From Ehretia macrophylla (taxonomy: Eukaryota > Streptophyta > Magnoliopsida > Boraginales > Ehretiaceae): 64,000 bases of DNA. Below are positions 1 through 64,000 of this stretch, in pieces (position 1 is the first letter of the stretch; each line of letters opens with the position of its first letter). The stretch lies in NCBI GenBank assembly GCA_037974665.1, contig CM075778.1, forward strand, positions 9,909,001 to 9,973,000. Reading direction: 5' to 3'. The notes below the pieces were generated by a model, which had not been told where the DNA came from, searched no databases, and was given only the letters and a program-made list of their open reading frames with translations. Both the position numbers and the translations under genes were made by a program.

Positions 1-3000
1 GGGACCTAGTCTCTTACTATAGACCCAAATTTATAACCCTCTTTGAAACCAAGAATAAAAAAAAGAAGCTTATAAGAATCTTTAGAGGACTTAGCTTTGG
101 CAACCTTTTTGTGTTGATCCTACTGGTCTTTCAGGTGGCATCCCTTTGCTATGGTCGAACGACATCTCAATTCAAGTTCTCAATCACCATCACAACTACA
201 TTCACACATCAATCACAACTCAATCTTTGTAGAGCTGGAAATTCATAGTTGTACACGGTTGTTCTACCTTCAAAAAAAGGAAAAAACCCTAACCTGTTAT
301 CAGTGATCTGGAAAGAAACAAAGATCATCCATGGCTCATCATTAGCGACTTCAACGAGATAAGTGAGCTATCTGAGAAGCAAGGAAAGAAGCAAAAGGCA
401 AATGTGAAGATGCAGGTCTTCAAAGACTTTCTCAATAACATTGAACTCATGGAAGTTGACTCAAAAGGATACAAATTCACTTGGAGCAACAATAGAGAAG
501 GAGAATTAAATGTTAAGGAAAAACTTGATAGGGCAGTTTGTACTACTTGGCAATTTCTCTATCCAGATGCCTAGATCACAAATCACCCTCCCATTGGATC
601 CGACCATTGTCCTATCATCCTCTTCAACACTTTAAATTGTCAGAAAAGAAAGAAAACTTTCAGATTTGAATCGTTCTGGACTGAAGAAAGTTTCAGCAAA
701 AAGATGGTGGAAGATAGCTAAAATCACCAAAGTTTTTCTTTTGCCAGGAGAGGAATTACACTTACTAGGAAAAAATGGCTTTGTGTACCAAAAGCCTTTC
801 AAACTGGAGCAAATCAGCCTTTCCTAACAATAGGAAACAAATTGAAAATATCAAAGATCAAGTCACTATTCTTCACAATTTGCCTTGGTCTATCGAGACA
901 CAACAAAAATTTCTTGATCTCAATGTCTAGCTCAAATATCTTTGGAACAGGGAATAAAAATTATGGGAGGCAAAATCGAGGATCAACTAGCTCAAAAGAG
1001 CCAATAAGAACACTCGTTTCTTTTGTGCTTGTACTATTCAACACATAACTAAGAACAAAATTCTTAGACTACTCACTCTTGAAAGTGCTTGGATTGAAAA
1101 CATAGATCGCATCAAAAGCTCCATTCAAAGCCATTTTAAGGCGATCTACTCTTCAGTTAGCCCAAGAAATTTCAACCATGTTCTTAATTGCATCATTCCA
1201 GTTGTCTCTGACTCAATGAATGAAGATCTCATCGGCTCTCTTACTATGGAAGAAGTCAAAATTTCTACATGGAGTCTTAATCCTACAAAGTCACCGGGAC
1301 CCGATGGACTTACAGGTACCTTTTTCCAAACTTATTGGGAACATATCAAACATGATATCTTTGTTACTGCATATTGTTTCTTCAATCATGCAGATCCACT
1401 TGGTGACTTTAATCATACAATCATTTCCCTGGTGCCAAAAGTACCAAACCCAAAAAGTATTTCACAATACAGGCCAATCTCTTGTACAAATTTTCTTTAC
1501 AAAACAATTTCAAAACTTCTTGTTTTGAGACTCAAGCCTTATATGAATGACCTCATCTCTCCAGACCAAAGTATTTTTATCACTGGGAAGAGGATTCAAG
1601 ATAATCTTATCATTGCACAAGAGGTTTCTTACCACCTCCGAACTCTTAAGCACTCTTGTCGCTACAAAGCTGTTATAAAAGCTTATATGAATAAAGCTTT
1701 TGAATGCGTTGAATGGGAATTTTTAGAAAAATTGCTTGAAAAACTTGGTTTTCAACCAAGGTGGATCAATCTCATCATGCTTGCTATTAGGTCTCTGAAA
1801 TGCACTATTTTAGTCAATGGTGATTATCTCCCTATTTTTTTTCCCGAATAGAGGAATTCTGTAAGGGGATCATCTATCCCTTTTCCTTTTCTCTATTCTC
1901 ACGGAGGCACTCTCTAAATTCATTGGCAGTCAATCAAATGTTGGCCTGATTAAAGGCATAAAAATTGCTAGGAATTGCCCCCCCAATCACTCATCTATTA
2001 TTCATATATGACTTACTCTTTTTCATTGAAGCATATGCGTTAAAAGATGTTATTTACCATTACTGCTTCACAATTGGTTAGAAAGTCAATTTCAACAAAT
2101 TTAGCATCTCATTCAGTGCAAACATTCCCCAAATAGTGAAGGAAGAAAATAGTGGCATTCTTAGGATTTAATGTAACCAAAGTCTTGGCAAGTACCTTGG
2201 AATCCCTACTTCTTGGGGTAATTCTAAAACTACTGCCCTCAAATGGTTCTTGGAAAAAATCTCCTCAAAAGTTCAAGGATGGAAAGAAAAATTCATCTTT
2301 GAAGGTGGCAATGAGTTACTGATCAAATCAGTTCTCCAAGCTATCCCCGGTTACCTTATGTCTATCCTTATTACCCCAAAAACAATTTGCAAAAAAATAT
2401 GCTTCATTATCTCCAACTTTTGGTGGAGTAAAAATGAAAAATCTAGCTTCCGATGGATCAATTGGAACATTATGATGGACCCCAAATAGGATGGAGGTAT
2501 GGGCTTTAAAAATTTTGAACTTTTGAATAAAGCTCTTCTTGCAGGACAAGCATCACACATCTTAAAAAATCCAACATCCCTTGCTGTTAGAACACTCAAA
2601 GGGAAATACTTTCGAAATAGCTCCTTTTGGCATGCTCGGGCTGGCTTTAGACCCTCTTGGGCTTTCCGAAGTCTCCTTGCAGGACTTGATGTTATCAAAA
2701 AAGAAGCAATTTGACGAGTGGGCAATGGCAATGATATCAACATTTGGTCTGATCCTTGGCTTTCAACAAATCGCACTACTCTTACTCTACAAAACTGTCA
2801 TCTTGAATCGGTTCACGAGCTCATCTCTAATGGGAATTGGACTAGAAACTTGCTTGAGTAACTTTTTGCCAGAAACATCTCATATTTCATTACCAGTATC
2901 CCACCCTCCTCTATCCAAAGACAAGACACTTTTGTCAGGCCTCACACCAAATCAGGCTCTTATTCGGTGAAGATTGGATACCGCAGCCTCAAGCAAAATG

Positions 3001-4097
3001 ACAAAAGTCCCCTGCAAATCAAAGTTTCTCCCATGTTTTCATCTTTGGAAAACTGTATGGAATACAAAAGCTCATACCAAGATCAATGCTTTCATATGGA
3101 GAGTCTGTAGAAATCTTTTATCCACAGAGGACAACAAATTCAAGAAGAAATGTTCCACTAGCCCAATCTGCAAAATCTATCAAAAAGAGTCAAAAATAGT
3201 CGAGCATATTTTGCTTTTATGTCCTTGGAGTCACCACTGTTGGATCGCTTCCCCTCTGCAATATTATCCAGATGAAAGATCCATTGCTAGATTTGATGTT
3301 TGGTACCTCTACATCTTTCAGAAATGCCACAACTCAGGCTATAGCAAAGGAATAGCTGAAGCAATTATTGCCCATCTCTGTTGGCAAATATGGAAAAACA
3401 TAAATTCTTTTGTTTTCGAAGGAAAAAAAAACATGCCCAATCAGAACAATTGTCGTAATAAACATCTTCAACACTGACTACAAAGAAGCCTCATCTTCAA
3501 GAGCAATTGATATCCCAGCCATCAACTCTCATGCTTCAGATATTCCTTCTCACTGGTCTCCACCTAACAGAGGCACTCTGAAGCTCAACTATGACGCCTC
3601 TTTCAATAGGAGCACGAGTATTACTGCTATTGCGTCCATCTGTAGAAACTACTCTAGCTCGATCATTGATGGAATTGCATTTTCTACTAGATGCGAGTTC
3701 CCTCAACAAGCTGAAGCATTGGCTATTTTTCACTCTATAAAGCTGGCAAGACTTCAATCTCCCATGCCTTTGATCATTGAAATTGACTATGAAGAAATGT
3801 TCAAAGCAATCACTCAAAGTAATTTGGAGACCAAATGGAAAAATGAATTCGATCGTGCAAGACATCATACATAAGCTCGCAGGAGGGAATGATGTTAATC
3901 TCAAGCTCATTAGAAGATCAGCTAATGCACCATTTGATTGGATTGCTAACTAGGCTTAATGACAGTTATTTCCTCCGAACTGGTTATCAAATATTTCTTT
4001 TTCTTTGTACTCATTGCTTCAAACAGATTTGCCTATTGTAGGAGTAGGTTGATGTATTTTTCATCTTTCTATTAAATCTTCTTTTGACAAAAAAAAT
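1..4097 (+). mobile_element. Decayed L1-type LINE (non-LTR retrotransposon), probably continuing left of the window
   Basis: The parts run in the usual plant L1 order. The apurinic-type endonuclease occupies about 1-740, with WLIISDFNEI at about 340 and the GSDHCPI box at about 600. Reverse transcriptase lies at about 1216-2190, with SPGPDG at about 1293 and QYRPISC at about 1470. The thumb and connection follow at about 2200-2720, then a zf-RVT zinc-knuckle region at about 3040-3240 and a C-terminal RNase H of the RVT_3 type at about 3540-3960 (LKLNYDASF, then QAEALAIFHSI). A short A-run at 4086-4092 closes it. It is dead: many stops and frame changes split it, and the catalytic FADD box at about 2000-2015 reads FIYD. 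The first bases already code endonuclease, so the 5' end lies outside. No ORF1 or target-site duplication can be checked. Confidence 0.9.
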
Positions 4098-4137
4098 GAC
4101 TTAGTAATAGAGAGCAACAAAATGACATCCTGTTTTT

Positions 4138-4532
4138 GGGAGAATTGCACAAATGGTCCTATTATTTTCTAAAATTTTAAATTTGTTTATACTATTCAAA
4201 ATTAGTCGATTTAATTCTTATTATTATTTTAAAAAATAAATGTGTCCATATTATTCAAATTAGTCAATTTAGTCCTTATTATTTTCTTAAAAAATTTAAT
4301 TTAGTCCCTATTATTTTAAAAAAAATTAATGTAGTCCCTGCATGTGATCACTGTTTGAGAACTAAATTAAAATTTTTTGAAAAAGAATAGGGACTAAATT
4401 GACGAATTTTAAACAATATGGATGAATTTAATTTTTTTAAGAAATAATAGGGATTAAATTGACTAATTTTGAACAAACAAGATGAATTAATTTTTTTTAA
4501 GAAATAATAAAGACTATTTGCACAATACTCCC
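4138..4532. mobile_element. Foldback MITE-like element, about 395 bp
   Basis: The two ends are inverted copies. The left end begins GGGAGAATTGCACAAATGG, and the complement of the right end begins GGGAGTATTGTGCAAATAG. The inner arms repeat phrases such as 'tttagtcccTATTATTTT' in opposite orientation, so most of the element can fold into one hairpin. No coding capacity is seen. The flanks CCTGTTTTT (4129-4137) and TCCTATTTTT (from 4533) suggest an imperfect 8-9 bp target duplication. The superfamily is not certain. Confidence 0.7.
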
Positions 4533-4675
4533 TCCTATTTTTTGTGTTGGTCTCAATGGAAATAGGGAACTATAAAAATGATTCCCAGTTTTTTTTAATA
4601 TTATTAAAGTAAAACTCCAACAGAGAATTTCTAAAATAGAAAGTGACCAAAAATGAATAATAATAGTATTTTTAA

Positions 4676-5125
4676 GGAAAAAGGCCAAAATAGTCCCTGA
4701 GGTTTGTGTAAAGTCCCAAACAAGTCCCTGAGGTTTGGGAATTACTCAATTCAGTCCCTCTTACTAACTCCTGTTAGGTTGAAAACAACGGTCAAGGTTT
4801 TGACCGAGCAAAAAGACATAAATGCCCTCATAGCCATTGGATATTGTAGACTTTTTTTTTTTGTTGCTATATGAAAGGTTTTGAGCTAATATTTTGGATA
4901 ATTTTTTGTGTAGATTTTGGTACCAAGAATAGGGACAAGTAAAAAAAAAGGGCTTAGCTGTTTTTATAGCCATGCATTGCTATCTTTTTGTTCAGTCAAA
5001 GCCTTGTCCGTTGATTTCAACCTAACAGGAGTTAGTAAGAGGGACTGAATTGGGTAATTCTCAGACCTCATGGACCTGTTTGGGACTTTACCCAAATCTC
5101 AGGGACTATTTTAAATTTTTTTTTA
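4676..5125. mobile_element. Mutator-type foldback MITE with 9-bp target duplication
   Basis: Arms of about 120 bp are inverted copies. The left arm runs from about 4680 (AAAATAGTCCCTGAGGTTTG) to about 4810, and the right arm from about 4990 to 5118. Both contain the same phrases, including TTACTAACTCCTGTTAGG. A perfect 9-bp direct repeat, TATTTTTAA, flanks the element at 4667-4675 and 5126-5134, the length made by Mutator-like transposases. The middle encodes nothing recognisable; open frames there are by-products of the hairpin. It lies about 280 bp upstream of the SurE promoter. Confidence 0.8.
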
Positions 5126-5410
5126 TATTTTTAATGTGTTATGTACACCTTAACCCTTATTTGAATAGAAAAAAAAAAAAAAACTGAAATAGAACCCTTT
5201 TTTTTTTTTTTTTATTAATCAGAACCTTATGAGCCACAAGTTTGGCTCAGTCGCATGAAGGGTCGATATACGCGCTGAGCAATGCGAGTAGCAGTAATTT
5301 AATCGACATCTCATTACATTTCTTGATTGTCTGTCTGTTCCTTCAACCCCCTCCTTCCATGATTATTGGTACCCCTTGTTAATACACATCCCCACACACA
5401 CACACACAGA

Positions 5411-5418
5411 TATATATA
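5411..5418 (+). promoter_or_regulatory. Likely TATA box of the SurE-like gene
   Basis: TATATATA sits about 290 bases before the start codon, followed after about 10 bases by a CT-rich stretch typical of plant transcription starts. A start near 5440-5450 would leave a 5' leader of about 260 bases. This rests on position and composition only. Confidence 0.45.
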
Positions 5419-5517
5419 GCGCTCTCTCTCTAGACTAACACCAAAACGCCGTTGGAACCGGTCTATCTACACTATCTAATTTTCACCTCCTTTATTTGCC
5501 TACCTTTTTCTCTCTCT

Positions 5518-5526
5518 AGGGTTTTC
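5518..5526 (+). promoter_or_regulatory. Telo-box (complement of AAACCCTA) in the SurE-like gene leader
   Basis: TAGGGTTTT occurs after a CT run in the probable leader. Telo-boxes are known near the starts of many plant genes active in dividing cells. No function is shown here. Confidence 0.4.
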
Positions 5527-5704
5527 AAACTTCACTTTCTTCTTCATCTTCATCTTCATCATCACACACTTTACCACAAACCCAAAAAGCAACCAAAACA
5601 AAAAATAAAAACCCAAAAATAATAATTATAATAAAATTAATTAATTAAGGGAGGACGAAAAACGACGCCGTTTTTGTTTTAGTCGGCTTCGAAGAACAAA
5701 AAAG

Positions 5705-6075
5705 ATGTTGCCGGCAGGGCTAGTGTCGAATCTGCAACAAGTGTTGCAGAGCAGAAAGCAAGGCGGTGAGGAAAATGGGGACCACAAATTGACCAATGAT
5801 AACGATGAATCAGCATCTTCTTCTGCTGAGCTGTCGGCTTCAAATGCAGCCGAAGCCGAAGCTGAAGCGGAAGCCGAGCCGGATAGCTCGAAGCCGGTGG
5901 TGTTGGTGACGAATGGAGATGGGATTGAGTCACCTGGGCTTACTTATTTGGTTGAAGCTCTTGTTCGTCAAGGCCTTTACAATGTCCACGTCTGCGCTCC
6001 CCAATCGTATGCACTCTTTTCTCTGTCGATATGCGTGTGTGTGTGTATGTGTGTTTAAAAGTATGTATTTTAAAA

Positions 6076-6127
<52 letters not shown>

Positions 6128-9100
6128 TTATTTATTTAAAATTTTTCATTTTAATGCTGTATGTGGCAGATAGTTTGTAAAGATTGGATTTTGATAATGT
6201 GGGCTTTTATGATGATAGCTATTTTGGTTTTTTGATATATGTTTAAAAGTGTGTGTTTTTATGTTTGATAAGATTGTGTTTAAGCTAATTTGGCATTGTT
6301 TGATGTTTGCTATTTTTGGTTTTTTGATATATATTTAAAAGTCTGTGTTTTTATAGGTATTTATGTTTGATAATTTATTATAAGTTAATATGGGTTTTTT
6401 ATGTTTGCTTGATTATAAGACTATATATACGCGTTTATGTCCAGAAGTAAGCATTTTTATGCTGTATGTGGCTGATACTTGTCAAGTTTTGGATTTTGGT
6501 AATGCGGGCTTGTTTGATGTCTGCATGTGTGTGTGTGCCTACATATATTTGTATTTATGTTTACAGGTACGAGCTTTTATGCTGTATGTGGTTGATATTT
6601 TGTAAATTTTGGATGTTATAATGTGGGCTTGTTTGATGTTTGCTATTGTTGGTTGTTTGATGCATCGCATGATGTATGATATGACTATGTATACTTAATT
6701 TTGTTTATAAGTATGCTGTTTTATGTTGTATGTGGCTGATATTTTGTAGATTTGCATTCTTATAATGTGGGTGCGCTAGATGTTTGCTTTTGTTGACTGT
6801 TTGATGCATCACTTGATGTATGATATGATTATATATACTTAATATTGTTTATAAGTGTGCTCTTTTATGCTGTATGAGGCTGATGTTTTGTTGAGTTCGC
6901 ATTCTTATAATGTGGGCTTGTTTGATGTTTTTGCTATTTTTGGTTTGTTTGATGCATTGCTTGATGTATGATAAGATTAAGGTCAAGATATATTTTTTCA
7001 AGTAAGGTATTTGGCTTTAGCCAGGTGGGTATCTTTTTTTCATTTCAGCTGATTCTTTTGAGTTTTTTGGGGTGCTTTTGTAGGGATAAATCTGTGTCAG
7101 GTCACTCGGTGACAGTTGCAGAAACTGTGGCAGTAACTCCATTCGATATTAATGGTGCCACTGCCTACGAAGTTTCTGGTACGACTGTGTTGTCGCTTCT
7201 GTGTATCTTGTTATTCTCATTTCGTTGTTTAAATTCGGGCGAGTAGTTCTGATGAATGCATGTGTAATTGTGTGACTGATGGAAAGTTAATGGTGTGCGG
7301 TTTAATGTATTTTATAAGTGTAATAAGCTTGTGTAAATTTGCTGAAACAATGGCACTTTACCGTTTCTTTTAATAGTATCAGGTGTTTGTGTTGAATATG
7401 ATTTTAGGGACTCCTGTTGATTGTGTGTCCTTGGCATTGTCTGGCGCTCTATTTTCATGGTCAAAGCCTTTGTTGGTAGGCTTTATACTCTTTTATCAAT
7501 TGGTTTATGGATGCTTTCTTTTTTGCTGTTGTCTGAGATTTGGCTCTTCTTTCACCTGTATAAAGGTAATAAGTGGAATCAACCGCAGTTCAAGTTGTGG
7601 CCATCACATGTAAGTGATCATTTTTGCCTTTTGACCTCCAAATCTGATTCATCTTCCTGCTGTGATATGCTCCTGTTCGGTTTTTGGCGGATTTATGTCA
7701 TAATGACCATTGTGCTTGTCATTGTTTCGTTTCATCCTTCTTTTTGTTTAAAGTTGTGAAATCTACCTTCAAAAGTCAATTCAATTATTTGTATTACTTT
7801 GGCAATCTCCAGGTTCTACTCAGGTGCTGTAGCTGGGGCTAGAGAGGCATTTATTAATGGTGTGCCGTCTCTATCAATATCATTGAACTGGTGCGTTTGC
7901 TGTCTGCAGCATTACTTTGTTATAATTTCACCTTTGGATGTGATATACTTGCCCTATAATTTATTTTAGGAAGAAAGATGAAAGTCAGGAAAGTCATTTC
8001 AAGGATGCCGTAACTGTATGCTTACCACTTATAAGTGCAGCGATCCGAGATACAGAGAAAGGCGTTTTCCCCAAAAGTTGCTTTCTGAATATAGAAGTTC
8101 CAACATCTCCTCTGATGAACAAGGTTTATTTCTAATATCTTGTTGAGGAGAATATAGTTGACTTTTAATGTTTCTTTTTCATTTTTGGTTTTCAGACCTC
8201 CGAACCCTACTTTTTGTTTGAAATCTTTTTTCACTTTTATGCAATTGCAGATTGGGCCTTTCCATTAGTATTTCTGTGAATTTCTTTAGTTGTTTATTCA
8301 ACAGGGATTCAAATTAACCAAGCAAAGCCTCTGGAGATCCAGACTTAGTTGGCAAGCTCTTTCAGCAAGTAGAAATCCAGCTGCTGCTCGTTATATGTCC
8401 AATCAGCAAAGCCTGGGAATGCAGCTTGCTCAACTCGGAAGAGATGCCTCTGCTGCAGTGAGTAGCATTTTCTATTATTCTTTCAGTGTTATTTTATTGT
8501 TGGGGGTCATGGCCTCGTGACGATCATCATATCAGATCCTAACCCTCTCACTTCTCTCAGGGTGCTGCTCGCCGGTTGGCAACACAAAGAAAGAACATAG
8601 AGATTGTTGAATCCATTGGTGCTGCCGGAAAATCTGATCCTGACAGGAAAATCAAGTACTTCAGGCTGGAGGTATACTATGTACTTTTGTTGCAGTGGAG
8701 AGGAGTGTAAAAGTTATTATCAGGTTAACGCCAGTGATGCCTCTGGCTATTACTTGTGCACATAATCCGAGAGAGATTATGACGTTAGGAATAATCGGCA
8801 TCATTAACAGTAATTTCCTCAAAGTGTTATGCAGTATGCTGCATGCCTTTGTAATCTACATCTTAGTTATCATGCTTACCCTTAGATCAGTCAACTCATT
8901 TGTGAATATAATAAATCTCCCTGTTATACCTCTATGCATATCTGGTCATCTAAGGAGCTAGTCAACTCAACTCATTTACTTGCTGCCCATGCAGCCCCTA
9001 GCTTATCATTGTTGGTACAGGTGGTGGCTCTGTCCAACTCATTTTAATTGGCTGTGATGGACTGTGATGACTGAAGTGAGAGAGTTAGAAGTTCTGCCTC

Positions 9101-10481
9101 CTAGAGGAGAAAGAATCAGTGGAGCGGTGCTTGTCTTAGTGGTGCTGGATGGCTTGGAGGAAGGAAACAAGGAATGGATGTTATGCATTGTTGGACTGTT
9201 CATGATGTAGGATTTCTGTGTGCATACAAGTAGTTAGTGAAGAAGATAAACTTATACAGACAGAAATGCTTCATCCTTAAGTTGAATGTCTCAGTTTGAT
9301 TTGGCACGGGGTTCTAAGAGAGATTTGAGAATGAAAATACAATATGTAAGTTTAATCGGATTCTAAGTAGGGCCCTAAAGCCCAAACATACTTTTTATTG
9401 TTTAGAAGTTAGACCATGGAAGAAAAGTGGGTCCACAAAAGTATGTTTAATATATTATATAATTAGAATGATATAAAAAGATTACATATGAGGAATGTCT
9501 TCATTAGTTTGGAACAGCCAAAAAGCGAAGTATGGCATTTAATTTGGGTTAGAATGCCGTGTATAATCTTGATTGTGTTATTACAAGATGGAGTGGGTGG
9601 GAGGGAGGTTATGTGTTATTTGAACTACTCGTGAGGTGGGCATGCTTCCCTATGTGCATATGCACGAGGAAGGAAGATATATAGACAAAGACTGCAACAT
9701 ATGTTTCTATTGCACAAGTGTCTGCAGATAAACTTTGTTGGGCAGAGAAGATAGGAAAACAAGGATTGAACTGTTAGCTTTAATGAGAATATGTGATCCT
9801 AATATCATTTGCTAATGGTTAAACATATTCATCTTTGACTGTGGTCTTGGTTGCTATCACTGCCCTCATCTTTGACTGTGGTCTTGGTTGCTATCACTGC
9901 CCTGGCTCATGGTGTCTTCCACTTGTCTATACCACTTTTGAATGCTTTTCTTTGTTTTTTTCCCTGTGAACTCATTTAGGTCTTCTGTTAGTGAATGACT
10001 TGATTTCCATTGCTATTTCAGTTGCTAGACAAAGAGCATGAACAAGTGGATGAGGATCTTGATTTCAGAGCGCTTGAAAATGGTTTTGTAAGCCTTTTCT
10101 CCTTAGTCTTTGGGAATCTTCATCTGTATGGAGATTCCTATAATGTAGCATTTGTATATGCGTTGCTTTCTTTTATTTGAGGAAAGATTGACATTTGGTG
10201 TTGGATTTCAGATGCATCTTAAATGTTATATGCTTTATTAGGACACTTAGATTGCTTCATTCTTAAGAATTAATCTTTGTTCATTGAGAATCTGCATTCT
10301 AGTATAACAAGCTTCCTTTTAGTTGGTTATTGGAGTGCCGCAGTTCTCTTAATTGCTTGATACTCGGTTCATTTTTTAACAGATTTCTATCACACCAGTA
10401 TCTCTTTCAACACACGTTGAATCAGAGATTGAAGAAGCTGCTTCAGAATGGATGTCTGCTGCATTGAAAGTGGATCAGTAA
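5705..10481 (+). CDS. SurE-like acid phosphatase / 5'-nucleotidase, complete, ten exons
   Basis: SurE proteins are metal-dependent phosphatases acting on nucleotides and other phosphate esters. GT-AG exons fit at 5705-6006, 7084-7178, 7408-7475, 7566-7609, 7813-7890, 7970-8123, 8305-8457, 8561-8671, 10022-10087 and 10383-10481: 1170 bases, 389 residues plus stop. The first 64 residues are low-complexity, with an alternating Ala-Glu run at about 49-58. The SurE fold begins at PVVLVTNGDG (residues 64-73) and continues through CAPQ, DKSVSGHSVTVAE, SGTPVDC, the glycine-rich ISGIN plus CGHHM, YSGAVAGAREAF and LSISLNW. A plant-specific tail contains MSNQQSLGMQLAQLGRDASAA. The usual metal-binding NDDG reads NGDG at 70-73. 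From memory the Arabidopsis homologue At1g72880 has the same change, so it may mark a subfamily. Intron 8 is the longest, at 1350 bases. The ATG is the first in frame after the leader. Confidence 0.93.
6077..6122. repeat. (TA)n microsatellite in SurE intron 1
   Basis: About 23 uninterrupted TA units follow a short GT run near the 5' end of intron 1, passing into TTTA repeats. It is probably length-variable between individuals. Confidence 0.95.
6145..6985 (+). repeat. Diverged tandem repeat (about 120-145 bp units) filling SurE intron 1
   Basis: The phrase GCTGTATGTGG recurs with small changes at 6156, 6461, 6581, 6725 and 6869, each time followed by 'tgat', a T-rich stretch, 'ATAATGTGGGCTTGTTTGATG' variants and 'ttgatgcat'. 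Spacing is 120, 144 and 144 bases for the last four; one copy between 6156 and 6461 has lost the opening phrase. It makes up most of the 1077-base intron. Confidence 0.8.
9830..9903 (+). repeat. 37-bp perfect tandem duplication in SurE intron 8
   Basis: Two adjacent, identical 37-base units (9830-9866 and 9867-9903) begin CATCTTTGACTGTGG and end CACTGCCCT. Identity points to a recent slippage or unequal exchange event. It does not touch a splice site. Confidence 0.9.
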
Positions 10482-10942
10482 CAATATTTCCAGACAACAC
10501 GAGGAAATTGGTTTTTGTACATTTGAAGATGTCCTTCATAATTGTCTGCAATTCTGTGCCTTATTTATATTTTTTCCCTTCTTTCTTCTCATCAGTATGA
10601 AGGTCCTTAACGTTAGTATTTGTGATGGGGAACAAATACCTCCCCCTATTGATTTTTACTGTCGACATTTTGTAAAAATGTCAGTCATCTTAATTTGTTT
10701 TTTCATTACTGACAAAATAGAAGAGTAGATTGGCTTTATTTTTTTTCGGGTTTCTGGTTTTCCCCCAGAAAATGTTGTGGGGGCAAAGGTGTGATGGTTG
10801 GCTTGTTGTATTCCATCATGTAGCTGGAATAGGTCAGAAGTATTGGATACCTGTGCTTTTGACTTGATACTGTTAATTTTTTCAATGGATTTGTATGTAG
10901 CATAGCCATTTCTTTTTCCCTTTTGATTCGTATCTCAAATAA
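10482..10942 (+). other. 3' flank and probable 3' UTR of the SurE-like gene
   Basis: T-rich sequence follows the stop codon, with no open frame of note. The poly(A) site cannot be fixed from sequence alone. Confidence 0.5.
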
Positions 10943-11003
10943 CCCCCCGCCTGCACCCCCAACCCTACCCCCTCCCCCTCCCCCTCCCCCTCCCCCTACC
11001 CCT
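10943..11003 (-). repeat. C-rich (CCCCCT)n tract; G-quadruplex-capable on the - strand
   Basis: At least six runs of four or more C occur within 61 bases, ending in repeated CCCCCT units (10968-11003). The complementary strand has G-runs with one-base loops, the classical G-quadruplex pattern, and the C strand could form an i-motif. It lies about 460 bases after the SurE stop codon. Confidence 0.85.
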
Positions 11004-12800
11004 AAAGGGCACCGGGGGAAGCATAATAATAGAGAGTTTTGTAACTTTTTACACTAGAATTTGTCATTGGGCTCTATGTTGATTTCTTAGTAAAGAAATG
11101 TTTAAAATAGTTGAGGGGTAGCTTGCTGCTATCCCTTTATCAATATTGGCTGTCTAGGATCTCTTCTTTTTTCTTTTGATGACGAGGAATTGGCTCTAGG
11201 CAGGGCTGCAATGAGTCTACCTGAAAGCTATAAATCTTGTGGTACATGGTGCACGTATGCTCTAGGTTAGTTGAGTTAAATAATATTTGTGATAGTAAGA
11301 CATAATTTCGAACTTGAGATTTTTAATTACAACAAATTATTTTCTAACGATTTAACGCAAGTCTAGGAACTATTGTCCATTACAACTGTACTTTGTTTTT
11401 GGTAAACTATCCTCGAAGTCACTTTTCTTCCTCATGAAACAACTCATATTAAAAGGGGATAGGGGCTGAACTTAGCTGGCTTTGTGCTTCTTTGTGAGTG
11501 AGTTTACATCGAACAAGTTATCCAATTACCATTTTGTGCCGTCGTGGGACAAGGCATATTACCTTTGCGTGTTTTCACACATCTTATGTTCTGTCAGAAA
11601 GAAAGGCAAGTATCACAAGTTAGCCTACTCAAAAATTGTCACTTGACCCAAGAATTGGGTGGCATTGTCGGAAGTGACTTATTATAATAAGAAGTTTTAA
11701 ATTTGAATTACGGCTTTAGTCTTCATTATATGAAGAAAAAAAAATGTCACTTGATTTTTTGAATTATTTCCATATCATTTTTGAATATGTTCTTTCAATG
11801 GAAATGACAAAGAAAAGAACAAGAAATATTGCAAATAATGAGTTATCAAAATTTGATTATGAGTTATTAAATGCAAAAATAAATAGAATTTTCCATCCGT
11901 TATTTTACATGTGACAACAGGACGAACCAAAACATAAATACTTTTTTTTTTTAATTTTAATTTGAACCAATTAATGAGTCTTACGTTGCAAATTAAAAGT
12001 AGGCGAGTCAAACAAAAAGCTAATATCTTAAAAATTCATATTCTTTTGTTTGTCAAGGAAAAATATGAGAAAGCTAATTTAGAAAATTTAAACTTTAAAA
12101 AATGAAGCTTTAATGTTTAAATTGCTAATTCAGTATAGGGTGCCAAAGATTATCTAAAATCACATTTAGTTTTGATGCTTTTAAGTTGGGATGACAGTGG
12201 GGTGTGAAACCTATTCTCATATTTCGACTTGTCACTTAAAAGGTCACAAATTGGTTAGATCTAAAATAATAATATACCCTTCATATGATTCCACTATCCA
12301 TATAGACCCACCTACTTTTACTTTCTATTTCATTCATTCAGCGATCCTAATCACGACATAAGGGAAAACATTCTTTATCATTTTATTTATAATAAAATAA
12401 TTCCATGGGCACTTACTTAAAATAAAAATAAAAATTACTAGGAACCGAATGATGAAAAATTATCATATCCAATTCCTTCAGAGGATGGATCTATAAAAAT
12501 TCACCTATTCCAATAACCCTAACACCCGACCCATTAACACGTTTCGATCTCCTAACTCCTCCCATGCCCTGTCCCTAAATCCCAATTGGGACGGGTTTTT
12601 TATTTTTCTTTTAGACTATGCAATATTAAGTCTAATTTGAACTATATAACTTCAAAATATTAAGTCGTGTGCTTTTAGTTAAATTGTAAAAATAACATTA
12701 TGATAACTGAGTTTCAAGTATTTAAAATAAGTTTAGACTAAAATCATTATGTATGAAAACTACATATAGAAAATGAATAATTCTTTTGCTATTGGATTCT

Positions 12801-12891
<91 letters not shown>

Positions 12892-13230
12892 ATTAGTATG
12901 TCCACATATAATTAGTAATCACAAACCTTTAAAATATCACCCATTAATTATATTATTTGAATTTATCTTGAAGAACGATATCTTAAATCCATTGTGATCA
13001 ATAATAAAATAGAGATATTTGTGTAAAATGGTTGCAAATGTCAAATAATGATATCTAGTCTCTTGATTAAAAGAATAATTATAAAATTCCTTTAAATGAC
13101 TAAAATAAAAATTTACTAATATATGGGGGGCAAGTTTTGTGGGGGCAGGGAATGCTTATCGCTGTACCCCACCCCAACCCGTGGGGGTATTTAAAGTCAA
13201 TCTCCACTCTTGTCCCATTTCTCATTTACC
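11004..13230. other. AT-rich spacer with a (CT)n(TA)n microsatellite
   Basis: No gene or RNA is recognised. At 12805-12887 about 14 CT units pass directly into about 28 TA units. At 13124-13190 there is a short GC-rich patch with G-runs and C-runs in opposite orientation just before the tandem duplication. Open frames here are short and unlike known proteins. Confidence 0.6.
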
Positions 13231-13756
13231 TCTCTAATACCCTTTCCTGGGACTGAGGCGCAAATACCTGCAAAATCTACTCCCATCACCATCCCTACTT
13301 TTAAGGTTTCAATATGCTTGGCAAACAGAATATCATAACAAATCAAAAAAGATGTTAAAAATGAAATTAAATCAGTTGAGGAACTCAATTAATATTTTTA
13401 AAACAATTTAGATCTATTAAATTAATCCGTTAATTTTTGGACAAATTTCAGTAGTAGTCTTAATTTTTTTTTTTTTGGGTCAAAGTCATAATGTCTCTAA
13501 TACCCTTTCCTGGGACTGAGGCACAAATACCTGCAAAATCTACTCCCATCACCATCCCTACTTTTAAGGTTTCAATATGCTTGGCAAACAGAATATCATA
13601 ACAAATCAAAAAAGATGTTAAAAATGAAATTAAATCAGTTGAGGAACTCAATTAATATTTTTAAAACAATTTAGATCTATTAAATTAATCCGTTAATTTT
13701 TGGACAAATTTCAGTAGTAGTCTTAATTTTTTTTTTTGGGTCAAAGTCATAATGTC
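13231..13756. repeat. Near-perfect 263-bp tandem duplication
   Basis: Unit 1 spans 13231-13493 and unit 2 spans 13494-13756. Both begin TCTCTAATACCCTTTCCTGG and end with a poly-T run and GGGTCAAAGTCATAATG. The only differences I see are GGCGC versus GGCAC near the start and the poly-T length. Twin 63-codon open frames on the - strand are products of the duplication and resemble no known protein. Confidence 0.92.
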
Positions 13757-14907
13757 TACTAGTACTTTAGTTTTCAAGTTAATCTTCAATATTTCAAAAG
13801 ACTCATTATGGGTCCTAAATTTCCACGAAAGACATCAAATTAGTTCTAGTTATCTTGTCGTCAAATTCGATGAAAAATCACAAAATTACTTTTATTTCCA
13901 GAATAAAATTTTGAATTTTCATGTTAGTCTTCGATGCATACTCGTAATTTCAATTTAGTTCCAAACAAATAACACATATGTAGATATATGACTATTTTTA
14001 TTTTGTCTTAATAAAAGATTATGCCGGATACTCTTTTAAACTTTAATATAAAAAGCTTATAATATGACTTTTGAAATATATGAGATTACTTTTCAACTAA
14101 CATAGTGTTTGAAAGTACTTGAGGTGTGAAATTCATTGATTTATAAATTAATTATACAAGGATTCGTATTTACAAATGAATTCTCTTGTTTGGAATTGTA
14201 AAATAATATTAAGTCAATTATTTTATTTGTAAATACAAATTGTATTTGAAACATATGTGGAATTGAAATTAATACTTATATTTTAATTAAATGTCCTTCT
14301 TTTATTCTATTCAAATTAAGTTTGTCATATAAAGGTTACCATCTCATCCCAATATTGATTATTGCTATTATCATAAAATTGTTTGAAAAAACAAAATAAC
14401 GACAAAGAAAAATTTTCAATAAAGTTAAATATTACGAAATAATCATAACTTTAACCATTAATTTAAGATTACAAAATAAACCTACATTCCACGTGACAAA
14501 ATAACCTTAAGTTAAATCATACAAATAATCTTAAGAGAAATGGTGAGAGAGGTGTTGATTTTTTTTTTTATTATTATTTTTATTCTTCCTAAAAGAGAAA
14601 CAGTGAAGAGACAATGATTTTTTGTTTTGTTTTGTTTTATTTTATTTTTGTATTTTAGCCAAAGTCCACCTCTTAAAACTAAGGACAATTTTGTCTTAAA
14701 AAAATGAGCAACAAATTTGGAAAACATAGATTTGTAAATTTCAACTATTGAGCAAGGATTTGGATAAACCATAAGAAAATCCAAAATTTGTAAATTTTGA
14801 ATTTCTAATTTTTTAAAAGGATGCTTCCAAACACCAAAAATTGGATTTACAAATGAATTCCATAAAAATATTCGTTCCAAACAGTTTGTAATATGAAATT
14901 TGCCCTT
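13757..14907. other. AT-rich spacer without recognised genes
   Basis: Repeated phrases such as 'ATTTACAAATGAATTC' occur at about 14170 and 14845, and 'TGTTTGGAATTG' near 14189 has a loosely inverted partner near 14875. This could be a worn foldback element, but I cannot define its ends. Confidence 0.4.
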
Positions 14908-14925
14908 AAAATTTAATGAAAGTTT

Positions 14926-15219
14926 TTGTTATCTTTTTGGTAACTCAGAAAATATCTTTACTTCAGCCAGTTTATGATGTATAGATTGGATTAGACATCA
15001 TCACCATCATGGATATTTTTGATCCCTAAATGGATCACGCTGACATCTTACCACCTAACTTAATAGTTGGGTGTGAACTAAAATTTAAAAGCAACTTAAT
15101 CTAAAATATGTATCAATTCAATAAAAAACCTTATTCTCATAGCAATTAAAAGGGTTCGAACCTACAATAGACGTAATTCTACTACATTTCACTTACCGTT
15201 GTGGCAACCCCTTGGAGTA
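14926..15219 (-). mobile_element. SINE-like insertion, 294 bp, with perfect 18-bp target duplication
   Basis: AAAATTTAATGAAAGTTT occurs exactly at 14908-14925 and again at 15220-15237, bracketing 294 bases. Read on the - strand, the insert starts CTCCAAGGGGTTGCCACAAC, resembling the A-box region of a tRNA-derived SINE. About 40 bases on is a perfect B-box GGTTCGAACCC (complement of 15152-15162). The rest is an AT-rich body. The tail is not a clean A-run. It lies about 160 bp upstream of the bL34m start codon. Confidence 0.75.
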
Positions 15220-15350
15220 AAAATTTAATGAAAGTTTAAGACATAAAATTAAAAAAAAAAAATGAAAAGAAAAAGAAAACTACTCCCGAGTCACAATGCT
15301 CTACGTTTGACCGTACTGCTACCCCAGCTACAACCTCACACTCCCCTCCC

Positions 15351-15359
15351 TAGGGTTTA
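15351..15359 (+). promoter_or_regulatory. Telo-box 20 bases upstream of the bL34m start codon
   Basis: TAGGGTTTA, the complement of TAAACCCTA, lies in the short leader of the ribosomal protein gene. Telo-boxes close to the start are a known feature of plant ribosomal protein genes, which fits the gene call. Confidence 0.6.
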
Positions 15360-15379
15360 GCACAAACCAAGAAAAGAAA

Positions 15380-18300
15380 ATGGCGTCCTCCAAAACCCTT
15401 ATTCGGGCCGGGCTTTCGGCGATGGCCCGTTTAACCAACCCGTTGAAGACGGTTCATCAGAATCCGGGCCCGAATCAACACATGGTGATTGCATCTGCTG
15501 CTACTCGGAGCCCCGAAATCATCATTCCACAGCTGTTCCCATCTCTCAACTCTCAGAACAAACAGAAACAGACCCAAAGCGACGCCGTCGAATCGCTCAA
15601 GAATCTCTCTTCTCATGGCTTCCTTTACCCCTCTGGATTACCTTATCTCCCCTTCTTCCTCCCTGATGGTAAAATACCTGTCCTTTATCTTTCTGTACAT
15701 ACATATGTCTGTGTGTGTGTGTGTAATTGTGGATTTTTTATATTTTATATTTGGAGTTGTGTTTATGTTTGTGAGGAAATTGGATGTTGATGCTGCCTTG
15801 TAATGCTGGATTAAGGTTCCGTATATCGAATTCTATTTATTTGCTTAGTTTAATTTGTTTGAAAGAAGGCGAGTTTCGGATTGACTGCGATCCTGCTCGT
15901 TTCTGCTTCTATCTTGTTGCTGTCTAATCCATTAGTTTGAAATATTGCGTTCTCCTCTGGTGTGAGCAGACAGAATTTTGCAGAGTGAAAATAGATTGAT
16001 AGATTCAAAAAAAATGCCAATTTTGAACTGATTCAATTTATCGGGAGTAGATAGATAGATATATGTTCCGTTTTGAACTGATTAGTTTACTCTATCAAAT
16101 TGCTCATGCATGTACGCATCTCTAGCATCTATGCACAAAGTGCAAGTCCATATGTCCGCCTACCCTCTTCTGCATCGTATGTCTGATTTTGTGCTAATTA
16201 TGAATAATGGGGATAGACATTATATTATTGAGAATGGCATTTGGTAATTATTTCTTTGAGATGTAGCCCTTTTTAAGTTAACCTGTAGTCATGATTTTAG
16301 TGCTGCGGATGTTATAAATGAGGCTGTGTACATCGGGATGTTATGAAAGAGGCAGGCAGGTCTGAAGATTTCAAATGGCTTAGACTTGGAAAATTTTGTT
16401 GAAATTCTGGTCAAAGTCTTTTTTTAAGTGAAATTTTTCTGCTTCAAGAAAATGATATGAACTCTTGAAATTGAAAGTATACTTTCTTCACTGTATTTAG
16501 CTGGTCAATTTAATTGTTTGGCTGTCCTTTTGCCATTTCCTAGTGAACTGATAATTTTAGCTTGAATTTAATTTGGATTAAAACCGAAGGGGCAGAGTTG
16601 TGGGATTAGCACTTCAAGACACTAACCGAAGTGACTTGCATGTAGAAAATCAGAGGCGTTGGACAAGTTTTTCATTCTTTGTTTCCGTATCTCATAAAAG
16701 GTGATATCAATGATTGTCGACTTTGTTAAGGGTGAAAATAAGTCTCCAATTCACGTGTGCTAGGTGTAATAACTGACGGGTAAAAGTTAAATCTGCCACT
16801 GCCTTATGTATCAATATAGAGTTAACTTCCTGTCTTAATCTTACCTACGTCAACTGATGCTTTACTTTGTTAGTGGTTTGGTTGACAAAATCCATCAGAG
16901 CCTAGAGCACTTGAGTGCCAATTTATTGGATTCTTTGAAACGTGACATAGCTAAGGAATTTATACTGACCACACACCACGCGTGGCTTCCATAAATGCAA
17001 CTTTAAGAAGGAATTTCCTCATGATTATGTCATGTTTGTGAGTGAAATGAGCCTTTTCCCAACAGAAATTCTGCATGTGGGAGAAAATTTGATGACGTGA
17101 TGCTACTTCAGATTGTATTTGCGTCTTACTATTCACCAATCGTGTTACGCTATTTAAGTTTGTGAGCCGACAAAACTGAATCCAGCAAGACAATGAAACT
17201 TGTATTGAAACATGATCCTACAAATTTTCCCTTTTTGTGGTTGTTGATGTGTTTGACATCTTTGATTGACAAAGTTCTATTGGCCTTTGAGGACAGCTGG
17301 TCCTCTGGGAAGCACCCAATCGTTAGAGAAAAGGAAACGTCGCGCTATACAGAGTGGTTACAAGAAAAGTTTGTTATTTTATGTCGGGTATGGATTGCGT
17401 TCAATATGGCACATGATTTGTGGAACTTTCTCTATAGTTAACGCTTACGAAGAAGTTACTTTGCTTACATCATCGTCTTTCTCCATTTTGTTTTTGCGTA
17501 AAGTAGTGTGTAATTTTGTTTCTGTCCCTGCACAGGAGATGATTCCTCATCAAGTGAGCCAATGCTTTTATTTCCAAAGCGAACCTACCAACCAAGCAAC
17601 ATCAGACGTAAAAGGACACACGGATTCTTGGCTCGGTATTTCCCTTACTACTCATGTTCTGTTCTCTTTAAGTTTGAATATTCCTCATCTTTCTTTCTTC
17701 TGTCTTCTGAGAAATGTTAGAACTTTTGGTGACGACTCCAACTTTATCGGATGTGTACATAAAAAAATTTCAGAGTAACTGATCTTGCATCATATTTATC
17801 ATAGAAAGTACTTACGGCATCTTCTCAAGTAGAGCTTGAGAGATTTGGTTAACCATGACTGAGGTTTGTGTGAAGAGAATATTACTTTTTACATATCTAA
17901 ATATGGTGCAACCTTTCCATTGGGCACACATGTTGCTCATCTTTCTTTTAGCATAGCTGTAAAGTTAAATACTTAAATACACTTTAAGTAGTTTTGTTGG
18001 ATGAGATGCATCTTGCGGCGCTGGTCAGTTTCCTATCAATTTTAGTTTCATAATAGGCTGTTGGCTCTTATATGCTTATCAAACGAAGTGATGTAACCAT
18101 TGCCATTAACAGCAGGTTCTATTGTTAATGGACTAATCTTGGTATAGTTCCATAATGAACGTTAATCGTCATTGGACATAATAAGACTTCTCATGTTAAT
18201 TTTGTTGATGACATTTGTGTATGAGCTGCATCCAAACGGTGTTTCATTAATAGATTTTATTTACTTGTTTGAAAATACTAACAAAAGGACTGTCATCGAT

Positions 18301-18930
18301 TTTTTTATTAAGTCATTCCAAAATTGTACTTACCAGAAACTAACTCTTACCTTTAATTCAAATAATATAATAGGCGGAAAGATCTTTAAATACCCTAATT
18401 ATCTTCCAATTATGTACTTTTTCCTACAAAAATTTTGGCAAGTTCCCACTCGAAACTCCACGTGTTAAATTTTCATCCCATTTTCAACCCTCTCCAAAAA
18501 TATGTACCAAGTCAAATGATGGGTGCACGAATTGGGATGAACGGAGTTAAGAAATATCAAGGATTTTCCATTGAATTCCTTTTATGACAAATCTTGGCAG
18601 TTGATCAGTACATTTGTTTGTATCTGATACCACAGCCACATCACTCGGGAATGGTAAAGTCGATAGTAAATTTGTGCTAATTTTACCGGTTCAACCAAGT
18701 GGTGTCAATCACTGAATTCCTCTCTCACTCACTCTGCATGAATACACTTAGATATCTATCTTCTGCTCTGCAAATATCTGTAGTGCTTTGTCCCCAGTAA
18801 TTATGAATATTAATTGGAGTCATTTGTTAACTGACGACCCTTGAATCACTTGAGCAGTAAAGCAACAAAGGGAGGCCGTAGAGTTATCGCACGGCGAATT
18901 GCAAAAGGTCGGGCAAGAATCACACCGTAG
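15380..18930 (+). CDS. Mitochondrial large-subunit ribosomal protein bL34m, complete, three exons
   Basis: bL34 is a small, very basic protein of the bacterial-type large ribosomal subunit; this copy is nuclear and probably mitochondrial. GT-AG exons fit at 15380-15668, 17536-17635 and 18858-18930: 462 bases, 153 residues plus stop. The N-terminal part is rich in Ser, Ala, Arg and Thr (MASSKTLIRAGLSAMARL) with almost no acidic residues, like a mitochondrial presequence. The last 43 residues are the bL34 core: KRTYQPSNIRRKRTHGF, then ARKATKGGRRVIARR and AKGRARITP, close to bacterial L34 (KRTFQPS...RSHGF...[20 protein letters not shown]). Introns split the core, one inside the Arg codon of HGFLAR. 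Intron 1 is 1867 bases and intron 2 is 1222 bases. A plastid L34 is less likely given the presequence and the adjacency to a MYB26-type gene. Confidence 0.93.
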
Positions 18931-19832
18931 GAACAATTTCTCTGGAAAAAGTTTTCGACGAGTCAGGTTTAATCCTAGAAAGTTATATCAAGACCTGGAG
19001 AAACAGGACTAGCAGTCTCTTATACAGCTTGGGCTGTAATGAATGTCTTCTATTTGCCATCGCATAAGGAAGTACTTTTTATCTTCTGAAATCTCTCGAT
19101 TTACTTTAAGCTTCTGATTTATTTCATTATAATTAGTGAGTTCTTATGCAAATGTTTGAACTATACTCCTCTTTAATAAGTGGCAGTCGATATGGAGCTC
19201 TTGCAGAAACTAAGGGAAGTGCTCATTTCTAATAGTTTAAGGGGGGGTTGGTAGGAAGAGTGAGCTTCTAATAATGTGAAAATTTTAACCTATTGTGTCA
19301 AGATCGTGAATATGTTTAATCTATTGCATTGAAATCAGACGACCAACTTTGGTCTTTGCATATTCAGGAAAGGCTGCTTATTGGCACACCATTTTATTCC
19401 TGGTCATTTCCTTAGTTCTGATGCTCTTTTGGAGGATTTATAAGATACTTGCGTAATATTGTTGCATATACTTCGTTTACTTATTCGCTCCTCGTGCTAG
19501 ACGTACTTGTATTAATGCTTGCAGTTGCCGATGGATCTATTGTCACTGCTGCACCAAGTTGATTCCCAGCTATGGTTTGATCCTGTCAGTGTTCATCTTC
19601 TATGCTTCTCTGAACTGTGCCATGGTTATATCAATGCCTAAATGTTGTGGTAGATGGTACAAAAGGCAATACTATATATCTTGGTTTCGTTTAGTCATTA
19701 ATAACTGAATAAATAGAAATGTCACCTTATCAATTTTCAGCGATGTTATTTTTACCTGTGGTCCAATGCGGTTAGAAAGCATTTGGTTGCCCTGTTTGTT
19801 AAATGCCCTGTTCGTTAAATGCCGTTGCAATA
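18931..19832 (+). other. 3' flank of bL34m
   Basis: It contains the probable 3' UTR and then unassigned AT-rich sequence. At 19788-19824 'CCCTGTTTGTTAAATG' and 'CCCTGTTCGTTAAATG' stand in tandem, a small 16-base duplication directly before the next SINE-like insert. Confidence 0.5.
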
Positions 19833-19939
19833 GGTCCCGGATGAGATTCAGGAGTAGTCTAATTGAATTACTCTTCCTAACAATTGGAAGATTAAGGTTC
19901 GAATCTCATGAGGTCGGGGGTAAATAAAGAAAAAAAAAA
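19833..19939 (+). mobile_element. Short tRNA-derived SINE candidate
   Basis: An A-box match TAGTCTAATTG (19855-19865, fitting TRGYNNANNNG) and a near-perfect B-box GGTTCGAATCT (19896-19906) stand 30 bases apart, as in Pol III promoters. A short tail ends in a run of ten A (19930-19939). A target duplication is not clear (GTTGC occurs on both sides). It does not fold as an intact tRNA gene by eye. Confidence 0.5.
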
Positions 19940-20462
19940 GGTTGCGGACTCTCCCTTGTTGTTGGCATGTTTTGGTTTGACTTTGTATATAATTTTTTTG
20001 GGTTGTGATACAAATTCATTTTTATACCATTTAGAGGCATCGACGATGACAATTTGTGGTGCATTGTTTTGTTTGCTGGTAAGACTTGTCAAGCGTTTGG
20101 CTGTGAATAGTGTCTATCTTCTTTCTTAGTTGTGGCCTCTTTTGGCTCAGCATTAATTTTTGATTGGCCTTATTTGGAATTACATTTATTTCTTGGTAAA
20201 TCAATTTGTCAAAATATAACCGTTAATTCTCATCAATGGAATGGCCACTTCAAACAAAAAAAAAAAAAAAAACAAAACAAAAAAAAAAAAGAGAAAAAGA
20301 ATTGGGTCTTCCAATGCTTTTCTTTCTTTTATATAATGATAAGGAGCTTATTTTAAACATGATTATATTGGACTACGTTAAGGTTGTGAATTCTATAATG
20401 TAGCTACTTGTTTTAATATATGTTCTAGTTTAATCAAGGATTGGATAAGTTTAAATTTTAAA

Positions 20463-20582
20463 TTTTTAGCCATAATAAGTCGTTGGCTATGGATTGCATG
20501 GTGCTGAGACTTGTTTAATGCAAGTTCCAAATAATCAAGAGTCAGATGGGTTCGAACTTGAAATATTTAGTCATAATAAATC
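20463..20582 (+). repeat. Small insert between imperfect direct repeats
   Basis: TTTAGCCATAATAAGTC (from 20466) and TTTAGTCATAATAAATC (from 20567) flank about 85 bases that contain GGGTTCGAACT, a B-box-like phrase. It may be a very short or worn SINE; I see no A-box. Confidence 0.3.
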
Positions 20583-21272
20583 ATTATTCACTCACTTCGT
20601 CTAACCCTAGGCTCCCTCCCGCAGAAGAAAAGGGAAAAAGAAAAGAAAAAAAAACACCGGCCAACAACTGCCTACGTATTGCACAAATCCATCTGTCTTC
20701 TGTTTTTTTAACCAATTCCTTTGTTGGACAAGATGTGGCTTTGAGGTGTAAGTTGAAGTAGAGGTTTGAAGTCAAATTTTTAACTACGGTAAGTTACTAT
20801 TTGATTATTTCATCAAACTTTTGAATGCATATTGTCAGATTTTGCATTTCATTAAGTCTTGATAAACTTTGTACATAACAAAATATTCGTACACGCAACA
20901 GTTCTTAATTAATACGAGGTTCATGCACTAAGTTATTCTTAATTAAGACTTGAGTACTGTCATCAAGCTGAATCACTTCTTAAGCCCTGAAGTTTACCAT
21001 TTTTATTCAAGTTCTACATGGAACTTCTTTACCATCTAAATCCACCATAATCAGCTAACAACTATGCCTATGCACACCTAAGCTGTATATCAATTGCACA
21101 AGCCTAGCAAAAACCTACTTCATGTTATCTTTCCACAATCAGCAATTTACCAAAAAAAGTTTTAAACTTTCCATTAATGCATCAAAATATGCATACAATT
21201 TGGTCCACGTAGTTCGATCAAGAAGCTATTTCTGAACATGAATATAAGTATGTTGCAAAAATAAACTAAAAG
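20583..21272. other. Spacer without recognised features
   Basis: AT-rich sequence lies between the bL34m 3' flank and the MYB gene's 3' side. No gene, RNA or clear repeat is seen. Confidence 0.5.
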
Positions 21273-21281
21273 ATTTCACCA

Positions 21282-21375
21282 AATTTACACCTAAGAGTGG
21301 AATGGTCGGGTGGCGACCTTTTGTAATAAGAGATTCTGAGTTCAAACTATGAATTCTGTTTGTAGTAAAGAAATA
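21282..21375 (+). mobile_element. Short SINE candidate with target duplication
   Basis: ATTTCACCA occurs at 21273-21281 and again at 21376-21384, with AT-rich extensions also similar. Between them lie an A-box-like TGGTCGGGTGG (21303-21313), a B-box-like GAGTTCAAACT (21338-21348) and an A-rich tail (GTAAAGAAATA). It is in the 3' flank of the MYB gene, in opposite orientation. Confidence 0.5.
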
Positions 21376-21731
21376 ATTTCACCATAATTGGCAGTACAAA
21401 AAACGCAGGCGATTCTCTTATTTATATTACAGGAACATAACATCACAGCATACATACAGAAAATTAAAGATTACTATTATATACCGAAAATAGATTAAAA
21501 GAAAAGAAAAAAAAGTGAAAATAGGTGAACATCTATATGGGACTTCATACTAGTCCTTGCTATCAGAACCTATATTGGAAACATTTAGGTTCTCTCATAG
21601 AAGCTGAAACAAGACTTGACATAAAACTGCTGAAGTAAAAACCACAATTGACAGATATGTCACCGTTACTGCCACTCTACAGAACCGTACATGAAATAGG
21701 ATTGATAGCATCTTTGCATTCCATCAAGGGC

Positions 21732-23529
21732 CTAGTGATTCCAGCTTGGAGGCAGGTTAGGGTTGACAACAAACTGACTGCATGACCATGGAGGAGGCAG
21801 TGAAGAAGAAGAAGAAGGTTGAGACGACGACGACGACGATGTTGCTGCTGCTGTTGCTGTTGATGGAAACAATGACAGGATGGATTCAAGGTAGTCCATT
21901 TGAGTAGTAACAGCAGGCACGTGTAGATCATTAGGATAAGAGACAGGTGTGAAGCATGAGGGATTAGCAACTGTGGTGGTGGTGGTGGTGTTGGCTTCTT
22001 GTGCTGCAGCAGCAGCAGCTGAGGATTGAATGCCACATTCATTAACCCCATTAATGATAATTTCGCATAGTTTTGGCATCATCGGAGCCATTTGTGAATC
22101 ATCACCATTGTTGTTGTTGTTGTAAGCTTGTATTATCATGTTGTTTGAACTAGTAGTAGTAGTAGATGGTTTCTGATCATCTGCAGTACCATAGAGTGAA
22201 TTAACATTGTGTGCCAACAAAAACGAATCTTCCTGTTTCAGAATTTGAAGCTGCTGATGATGATGATCAAGAGCTTGTTGATGAGGCTGGTAATGGTAGC
22301 TCGTGGACCAACTCTGATCAAACGAAGAAGGTTCCGAACATGGTTGTGGCACAGTAGCCAAATTGACGATATTATAGTTCATCTGATGATCATCATCATC
22401 AACCTTGAAAGGACCAAACCCTTGCAGAGCTGAAGCTGAACTGTGTAAATACATTTGATCCAATGTTGTTGCACTTGGGATGATCAAAGTGTTGTTTCCA
22501 TTGAATGGATACATGGGTTGATGATCATAAGAGACACAATTAGGGTTTGAAACATTAGCATAGTTGGCTGCATTTGCACGCCTGTGTGCCAGCAATTTCT
22601 TCTTGATGCTTGAATTCCAGAAGTTTTTAACTTCATTGTCAGTTCTTCCTGGAAGATGCTTTGCTATCTGAGCCCACCTGTAGAAGGAAAAGGAAAGAAA
22701 TCGTTTTCTTTTACAATGGAGGTTCAAGTCGTGGAGTTTTCAAGTCGGGGTGTGAACTCGGAACAATGAAAATATCGTTATGATAATCTCATTTATGAAA
22801 GTTGCAATAATGGTTCATCACCTATTGCCAAGAATTTTGTGAAGCTCGATTATGAGAGCTGCTTCTTGAGGAGAGAAGCTCCCACGTTTCAGGTCAGGTC
22901 TGAGGTAATTTATCCATCTGAGTCTGCAGCTTTTTCCACATCTTTGCAGCCCTGCACCATGGAGAGTAGATCCAATGAAATTGCACATGATATACACACC
23001 ATGTATACATGCAGGTGAAAGAATCTACACTTAACAGATGCATGCACAATTGTGTATATATGCACATATACAGTTGCCACTGGATATTTGATGTAATGAT
23101 ATGATTCTCGCTTTGGGTGTCAGAAATCCAGAAATTGATACATCTTCAGAGTGTGCAACATTGACTTAGACCTCGCTATGAATAAAAAGAAACAAAAAAC
23201 AAAAACATATAAAGTTGCTGAAATGCTTGCATAGCAGCACACATGAGTGTTGAAACAAATGATCTTTTTAGAAGATCCATCTTCATGTTTTTTTGGAGTA
23301 AATGAGATATATGATTTGATATCTCATATAGGAATAAAGAAGGCTTCAATCTTCATTCATTCATTTTTTTTTTTTTTTATCCTTTAGGGTAATTACCTGC
23401 AAGTTTAGGAACTGAGCTCCAACAGCCATGGCCATGGGTAGAGATGTAGTTGATGAGTTTTTCATCTTCCTCAGGTGACCATAGCCCTCTTTTCACCTTT
23501 TCTTTGTTGCAACATGTATGATGACCCAT
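21732..23529 (-). CDS. MYB26: R2R3-MYB transcription factor, MYB26 (MALE STERILE35) type, complete, three exons
   Basis: In Arabidopsis MYB26 drives secondary-wall thickening in the anther endothecium, upstream of NST1/NST2, and so permits anther opening. On the - strand, exons 23529-23397 (133 bases), 22951-22822 (130) and 22677-21732 (946) give 402 residues plus stop, with the standard R2R3-MYB intron positions. The start is [21 protein letters not shown]2 tryptophans stand at residues 17, 37 and 57; R3 has Phe70 (the usual plant replacement), Trp89 and Trp108. [20 protein letters not shown] matches MYB26 as I remember it. The long C-terminal part is low-complexity, with His/Gln, Thr, Asn, Ala and Ser runs and no second domain. 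The paralogue MYB67 is the main alternative; the neighbouring bL34m gene favours MYB26. It is convergent with bL34m, stops 2.8 kb apart. Confidence 0.9.
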
Positions 23530-23553
23530 CTCTCTCTCTCTCTCTCTCTCTCT
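23530..23553 (-). repeat. (GA)n microsatellite directly before the MYB start codon
   Basis: On the coding strand about 12 GA units run right up to the ATG at 23529. A second GA/GT stretch lies a few tens of bases upstream (about 23584-23610). Such GA tracts are common in plant 5' leaders and may vary in length between alleles. Confidence 0.85.
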
Positions 23554-26500
23554 TGCTCTTTATCACGCACTTTGTTTTGCTTATCTCTCTCTCTCACACA
23601 CACACACAGTTGACTCTACCAATGTTTGCAGATTGTCCAGCCAATGACAGCAAGAGATGATCAAAAGTACTCTATATCTGACAACAAAACAGAAAACAAA
23701 AACAAGTGAGCCCTAGAAGAGAGATCACAAAAGCTCTGCAAACACTGCAATGGATGATATCAACAGAGAGTACACTGCAAGGTTATGAATTTAATGCCAA
23801 GAGCACAGTACACCCTCCATGAGGGCCCTCATGAGAGATTGTTGTGTGATAAAACTTACAGTATACTATTGAATGGAGAGCTCAACAATGCCTTATAATA
23901 GGATCCATTCATGTCCTTTGTATAGAAAGGCCAAGCCACGAGGCATACATGCATAGTCAATAGGCCCTACTGTTCTTGACATGTCACACGTGGATCATAT
24001 CATCTCCATTGATCAATTTTTGCAAGTTTATGATTTATTGTCTCATATGGATCAACTGATCCACGGGTGGCATTGCATGGAGGGGAAAGAAGAAACAACC
24101 ATGACCGTAAAAAATCGTCAGCTAATTTGAAGCATATATAGAGATTATTATGAATCTTTGGGATAAAAGTTGGCATTATGCAATTTACTCACGAACTAAT
24201 CTCAAGAAAAAATTGAATTGTAGAAGTATTCTTTTACTCTTTAACATTTTCTGCTTTCGAACTTATTTCAATTTCAAGAACTGGAATATACGATGTTAAG
24301 TTCTACCTTTAGTTGTTGATGACTAACTAGTACTACTACTACGGACTATGTTAGATTGGGTGTAATGATTTTTACAATTAAAAGTATATATACCAAAAAG
24401 AGGCTTAAGATTCATACGTTAAATCAAGTGTAATGATTTCAGAATTGGTGATCGGACAACGAGGAGGATTTTCAAAAAGTATACATACAACCAATAAACT
24501 TGGGATTCACACCATCTTTTAATTGATTAATACTAATTCGATTCGCGCTCTTAAAATTGAAATATTAAGATGACTTTAATTAAGTCCAAGATTCTAAGTC
24601 ATAGTATCATCTTGAAATCCATTTAAGTGGGGTATAATGTACATAACCTCATATATAAGTGGTCCCTGAATTTTCCTCCTAGGAAGATGATGGAGTGTGA
24701 ATTTCTTCTCCCAGCTTAGGTATGTGGGGTTTGTTATCACAACCAAGGCCTGTCGGTTTAGTAATGGTTTATAATCATCATTAGTGCCAAAGTCATGGTC
24801 AGCTTCTGCGTCCTACAAAGTAATCAAGTGGTGTAGAGGGTCACTATTGCTGAGTCCTTAGTTCTTTGATCCTTGGGACAAAACAGTTTTGTACTTCTAA
24901 TAGAGAAGATGAGTGACCATGCTATGTTTGGGGGTTCTTACTGATTAAATTTTGTCCCTCGCGGTCGCTTCTTGGGGATAATGTTTCTTCAACACATAAA
25001 GCTTGTAACATTGAATCATTCCTAGTAAATAGTCTAGCCTCACATTACACTAGTGTATTCGGAGTAACATATCACTAGTTGACGGAGTTCAAACAGAACT
25101 AACTAGACAAATCACCCGTGCGACGCCTAGTTCCTAGAGGTTAGATGGGGCTAGCTAGCCACACTAAATCGACGAATCAAAATAAATCAATATAATCAAT
25201 TCAAGACGAATCGACACCTATATTATGAATATTATACATGTTAATACACAACCAATATAAGTGCATCTCATTTGACTAAAATTAAAGCCCCCAACTAGGC
25301 GTCCACACATAGGGGAATTGCAGTCCATAACATACATTCTCGTGATGATCTAGTATGTTAAAAAGAATTACATATATTAAGTTTTTCCGATCATTGGATT
25401 ATTTAAGTAAGTTGAGTTAGAAAATACCGATTTGGAAATGGTGATGAATTATCTATATACTTACTATAAAACAATATGAATATTTCATAATTATAAGATT
25501 TATTACATAACATTATAAGATATTAGAAAATGTGAATCTTTTACGAATTGACAATTTAAAGCCAGATAATAGCTAGTCTTTTGTATGATCTCAGACTAGA
25601 CTCTTAACGTACGAGCCATGTGAGAATATCTAGACAAGGACGGCATTAAATTTGAAGTATGATTAATGGTGTGATATTAAGGTCAGATCAATTAACATCA
25701 AGGATAATGCCAATAGAAGCTTAATGATGATTAATGATTTAAGTGGCATGTTTTGTCTTGGGACCCTAAAAGACATGGTTACCACGCATTGAAAGAAATG
25801 AAAATGCTTGTGCGATGCCGTGAAAGGTTGCATTGGTCCCCTTCTCATAGAGTTAATTCCATTCACAATATACCAAGTTCTCTAATGAAGTTTCCACCGT
25901 TAACTTCATGCATGTAATCTCTGGTCTTTGTTTTCGCAATCCATTGAAGTTAATTTTATCTAAGGAATAAAAATAATAATGATGGGCATGCCTCGATTTC
26001 AAATCAGTTATATCTCGGGTTCAAATTAGTTCAAATACTATTCTTTTTAAGGGAAATTGACTTTGTGCCTAATGACCGGACCATGCACACTGGCTAGTAG
26101 ATATTGCAGTCCCTATTGATCTTGACAGACAATATAGTAAGGAGTGACTTAAAATTATATTTTTTTATAATAAAAAATGTGTACTTTTAAAGTATTTTTA
26201 AGTTGAAAAGTTAATTTAGTCCCATAAAAAAAAGAATTACTCATATATGAATGATAAATTATATAATTTTAACATCTACTAACCAAAATTCTTGAATCCA
26301 TCATGGCATCTATCCGGTGGAGTTTTGTGTTTCGGGATTTTGACTCTGGTGTGCACTTGAAAGTTTTCCACGAGTGTTTACGTCAAAAAGGAAAAAAATA
26401 CTGATGGTGGTGATCTGATAAAAACTATGATGATAAGAAATAAGGTGTCAGACTCCAAAATTGGACCGTTAATAGAGGAAAGGAAAAAAAATTGGGTAGT

Positions 26501-27089
26501 TGACTGAAAAAGACGTTGTATCTTGAAAATTTCTGTGTTTATTTTATTGAGACTCAATAATCAATACAGTTCAATACCGTTTCCACAAGGAAAATCTATT
26601 TACATTTTTTGGTAGAGGAATCTATTTACACAAGAATGGGAAAAATTGCATCAAGAGTTTTGTTAGCTGTGAAAAAGTTGCACATTGTTAGGCTATATGA
26701 TGCTTAATTGCATCAAATAGTTTTGTAGCTATGGATCGGAATTTTTTTAAATTTTTTTTTCCTTAATTACATCACGAGTAAAATTCTATTTCATGAAGAC
26801 TTCATTTCTTAATCGTCCAAGATCTCATCTCCAACATCCAAATAATTATTTGATTGCATTGCTCATCTTCTAGATTAAAGGTGACAATTTATTTTATTTT
26901 ATTTTTTAGTTTTTTTTTGGATTGAAGTGATATGATAATCGTATAATAATCATTATATTTAATAATCAATACATGATAAGAGATGTTAGAAAAAAATTAA
27001 TTAATTGCAAAATAATGATCCACAAAGGATATTATCAACACATGTCATGAGATGTCATATAAAATTGATTGATTAATTACATAAATAGC
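23554..27089. other. MYB upstream region and AT-rich spacer
   Basis: The first kilobase should hold the MYB promoter; no TATA box can be picked with confidence (TATA-like strings occur near 23670 and 23895 on the complement). Beyond that I see no gene, RNA or bounded repeat. Open frames are short and unlike known proteins. Confidence 0.5.
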
Positions 27090-27180
27090 AAAAGCCAAAA
27101 CTAGTAGTGGAAAGAATTGAATTTGAGACCTTCAAATTTTACAATTTCAGTCTTAACCACAAGGCTAAGATCTCATCGGT
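27090..27180 (-). mobile_element. SINE candidate
   Basis: On the - strand TAGCCTTGTGG (complement of 27157-27167, one mismatch to the A-box) is followed about 34 bases on by a B-box-like AATTCAATTCT (complement of 27113-27123). No clear tail or target duplication is seen. Confidence 0.4.
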
Positions 27181-27534
27181 CAGAAGAAACAATCTTGACC
27201 TAAAGTCATAATTTTTTCAAGTTTTGTTTCTTCTAAAAAGATAAGGTTGGATGCAATCGATAATTATAGAAGAAAGGAATAAAAAAAAACTTGAGCTTTA
27301 TACATTCAACCTAAAATAGCAAGGAAAATGATGCTAGTGCTCATTGCAACTATTGCATTCATCATGAATATTCTATTTCATGCTTTAAAGGTATGTCAAC
27401 AGTTGCTTTAGTCTTAACACCTCACAAGGAATATTCTATGCATATGATATCAAAATCGTATAGCATAAATAACTTTTACTCTTTAATGTGGCAGATGTTG
27501 GTTGTAAATATATAGAATATATAGATAACTATCT

Positions 27535-27970
27535 GTTAAGTAACCACTTGATTTAAAAACTTAAACGGTTAGAATGTGTTTATTATGTTAATTATTATCT
27601 TCAATACGACATCGTAAATGCGGGCATAGTTAGTTTTTTAGTTTTGTACTTGAACAATTTTAATATTTTTAAATAGGTGAAGGTGAGTTTTGAACCTATA
27701 ATATTTTGATACCTAAACTTTAATACCATGTTAAGTGATCACCTCATCTAAAATTTTAAGTTATTAAATATGGATTTATTATGTTATTTATTATTTTCAA
27801 AACTATCATATACAAATATGCTTTCACAAGAGCTTTTGATGAATTTCACAACTGAAACGGGAATTGTGTTACGATATAATTAACCCAATCAGGTCCACTC
27901 AATATTATTAATTTGTCACATTATTTAAAAGTTTAAGCTATTAAATACGAGCTAATTATATTTATTTATT
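27535..27970 (+). repeat. Three diverged copies of a short dispersed motif
   Basis: The pattern 'cac(t/c)t-a-tt-aAAa-TTtAAgctattAAatayg', followed by 'ttTattatgttatttattat(t)ttcaa', recurs near 27541, 27738 and 27908. Related lines occur near 60140 and 60510. The unit is too worn to define an element. Confidence 0.4.
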
Positions 27971-28649
27971 ATATGTATTTGTAAAACTTTAGGGTGTGTA
28001 AATGATGTTTGTGTACCCTCTTTTCGATTTCTTCTTTCTTCAAATTGATGATGCCACAGTTTCTTTCTTTTCTGTTTGTAGTAAACCATAATTGCTAATT
28101 AAGACACTTGTGATTATGTGGTCAAGTATATGACGAGTCTCTAATTATTCTAGCATCTAGAAAAAGTTGCATTTACAAGCTTTGTTCAATCGCACTCTCA
28201 AATGAAGCTTCCTATGTCGCTGTTACCACCTCATATCTCTTAATTAGCTTCTAAATTACTAAATTACAAGTTGCATGCCATCTTTTCCTCTGCTTTATTA
28301 GTGTCTCCATGCATCAAAACTTGAAAAGTATATCAAAACTAGTGGTATTTGGGGAACTTTGAGAATTAGATTAAGCCATTGCTACAAGTTCACCATATAA
28401 TATGGAACATTAATATATATATTATCCGAATAATATTTTATCTTACTCTATGTATTAGAGCTATTACCATATAAACATAAATTTGATACCAAATTTAAAA
28501 ATTCTTACTATATAAAGTAAGGGTGAATAATACTAGAATTTGGTTTGTGAATATGCATTTTTTTACTTAACATTGAAGTGGGTCCTATACTTCAAAGTGG
28601 AATAAGCCGGTACATATGTGTTCCTGTTTATGAGTTTAAAATTTTAGTT

Positions 28650-30242
28650 ATATGCAACAAATGCTTCAACGAAATCCTCTTAGGCAATTTATCAAACATT
28701 TTGGGTGCAACACATATAATAGTGTGAATTGGAAAATATATCAAATACAAGATATGCAATATATTTGAAAGTAAAGAGGGTAGAGTTAGAGAGATCAAAC
28801 GCAAAGATTTTTATGTGGTTCGCTAATCTATATTCACCACCTAAGGCCTTCCCCTTAAAATTTCTACAAACTCAACTATGATGCTTCTTCAAATGTTGGT
28901 GAAGCACAAACCAACTTTACAACCCTCTCTTGAGTCCACAAAAGTTGCAAGCTCATTTAAATATAGGTGAAGCTCAAACCTACTACAACCTTTATTCTTT
29001 GAGTCCACAAAATATTTTTTCACACTTTTCTCTTTACAAAGATTTTCTCAATCCAAATCTAGATCCCCAAAAGTGTATATAATACGAAGATTCAATATGA
29101 AAAGATTGAAACAATAATAACTCCTCAATGAGTAGATAATACAATTTAAAGTACTTGAATGATCAATAGATATGCAAGTGTAAGCTCAAGCTTGGTCTAA
29201 TTTGATAGATTACATCAACATTATAAGCTAAAAATCAATAGACATGGTGTGAAAAAGGTCTAGGATAAAATGGGTAAGGTTTGAAACTTATAGAAAATGC
29301 TGCAGCGATTGTAAAACAACTACTTTTTCAAAATACGCTCCAATCCGGTCGCGAACCTAGTCACATATCCGGTCTTGTTCTCAACGTGTCCGGATCAGGC
29401 AATTAACCTATTGGAATTCCCGGTCGCGTACCCGGTTGTGTTATTAAGACCAGATCATATTGCAGCTTTTTTGGATGACCTGGTCTTGATACCCTGTCTT
29501 GTTCACACCCTCGGATGTTAGCTCCGAATCCTTAAATTTTTTACAATTTTATTCAAAATATTTGCTGCTAAGTCTTTTGAAGATATAAAGTTTAAACCTC
29601 TCCAAAACACTTTTTTAAAAGAGTTTTTCAACCCATTTAACATCTCACAACATTTTCTAAACGCTTGATGAAAGATTTAAAATCAATTTGAAAGATCACC
29701 AAGAGCTTAAGCCGCACAATTACAATTCTAAGGCAAACGACATTTTCAAGCCGTTACCCCTTATGTTGCCATGTCTCTATCCTTATGACGCCACGTCATC
29801 TTCATCTCTTGAAGTCCTAATCTTCAATAACATTCTTCATTTCTTCAACTATTCGAGATTTCATTTCTTCATCTCTTCTTTGAGCTAGTGGTATGCATTA
29901 TTATCTAATTCTTCTCAATGGCCAACGTAATTTTGCATCTTCTCAATCTTGCAACACTGTTATGATCAATTACATTATTTTCTTTTGAGCAAGATTTTCT
30001 TCCTCATATAACACCAAACATTCACAACATATTTTGGCTCACAATGTCATTAGTACAATATAATCCACACAAGCCAAAATATTTGAATACAATTTGGCTT
30101 ATAATGATATTTTTTTTTAATGCACAAAAGTCAACAAGTGTGTATTTAAGCATTTAAACATATTAACATAAACACACTTGATAAATCTAATTTTTCTTGA
30201 TTTGTTATCATAAAAATCATATCTTTAGGCATAATGTCAACA
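28650..30242 (-). mobile_element. LTR-like repeat, copy A, Ty1/copia type likely (fossil)
   Basis: About 1.6 kb is shared with copy B near 54.7-56.7 kb. Shared lines include GATCAAACGCAAAGATTTTT, GATGCTTCTTCAAATGTTGG and TCACACTTTTCTCTTTACAA. Read on -, it begins TGTTGACATTATGCC (complement ending at 30242), a copia-like LTR start. The far end near 28650 is approximate. No partner LTR or internal region is seen beside it, so it is a solo LTR or LTR-derived remnant. It is old, to judge by the distance between copies A and B. Confidence 0.55.
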
Positions 30243-30289
30243 CCTAGATATGTGATGAATGATAAATTTAATGACAAAGTTGAAAGATC

Positions 30290-31245
30290 AACTTAGAAAA
30301 ATAAGATTGAGGAAGTGAGTTTGTCCCACATGAGAACAATAAAGCCAATTGTGTTAATTATGTGGGTTATGTCCAATCCACCACTCACCATGTGCTCGTG
30401 CCCTGACCTTAATGGCTCGGTTTGGTTCAACTTGATTTGTGTTCATTGGTGTTGATCCGACCATGGCTTTTGTAACGTTTTTAAGAATTTATTCAATGAT
30501 TTATTCCAAAATTTATTCAATAAATAAATACTAAAAATAAATATATTTAGAATTTATTTCAAGATTTATTTTAAAAATAAACATCATAAATAAATGTGCT
30601 ATCAGTTACACCTGTTTTATTTTCGAGCAATAAGTGTTATTTTGCAATATTAATCTCAACTATTAAATGGTCATTATTCTGGTTAGGAAACCATTACATG
30701 TTTTTTTTAAATATCCGGATTGTTTTGGCATCAACAGATAGATCAAGTTTTTCCAAAGTATGCATGCATGTAGAGTCTCTATAATCTAAGAGAGAAAGAG
30801 TTCTATTTTATTGGGTTCATTGTATCTTGTGATTTGTTACAATTACAAGATGTAGATCATTGTATCCTAGAAGACTTGCGTTGGTGACCGTAAGCACTAT
30901 AACAGAAAAATAAAAGTCTTAAAAAAAAATAATCAAATTCAGGTCTTGGTCTTATTCCAAGCTTCTTAAGTATTTGGGTATTCATCAATATTCAAATATT
31001 CTCTAGACTTTCTGGTATTAAGAATGTATTCTATGTATTTTCTTGTATTTGTTTTGCATTTATTTTGTAAGACCTTCGGCCTATATCTTGTAAGTCTTCT
31101 TTTCGATTATTTGTACTGTTATTTTTAATTCTTGAATTTTAAATTTTGATTTGTAACAATATAATAATCCTGTTAACTATGAATTATTATAAACATGCAA
31201 ATTATATACATATATACCATATTTTTCTAACCAAGGATTGCCCAG
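30290..31245 (+). mobile_element. Probable LTR-derived fragment (fossil)
   Basis: Phrases such as TTTGTCCCACATGAGAA and GTGCTCGTGCCCTGACC resemble a class of plant copia LTRs that I know only by pattern. No second LTR, primer site or target duplication is found. Bounds are rough. Confidence 0.3.
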
Positions 31246-32680
31246 GTACCATAATATGCACATGAGACCAGCTTCCTAAGAAGATTAGGATTCTCTCTTA
31301 GTTAGAGTGCCTCCTACCGGCTACGAAGTGAAATTCTAACATTCCATATAATAAATAAATAAAATCTTAACCGTACATTTTAAAATTTAAGTTTTTCCTC
31401 CGCTTTCTCTTCTCTTCTCTTTCTTTTTCCTCTATTTCAATCTCCACTATCTAATATGAGGTGGGTAATTAGAGCCTCGCCTCTTAGTCACCAGGAGACA
31501 CGTGACTTTGAAGAATCAATTATCTATTAATTAATTTGACAGATCAAGTTGTATCCTTATCTCAAGATAACTGAGATAAACAACTTAATTAAGCAATCTG
31601 CACTCTCAAAATCTGAATGCAAGGTTTAGTTTTACTATCTTACCTACTATGGAAATTGCAGCCTGATATGTATGTGCATAACGAATCTACATAATGTATA
31701 CTTACTAACGTCTGAAAAAAATCGTAGCATGATATTGTATATTACAAGACAGTTGCATTTGCCTAAGTTTGGAAAAAGAAAACACGTCCAAAGATTTTCC
31801 AATATCTTCAGTAGCAGCAAACATTAAATGCAAAGATATGCAATAACAGATAACAAAAACAAGCAACCAAAAAAAAAAAAAAATGGTAGTTCAAGTGAAG
31901 AAGAATCTATTAAATTTCTGATTGAGAAGTGACTATGTGTAAAGATTCATCTGAATTGCTATTTCATGTTAAAGCAATTAGGACTTTGGTGTAAACAAGG
32001 TTTGTGAACATCAGATGTAAAACTTGCAATTGCTGCATAGAGAAATTACATGCAATTCTAATGCTTGTGATGAAAGAAAAAGGACCAAAAGCAAGATTCT
32101 TGATATATTGTGTTGCACATGCAACATTTAATAACACAATGCTTCTTTGCTTTATTTGTTGAGCCATCATGGACAGCAGCTGTGGATTAGTTTTGTTTTT
32201 TCCCAACTTATAGAGGATTCAAAATAAGTACAAGAAAGAACACATATGATATTCTGTCTTGTATCAAGAGATGAGAGGATTTTGGTATAGGTCATTTTCG
32301 GACAAAATTGATAATATAAAATTATTATGATCTTTTAATAACAAATTGGCATGAGCTAGCTTTGCCCTTTCTATATTATGCAACAAAAAGTATGGAAAGG
32401 ATACTACAGCTTTCTGCAATATTGACCATTGATCTACAACTTACCGCCATCTAAATCTTCCAAAAGTAGTCAGTACTTGAACAAAAGAGGTGGGCAAAAA
32501 TTTGCCTATAAAAATCTTCTTCTTTTTCAATTCTCTTTCTTTAAAAGGAGTTGAATTATAGGTTAGTCTTTTAAAATCTCAGTCGATCGTTTCAAATTAA
32601 AATTGACTTGAAACACCTTTTTCAAAACTTCTTAATGTATTGGTCCAAATTTAATTGCTGAGATTTAAGATGATCAAATT
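31246..32680. other. Spacer without recognised features
   Basis: AT-rich DNA with a few short open frames unlike known proteins. Confidence 0.5.
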
Positions 32681-32815
32681 TGATGAAATAATTTTGGGCC
32701 TATGATCTTGAATATTGGGGAATGATACTAGTTTATTGAGCAATATATTAGTTTCGTGCAATATAGAAATAATTTTGGGCCTATGATCTTGAATATTGGG
32801 CAATATACTAATTTC

Positions 32816-33814
32816 GTTGTGATATTTGAATATGGATTAAAAAATATAGAAAAGAAATATGGATTAAAGGCTCCATTTATTTGTCGTAAAATAAATTTCT
32901 GGTGAAAAATATTTTCAAGAAAAAATATTTTCTTAGAAAATAGAATATTTTCTGGTGTTTGGTTGTTGCAGTGAAAAATATTTTCTGAATTTGGATGTAA
33001 TAGTGAAAAATTGATTAAAATTATTAAAATTATTATTCTCTGAAGGAAGAGATAAAAAGGCCCTATGGAGAATGTTGTCAAAAATCTTTAATAAAAATTT
33101 AAATAAGTTAAAAATAATTAATTAATTTTTTTAACTAACACATAATAAATGAATTTTAATTAATACATAATAAATTAATTAATTAATTAAAATTTTATAA
33201 ATTAATAATAATTAATTAATGGCTAATAAATGAATTAGAAATCTTAAATTAAATAATTAATTAGTTAGTTAATAAAATAATTAATTAATTTTTATTTAAT
33301 AATAATTAATTAAAAATGTGACGAGAGTGGGGCCGAGGCCCAATGGAAGACTAATCAATAGAGCTATTGACTATGTCAAATATGATCTTGATAGGGTAGA
33401 TCTTTGAGCCTAAAGTTGGGGAAACTACATAACCCCACTAGCCTAAAGATAAGGAACCATGATCCTAACCACATCACTACTCGGGCCTAAAGTCAAGGGA
33501 TTTACCTCTATCCCATCTCAACAACTCCGGATGCTTACACCTATAAATACAGGTACACATCCAAGGTACACGTATCTCAAGCTATCTTATTCTAGCTTAT
33601 GCACGCTATCTTAATTGCTCTTAAACAATTTTTTGTTCCCATAACTGATTTGAGCGTCAAAGAGGGGCCCCGGGCACACCCCCAGGGATTCTTGTTTTAC
33701 AGGTAATCCAGTTCGGATTCATAACTGTTAGGCATAGAGGTGGAGTTCAAGCCCAATTCTTGAGGCCAGTCCAATTGTAACCTTAACAGTTGTGATATTT
33801 GAAATATGGATTAA
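32816..33814. repeat. About 1-kb segment between 25-26 bp direct repeats
   Basis: GTTGTGATATTTGA followed by ATATGGATTAA stands at 32816-32840 and again, with one extra A, at 33789-33814. Inside lie a hairpin-rich 'AAATATTTTC' stretch (about 32870-33010), an AATTAATTAA-rich block (about 33100-33310) and a gypsy-type LTR. Just outside, 'GGGCCTATGATCTTGAATAT' occurs twice (32696 and 32778), and a related line recurs near 33865. Confidence 0.55.
33317..33788 (+). mobile_element. Ty3/gypsy-type LTR fragment (fossil)
   Basis: It begins TGTGACGAGAGTGG and ends CCTTAACA. Inside are a TATA-like CCTATAAATACAGG at about 33540 and the line TTTGAGCGTCAAAGAGGGGC followed by CCCGGGCACACCCC, which is characteristic of the R-U5 part of plant Tat/Ogre-like LTRs. 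No partner LTR is present, so it is a solo or partial LTR. The outer bounds are provisional because no target duplication is seen. Confidence 0.55.
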
Positions 33815-34033
33815 GAAAGAAATATACTAGTTTCTTGTGATATTTGGAATGTGATTTTAGTTACATTAAGACTATCTTGAATATTGGAGAATGATAGTTA
33901 AATTTGTCTTTCTTGGTGATATATAATGTCTTTACATATATAGAATATAATGTGTATGTGTGTATGTTTATCTTATATTATGCCTTAAATCAGTCATGGC
34001 GCATAGAGGTAAAAGCATAAGCCAACATCAGTC

Positions 34034-36206
34034 ATGGTTCGATATACCATCATTTTGTCATTCATAGCACGTGTGGAAGTTGATTGGGAGTCTCTTAACA
34101 CCCAAGAGAGTACAGTACGTTCCACCAGATTATTTTTGCCACTCTCTGATATCTGTGTGCAACACGAGGATCAAAACATGGACATTGTAGGTGCCACGCT
34201 CACTACTAGCCACGAGCGCCAGCCTACACTGCCAGAGTCATTAGGATGTGCAGAAGACACAAAAAACTAGCGGGCGATGGGTTTCCTGTCACTAAAGGAT
34301 CACACGACATGACTGGAAGATAGGCGTACACATATTCAGTTACGTTAGAACGAGTAAAAATTAAATTCAATATAAATATAGAATAGTTAGTTTAATTCTT
34401 CATTATTCCACAAGTTATAATAAGTTGTTGTTATAATGGTTAATAGATTTGTACCTGTCGCGAGCATCCGAGAGTTCAAGACCATTTTTGTAGGCGGGTA
34501 CACGGGCCCGTGGATCACCTATGGACAAGTTCCACCAGATGTGAAGGAGCAATGGTTTCGCTCATTTGAGGTATATATAAAAATTAAACCAATAAATATT
34601 TAATTTATACATGCATGTTGTATATTAACTCATGTACCTGTATTTGTTGTATGTGGTTCCAGAGAGATTACATGTGGTACATTTGTAAAACTGCGCCAAT
34701 AAGGCTCCATTTCCATCAAAAGGTGACTAAGAGGTCAAAAGACCAATTAGCAAAGGCGCGTAAATTTAACAAGCCTCCTTTTTGGGACCTAGGAACAAAT
34801 GCTAGTTAAATAGTATGATCCAAAGTGAATTGACAAATCTAAAACAAACAAGGACAATAAGAGCAAAAATATTTCAAAACACTACACAGGTGCCACCCCT
34901 TTCATGGGCAAGAGGATGATGGTATGTAAACCTATTAACTAATTAAATTCAATAATGTAAATTAGTTTATTTTATATCTAATATATGCAATACTAATTAT
35001 GAAGTTATAAAATAATGCAGGAGGAGAGAGAAGGCCGCAAGGTGTCCTATGCTGAGGTTTTCAAGGAAACCCATACTAAAAGGGAGTGTGATGGTATCCA
35101 ATACTCTAATTCAAAAGGTGCTAAGATGATGGTAAGTATTTATACAAGATATTAAATTACACATATATTTAATGTAATAAGAATATTAAAAATTTCAAAC
35201 TTTTATCTTTACAGGATTGATATGAGAAGATGCCCTAGTAGCGTGAGGCTACAAGCCAAGCTAATCCCAAGGTGCCGTACGTTAACCCCGATAAGGTCTT
35301 CTACGAGGCAGCTAGTAGGTCCAACAAGGGTGGTACCTCTTTGAACTAGGCTCGTAGAAGATCCGCATTTGAGGGGCAAGACACCATATCCCTACTATTA
35401 CTACCCCCACAATCACGCAGTAAGACGTTGAGGTTGCTGTCAGTCAGGCGACGGCGATCGTGAAACGGGAGCTTGCAGATACAAACCTTCAAATTCAACA
35501 GTACATCATGGAGCTCCTGACGCAAATGCAGGTAGAGATCAACAAGCTGAAAGCAGATCGCCCACCACGTGAGCAAGATGATGAGGAAGACAATCGATAG
35601 ATCATTTTAGGTTTTTTGTAAAGTTAAAATATTATTTTTCTACATAATTTAGGTTTTTATAAATATTTTATTTAATTTTAATTTTTCTTTTAAATATTTA
35701 TTTTATTTAATAATTAAAAAAGCGACAAAATAACTATGGAATTTGGGCGACGAATTAGCCATGGATATTTGGCAATGAAATTGCTACAAAAGGTGGTGAC
35801 GAGTTAGCCATGGATATTTGGCAACAGAATAATGATGAAATTTTGGCAACGAATTGATGACAGAATAGTGACGACTGTTAATAAAATAATTTAACATAAA
35901 AAACTTATAGGGTAACGGAATGATGACGAAAATTAATAATTTAAAAAAAAAATTAATTTGGCTACAGATAATAATAAAATAATTATAAATTATAAATTAA
36001 TTTGACCACCAATTGGCGATGAACACCAAAAAAATAAATATTTATTAATTTTCAAAATTGGCCACGAAATGGCAAGGAACATTGGGTTAGGCTACAGGGC
36101 CCAAAATGACATAAAAATTTATGTAGCCATTCCATAGTTTGTCCCAACGGGTTGACCAAATGGCTACGGAATTGGTTTGTAGCCTGAGCTCTTTTTTCTT
36201 GTAGTG
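34034..36206 (+). mobile_element. CACTA (En/Spm) DNA transposon remnant, right part
   Basis: The right end is exact: the complement of 36187-36206 reads CACTACAAGAAAAAAGAGCT, a CACTA terminal inverted repeat. Before it, 35720-36180 carries subterminal repeats such as ACGAATTAGCCATGGATATT, found twice (35751 and, with one change, 35798). Coding scraps of the plant En/Spm-associated 'transposase_24' protein lie at about 34470-34570, 34662-34800, 35020-35130 and 35217-35345, for example YVNPDKVFYEAASRSNKGGT at about 35278. Intron-like gaps separate them; at least one in-frame stop (about 35236) marks decay. I found no left terminal repeat, so the left end is lost or unrecognised. Its right end abuts the RNase H part of the copia fossil. 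Confidence 0.75.
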
Positions 36207-38015
36207 TACTGCATGATAGATTTCTACCATATATATCCTCGACTAGCCTCGTGAATTATGAGAATTTCGGCATGATTTGAAGAAGTAGCAATCATTCTTT
36301 GATACATGGATCGTCATGATATAATACTATCATCACAAGTAAAGACATACCCTATTTGTGACCTCATTTTATGGGGTCAGATATATACCAGTATTGATAT
36401 AACCAATTAATCATGATCTTATTCTTTTTGAATAAAATAGACCTATATATGTTATTCCACGTAGATAGTGTAATGTCTGGGTCTATTTTAATCAATAAGG
36501 TACATTAGTACACCAATTGTACTTAGAAATGATATTTCACGATCGAGCAATTTTTTGCCATCTTCCTGAGGAAGAAAATGATCTTTGCCACATTAAGTAA
36601 CATGACAACCATAGGGGTTCTTAAAGATGAACTTTATAATAAATTTCTTTAAATTTTCTCCAATTATAAGTCCATCGATTGAGTAAATTGCTTGTAGGAA
36701 ATGCTCAATATGGGGACCAAGACAATATTTTATTTTTCTCTAGTTTTTCATTACAAATTCCTTTATCAAATAAGCGATAATTTTTTTAAGCTCTTCAGGA
36801 GTTCCAACAAGATTAAAAATCATCCACAAATACCGCAATAGTTGTAAATCTCATTTTTGAAATTCTTTATAGAAATACAAGTATAACTAGGTCATTGACA
36901 TATACCTCTTTTTGTCAAGTATTTACTCAAACAATTGTACAACATGTGTCCAAAATAGTTCAATTTATATAGGAACTGCTACAATTAATTAAATATATTT
37001 GATGAGTTTTCAATTTATTTGCTTCTAACAAATGATATCATTTAGGGATTTTTGCATATATCACTATCAAGTGATCCATATAAATTCGTTATAATATCCA
37101 TTAGACGTATATCTTAATTTTTTGAAGTGGGACTAGTCAAACATTGAAATGTAATTGCACCTATTATAGGCAAATACGTTACCTAATTCACAATCAATGA
37201 CAGATTGGTGTGCAAGACCTTGGACACAAATCACGCTTTATATCTTATAATCTTATTTATCGTTTTTCTTATTCTTACTAATACCTACTTGTATCCAATA
37301 GATTTTACATTTGTAGATGTTTGGATGACTAGTTCAAATGCTTCTTGCATTACAAATAAGCGTAACTCTACTCGTATAGCTTCTTCCCATTTTAGCTAAT
37401 TATTTCTATATCTATATTCTTCCACATTTTGTGTTTCATGATCTTCATCTCTTATTTGAAACTCTACTATAAAATCAAGTACATAATTTGTTATAGCTTT
37501 CTTCTGATCACATATCTTCTTGATAGATACATAATTTATGAAAATTTCTTAATTTTTAGGTACCTCGGTCTCTTAAGGGACTATCTGTTTAACAATACCT
37601 TCATAGATTATGCATTTACAAACATTTTTTTGTTCAACCACTTTTGTCACGCTCCTTAATAATATGGATCTTCATGATTCACGATTTCTTTAATTTTTTC
37701 TTGTGTTCTCCTTTTACGAGGTACGATGTCTTTTGAATCGATAGGTCTACCACACTCCAAATTAACATACTTGAGATGCATTTACTGATGTATCCAAGTC
37801 TTGTTAGAAGATTTAATCGTGCTAGAACTTTCACAATAAGTATATGATTGTGTACTATTCTTTTGCATCAGTAAATGCATCTAGTAAATTATTTACAATA
37901 CTTTGCGAATGAATAATGGTTTAAACTTTGAGTTCACATTATTTAGGTCTTATATAGATTCAAATGATACATTGATAATGTCTTTCAAGATATTTAACAT
38001 TGTATTAATATCTTC

Positions 38016-40582
38016 TGTGAGACCCCGTACCAAGGCCATGTGTATTTTATAGCATTTTATATATTTTGCATCATTTAATATGCATTTACATCAATTAATG
38101 TGCATTTACATTGTTTTACGTGCACATGCCTCGTTTAACATGCATTCATGGTCACTTATGTGTATTTATGTGTTTTCAATATCGTAGGCATTAATTAAGT
38201 TCTATCATATTGCATTAGCTAACTAAAAGCAATTAAAACACAACTATATGGCAAACTAGAAGATTTCATTTAGTTAAGAGGGCAATTTGGGCATTTGGGA
38301 TTATAAGATATTCTCTACTTAACAAAACGCACACATTACACCATATACACACACTACACACACTCACACACACGATCTGAAGAGAAATAGAGAAGAAGAA
38401 GAAGAAGAAGAAAAAGAAGAGGGAGAAAGAAGGGATTCTAAGCCATTTCCTTGCATTTTCTAACAAGTTTCATCATTACTCTTGCTTTTTTTGCCTTTCA
38501 AATTCAAAGACAAGGTGAGGGATGTTTTCAACATGCTTTGTAAAGGTTACATGGTTCATGATTATGTGTTATATATGTATATTGAGCATGATAATGATAG
38601 ATATAAGATTGCTTGGTGAATTTGAGCTTGATATGTTCAAACTAGGGTTCCAATTGTTATGTTAATGTCATCTTTAACTTGGACTTGTCTTGTATAGCTC
38701 TTGTTGATAGTGAAGTGTATTATGTGATTTGTGTGAAGTATTTCATGTTTAAAGCATGTTCAATTTAGTTGCAAAGAGAAGAAATGAGAGTTGAACTTTG
38801 AGTGCTTGAGCGAAGTAGATGGTTGTGGAAAGGAGGATTTGTACTTGTGTTGTGAGCTTTGAAAAGCTAGAAAACTTGTTGATTAATGGTGTTTATGACT
38901 TGGTTGAGTTGTGTACTCGATTTGAGTTTGAAAGCATGAGTTTCGATCAAGAAACAAGTCAAAAACATGTGTTTTGTGCATGATTTGGTCGAGGCACACG
39001 CTAGTGCCTCGCCCGGATGGTCTAGCCCGGATGAAGGGTAGTAGTTCTGCCCTTGGTCCGGTCGAGGGGTCCAGATGAGAGCCTCGTCCGGATGCCTCGA
39101 TTGGATGGTTGATAGTTTTCCGCAATATTTTTTTCAGATGCCATATCTCAGTCAATTCAACTCCGAATTGAGTTCTGTTTGATTCTAGAACTATCTAATT
39201 TCGATAAGCTTTATTTCTATACTAAAATCAGATTAATAGGAGTTTGGGAAGGTAGAAAAATTAATTGATTAAGTTAGGCTAATGTGGAAGCGTTGAAGTC
39301 ACTACATGGTTAGACACTTGCATGATAAAGCAACTCTTCTTGTTGTCCTCTACATTGTGTCATATGAATTCTAAATGCAAGATATTATAATTTTTTACAT
39401 GTTTATGTGTTGGAATATGTTCAAGGTTATGTACATGCTTATGTGACGGAGGCAACCTACTATGTTGCCTTCCAATTGTAATCTTTCTATTGCTTAAAAA
39501 TCATTTACGGGTGCAATAAGGTTGCAAGCACTCTATGGGCATAGTAGCGTTTCGTTTCTACTGGGCGACATCAGGCTTGCGAGGAGGACTCGACTACCAT
39601 GGACCCCAATCCTACTCTTGCTTGGATTTTGATCCTTGGAGAGGTGGGTCATAAGAATTGGGTTTATCCGGATTACCCTATGGTTGGAGTAAAGGGGTAT
39701 AGATTGTTCATTGATTCAAGGCCAGCCGTCTCCAACAACTGCAAAAACAACTGTATCCTTTTAATACTATGTGTTATCGCTCCCACATGAGCCTTAACCC
39801 TTGGAGAGTTGAGTTATATGTTCTATATCATGTATCACCCATAATGTGTATAGTTCCCTTGATGGTTTACTATTATATTGATATCCGCTTCTTGATTAAT
39901 GCATGTTACCATATGATACCATTCTTGCTTGGCCCCCGGCCCCTGGAGAGTTGGGTTATAGGTTGTTGTTATCTTGTTAATTGAACATGTATGCATGGCA
40001 TGACTTTTCAAATGATTTCGAAAGGATAAAACACTTGCGAAAATCCCCTTCTCATTATCCCTCGTTGAGCTAGGTGTAGCTCACCCCTCTTTTGACAATC
40101 TCAGGTGAAGATTAGCCCAAGCAAGCTTACTTGTGGATATAAAGCTTCATTGATGTGTTGAATCGAAAATTCTACTCTTGTGCTCTACATGCTGACTTGA
40201 AGGATATGTTTCTTATTGTAACAAGCATATTTTGCATAACTGATAACTTGTTATTTTGTAATTTTATTTGTATTTGATGATTTATTGATGTAATAACTTA
40301 CTCTTTTGGATCATTACGATGTAACTAAGTAGACTATTATTCCTTCGAGACCTAGAGACCCGGACGTTGGTTAGTTGTTATGTATGAACAAGTGATATGA
40401 GGTCTTGTGAATATTTTACAGATTGCTGTAATCCTTTAAGGCCGATGACTTGGCAGTCTCTTGAAGCTTTTATGGAATGAAAAATGAATGCGCAGGTTGC
40501 TAAGTTGTTAATCTCAGGTTTTAAGCATCGCGAATGTCATGTTCCGGCCTTAGCCTAGAGATGGGTTGGGTTCGGGTGTTCA
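38016..40582 (+). mobile_element. Ty3/gypsy-type solo LTR, about 2.6 kb (fossil), inside the copia fossil
   Basis: It begins TGTGAGACCCCGTACC and ends GGTTCGGGTGTTCA, the TG...CA pattern. Sequence on both sides belongs to the copia fossil (reverse transcriptase lead-in on the left, integrase on the right), so the whole block is an insertion. It contains an AAG-rich stretch (about 38396-38420), a related pair of lines near 39635 and 39790 (CTTGGAGAG) and no coding region. The related LTR at 40845 starts with the same TGTGAGACCC in the opposite orientation. A target duplication is no longer clear. Confidence 0.65.
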
Positions 40583-40827
40583 AGATATATGAGAAGGAAA
40601 ATCAAATCTAGCATAAATATCAAGTTGTTGTCGTAGAACCATTTCGCTATGTTGTCTTGGTATTAGTATAGCACAACCAAATACACATAAATGAGAAATA
40701 TTGAGCAAATGATCATGCACAGTTGTAATGGAGAACTATTTATGAAAAGTCGTAGCCCAACAAAAATTAATGTAATAGCATGTAAGATTGCATGTCCTAA
40801 CGAACATGTAAAATTTTGTTTTCATAA

Positions 40828-42913
40828 GGGTTTATTACCCTATTTGTCATGCCCCGACTCAACCCCGCCTAGGACCAAGTCAAGATGCAACGGCAATAGG
40901 CATTATATCATTTGAAACATGGCACTTTTGACAACTGAACCTGTTCAACATTTCATATAACAACAATAAAACCAAACATTACATAACTTTCACCTTTCAA
41001 CATACAACCAAATGAACCTAGCCATCCGTCACACCTACTTTAAACATGATCATACAGTTGCATAAGTTCAAAATAGACCATCAAGGTTAGCAACTTACAA
41101 CAAAGAACCATCAAACTACTAAACTTTAAGGTAAACATCATAGCCTTAACATATTGACATGAATCCTAAAAGTCTTCAACATTAAAGTAGACAACATAAT
41201 TTACATATTTCCAACAAAATCTTCATTACATAAACAACTACATAACTCCAAGGACACATAGACAACACCAACAATCAATCAAGCAAATCAAGCCTCAAGC
41301 TCATCCACATTTTCTTGAGGCACTTACTGCACGTATTTTACCTCGGGTTCACCTGAAATGTTAGCAAACAGGGTGAGCTTACATAAGCTCAGTGAAGGGG
41401 GATAAAGGAAGGTTTTAAAAAATATTTAACTTTGAAAACCCTTTCGAAAACATGCTTTAAAACATTTGATAAACAATAAGCACAAATAGTTCAACTAATA
41501 TAAAGTAAGTAAACATTTAATAAGGATACGCTCACTTTGTTAATGCCGTCCCTTTACACCATCACGAACTCTTCCCCTTTATACCAAGAACATAGTAGTC
41601 GTGTCATCACCTGACAAGCTCGATGCTGCCCAGTGTAACATGAACGCTACCATGTCTATTTTTCCCTTTACACCGAGAACATAGTAGTCATGTCATCGCC
41701 TGGCAAGCCCGATATCGCCTAGTACAACACGAACACTATCATGTTTGTTTTAAAGGTTACAACCTTTCGCTCTGCTTCACATCCGCGTTCACATTTAATC
41801 ATATAACACATATTCACGCATTTCGAGAAGACAACAAAGTAGGTTATCTCTCAACACTTCAAAATTTCAATATTCAACACTTAATATTTCAACACTTAGC
41901 ATTTCAAAACTTTAATATCATTTAGAAATTCATTGATTATGTAACAAAGTAGGTCACCTAATCTTAAGCATACACTTATAACCCTAAGTCGTTTCTAACT
42001 ATAATCGACACTACACACATGCATAACCACACGTCCAACAAAATAGAATTCAACAACACTTTAACTCAACTTTTAATAGCATTTGCATCAACTTTTAGCA
42101 ACAAAACCTACAAACTATGAAGCAACACACCTATATATACATACACCTATCAATCCAATAGCTAAGCATGCATTTTACCAGGCGAAACGGACAAATAAAA
42201 GGCTGCAAATGGACTGTCCAGCCATGGTAGTCCACTGTCCAAAGCTGAAAAATTTCAGCCAACCCACCTATAAGTAGAAGGGTCAAAGGAAGGTCAAAGC
42301 AAGAATAAGTCTTCAAATGGCCAAAAGACTAAGTTAGCCTTTCATTTTGCTTCTAATTTCAAGTTTGACGCTCTAGCAAATATTCAAAGTGATAAAATAC
42401 AAGTTTAGGCATGTGTTTGACTAGTATTTACAAGTTTGCCCTTATGTGGTCAAAGAAGATGAAAAATCAACAAAAAGCTAGGCAAATGGACTCTAAAATG
42501 CACATTTCGCTATATAACTCCAGTAAATCATTTAAATCCACAAATTATAAACTAAAATAAATAAACACATAAATTGCACATAAAAGTCTGTGCTTGGGTC
42601 TCACACTATTGGTCCATTTCCTTTATTTGTTTTGTTAAATTGGTTCCTTATCTTTGTAAGTGACACTTTGTAGTTCTAAATGTTTTAAAATAAAGCCATT
42701 GTTAGTCGTTTCGTGAAATTGTATCCAAAGATAAATAGTTTTATCAAAGTGGAAAAGGCAGTTATATGCAACACATTTGTTTTTTGCATCTGGTTTCTAA
42801 CATAAGTTAATGAAAGGATTAACGGTCGCACGACCAAAAGGAACCACTTATAAAGATAAAAGATCAACTTGACAAATTTGATAAAAATAAGGGACCAGTA
42901 GAGTAATAAACCC
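40828..42913. mobile_element. Mutator-type MITE (about 320 bp net) split by a solo LTR
   Basis: The ends are inverted copies: left GGGTTTATTAC (40828-40838), right GTAATAAACCC (42903-42913), with imperfect pairing continuing for some 90 bases. A perfect 9-bp duplication TTTTCATAA flanks it (40819-40827 and 42914-42922), as Mutator-like elements make. It sits in the integrase part of the copia fossil. The solo LTR at 40845-42605 later landed 17 bases inside its left end. No coding content. Confidence 0.8.
40845..42605 (-). mobile_element. Ty3/gypsy-type solo LTR, 1761 bp, with perfect 5-bp target duplication (fossil)
   Basis: CTATT stands at 40840-40844 and again at 42606-42610. On -, the LTR begins TGTGAGACCCAAGCACAG and ends GAGTCGGGGCATGACA. 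It has no internal region or second LTR, so it is a solo LTR left by LTR-LTR recombination. Lines such as GGGTGAGCTTACATAAGC and the near-repeats at about 41575 and 41665 (ACATAGTAGTC) are typical of long chromoviral (Del/Tekay-like) LTRs; the clade is inferred. Confidence 0.85.
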
Positions 42914-45572
42914 TTTTCATAAATAAAGGTTTTGTAATCGATTGCAGTCGTTTATGAATTTGGGTAATAGGATTTTCAACTTAATTCCAACTAACATGTA
43001 ATAAGAATCGAATGTTTTTGATGGAATATATTGTTATTCTCAAGGCGAATTGTTCTAATAAGATTATAAAAAAAATGTGCCATTAATTTATCAATCAATG
43101 CAAGTAATCTAGCGAATGCAAGATTTCTAGAAAAAACTAAACAAACTTGTAGCCAGCTTGTTGATGCATCTATTAGCCCCATAAAATGATAAACTGGTAC
43201 GTAAGATGGATAATAGGTACACAAATATCCACTTAAATTTGTAGAAAAGAATTTGGAGATTCAACAAGACTGAAGGTGGAGATAGTCTCACAATCAACTT
43301 TAATTGAAAGCAAGTAATTTATGAATAATCATTTGGTGAAGAATCTTGTGATTTTTTAAACGATGATCAACTAGATCATGTCAGAGTATGAAAGTACTAG
43401 ATCATTATATCTTTACTTTTGCATAACATGTGATTCAACTACTCGTATAGTTATATATGTTATGGCGAATATCTATAAAATTTAGCAATTTTTTTTTTTT
43501 GGATTTGCTAGTGTTGGATAATTCAGGGTAATAACGCATAAAAACGAGAAATTAAGAGGACACAGAATTTACATGATTCGCCCTAAAGCCTACATCTACA
43601 GGCAGCAAAAGAATAATTCACTATATGATGAAAACGTTACAAATTCTTTCTTACAAAGCCCCTCACATTTTCTTGTTTCGCTACACCCATTACAATAGTC
43701 ATAGGACTTATTTATAGGTAATCTCTAGGGTTCTAGGTAGTGGACTTATAAGACAATTATGCATTAACTACAAATACGGGTCATAGCCCAACAAATCTCC
43801 ACCTTGGACCGTATTTACTCCATCATCATATAAGAACGTCATCCATTCTCCTTCCCTTGCCAAGCAGTCCCAACTGGGTCAGCCCCCTCACGAGGGCTCA
43901 CTGTTCTGCACTACACATACCACTCTAAGTCTAGCCACACCGACTGAACTTGCTTCTCGGTATCACCTTGGTCACCCCGAATACCAGACTAACACCTGCA
44001 ATGCCCTGTAGACATCTGAGAAACTCATTCACAACACTCCAATGTTCCAGTAGCGCTATGTCCCCACTACCAACATTGTCTACCTGTTAAATATCACAAT
44101 GAGTGCAGCCCATAGCACCTCCAATGCTACCAACACTTGAACACGGAACACGTGACAAATGTTCCACCTCGTCCTCAGATAAACCTTTGCGAAGAATGTT
44201 TACTTCACCTGTGATACTAACCTACTGAGATGCACCTGGACAGCCAACCTCACCCTGGGAGCCCAACTCATGCACACTCATCTCTGCAGCAGACAAAGCA
44301 TAAGCCATCAAATCCGCATCCCCATCTCTGTGAGATTTTTCAATCTGTTCTCCTAACTTCTCAGAACTGCACTGCGCACCCAGAGATACAAATTTCTCAA
44401 GTACCTCAGCCAGCTAAACTGAACTTCCTTGTTTGTCACAACCTAGAACTCCTAAAATTGTATCACCTAGCTCTACCTGCTCCTTGACACCGTAGTTTGA
44501 GCAAGTAGTTATTGCCCCAACACATTTAACCATACTCCCCTGAAGAACATATAGTCCTCTTCTCAAAATCCCTTTCAAGAGCACCTCGGAACCTCTCGTC
44601 ACCTTCAAAACTCCATTCTCGCCATAAAATTTGCAACCACGAGAATTCAAACACCCAAGAGAAATCAGGTTCTTTTTCAACTTTGGGACATGCCAACACT
44701 TGAAAGATCTAATGATGTCATCGAACATCATCACTTTTACAATACCTATTTCGACCACCTTCAAAGTGAAACCATTACCTAAATAGACCCTCTCATTCTT
44801 CTTAGAGAAAGAAGAAAACCAGTCCCTCCTAGGACGCATGTGGAACGACGCACCTGTGTCAAGAATCCATTGATTTTGCCAGTGTCCAGTACTAAGAGAT
44901 AAAACCTCCGCATCACTAGAACTTTCACGCTCAGCAGCATTCACAACATTAGCTGAACTCCTACCTTTATCTTTTTTGGACAATCCTTTCTCAAGTGACC
45001 CAGTTCCCCACACTCATAACAGTGTCTTTTCTCTCTGAATTTTGATTTTGACTTCCCCGAAGATCTCTCTCTCTTATGTCTTTTCCCTTTACTCACTAAA
45101 CCCTCTTGATCCATATTCATCGCCGATAACTCCATCTTTATAACTCTCACAAGTTATTTAGATCTTCTTTTGCAACTTAGCTACTACTATGCTAGCCTAG
45201 GAGCTCTTTCCCGTGCACCCTAAATCAACCATACACCTCCCAATGCACCTCAAATCAACCAAGCACCTTAGCTACTACTATGCCAACTTTAGTAGCTCTT
45301 CTCTATGCACTCAAGAACAATCATAAGGCTTTGTGATCTTACTCTCGTATAAGCCCGCTTAGAATCACCTAAATCAACCAAGCCTTGCTCTATCGCATTA
45401 CTGTAACCTCATACAATTTTGAGAGTATAACCCAAGAATTATGCTTATCGTGACCCTACTCCATCATCTGAGCCCCGCTGCCTAGCTCCCCTGAGAGTCC
45501 ATCACAATAGTCCACTATAATTCTTTGAGATTCCAAGCCAAGATCGTCAAACCATCGGCTCTGATACCAATT

Positions 45573-45770
45573 TGTTATGGCGAGCGCAGAGAATCAGAGA
45601 ACAAATTAGCCTTAAAACACATATGTAGAACTCATCTATTGACCCAAAAGCTTAAGTTATTGAGCCTTAAGCCTACACATGTTTATTAATAGCTCATTAT
45701 TCTCCTAATCTTTCCATGTAGGAGAAATTATTCTCTTTACTTTTAAGTTCACCATGTGAAACTCCTAACA
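45573..45770 (-). mobile_element. Short copia-type LTR with primer site on one side and purine tract on the other (fossil)
   Basis: It runs TGTTATGGCGAGC...CTCCTAACA, 198 bp. On -, it is followed by AATTGGTATCAGAGCC, a tRNA-Met primer site (complement of 45557-45572), and preceded by the purine tract AAAAAGGGGAAAATT. It therefore looks like both the 5' LTR of one copy and the 3' LTR of the next, as in tandem copies sharing an LTR. A related block is at 46329-46544. Confidence 0.6.
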
Positions 45771-46328
45771 AATTTTCCCCTTTTTACATGTGAACTCCAA
45801 TTGGGCCTTAACTCCCCCTTGATCCATATTCAATGTCGATGGATCCATCTTTACCATTCTCACAAGCTTTTAGGTCTCTTTGCACCTTATAGCTACCGTG
45901 GTGGCTCTAGTAGCTCTTCTCTGTTTACCTAGATCAACCATGAGGCACCGCGAACCAACTCTCGTACGAGCCTGCTTGGATCACCTAGATCAACCATGCC
46001 TTGCTCCATCGCATTACCACAACCTCATACAACTTTAAGAGTACAACCCAAGAATTATGCTTATCGTGACCTTACTCCATCTTCCTTGATCTAATTATAA
46101 AATTTTGACCCAATTAACACATAAGCAAACCCAAACCAAATCAGCCACGAACCCGTCAACTGCAAACCCAAATGAAAGAGAAGAAAAAAAAAGACAACCT
46201 GCGCATAACCACGACCCAACCCACACAAAAGTCAAGATTCGGACATCGGATCTCAAAGGCGCTGGTACCACCACGTTCATCGTCTTCTGGCAACCTAGAA
46301 GAGCTTCTTCCTGCGTCGATCCAAACAC

Positions 46329-46544
46329 TGTAACACCACCCTAGAAGCTTTTGGCGAGCCCAAAGAATCAAAGAACAAATGGGGCATAACACACATGTAT
46401 AGAACTCAACTATTGACCCAAAAGTTTAAACTATTGGGTCTTGAGCCTACACATGTTAATTAATAACTCGTTATTCTCCTACTCTTTTCATGTGGGAGAA
46501 ATCATTATCTTTGCTCTTTAATTCACTATGTAAAACTTCTAACA
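46329..46544 (-). mobile_element. Related short copia-type LTR block (fossil)
   Basis: About 216 bp; it matches the 45573 LTR along most of its length (TGACCCAAAAG, GCCTACACATGTT, TTATTCTCCTA, CATGTGGGAGAAAT) and has the same purine-rich sequence and CATGTGAACTCCAATTGGGC next to it. The left boundary is uncertain because it carries about 18 extra bases and no primer site beside it. Confidence 0.5.
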
Positions 46545-46666
46545 ACTCTTCCCATTTTCACATGTGAACTCCAATTGGGCCTTAACTCTCCATTGATCCA
46601 TATTCAAGGCTGATGGATCCAATCTACCACTCTCATAAGATTTTTAGATCTCCTATACATCCCAGT

Positions 46667-49600
46667 TGTCACACCCCAACTCGACCCCACTTACAATCAG
46701 TCAGGATGCAAAGGAATTTCAGCTATATAACGTCTGTAACATGAACAACGGGACTCTATCCAATCATTTTAAAACATAACACTACCAATTCCAAGTTCAG
46801 CAACAACTCCAACATCCATTCAACAAATACAAAGTCATTCATTTAACACCTACACGACATTCCAACATAAGTCATAAGCCTCCGTTTCAACAACATACCA
46901 CAAGTTATATTATACATTTGCAAATTAGATTATAAACTAGTTTAGCAACCTAATCATATTCAAAAGGAAGACTACTAAACTAGTATTATATAAACCATTA
47001 TCTTTGAGTAAGTTATACAATACGACATACTATAAAAGCTAAGGAAAAAACACGGAGCACTCCAACACAACTCATGGATAAGACTCCAGCACATAAGACT
47101 CCTCCACAGAAGGCACAAACTCAGCTTCCTGAGGAACGTACCCAAAGTCTGGCTCAGTTACACCTGATGACAATAAACGAATGAGGGTGAGCTTATATAT
47201 TACAAAACTCAGTGAGGATTCGAAAGATGTTTTGAAAACTTTTACTTTACCACTTGCTAATCATCCTATGAACAATAACACACATTAAACATCATTAACA
47301 TCAATATTTCATTTCAAGCCACATAAATAACCATTCAATTGAGAAAGGATACACTAGTTGGTGTAGCTTCATACTTCATCACGATCTCAACCAACTTCTT
47401 ATTGTTAGAGATGTGCCATAATGCTACACATTTGGATGACATATATTGGGGCATTTTGACATTAACTTGTACATTATGGCATCTATGTCTATATGTATGT
47501 TTTCATATTGACATAATTAGCACATTCATATTCTTATTCTTTATGTGTATGAATGAGTCCCTAGTATTTTCATTAGAGGAATGTATTCTAAAAGCATTTA
47601 GAATATGTTGACGTATTTCCTTAATCTGATAAATACTTAAAGTATTCATAGTCCTTAGATTATTTGATCGGGACTTCAATAATCTATTACGGACTATCAC
47701 ATATGTTGCTATCTTTGATTAATATATGGATGTTAATGATAAAGGATGGTGAGCCACGTGCCATAACAAATAGGGATGCGACTAACAAACATGTGAGTAA
47801 CTATTAGTTGAATAGATCACTGAATGTGACTTGAATAACAAATTACATGACTTCAGATTAATAATTTGTTATTCGTTGTGATTGTACATGTAATCCTTAG
47901 ACTTGAGACATTACAGCTGTCATCTATATTGGGGTTTGATTATAACGTTTGGACAATGATTGTTTCGACAAACGAGATGAGATGCGTCATCTCGCAGTTT
48001 CATTCATTTGGTATAGTGATTGACAGGTAGTGGTCAAGATAGGATCCATTAACCTCCGGCGTGAGGCAATGTCCTATGCGATCTAAGATTGATTGTTTAA
48101 TGAGGAAATCCTTGGCCAAGGTATGAACGATGGAGAAAGGGTTTTTCATGTGTCATCTCTCATTACACCAATTAGATATATGCATAGTATCGAGTTTATG
48201 AACTTAATCGAATCATGGTTCTTGCTCAACGGAACAATTAATGGATTGGATTGTATGGTAATCGGCGACTATAAATAGGTTTATTACATGATTACTTCAT
48301 TGCCTTATAAATTGTCTTGATATGTTGCTAGACGTCACTCAAGACCTTGAGGGTGTTTCAAGAATTAAAGGAGAAATTCTTGAAGCAAATCAAGAACCTG
48401 ATTGACATTAAAGGTGTTTAATGTTTCCTTAGTGCTATTTGGCTATGAACCTAGAAAGTCACACCATATTAGCAAGGAGATTAAGTCTTGCTTGGACTTG
48501 AATCATCTTCTCTAATAAATTATTAAGGAGTTAATAATTACAGTCTCAACCATTAAAAGTTAATAGGGCAAATTTGTAAGATTGGCAAAGTTTTGGATAC
48601 TTAGTGCAAATAGGTAAAATATGATTTCTTCCTATTGGTTGCCAACATGTTGATGTGGCAAAGTATTAGCCAATAAACACAAAGCACCAAGATTAAAATC
48701 TTAGTCATCCATCTTGTAATCCAAGGATTGAAATTGGTCAACAATTGTAGGCTTTATTTAAGAGTTAAATAATAGCAACTTATCTTGTGAAGACAACTTG
48801 CAAGACAAATGCACTTGTACGTGCAGTCTTTCTCGGGTATGCCATGCAAAAGAAGACAAAGTTATATTTTCAAAGTCTTGTATTTTGCATGAATCAAGGA
48901 AAAGAAAAAAACAAGAAAAAGCCTTGTCTCTTGGTCTTATGTCTTCTCGGTCAAAGTAAAGAAAATGAAGACAAAGACTCTTGTTTTTTCTCATGCATAT
49001 ACACGACCAAAGAGATTTAGAGAAGGCTTAATGAAGTCTTCTTCTATTCTGAAAATTCAGCGACACATACATACACCATAGATGGTTATAAGAACACAAG
49101 TGTTTGTTCTTCATTTTGCTTTGTCATGTTGGATTAAATTGAGACTAAGAAATATATCTAAACTAAGTGTAGTTTTAAGTAATCTTTTAAAAGAGAGAAG
49201 TTTTCTTGTCCATGAATCTTCCAAGGAGTTTCCTAGTACTACAACTCAAGGAGGAGGAAAGTTCTTCAAATTTCTAGGTGGACAATCTAGGACTTCTACA
49301 CTTGTAAAAGGTTCAAGGAGTTCTCAAAGCTTCACCAAATGATTCCAACCTTTGGTCTTCAAGAGGTATTCTTCTCTTCTTGTATTACCTTTGGTTTGAG
49401 ATGTATATTGCATAAATATCAAGTATTGGGAGTGACTACACATAAGAATATCATATATGCTTTGAAAAATTGTATTTCATGCTATCTTCCGCTGCAAAAT
49501 TTTTATTCTATATGTGCAATCCCGGATATCGTTCTTTCACTTATAACTCTCATAATACATAACCGAGGTACCTCATCTAGCCCCTCCCTCCATGGCATCT

Positions 49601-50857
49601 CCGCCCATGCGAGCTGGGGGTAGCCTATGATAGTCATACCGTTATCAACCCGACAGCCCGATGCTGCTTGGGAGGTAGCACACACTATCAAGACTCATGA
49701 CAATAATAATAAACATCTCATGTTCTGAAAAGACAACAAAGTAAATTGTCCTCCAAATCATCATCAATCATCAATCAGTTAACAACATTTCAATCAACAT
49801 AACATCAATTAAACAACTAAAACAACTAAGTTAGATGACAAAGTAGGTCACCCAAGTTAACATAACATTTAAACATACTTCCAAACCCGAACCTACTCAA
49901 CAACAAACCAAGAAACAACTACACAAAACTACCAATCAACTAAAGACAATATTTAAACATTTTAAAGAAAGACTACATAAACTTCCAAAGTTCATAACTT
50001 TCAATCTCCTAATCAAACAACCCCCGAACCTTTTCCTATCACCCAACCATATATGCAAATACATTAACCCCCTCAGAAACCAACCAAAAGCCATCCAAAA
50101 CAAGTCCAACAACCCTATTTTTGACAATGCACCTAGGCTGAATTTTCGGACTTTTGCTACGACATCCAAATTGAAAATTCGGCATTACAACATTACTACG
50201 CAATAATTAACAAACTCATAGAACCAACAATCATTCAATTCCAACCACTACAACAACAATTATTCAACTATAAGCCAATAAATCAATTTTAATGCCCAAA
50301 AATTAGAAATACATGCTACTACCGTTCAAAACAGCTATAAATACATATAAATGGTCCTTGACAATTACGGAGCAATAATCTAAAGACAATTTAACAAAAC
50401 ATCGGATAAAAATGCAACTATAAAAATTTGACAATAAATAGCATTTCTAGATCTATAATTTTTCTCTCACCTTTGATCCGAAGTAAAGCTAGGAATGCGT
50501 GCAATGGATGCCCAACAAGCGGATTCCAACCCAGAATGAAAAACTTTGGACAAAAATTGAGTTTTCTAATGAAAAATTGCTTTGAAAACCAAGTGAAAAT
50601 CTCCTTTTTTTTTCTATGGAGTTTCAGCCATATGTGTGTGTATTTTTTATGTTTTGAGCTTTGTCTAAATGTATTGTGTATGTATAATATGTATATGATA
50701 TATTTATATGCATAGTCAACAAAATAAACTGAGTCAAAGTTGTCAAACCTTTGTTATTTTAGTTAGTTTTGCCAAAAATAGTAATTATAATACTATATAA
50801 CTAATACTATCCTTTTTAGAACTATATTTTAGTTGACAACATATATATATAAGTATA

Positions 50858-50900
<43 letters not shown>

Positions 50901-51240
50901 GATATATTACTTATTTTTGCAAGATAGTGAAAAATCATTTTAAATTCCTAATTCGTTTCAGAATCAGTTTTAATCAGACACGGGTCTATTAATATCTGAA
51001 GACTAGGTTTTCAAATGCTTAAAAGACCAGTTTCAAAATTATAGCGGACGTGTTTCAAAAATACTATTCATAAAACTCGACGATAGAATTTTCAATGCTG
51101 ATTTTTATGAAAATTTCATGGATGCTCACATAGCACGTAATAGGAGTAGAAATCACAAAATTAGCGCATTCTAAGTCAAATAACACATATACAAGTCAAA
51201 ACATGCAATTTCACACAAAGACAAAATTTGAGGTTTCACA
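46667..51240 (-). mobile_element. Ty3/gypsy-type solo LTR (about 2.4 kb net), itself split by a copia-type LTR (fossil)
   Basis: The plus strand runs TGTCACACCCCAAC...GAGGTTTCACA. The lines 'GGGTGAGCTTATATAT...AACTCAGTGAGG' correspond to those in the solo LTR at 40845, so the two are related LTRs in the same orientation. It interrupts a leader-type segment of the second copia element: the phrase that should lead on to GCTACCGTGGTGGCTC resumes right after 51240. Target duplication is weak (CCAGT and CTAGC). Confidence 0.7.
47403..49539 (+). mobile_element. Copia-type solo LTR, 2137 bp, with perfect 5-bp target duplication (fossil)
   Basis: CTTAT stands at 47398-47402 and 49540-49544. The insert begins TGTTAGAGATGTGCC and ends CGTTCTTTCA; CTTCCGCTGCAAAATT near its right end is a common line at the end of plant copia LTRs. 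The sequence on either side is the gypsy-type LTR, so this is the youngest event of that stack. No internal region is present. Confidence 0.75.
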
Positions 51241-52602
51241 CTAGCTACCGTGGTGGCTCCAGTAACTCTTCCCCGTGCACCCAGATCAACCATGAGGCAC
51301 CACGATCTTACTCTCATACGAACCCACTTAGGATCAACCAAATCACCATGCCTTGCTCAATCGCGTTACCATAACCTCATACAACTTTGAGAGTACAGCC
51401 CAAGAATTTTGCCTACCGTGACCCTACTCCATCCTCCGAGCCTTGCTGCTAAGCTCTACAAACAATCCGTTATGACAGTGTACCATAATTCTTCGAGAGT
51501 TTGGGCCAAGATCATCAAACCATTAGTTTTGATACCACTTGTTAGGATAATTCAGGGTAATAACGCATAGAAATGAGAAATTAAGACGGATACAGGATTT
51601 ACGTAGTTCGGCCTAAAACTTACATTCACGGGTAACAAGAGAATAATTCACTATATGATGAAAACATTACAAGCACTCTCTTACAAAGCCTCTCACCTCT
51701 CTTGTTTTGCTACACCTATTTCAATAGTCATAAGACTTATTTATAGGTAATCTCTAGGGTTCTAGGTAGTGGACTTATAAGACAATTATGCATTAACTAC
51801 AAATACGGGCTATAGCCCAACAACTAGAATATAATGTATCAACAATATCAAATTTTGTGCCACAATGTAACATAATATTAGCCTTTTAGAGTTTTCAATT
51901 AGATTGGTAGAGCCAAAAATCGTAAATACATAAGCTTGAGCCTATGTTAAATTAACAAAAATATAATTTATCACAAAGTATAATATGTTTGGTTGCATTA
52001 TTTGCCAAGTAGTTATATTCACCATTCATCTTGAAATTTAACAATAGAATAATGAAATTTACATATTCCATGAGATAATAATTTAAATAAACATAACTCA
52101 TAAACAAATATGAGAAGAAAAATTTTGGAATTAACATAGGAAATAAAATAGAATTTCTCGTACAAGGAAGATGAAAATGAAAGAACATATAAATGTTTTA
52201 ATAGGCTTGAACAAGTCCATCTCCAATTAAATAATTTATTTTTCCACTAGAAATAAGAAAAATATCTCTAACATCTAAGTATACAACATCCAAAGTCCAT
52301 CATAATCAATATGATTTACCTTAGTTGCTTTAGCTTTTCCCTACATTGATATTTAATAAAGATCAACCAAATGCTTTAGTATACAATAGGTGTTACATAC
52401 TACCACTGTCTTGAGAAGACTTATGTAAAGTTATTTTTTCTTTCTTATACTTTTCTTCATTATTCCACTTTTATTTGTAGATTTTGCTTTCTTAACAACA
52501 TTTTGGCCACGACCACGATCTCATTCACGATCGCGCCATGCTGATTACTGCATTCACAATTAGATGTTACATACTTCAGGGACTGTAATTCTATTAACTT
52601 TA

Positions 52603-53359
52603 GGTAGCGATTGGTATGGTGCAATGGGTTAAGAATGGAATGGTATTTTCCTCTTTATTTTTATTCTTGTGCTTAGTATGGGATAATAAACCTTGGAATT
52701 CTATTACCTTGATAATCCGATTCCCTTCAACTTGGAATTATCCATTCCACACAAAACACATGGGATATGATTAATCCATTTCCATATTCTTGGGAATGAA
52801 TCATTTGTCAAATGACCAAATGCTCTTTCAATACATAATATATAACTAAACTTGCCTTTTATATAAAATTATTATATTAAGAATAAAAATAAGCATAATA
52901 TTGCTATTAATAAGTATTAATAATAAATACTAGTAATCATATTAATTAATAAATATTATACAAATATTACAAAAATCATTTGTCAAATGACTACAAAACT
53001 ATCCCTTTATATACATGTTATAGTCCTAGGAATAAAAATAAACATCACGATGATAATAATAATAATAATAAAGTACGTAATAATGGTAATAATTACTTAA
53101 AATAGTTAATAGATAATAATAATATATAAATAAATAATAGATATATTGTGTATACGATAACCAAAATGTAATCTTGTTATTTTATAAAGTCATTCCCAAA
53201 ACTACTTTGCTATGTTGATTACCAAACATGTACTTGGAATTAACACATTCATTTCTTATATTCATTTTTACAACATACCAAGCATGGCATATATAGTCAT
53301 TACCAAGCTCATTCCATTTCATTCCTATCCAAATTCGTTCCAAAATATCAATTACCACC
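52603..53359. mobile_element. Non-autonomous DNA transposon, 757 bp, with TTA target duplication (PIF/Harbinger-like)
   Basis: TTA flanks both sides (52600-52602 and 53360-53362). The left end GGTAGCGATTGGTATG pairs imperfectly with the complement of the right end, GGTGGTAATTGATATT; GAATGGAATG-type phrases follow in both arms. Gag-like coding of the old copia fossil stands on both sides, confirming an insertion. The body is an AT-rich, non-coding stretch with (AAT)n. A hAT origin is not excluded. Confidence 0.6.
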
Positions 53360-53490
53360 TTAGGGAATTATGTGAATGGCGCTGCCAATTGAGCATAGTT
53401 GATGGTTTTTATCAAAAGCTCATTATTTGGTTCAATAACAAGAAAACATTATATCAATTCAAAATACTTTGTAAAGTACACCTTTAGTGT

Positions 53491-54660
53491 TATTACTGCA
53501 AGAGTTATATTCGAGGATGAAATGGAGAATATGTATAATCTAACGTGTAATGTTTAGTTATCTTTTCTTTGTATAATGTCAAGTGATGACAAATTTTGAA
53601 CAAAACACTGAGACAACCTTATGTGCATCCAATTATAATGAGTTTTTGAAAGAATTATAGTCTTTTGGTGATAATATTTGAAATCACTGCTTATATACCC
53701 AAAAGATGATTTTTAAACGTAAGATACTTGGTTTTCAATCCTTCGTGGATATGATAACTATGAAAAATGATCACAAATGTGCTATCTTGCAAGGATCCTT
53801 TATTTTCTTCTTTAATCTTTTTCCCAAGATTCTTTGTATCAAGATGGATTTTAACATCAGAAGACCAAAATAAAACCGTTTTTGTTTCCCAAACTGTCAA
53901 TGAAACTAGAATCAAGATTGTTGACATTTTCCATTTCAAGAACACAATCAAAATGTAATTAAAAAAATTATTTGTACGTTATGAAATACCTGACCTATTG
54001 TAACAAAGTGATTGGACTACCACTTCACAAATGCGGTAGAGTTTTGTGCAATTAACGTGTCATAAAATTAAAGGCAAAAGTAGCAGTAAGACTGAAAAAT
54101 GAATATAAGGATAATAACAACATAAAATGGAGAGTATATTTCTTCTTCTTTTTTTTTTTTATAGAGTCAAAGCCAGAAGCAATTGCATAATCATTTGTTT
54201 CTATTAATTTAGCGAGATATCAATTTATTGATAGATTAATAATTTTAATTTATAAATATATTTTTAGTTTTTTTATTTAAGAGAGGCCTAAACCATTTAC
54301 ATCACTTAGTATGTTATACATGAGACTAGATCTTGAGACCTCTTGTATCTAAATCGAGAATCATACCATTTAGATAATTTTAATTTTTTGACTTAATATT
54401 AAACATATTGCAATTTTTGCAATTGAAATACACGATCCATGGAGAACATGACCTTCAAGACTTTTGATGAACCCTTAGATAGAGATGCCATTAATAAATA
54501 TTAAACAATGAGTTGGGGTACCAAAAAAATAAATGTCTACTACCTCTTAAATTTTTTCGATGAAAATGACACTAGTACAAGATTTTGAGCGTAGATGGGA
54601 TCATTAATACCATGATAGGGCATTCTCAAAATGAAATTGAAGTTGAAGTTGATGATAATA
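53491..54660. other. AT-rich spacer without recognised features
   Basis: It may include more of the copia fossil's 5' side, but I cannot recognise it. Open frames here are short and unlike known proteins. Confidence 0.45.
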
Positions 54661-54664
54661 CATA

Positions 54665-56666
54665 ACTATTAATCCAAATAAGCCTAAGATGGGGGTGAAT
54701 TAGGCTTATGGAAGCAAAGCACTACTTTAAAAACTATGAAATTTAACTACAATATTCACCTAGGCTATTTATCAAACACTAATATGCAAGACAAGTTTTG
54801 GTGTAACTTAGGCAATAAATGCTTGAAAAACTTTCTTAATGATAATATATCAAACACCTTGTGTGCACTACACGTAATACTTATGAGTTCAACAATGAAT
54901 TTAATACAGGATATGCAATAAGCTTGAAAGTAAAGAGAGTAAAGATAGAAAAATCAAACGCAATGATTTTTAGGTGGTTCGATAATCTACATCCACCACC
55001 TAAAGTCTTCTCCCCTTATGATTTCTACAAACTCTACTATGATGCTTCTTCAAATGTTGGTGAAGAACAAACCAACTTTACAACTCTCTCTTGAGTCCCA
55101 AGAGATGCAAGCTCCTTCAAATGTAGGTGAAGCTCAAACCTACTACAACCTCTATCATTTGAGTCCACAAAAGATTTTTTCACACTTTTCTCTTTACAAA
55201 GATTCTCTCAATTCTAATCTAGAGCCCCAAGAGTGTATATGATACAAATAATTGAGTGTTTGAATAATAATAATACAATTAAGAACAACTCAAACTCCTC
55301 TATGAGTAGATAATACAATTTAAAGCACTTGAATGCTCAATAGATTTGCAAATGTTTAGGATGAAATGGGTGAGATTTTGTATAAATAGGCAATGTTTCA
55401 ACAGATGAAAGCGACTAGTTTTTCACATTTTTGTCAAAGTCGGTCGAGGTGCCGATCAAGGAGCCAGTCAACATCTCGCTCGACATGGCTCGTCCTACAT
55501 TTTCAGAATGTGTCTATTTGTGAAATTTGCATCCAAAATTCAATCTTTTGAACGTAAAACACTTAGAAACCTAAAGAATATTTCTTCAAAAGTGTTTTCA
55601 ACCTTTTTAACACCTTAAAATATTCTCTATACTCTTGATGAAAAAATTAAAACCGATTTTTGCAATTTCAAGAGTTTAAAACAAATTTTCACCTGAAATT
55701 CAATCTTTTGAAGATAAAAATATTTGAGCCTTTTAGGAACAATTCTTCAAAATATATTTTGACCAATTAATCTCAAATCTTTTTCAAAAGTTCTCGATGA
55801 AAGATTAAAAATCATTTTGAGAAACTATCAAGAGCTTAAGACATACAAGTGGATACCAAAGACAAACGACAAGTTCAAGTCACTACCCTTTATGCCGCCT
55901 CTTCTCCGCCTTATGTTAACACATCATCTTCAAGTCTTCAAGTCTTCAAGTCTTAATCTTCAAGATCTTCACTTCTTTAATTCTTCAAGACTTCATATGC
56001 TTGTGGTGTGTTAAAAAATTGCATTCTTCAATTCTTCTCAATGGCCACATAATTGCATCTTCTTAATCTTGCAATACTTCTTTGATTAATGATATTATTT
56101 TCTTTCAAGCAAGACTTTCTTATTCACCAAGCATTCATGATATATTTGTCATTTAATAACATAGATATAGTGTAATCCACAAATGCCAAAATACCATATT
56201 GACTCAAAGTAATGTAAATATTTTATCCATATGAGTCATAAATTTGAGTTAGCCATATAACCATATTAATTCAATCACACTTTCGACTTTCAATGCATTT
56301 TGGCTTACAATGAAAGTATGTTCAATATAATCCACACAAGTCAAAATATTCAAGTATAATTTCACTTGTAATGATATATACATTTAATGTACAAAAGCCA
56401 ACAAGTGTGTGTTTAAGTATATGAACATATTAACAAAAGCACACTTGATAAATTCAATCTTACTTGTTTTCTTCATGGGATCAACACCATTATTTTCTTC
56501 ATGCAAGAAATACCACCAATCAATATTTGACTTGAATAAATATATAAAATTTATCCACAAGAGTCACAAGTGTGAATTTAATAATATAAACACATTTAAT
56601 CAATCAAATTTGACACAACTAAATAACCATATTTATTATCATCAAAATCATGCATTTAGACATAAA
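54665..56666 (-). mobile_element. LTR-like repeat, copy B, Ty1/copia type likely (fossil), cut by a TRIM
   Basis: It is the same repeat as copy A at 28.65-30.24 kb, sharing for example GATGCTTCTTCAAATGTTGG, TTCACACTTTTCTCTTTACA and AACATATTAACA. It extends further on the left (CCTAAGATGGGGGTGAATTA at about 54682, typical of one end of such elements). Its right part stops at the TRIM and appears to resume for some 20 bases after 58235. The left end is approximate. Confidence 0.55.
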
Positions 56667-58235
56667 TGAGACGAGGCACGCGCAGCAACACCAAGTTTGG
56701 CTCCCAACCCCAGGAGGTTAAGGGCTAAAATATGCCTTTCCACAGAGTCGGCAAATATAAGTATTGAAACACAAGGTTCAGAGAGCTGATAGTATCTGCA
56801 ACCATGAGATATATCTGTAAGATCACCGTACAGTGCGACCAATTGGGCTTGGCTCCCAACATAGTACCCAGGGAGGGGGACCCCTCAAATCTGAGCCCGT
56901 GACAATTCTCCCCCACCCAATCCGCAAACGCCCTCGTTGCGGACTTAACCCGTAATGCAGCCATAGTTTTTTAGTGGAATAGACTAAGGTTAACATGACA
57001 AAATATTGCTAGAGACTAGCAAGGGTATTTTTGGTCATTTTTAGTGGAAGGGTAATTATGTCTTTGGTCCCCCTTCTAGCCATTTACCTTATAAGTATCA
57101 TTACTAAACTTAGGTGTTGTTAATTATGAGAGAGTGTTAAAGTCTAAAGGCTACTAAGAATTTAAGATAAACTTTCCATTCTTGGGAAGAGATTTTAATC
57201 TTAAAAGTAGACTAGCTTTGGACTTGGACTTGATATTTAATTAATTAATTGGATAGAACGAGATTGGCTAAACCACAAGAGCCCACACACGTGGGAATGG
57301 CCTTGTAGGCATCGGCCATAAGGCTTAGGCGTGTGGCTTGGACTAGTTTCTAGGATGAGGATTTTCCAATATTATTTTGGAATAAAAGAATAATTCAAAG
57401 TCCTAATCCTTTTCTATCATGGATTTTGTTTAAGACATAACTACCTAGCATGTTTTTCACCTAGATAAAGGCCTCTACCCCAAGCTCTACAATTGCACTA
57501 TCTTCTTTGAGATCTCTCTCTCTTTCACGTGTAAGCCTCTCTAAAAGGAAACACAAAACACTCTTATTTTGGTTTAGTTTTGCAAGATCAAATCCCACAA
57601 TTTGATCAACACTTAAGCTAGAATTTGGCATAAATGGGAAGATTAAAGTTGAGGAGCGAAAGTTAGCTCTAGGCGTGTGGAGCTTCTTCAGCAGAGGTGA
57701 ATTTTTCTTCGTTTCGTTTTTCGCAATAAAAGATATTTCGCAAAACTTTACTTGCTTTTAGAATTAAACTATGAACTGTTTATATGTTCAAGTAACTATT
57801 TCATACTTTATTCATTTTAAAGATCCATGCATAAATGTTTTCGCCTTATTCTTGAATAAAATAGAATTTGATTCATGCAATATAACATTTCCCTTCACCC
57901 AGGGAACATCACCCAGCACTACATCAGCATTCCCTCGTTGGATCCCCCATAGTACCACAACGTCGTCTGTTCAAGATAACTGACTGCCTCTGATACCAAA
58001 TGAGACGAGGCGCGCATAACAACGTCAAGTCCAGCTCCCAACCCTAGTAGGTTAAGGGTTGAGATACGACTTTCCATAGAGTCGGGAAGTATAAGCATTA
58101 AAACATAAGGTCCAGAGAGCTAATAGTACCTACAACTATGGGATATATCCGTAAGATCACCGTACAGTGCGACCCGTGGGGCTTAGCTCTCAGCACAGTA
58201 CCCAGGGGGGACCCCTCAAATATGAGCCTGTGACA
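56667..58235 (-). mobile_element. TRIM (terminal-repeat retrotransposon in miniature), both LTRs present
   Basis: LTRs are at 58001-58235 (5', 235 bp) and 56667-56904 (3', 238 bp). On -, they begin TGTCAC and end CGTCTCA. The primer site TTTGGTATCAGAGG (complement of 57987-58000) directly follows the 5' LTR, and the purine tract GGGTGGGGGAGAAT (complement of 56905-56918) directly precedes the 3' LTR. The 1.1-kb inner region encodes nothing recognisable, as expected of a TRIM, which depends on proteins from other elements. TAAA stands on both outer sides. Structurally it looks whole; the LTRs differ at roughly one base in six by eye, so it is old. Confidence 0.87.
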
Positions 58236-58259
58236 TAAAGCTAACAATAACCTTTGGAA

Positions 58260-60200
58260 CCGATGCTATACAATGAAACACTCAAAGTATCAATGACACT
58301 CAAGAACAACTTGTTGCAATACAAGAAAACAACCCCTGGACTTCTAGGTGCATTACGAATAATTAAATATGAGATTCTGTAAAATTTGAAGTTCAACAAA
58401 AGATAAGCTCTTAGTGATTCATATTTTGAGAAAACTTCATAGTCAATTTATTATGTATTTTTGAAAGAATTATTAATTTATAAGATATTTGGACCTATAA
58501 AATACAAAATAAATATTTTATATATATTATCTTATAATTATATCGAGACTATTAAATTTTTTTACATTAATCTCAAGTCAGGACTAGACAATTTTATTAT
58601 TTAAAACAAATTATTAATTAATCAAGTATTAATTTAAAGAAGTTCTACTATATCTTACTTCTCTTTATATAGGCTTAGAAACCTTCCCAAAAATTAAAAC
58701 ATACTAGTTTCAAATTAATGTAAATGAATAAGGACCATCATAATTGATCCAAAATACGTAACTTATGGCATCCCAAATTTTCTGCTTTAGCTTTAGCAAT
58801 ACTGCTTGTAAGTTGCGGAATTTCTTTCCATGTTTGGTTGGCCGGTGAGACAAGATTAGCCTCGAAGGGATCGTTATCTTCTCATAAATAATGTAATGCT
58901 TGATTTTAATGCACGACCGTACTTCAATTTGAAGACATCCCAGATCAGCTTAAGGAAAACATTCTAATCAAGTCCCATCATCTTCATTTTGCACTTAATA
59001 ATTTAACTATTGAGAATAAATTGTACCATATGGTACAAACAGTTACTAAAATCATGCTGTGCATGTCTAGTTCATCAGAAATCTGAGCCAAATAGAATTA
59101 TATAAGTAAAAGGAAAAGGAATATTCTTTTGCATGACTATATATGTACCATCAAAAAAATTTTTGCTGCTACATGTACCCATCTTACATAAACCCCAACC
59201 CATATTGCTTTCCTTCTCTTCATGGCAATCCAAATAGAGAAAGTCTACTTTTATACTCAAGATTGACAAGGACGTATTCATTCATCTTATCATTCCTTTA
59301 CTTCTCTAACTACTTTCTGTCAATAAAAGATCCCAAAAAGTTGTTTACTTTTTTCGATGAAAGACTTTTCTTGAGAAACCTTTTAAATTTATATTAGAGA
59401 TGTCAAATTTTAATACACAAAACTTTATTTAGAAGAGACATGATAATTTATCGGGATTAGCTCCAAATTAGTTTACTAGTTGATTTAAATCTCAAAATGT
59501 GAATAAATTTCTTACTGACACTAAGAGTGTGTCAAATATTGAAATACATAATTCTCTCAGGAGCAGATATCGTCTAACTTTGTTAAATACAAAATTTATT
59601 AGAATTGGTCACAAATTAACTTCCTAACTAATTCGAATCTAAGATGTAAATAAATTTCTTATTTACGTTTTAAATGTTTCACCGCTAGATTAGCTCTTAA
59701 GGTTGATCTCAAAAGGTTGGCTTATAGCATTGAGGTTTCTTGATCCTCTTCGCTCCATAAGTTGCATATGTATTATATAATATCACATGGGAACTGTGGT
59801 GGCATTTCAGCACGTAGCTCATGCATTGCATATAAGTCAAAATTTAACGGATTCAAAATACACTTGTGAAATGTCCTCAATCTTGAAATTGACCCATGAA
59901 CCATCTAATTTTCGTGTGGTCAATTTTTGAATGAAACTTTGGAGAAAGGGAAAGATTTATAAAGTTTAGAATCGTCTTCTCTTCTTCTTTCTTAACATCT
60001 TAAGATATATTGATTATTATGGGGTACATGATACAGTAGACAACAATGATGAATAATGACTCTGGTCTTTTAAGCATGAAAGATGTCAACATAATTATGT
60101 TTCATTTTTATCCTATGATCTTTCATCTCTTCAAGGTTTCAATTTATTTAAAATTTTAAATTGTTACAGATAAGTTTTTATATTTATTTATTATTTTCAA
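58260..60200. other. AT-rich spacer without recognised features
   Basis: Short open frames only, none like known proteins. Lines near 59455-59520 and 59605-59660 (about AAATAAATTTCTTA) resemble each other, hinting at a worn duplication. Confidence 0.5.
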
Positions 60201-60292
60201 TAAATTTTTACGTGTTCAGGTGAAATTTAAAATTTAACCCTATACGTAAATTTTTACGTGTTCAGGTGAAATTTAAAATTTAACCCTATACG
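60201..60292 (+). repeat. 46-bp perfect tandem duplication
   Basis: Units 60201-60246 and 60247-60292 are identical, starting TAAATTTTTACGTGTTCAGG and ending CCCTATACG. Confidence 0.9.
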
Positions 60293-60355
60293 TAAATAAT
60301 TTAATTTTTTAAATAGGTGAAGACGAAACTTTAACTTAAGAGCCTTTAGTAATTT

Positions 60356-60467
60356 TTTTTTTTATTCAAGGAATGCCTAAAGCGGCAACGAAACGAGCGA
60401 AATTTGAACTCGTAACTTCTCATATACAACGAGTAACTTTATCACTAGACCAAAGCCCTAGTGGCAG
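60356..60467 (-). mobile_element. tRNA-derived SINE, 112 bp, with target duplication
   Basis: AGCCTTTAGTAATTT (60341-60355) and AGCATTTAGTAATTT (60468-60482) flank the element, differing at one base. On -, it opens with GCCACTAGGGCTTTGGTC, has the A-box-like TGGTCTAGTGA, then a B-box-like GAGTTCAAATT about 30 bases later, and ends in an A-run (the T-run at about 60352-60363 on +). All parts of a short plant SINE are present. Confidence 0.75.
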
Positions 60468-60835
60468 AGCATTTAGTAATTTGGGTTTTGATACAATATT
60501 AAGTATCATATCATCTTAAAATTTAAACTACATAATAGGAGTTTTAATATTTATTTCATAAAAAAATCTTACATAAGGCTAACTGTCATCCGACTATAAC
60601 ACAATCAATAAGTCCCACATAATGTAAAATCTACCTATGACTAAGAGAGCCCGATAACTATTGATCTGATGGGAGACTTTCCCCTTTCTATCATAAGATC
60701 TTTCACGTATTCTTGTGATATAACTTCAAGAAAATACTTGATTGGCACTGTTTAATTCTGAAATATGAATGCCAATTTTAGGACAATTATGCACCAACAG
60801 ATTCCTATTCAAGTCAGAGAAAAAAAAATCCCATG

Positions 60836-61291
60836 CAAGATTGAATTATGATGCCTCTTTGCCACTAGAACCTTGGTCCAGTTATAATGTTATTTGTTGT
60901 TATGCGAGAAATTGTGAGCTCGAGTCTTGTTGTTATGTATGATGCTCTTTTGTGGGTATTAGTGTAAATGCTGGGGGAAGAGTTGTTTTGCAAAGATTGA
61001 AAATTCATTAACGGCAAAAGCTTGGCACATCTATTGCATAAGCGCGGCCCAAGCTGAGGCAATTGCATTAAGATGTGCTTGTCATCTGGCCTATGAACAT
61101 TGCTACTCTTATATTTGCAGAAAATCTGATGCTGCTGAAGTGATTGAAGTTGTTTCTTCTTCAATAGCTATAATCAATTAAAGAATTGACAATATATTGA
61201 CATATCCTAAGCACTTCCTCTCACCATAATCCTTTTCAAGCTTTAGACATGTTAATATAAAAGCTAACAAGGTAGCTAATGGAATTGCCTA
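60836..61291 (+). pseudogene. Orphan RNase H (RVT_3) fragment of LINE type
   Basis: Scraps in shifting frames match the C-terminal RNase H of plant LINEs: LNYDAS at about 60839, then AQAEAIALRCACHLAYEH at about 61049, then HVNIKANKVANGIA at about 61249. Stops and frame changes lie between them, so it is dead. The same domain occurs in the LINE at 3540-3960, but no reverse transcriptase is seen here. It could be a heavily 5'-truncated LINE copy; a decayed single-domain host RNase H-like gene is the alternative. Confidence 0.6.
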
Positions 61292-62780
61292 TAATGTAAG
61301 ATATAATTTTGATAAGATAATAAATGGTATGAAACTTGTCGAGTTGGAGATTAAGTTGCTAATTTCTGAAATAGAACAAAAACAAAGTGTAGGTTCATTC
61401 CGGGGAAAGGCTCCGACCCTCAAGTTAAAATCAAGTTAGAAGGTCAGGAAATATAAAAACTGTGTAGTAAAAGTGGAAGGAATCAATAACTTACATGGAA
61501 AGTGGGCATCCTACTAATACTATTTCTGGGAAAGGGCCTCCAAATTTTCTAGGAATGAGAGAGTGATCTCAAATTTCTGTTAATGTGGTTCCTTAAGGAA
61601 TATTTTATCCCCCCTTCCCCAAGTATCACGATTCTCTCACAATGGGGACAGCCGTACAACACAGAATAATTGTGGGATGCACGGTAGAACTATCTTGAGC
61701 TCGAGAAACTATTTAACCTTGGAAAATCATGGTAGATTATCATCTTACGCACTCAATCCCTGACTATCTTCCTAAGGGAGGCTATTTAGGTCTTTTAGTT
61801 CTCTGGTCGATCTTTCGCCCATATCAAATTCTTTGCTCATTGATTGGGATTCTCCAATTCAACACTACCCCCTAAAGGAGTTCCCAAAGTTGGAAGTCCT
61901 GAAATTTGGTTTATGGCTCCCTTAAGTCTAGAGAATGAGATTTGGTTCCGTATTTAAATTAAAAGCCTCAATTAAAAAATATTAAATGAAACTAATAGTA
62001 AAAAAATGATATAATCATTGAAAAATTTTCAATTAGAAAAAGTAAAATAATATCATTAATTATAAACAATATTAATATTAGCAGTGATTATTGAAACATA
62101 ACGGACAACAATTACAAAATAAAACTATTTAAATAATATTATTGCTAATATAGAGAGTGTTATTGAAATGAAACTGAAATTGAAAGTCCCTATAAATAAA
62201 AAGCTACTCATTTCACTCCCTATTATAGGGAAAAAAAATATAGAGATTGCATCTCCTTGGCCTCCAAAATTTGCTTGTACTTTGTCATTGATTAATTAGG
62301 CTGTTTGGTAAAATTAAAGAAAGTATTTACCATAGCAGAATGGGTCGTTAGTAAAGTTGCAAACTGTGGAATAGACTACTTATTATAATGCTACTATGAT
62401 CTGGGAGTTTATTAATACTGTGATACCTCATAATGTTTTGAGAAATTTAACAATTGTAAATTATTGATATAATTACGATAAAATAAAGTGAAGAGTTACA
62501 CATCGGGAATCTGTTTTTCTTATTTTCCTATTTTCCTTTATGTCTGTTTTCATCATAACTATATTAACAAATTACACACGTTATAATATTACGAGAGAAT
62601 GTTTACTCAAAAGTTTCAACGACTTAGATAACACATATTGGCCAGAGCATACAATGGCGCATGTACATGGGCATCTGATAACACACTCCTAAACTGCAAT
62701 TTTCACTTGAAACAGGAGAAAATTTTGTAGCAAGTGAACTCAAATGCAGAACAAACATCAGGAAATAAATTATGTTTATA
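61292..62780. other. Spacer without recognised features
   Basis: It includes a patch of more mixed composition at about 61390-61930 with no family match that I recognise, then AT-rich DNA. The final bases before 63098 are probably the 3' UTR of the IQD gene. Confidence 0.45.
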
Positions 62781-63098
62781 CCAATGTATCACGTTCATTC
62801 ACTAATCTCTTTGCTCTCCTCCTCCTGCTAATGCGAATATCTCATTCTTGGTTCTTAAAGATACGTCTCCTGCCCCTGTTATGTTAGCGTCTCTAATCTC
62901 ATCTATTGGTTGGAGAGACATCACATTCAAGTAGAGCAGAGAAGAGAGGAAGAAAAACGAAATTAATAGCACGAATTTTAAAACATGTATAGAGATGTTC
63001 ATATCTACATGAAACAGATGAAGGCAATCCAAACTCAAAAGACAACAAGCTGTTGAAATTACTGGAGCTAACATTGTAATCAGTGTGTTTTAGTCATG

Positions 63099-63953
63099 TC
63101 AACATTTACTCCAATCACAATGCTTTGGAGGGTAAAAATCCTTGCACAAATCGCCCGAGTAAAGATCGCAATCAGCACTCCTCCTGGCTCCTCTAGAAAG
63201 TGGACTAGGTCTCCTATATGTTGGTAGATTCTCTACTGAATGCCTCTGCATAGTATGAGACGATGGATCATTGGACGCTTTCTGTTTAGCCTTCATTGAC
63301 TGTGTAAGGTTCATGTAGCTTCTTGGTTTATTGCTGAGTCCCTCTGCTAAGGAATTGCTTGATCCGGGAGTTTCAGATGTCGATATAGATGAACTCGATG
63401 TTGAGCTCTCCTCGAAAAGAGATTCAGAAAACGGATAACAAGAGGAGTGAGTAATATTACCACTCATTGGAGGTTTTGAAGATATCCTTGTAGAGATGTT
63501 ATTCCTTCTGATTCTCACTGGATCATATTTTGATGAATCTGAAGGAAAATCACGCATTTCATCTTCTTCATATCTCAAAGAAGTTGGAGTTGTTTCCAAA
63601 TTACCAGTATGGAATTCTTCCATCAGCCGGCTCTCCCATGGCTTCGTCGCCATCCAACTTTCCAACCAGTTTAATCCTGAATTGTTCTTATCTACCTTAC
63701 CGGGGACCGTTTCCATGGCTTTTCTTGTATACGAGTCGCCATTTGTTTTCGGCTGCTGTAAAATGAAAATGCTGACTCTATTAGCATAAAGAAATGGAAA
63801 TGAAAAGTATTTTTCTTTTCTCTGGCTTCATGTCCATACCTGCTGAGAAAGGGCATACGCGATTGCCCTCTCCCTCTTGATAACTCCTTCTTGCTTCATT
63901 TGTATCTTCGATCTTACATCTTCCACAGTTCCACGACTGTCACACCACCCATT
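63099..63953 (-). CDS. IQD family (IQ67-domain) protein, last two exons; 5' part outside the window
   Basis: IQD proteins bind calmodulin and act as scaffolds on microtubules and the plasma membrane. Two exons are visible on -: 63953-63840 (114 bases) and 63755-63099 (657 bases, stop TGA at 63101-63099). The first reads NGWCDSRGTVEDVRSK and on to IKRERAIAYALSQQ, the conserved stretch after the IQ67 domain. The second reads NWLESWMATKPWESRLMEEF, another IQD hallmark, then a Ser-rich basic region and the C-terminal DUF4005 motif SYMNLTQSMKAKQKA. It ends DWSKC. The IQ motifs and the start lie upstream, beyond 64000. The intron is 84 bases. The subgroup cannot be settled from this half. Confidence 0.9.
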
Positions 63954-64000
63954 CTACAATGCCAAGAGACATTTATAATTAATCACATGTATAAATGTCG

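Follow-up and report, generated by a model that had tools for sequence, protein, structure and literature searches.

Clusters of nested LTR retrotransposons are known from plants, and nesting has been used in them as relative age (PMC6911290, PMC7251063, and REANNOTATE, PMC2672092, as far as their available text goes). In the available part of PMC7251063, 1042 of 4126 nested pairs (25%) had LTR divergences that ran against the order of nesting. Solo LTRs without target duplications, which accounted for 552 of 7,247 elements (7.6%) in pear, were attributed to inter-element recombination in the accessible text of PMC4668562, and complex LTR retrotransposons formed by template switching are described in that of PMC1950507. 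Judging by these excerpts, nested LTR retrotransposons, duplication-less solo LTRs and complex multi-LTR elements are already in print.

The locus analysed here occupies positions 36207-53986 of a window of 64,000 nucleotides (the whole stretch of DNA that was analysed; G000:C15:9909001-9973000) in a genome of 1.58 Gb and 20 contigs, presumably that of a plant, to judge by its repeat types. We are highly confident that it is a genuine nested transposon stack, formed by separate insertions into a decayed copia host, H. Compared with the accessible parts of PMC6911290, PMC7251063 and PMC2672092, it likewise has elements inside elements and shows no difference in kind; it differs in that DNA transposons are also involved and in that empty sites are shown by relatives. 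The whole window gave no match in Rfam, the PDB searched by sequence gave none, and no relatives were found in the viral_contigs and genome_contigs sets.

The copia host

36207..53986, minus strand: H, decayed copia element, colinear with 29 relatives that have the copia domain order
36207-38015, 40583-40827, 42923-43511, 51828-52602 and 53363-53986, minus strand: pieces of H, split by the inserts
36194..36206, minus strand: CACTA terminus adjoining H; partner terminus not found in the window

The first piece of H (36207-38015) had about 70% DNA identity to relatives in its own genome (best 40 of 638 candidates scored). At least 71 matches were listed, window included, and 30 were taken as loci. 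Host continuity was followed in both orientations in 29 relatives (L010-L038), the window itself being left out. All 29 contained the RT piece; the two integrase pieces were each found in 28 and the gag-side piece in 27. An earlier note had claimed that the same copia host continues past each insert, and the colinearity of the pieces with these 29 relatives bears this out: the flanks do not come from different copia families, nor is the block one continuous element, as relatives of H run through the sites of the MITE, the PIF-like element and the second copia element.

Domains were read in open stretches of three relatives. L021 contained Pol_BBD, gag_pre-integrs, rve at 30.2 bits (below the cut-off of 32.6) and SH3; L027 contained SH3 and then the start of RVT_2; L037 contained RVT_2 (2.5e-59). 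Integrase thus precedes RT in pol, the Ty1/copia arrangement, and H is classified as copia from the domain order of its colinear relatives. Five copia motifs, written down after the sequence was seen, lie in the expected order on the minus strand of H; four are unique in the six frames of the window and the fifth occurs twice. Pfam searches with the H pieces alone (X at stops) gave nothing above cut-off, eight own-genome RVT_2 loci (L001-L008) had no match to the H pieces better than E 0.36, and a short copia peptide was not found in literature text. Open frames across the joined flanks (40, 39, 39 and 35 codons) were dropped as evidence for H after a control, because 21% of 5000 random joins reach 39 codons.

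On the right, alignment to relatives stops at 53986. The stack had been placed at 36207..53490 in the earlier note; its left limit stands, and the right one moves outwards by about 500 bp. On the left, H adjoins the CACTA terminus at 36206, the pattern of which has 6 matches at ≤2 mismatches in the window (4.1 expected). The stretch 35003-36206 resembles a CACTA-type 3' end with subterminal repeats, and a Transposase_24 match at 35003-35152 is weak and below cut-off. No LTR pair of H was found, and the tails of five relatives, followed leftward of 36206, did not match convincingly. Direct repeat pieces at 28651-30206 and 54809-56473 (70-82% identity) flank the stack and, as far as seen, are not LTRs of H.

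Elsewhere, the window contains a decayed LINE-like element at 991-3871 (RVT_1 1.4e-14, zf-RVT 1e-10, RVT_3 1.3e-09), two long palindromes at 4138-5112 (about 400 bp each, 71-75% to their own reverse complement), a 273-bp tandem unit at 13231-13765 (98% identity), and gene pieces at 5645-6055 (SurE, 7.3e-07) and 21735-22739 (Myb DNA-binding, 5.5e-08). A TRIM-like direct repeat of about 241 bp (56664-56904 and 57998-58235; 83% identical, 1.3 kb apart) is accompanied by a primer-site match with 1 mismatch at 57987-57998.

Inserts, empty sites and order

40828..42913, strand not assigned: M, Mutator-type MITE, 9-bp duplication, 320 bp without its insert
40845..42605, minus strand: G2, putative gypsy-type solo LTR in a terminal repeat of M, CTATT duplication (5/5)
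43512..51822, minus strand: Y, copia-type element with zinc knuckle and protease-side domain, GCTAG/ACTAG duplication (4/5)
46667..51240, minus strand: G3, putative gypsy-type solo LTR in the leader of Y, CCAGT/CTAGC duplication (3/5)
47403..49539, strand not assigned: C2, putative copia-type LTR inside G3, CTTAT duplication (5/5)
52603..53359, strand not assigned: P, PIF-like MITE, TTA duplication (3/3)
38016..40582, plus strand: G1, putative gypsy-type solo LTR with TG..CA ends, no target duplication, about 95 bp of host missing

Seven inserts were delimited within H by their boundaries and target duplications. Four are direct, namely G1, M (holding G2), Y (holding G3 and C2) and P, and the stack has four layers: H, Y, G3 and C2. 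G1, G2 and G3 are presumably gypsy-type, a label taken from LTR features and termini.

Sites lacking M, Y and P are present in relatives of H. At the site of M, the projected gap was 29-30 bp in 26 of 28 relatives (2 and 32 in the other two); an alignment of four relatives puts this gap upstream of the site, where host sequence has been deleted, and the target is present once. At the site of Y, the projected gap was 0 bp in 18 of 27 relatives and -3 in one; in the other 8 it came to 113 bp, the only match recovered there lying past an internal host deletion. The site of P was contiguous in one (L041) of five relatives fetched; L040 and L042 had both flanks in order, and L039 and L043 only part.

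These empty sites bear on the idea that the block is one compound element, amplified as a unit without separate insertions. The blocks do adjoin one another, and composite elements exist. The idea is nevertheless contradicted by the relatives of H, in which the aligned sites contain neither Y nor M, and by L041, which lacks P; scored copies of G2 (40 of 2391 candidates) and scored Y blocks (40 of 1628 candidates) also occur without their neighbours in the stack. We therefore regard it as extremely improbable and retain separate insertions into H.

The earlier note had reported exact target duplications for several inserts. They are exact in M, G2, C2 and P, almost exact in Y (4/5), weak in G3 (3/5) and absent from G1 (1/5). 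As background, TG..CA pairs 1.5-5 kb apart were taken from the same region: an exact 5-bp flank match occurred in 395 of 244,557 pairs (0.16%). A 9-bp flank match was found in 684 pairs, two of which, one being M, also had a terminal inverted match of ≥9/12.

The duplication of M, TTTTCATAA, matches at 9/9. Its terminal inverted repeat matches at 18/32 with G2 in place and at 26/32 once G2 is skipped; as a control, 17 of 63,985 window 15-mers match the added part equally well. With a 9-bp duplication, terminal inverted repeats and no coding, M has the features of Mutator-like MITEs, and its duplication and terminal repeats place it as a Mutator-type MITE. P likewise combines a TTA duplication with terminal inverted repeats (16/25; local score matched by 4 of 2000 random pairs), as do PIF/Harbinger-like MITEs.

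In an own-genome search with G2 and its flanks (G2 being query 168-1928; best 40 of 2391 candidates scored), the 88 non-self matches listed all lie within query bases 155-1933. By a hand tally of the matches listed, which has 89 entries against those 88, 13 start at query 165-171 and 6 at 155-164. The dispersed copies of G2 end where the copy in the window ends, on both sides. The alignment of G2 to G3 starts at base 1 and is taken up again on the far side of C2, with scores of 54.0 and 56.8 against simulation maxima of 31.1 and 36.8 (60 simulations each). The site of G3 is spanned by two uninterrupted copies of the Y leader. C2 is putatively copia-type by its LTR features.

Taken together, H very probably inserted as a copia element, decayed and then acted as a landing site, which G1, M, Y and P entered in separate events. 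Later, very probably, G2 entered the terminal repeat of M, G3 the leader of Y, and C2 G3. The gypsy-type blocks and C2 are each probably a solo LTR that LTR-LTR recombination left behind. Nesting fixes the order of 11 of the 28 pairs among the eight elements (H, G1, M, G2, Y, G3, C2 and P). The clock-free ordering of ages put forward in the earlier note holds for those pairs and fails for the four direct inserts among themselves, whose mutual order is not given by nesting.

Host loss at G1

G1 is related to G2 and lies in the opposite orientation. It had been described before as an inserted gypsy-type LTR. Its position inside H is upheld, and a clean insertion is not: 94-95 bp missing from the window are present at this site in 27 of 28 relatives (-156 in the remaining one), and the flanks TCTTC/AGATA match at 1/5. 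Most likely, G1 arose by recombination between two elements of the same family that lay about 95 bp apart in H, an event that would remove the host sequence between them without any target duplication being left. Alternatively, a normal insertion may have been followed by a deletion that took one duplication together with about 95 bp of host. A single solo LTR and a 95-bp host loss fit such a history as well; G1 seems complete at either end (TG..CA), however, and a random deletion need not halt at the end of an LTR. We give this later deletion a little less than an even chance. G1 resembles the pear class in the accessible text of PMC4668562 in that both its ends are present and a duplication is lacking; unlike at those solo LTRs, as far as that text describes them, the host loss at its site can be measured (94-95 bp).

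The mosaic element Y

43512..43794, minus strand: 3' LTR of Y
51540..51822, minus strand: 5' LTR of Y
45106..46666, minus strand: leader of Y, a mosaic made up of leader copies and a pair of LTR-like X blocks
45575-45878 and 46349-46652: X blocks, LTR-like, of another kind than the LTRs of Y

Y had been read before as a second copia element. Its domains are copia-type gag and protease-side domains (zf-CCHC 4.2e-07, Pol_BBD 3.7e-22), in keeping with that reading; it is not a simple copia copy, being a mosaic. Without integrase and RT it falls short of a complete copia element, and it is a non-autonomous element only. The mosaic leader and the X blocks had been missed in the earlier reading.

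The Y block was searched against its own genome (best 40 of 1628 candidates scored, window included). The 39 other copies scored match from window position 45105 leftwards, 38 of them starting at query 1555-1559, and 30 reach to ≤12 bases from the outer end of the LTR, an unbroken gag-protease-LTR arrangement like that of Y itself; hence, no integrase or RT lies between protease and LTR in those 30. None of eleven relatives (L053-L063) continues into the X-type leader. In three of these (L054, L055 and L060), another LTR lies some 1.36 kb upstream, and L062 and L063 match the window stretch 46086-46337 at 62%. In a further relative of Y, at G000:C4:22266913-22269291, leader and LTR pieces are opposite in orientation to the gag-protease body.

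An exact primer-site match lies in the leader at 45558-45569. A second one, beside the LTR of Y at 51526-51537 (2 mismatches), is weak, because 8 such matches were found and 3.5 expected. Divergence was 0.185 between the X blocks, 0.23-0.28 between the leader copies and 0.123 between the outer LTRs of Y; by these values, the mosaic may predate the insertion of Y. An LTR tree of 13 rows had no resolution and did not pair the outer LTRs as sisters. The closest neighbour of the 5' LTR is L059 (89.0%), and that of the 3' LTR is the 5' LTR (88.3%).

Tentatively, and with more doubt than conviction, we suggest that Y could be a cross-family chimera produced during reverse transcription, with a leader from another copia-type family, X, and that it integrated as one unit. 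One junction would then adjoin the primer binding site, and the second would fall at about 45105, in near-identical sequence shared by the leader and gag copies. The inner X blocks might instead stem from recombination of neighbouring elements after insertion, with no chimera moved as a unit, which we consider about as probable. The LTR tree, in which the outer LTRs are not sisters, speaks for this course; the 4/5 duplication and the clean empty site speak against it, as does the available text of PMC1950507, where elements of that origin have no flanking duplications and different outer LTRs. To return to the chimera, Y is like the complex LTR retrotransposons in the same text in its inner LTR-like blocks, its outer LTRs of one family and its near-exact duplication, and differs in that its inner blocks are unlike the outer LTRs and in that it is without integrase and RT.

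Significance

The stack is ordinary in kind and unusually well proved, and it alters no general view of plant genomes. The claim of a nested stack at least four layers deep, made in the earlier note, is confirmed by the empty sites, the target duplications and the nesting of H, Y, G3 and C2. The locus serves as a worked example in which relatives of a decayed host prove insertions and measure the host loss at a duplication-less solo LTR. If the tentative reading of Y is true, its chimera would represent strand transfer between two families and add a cross-family case to the template-switched elements.
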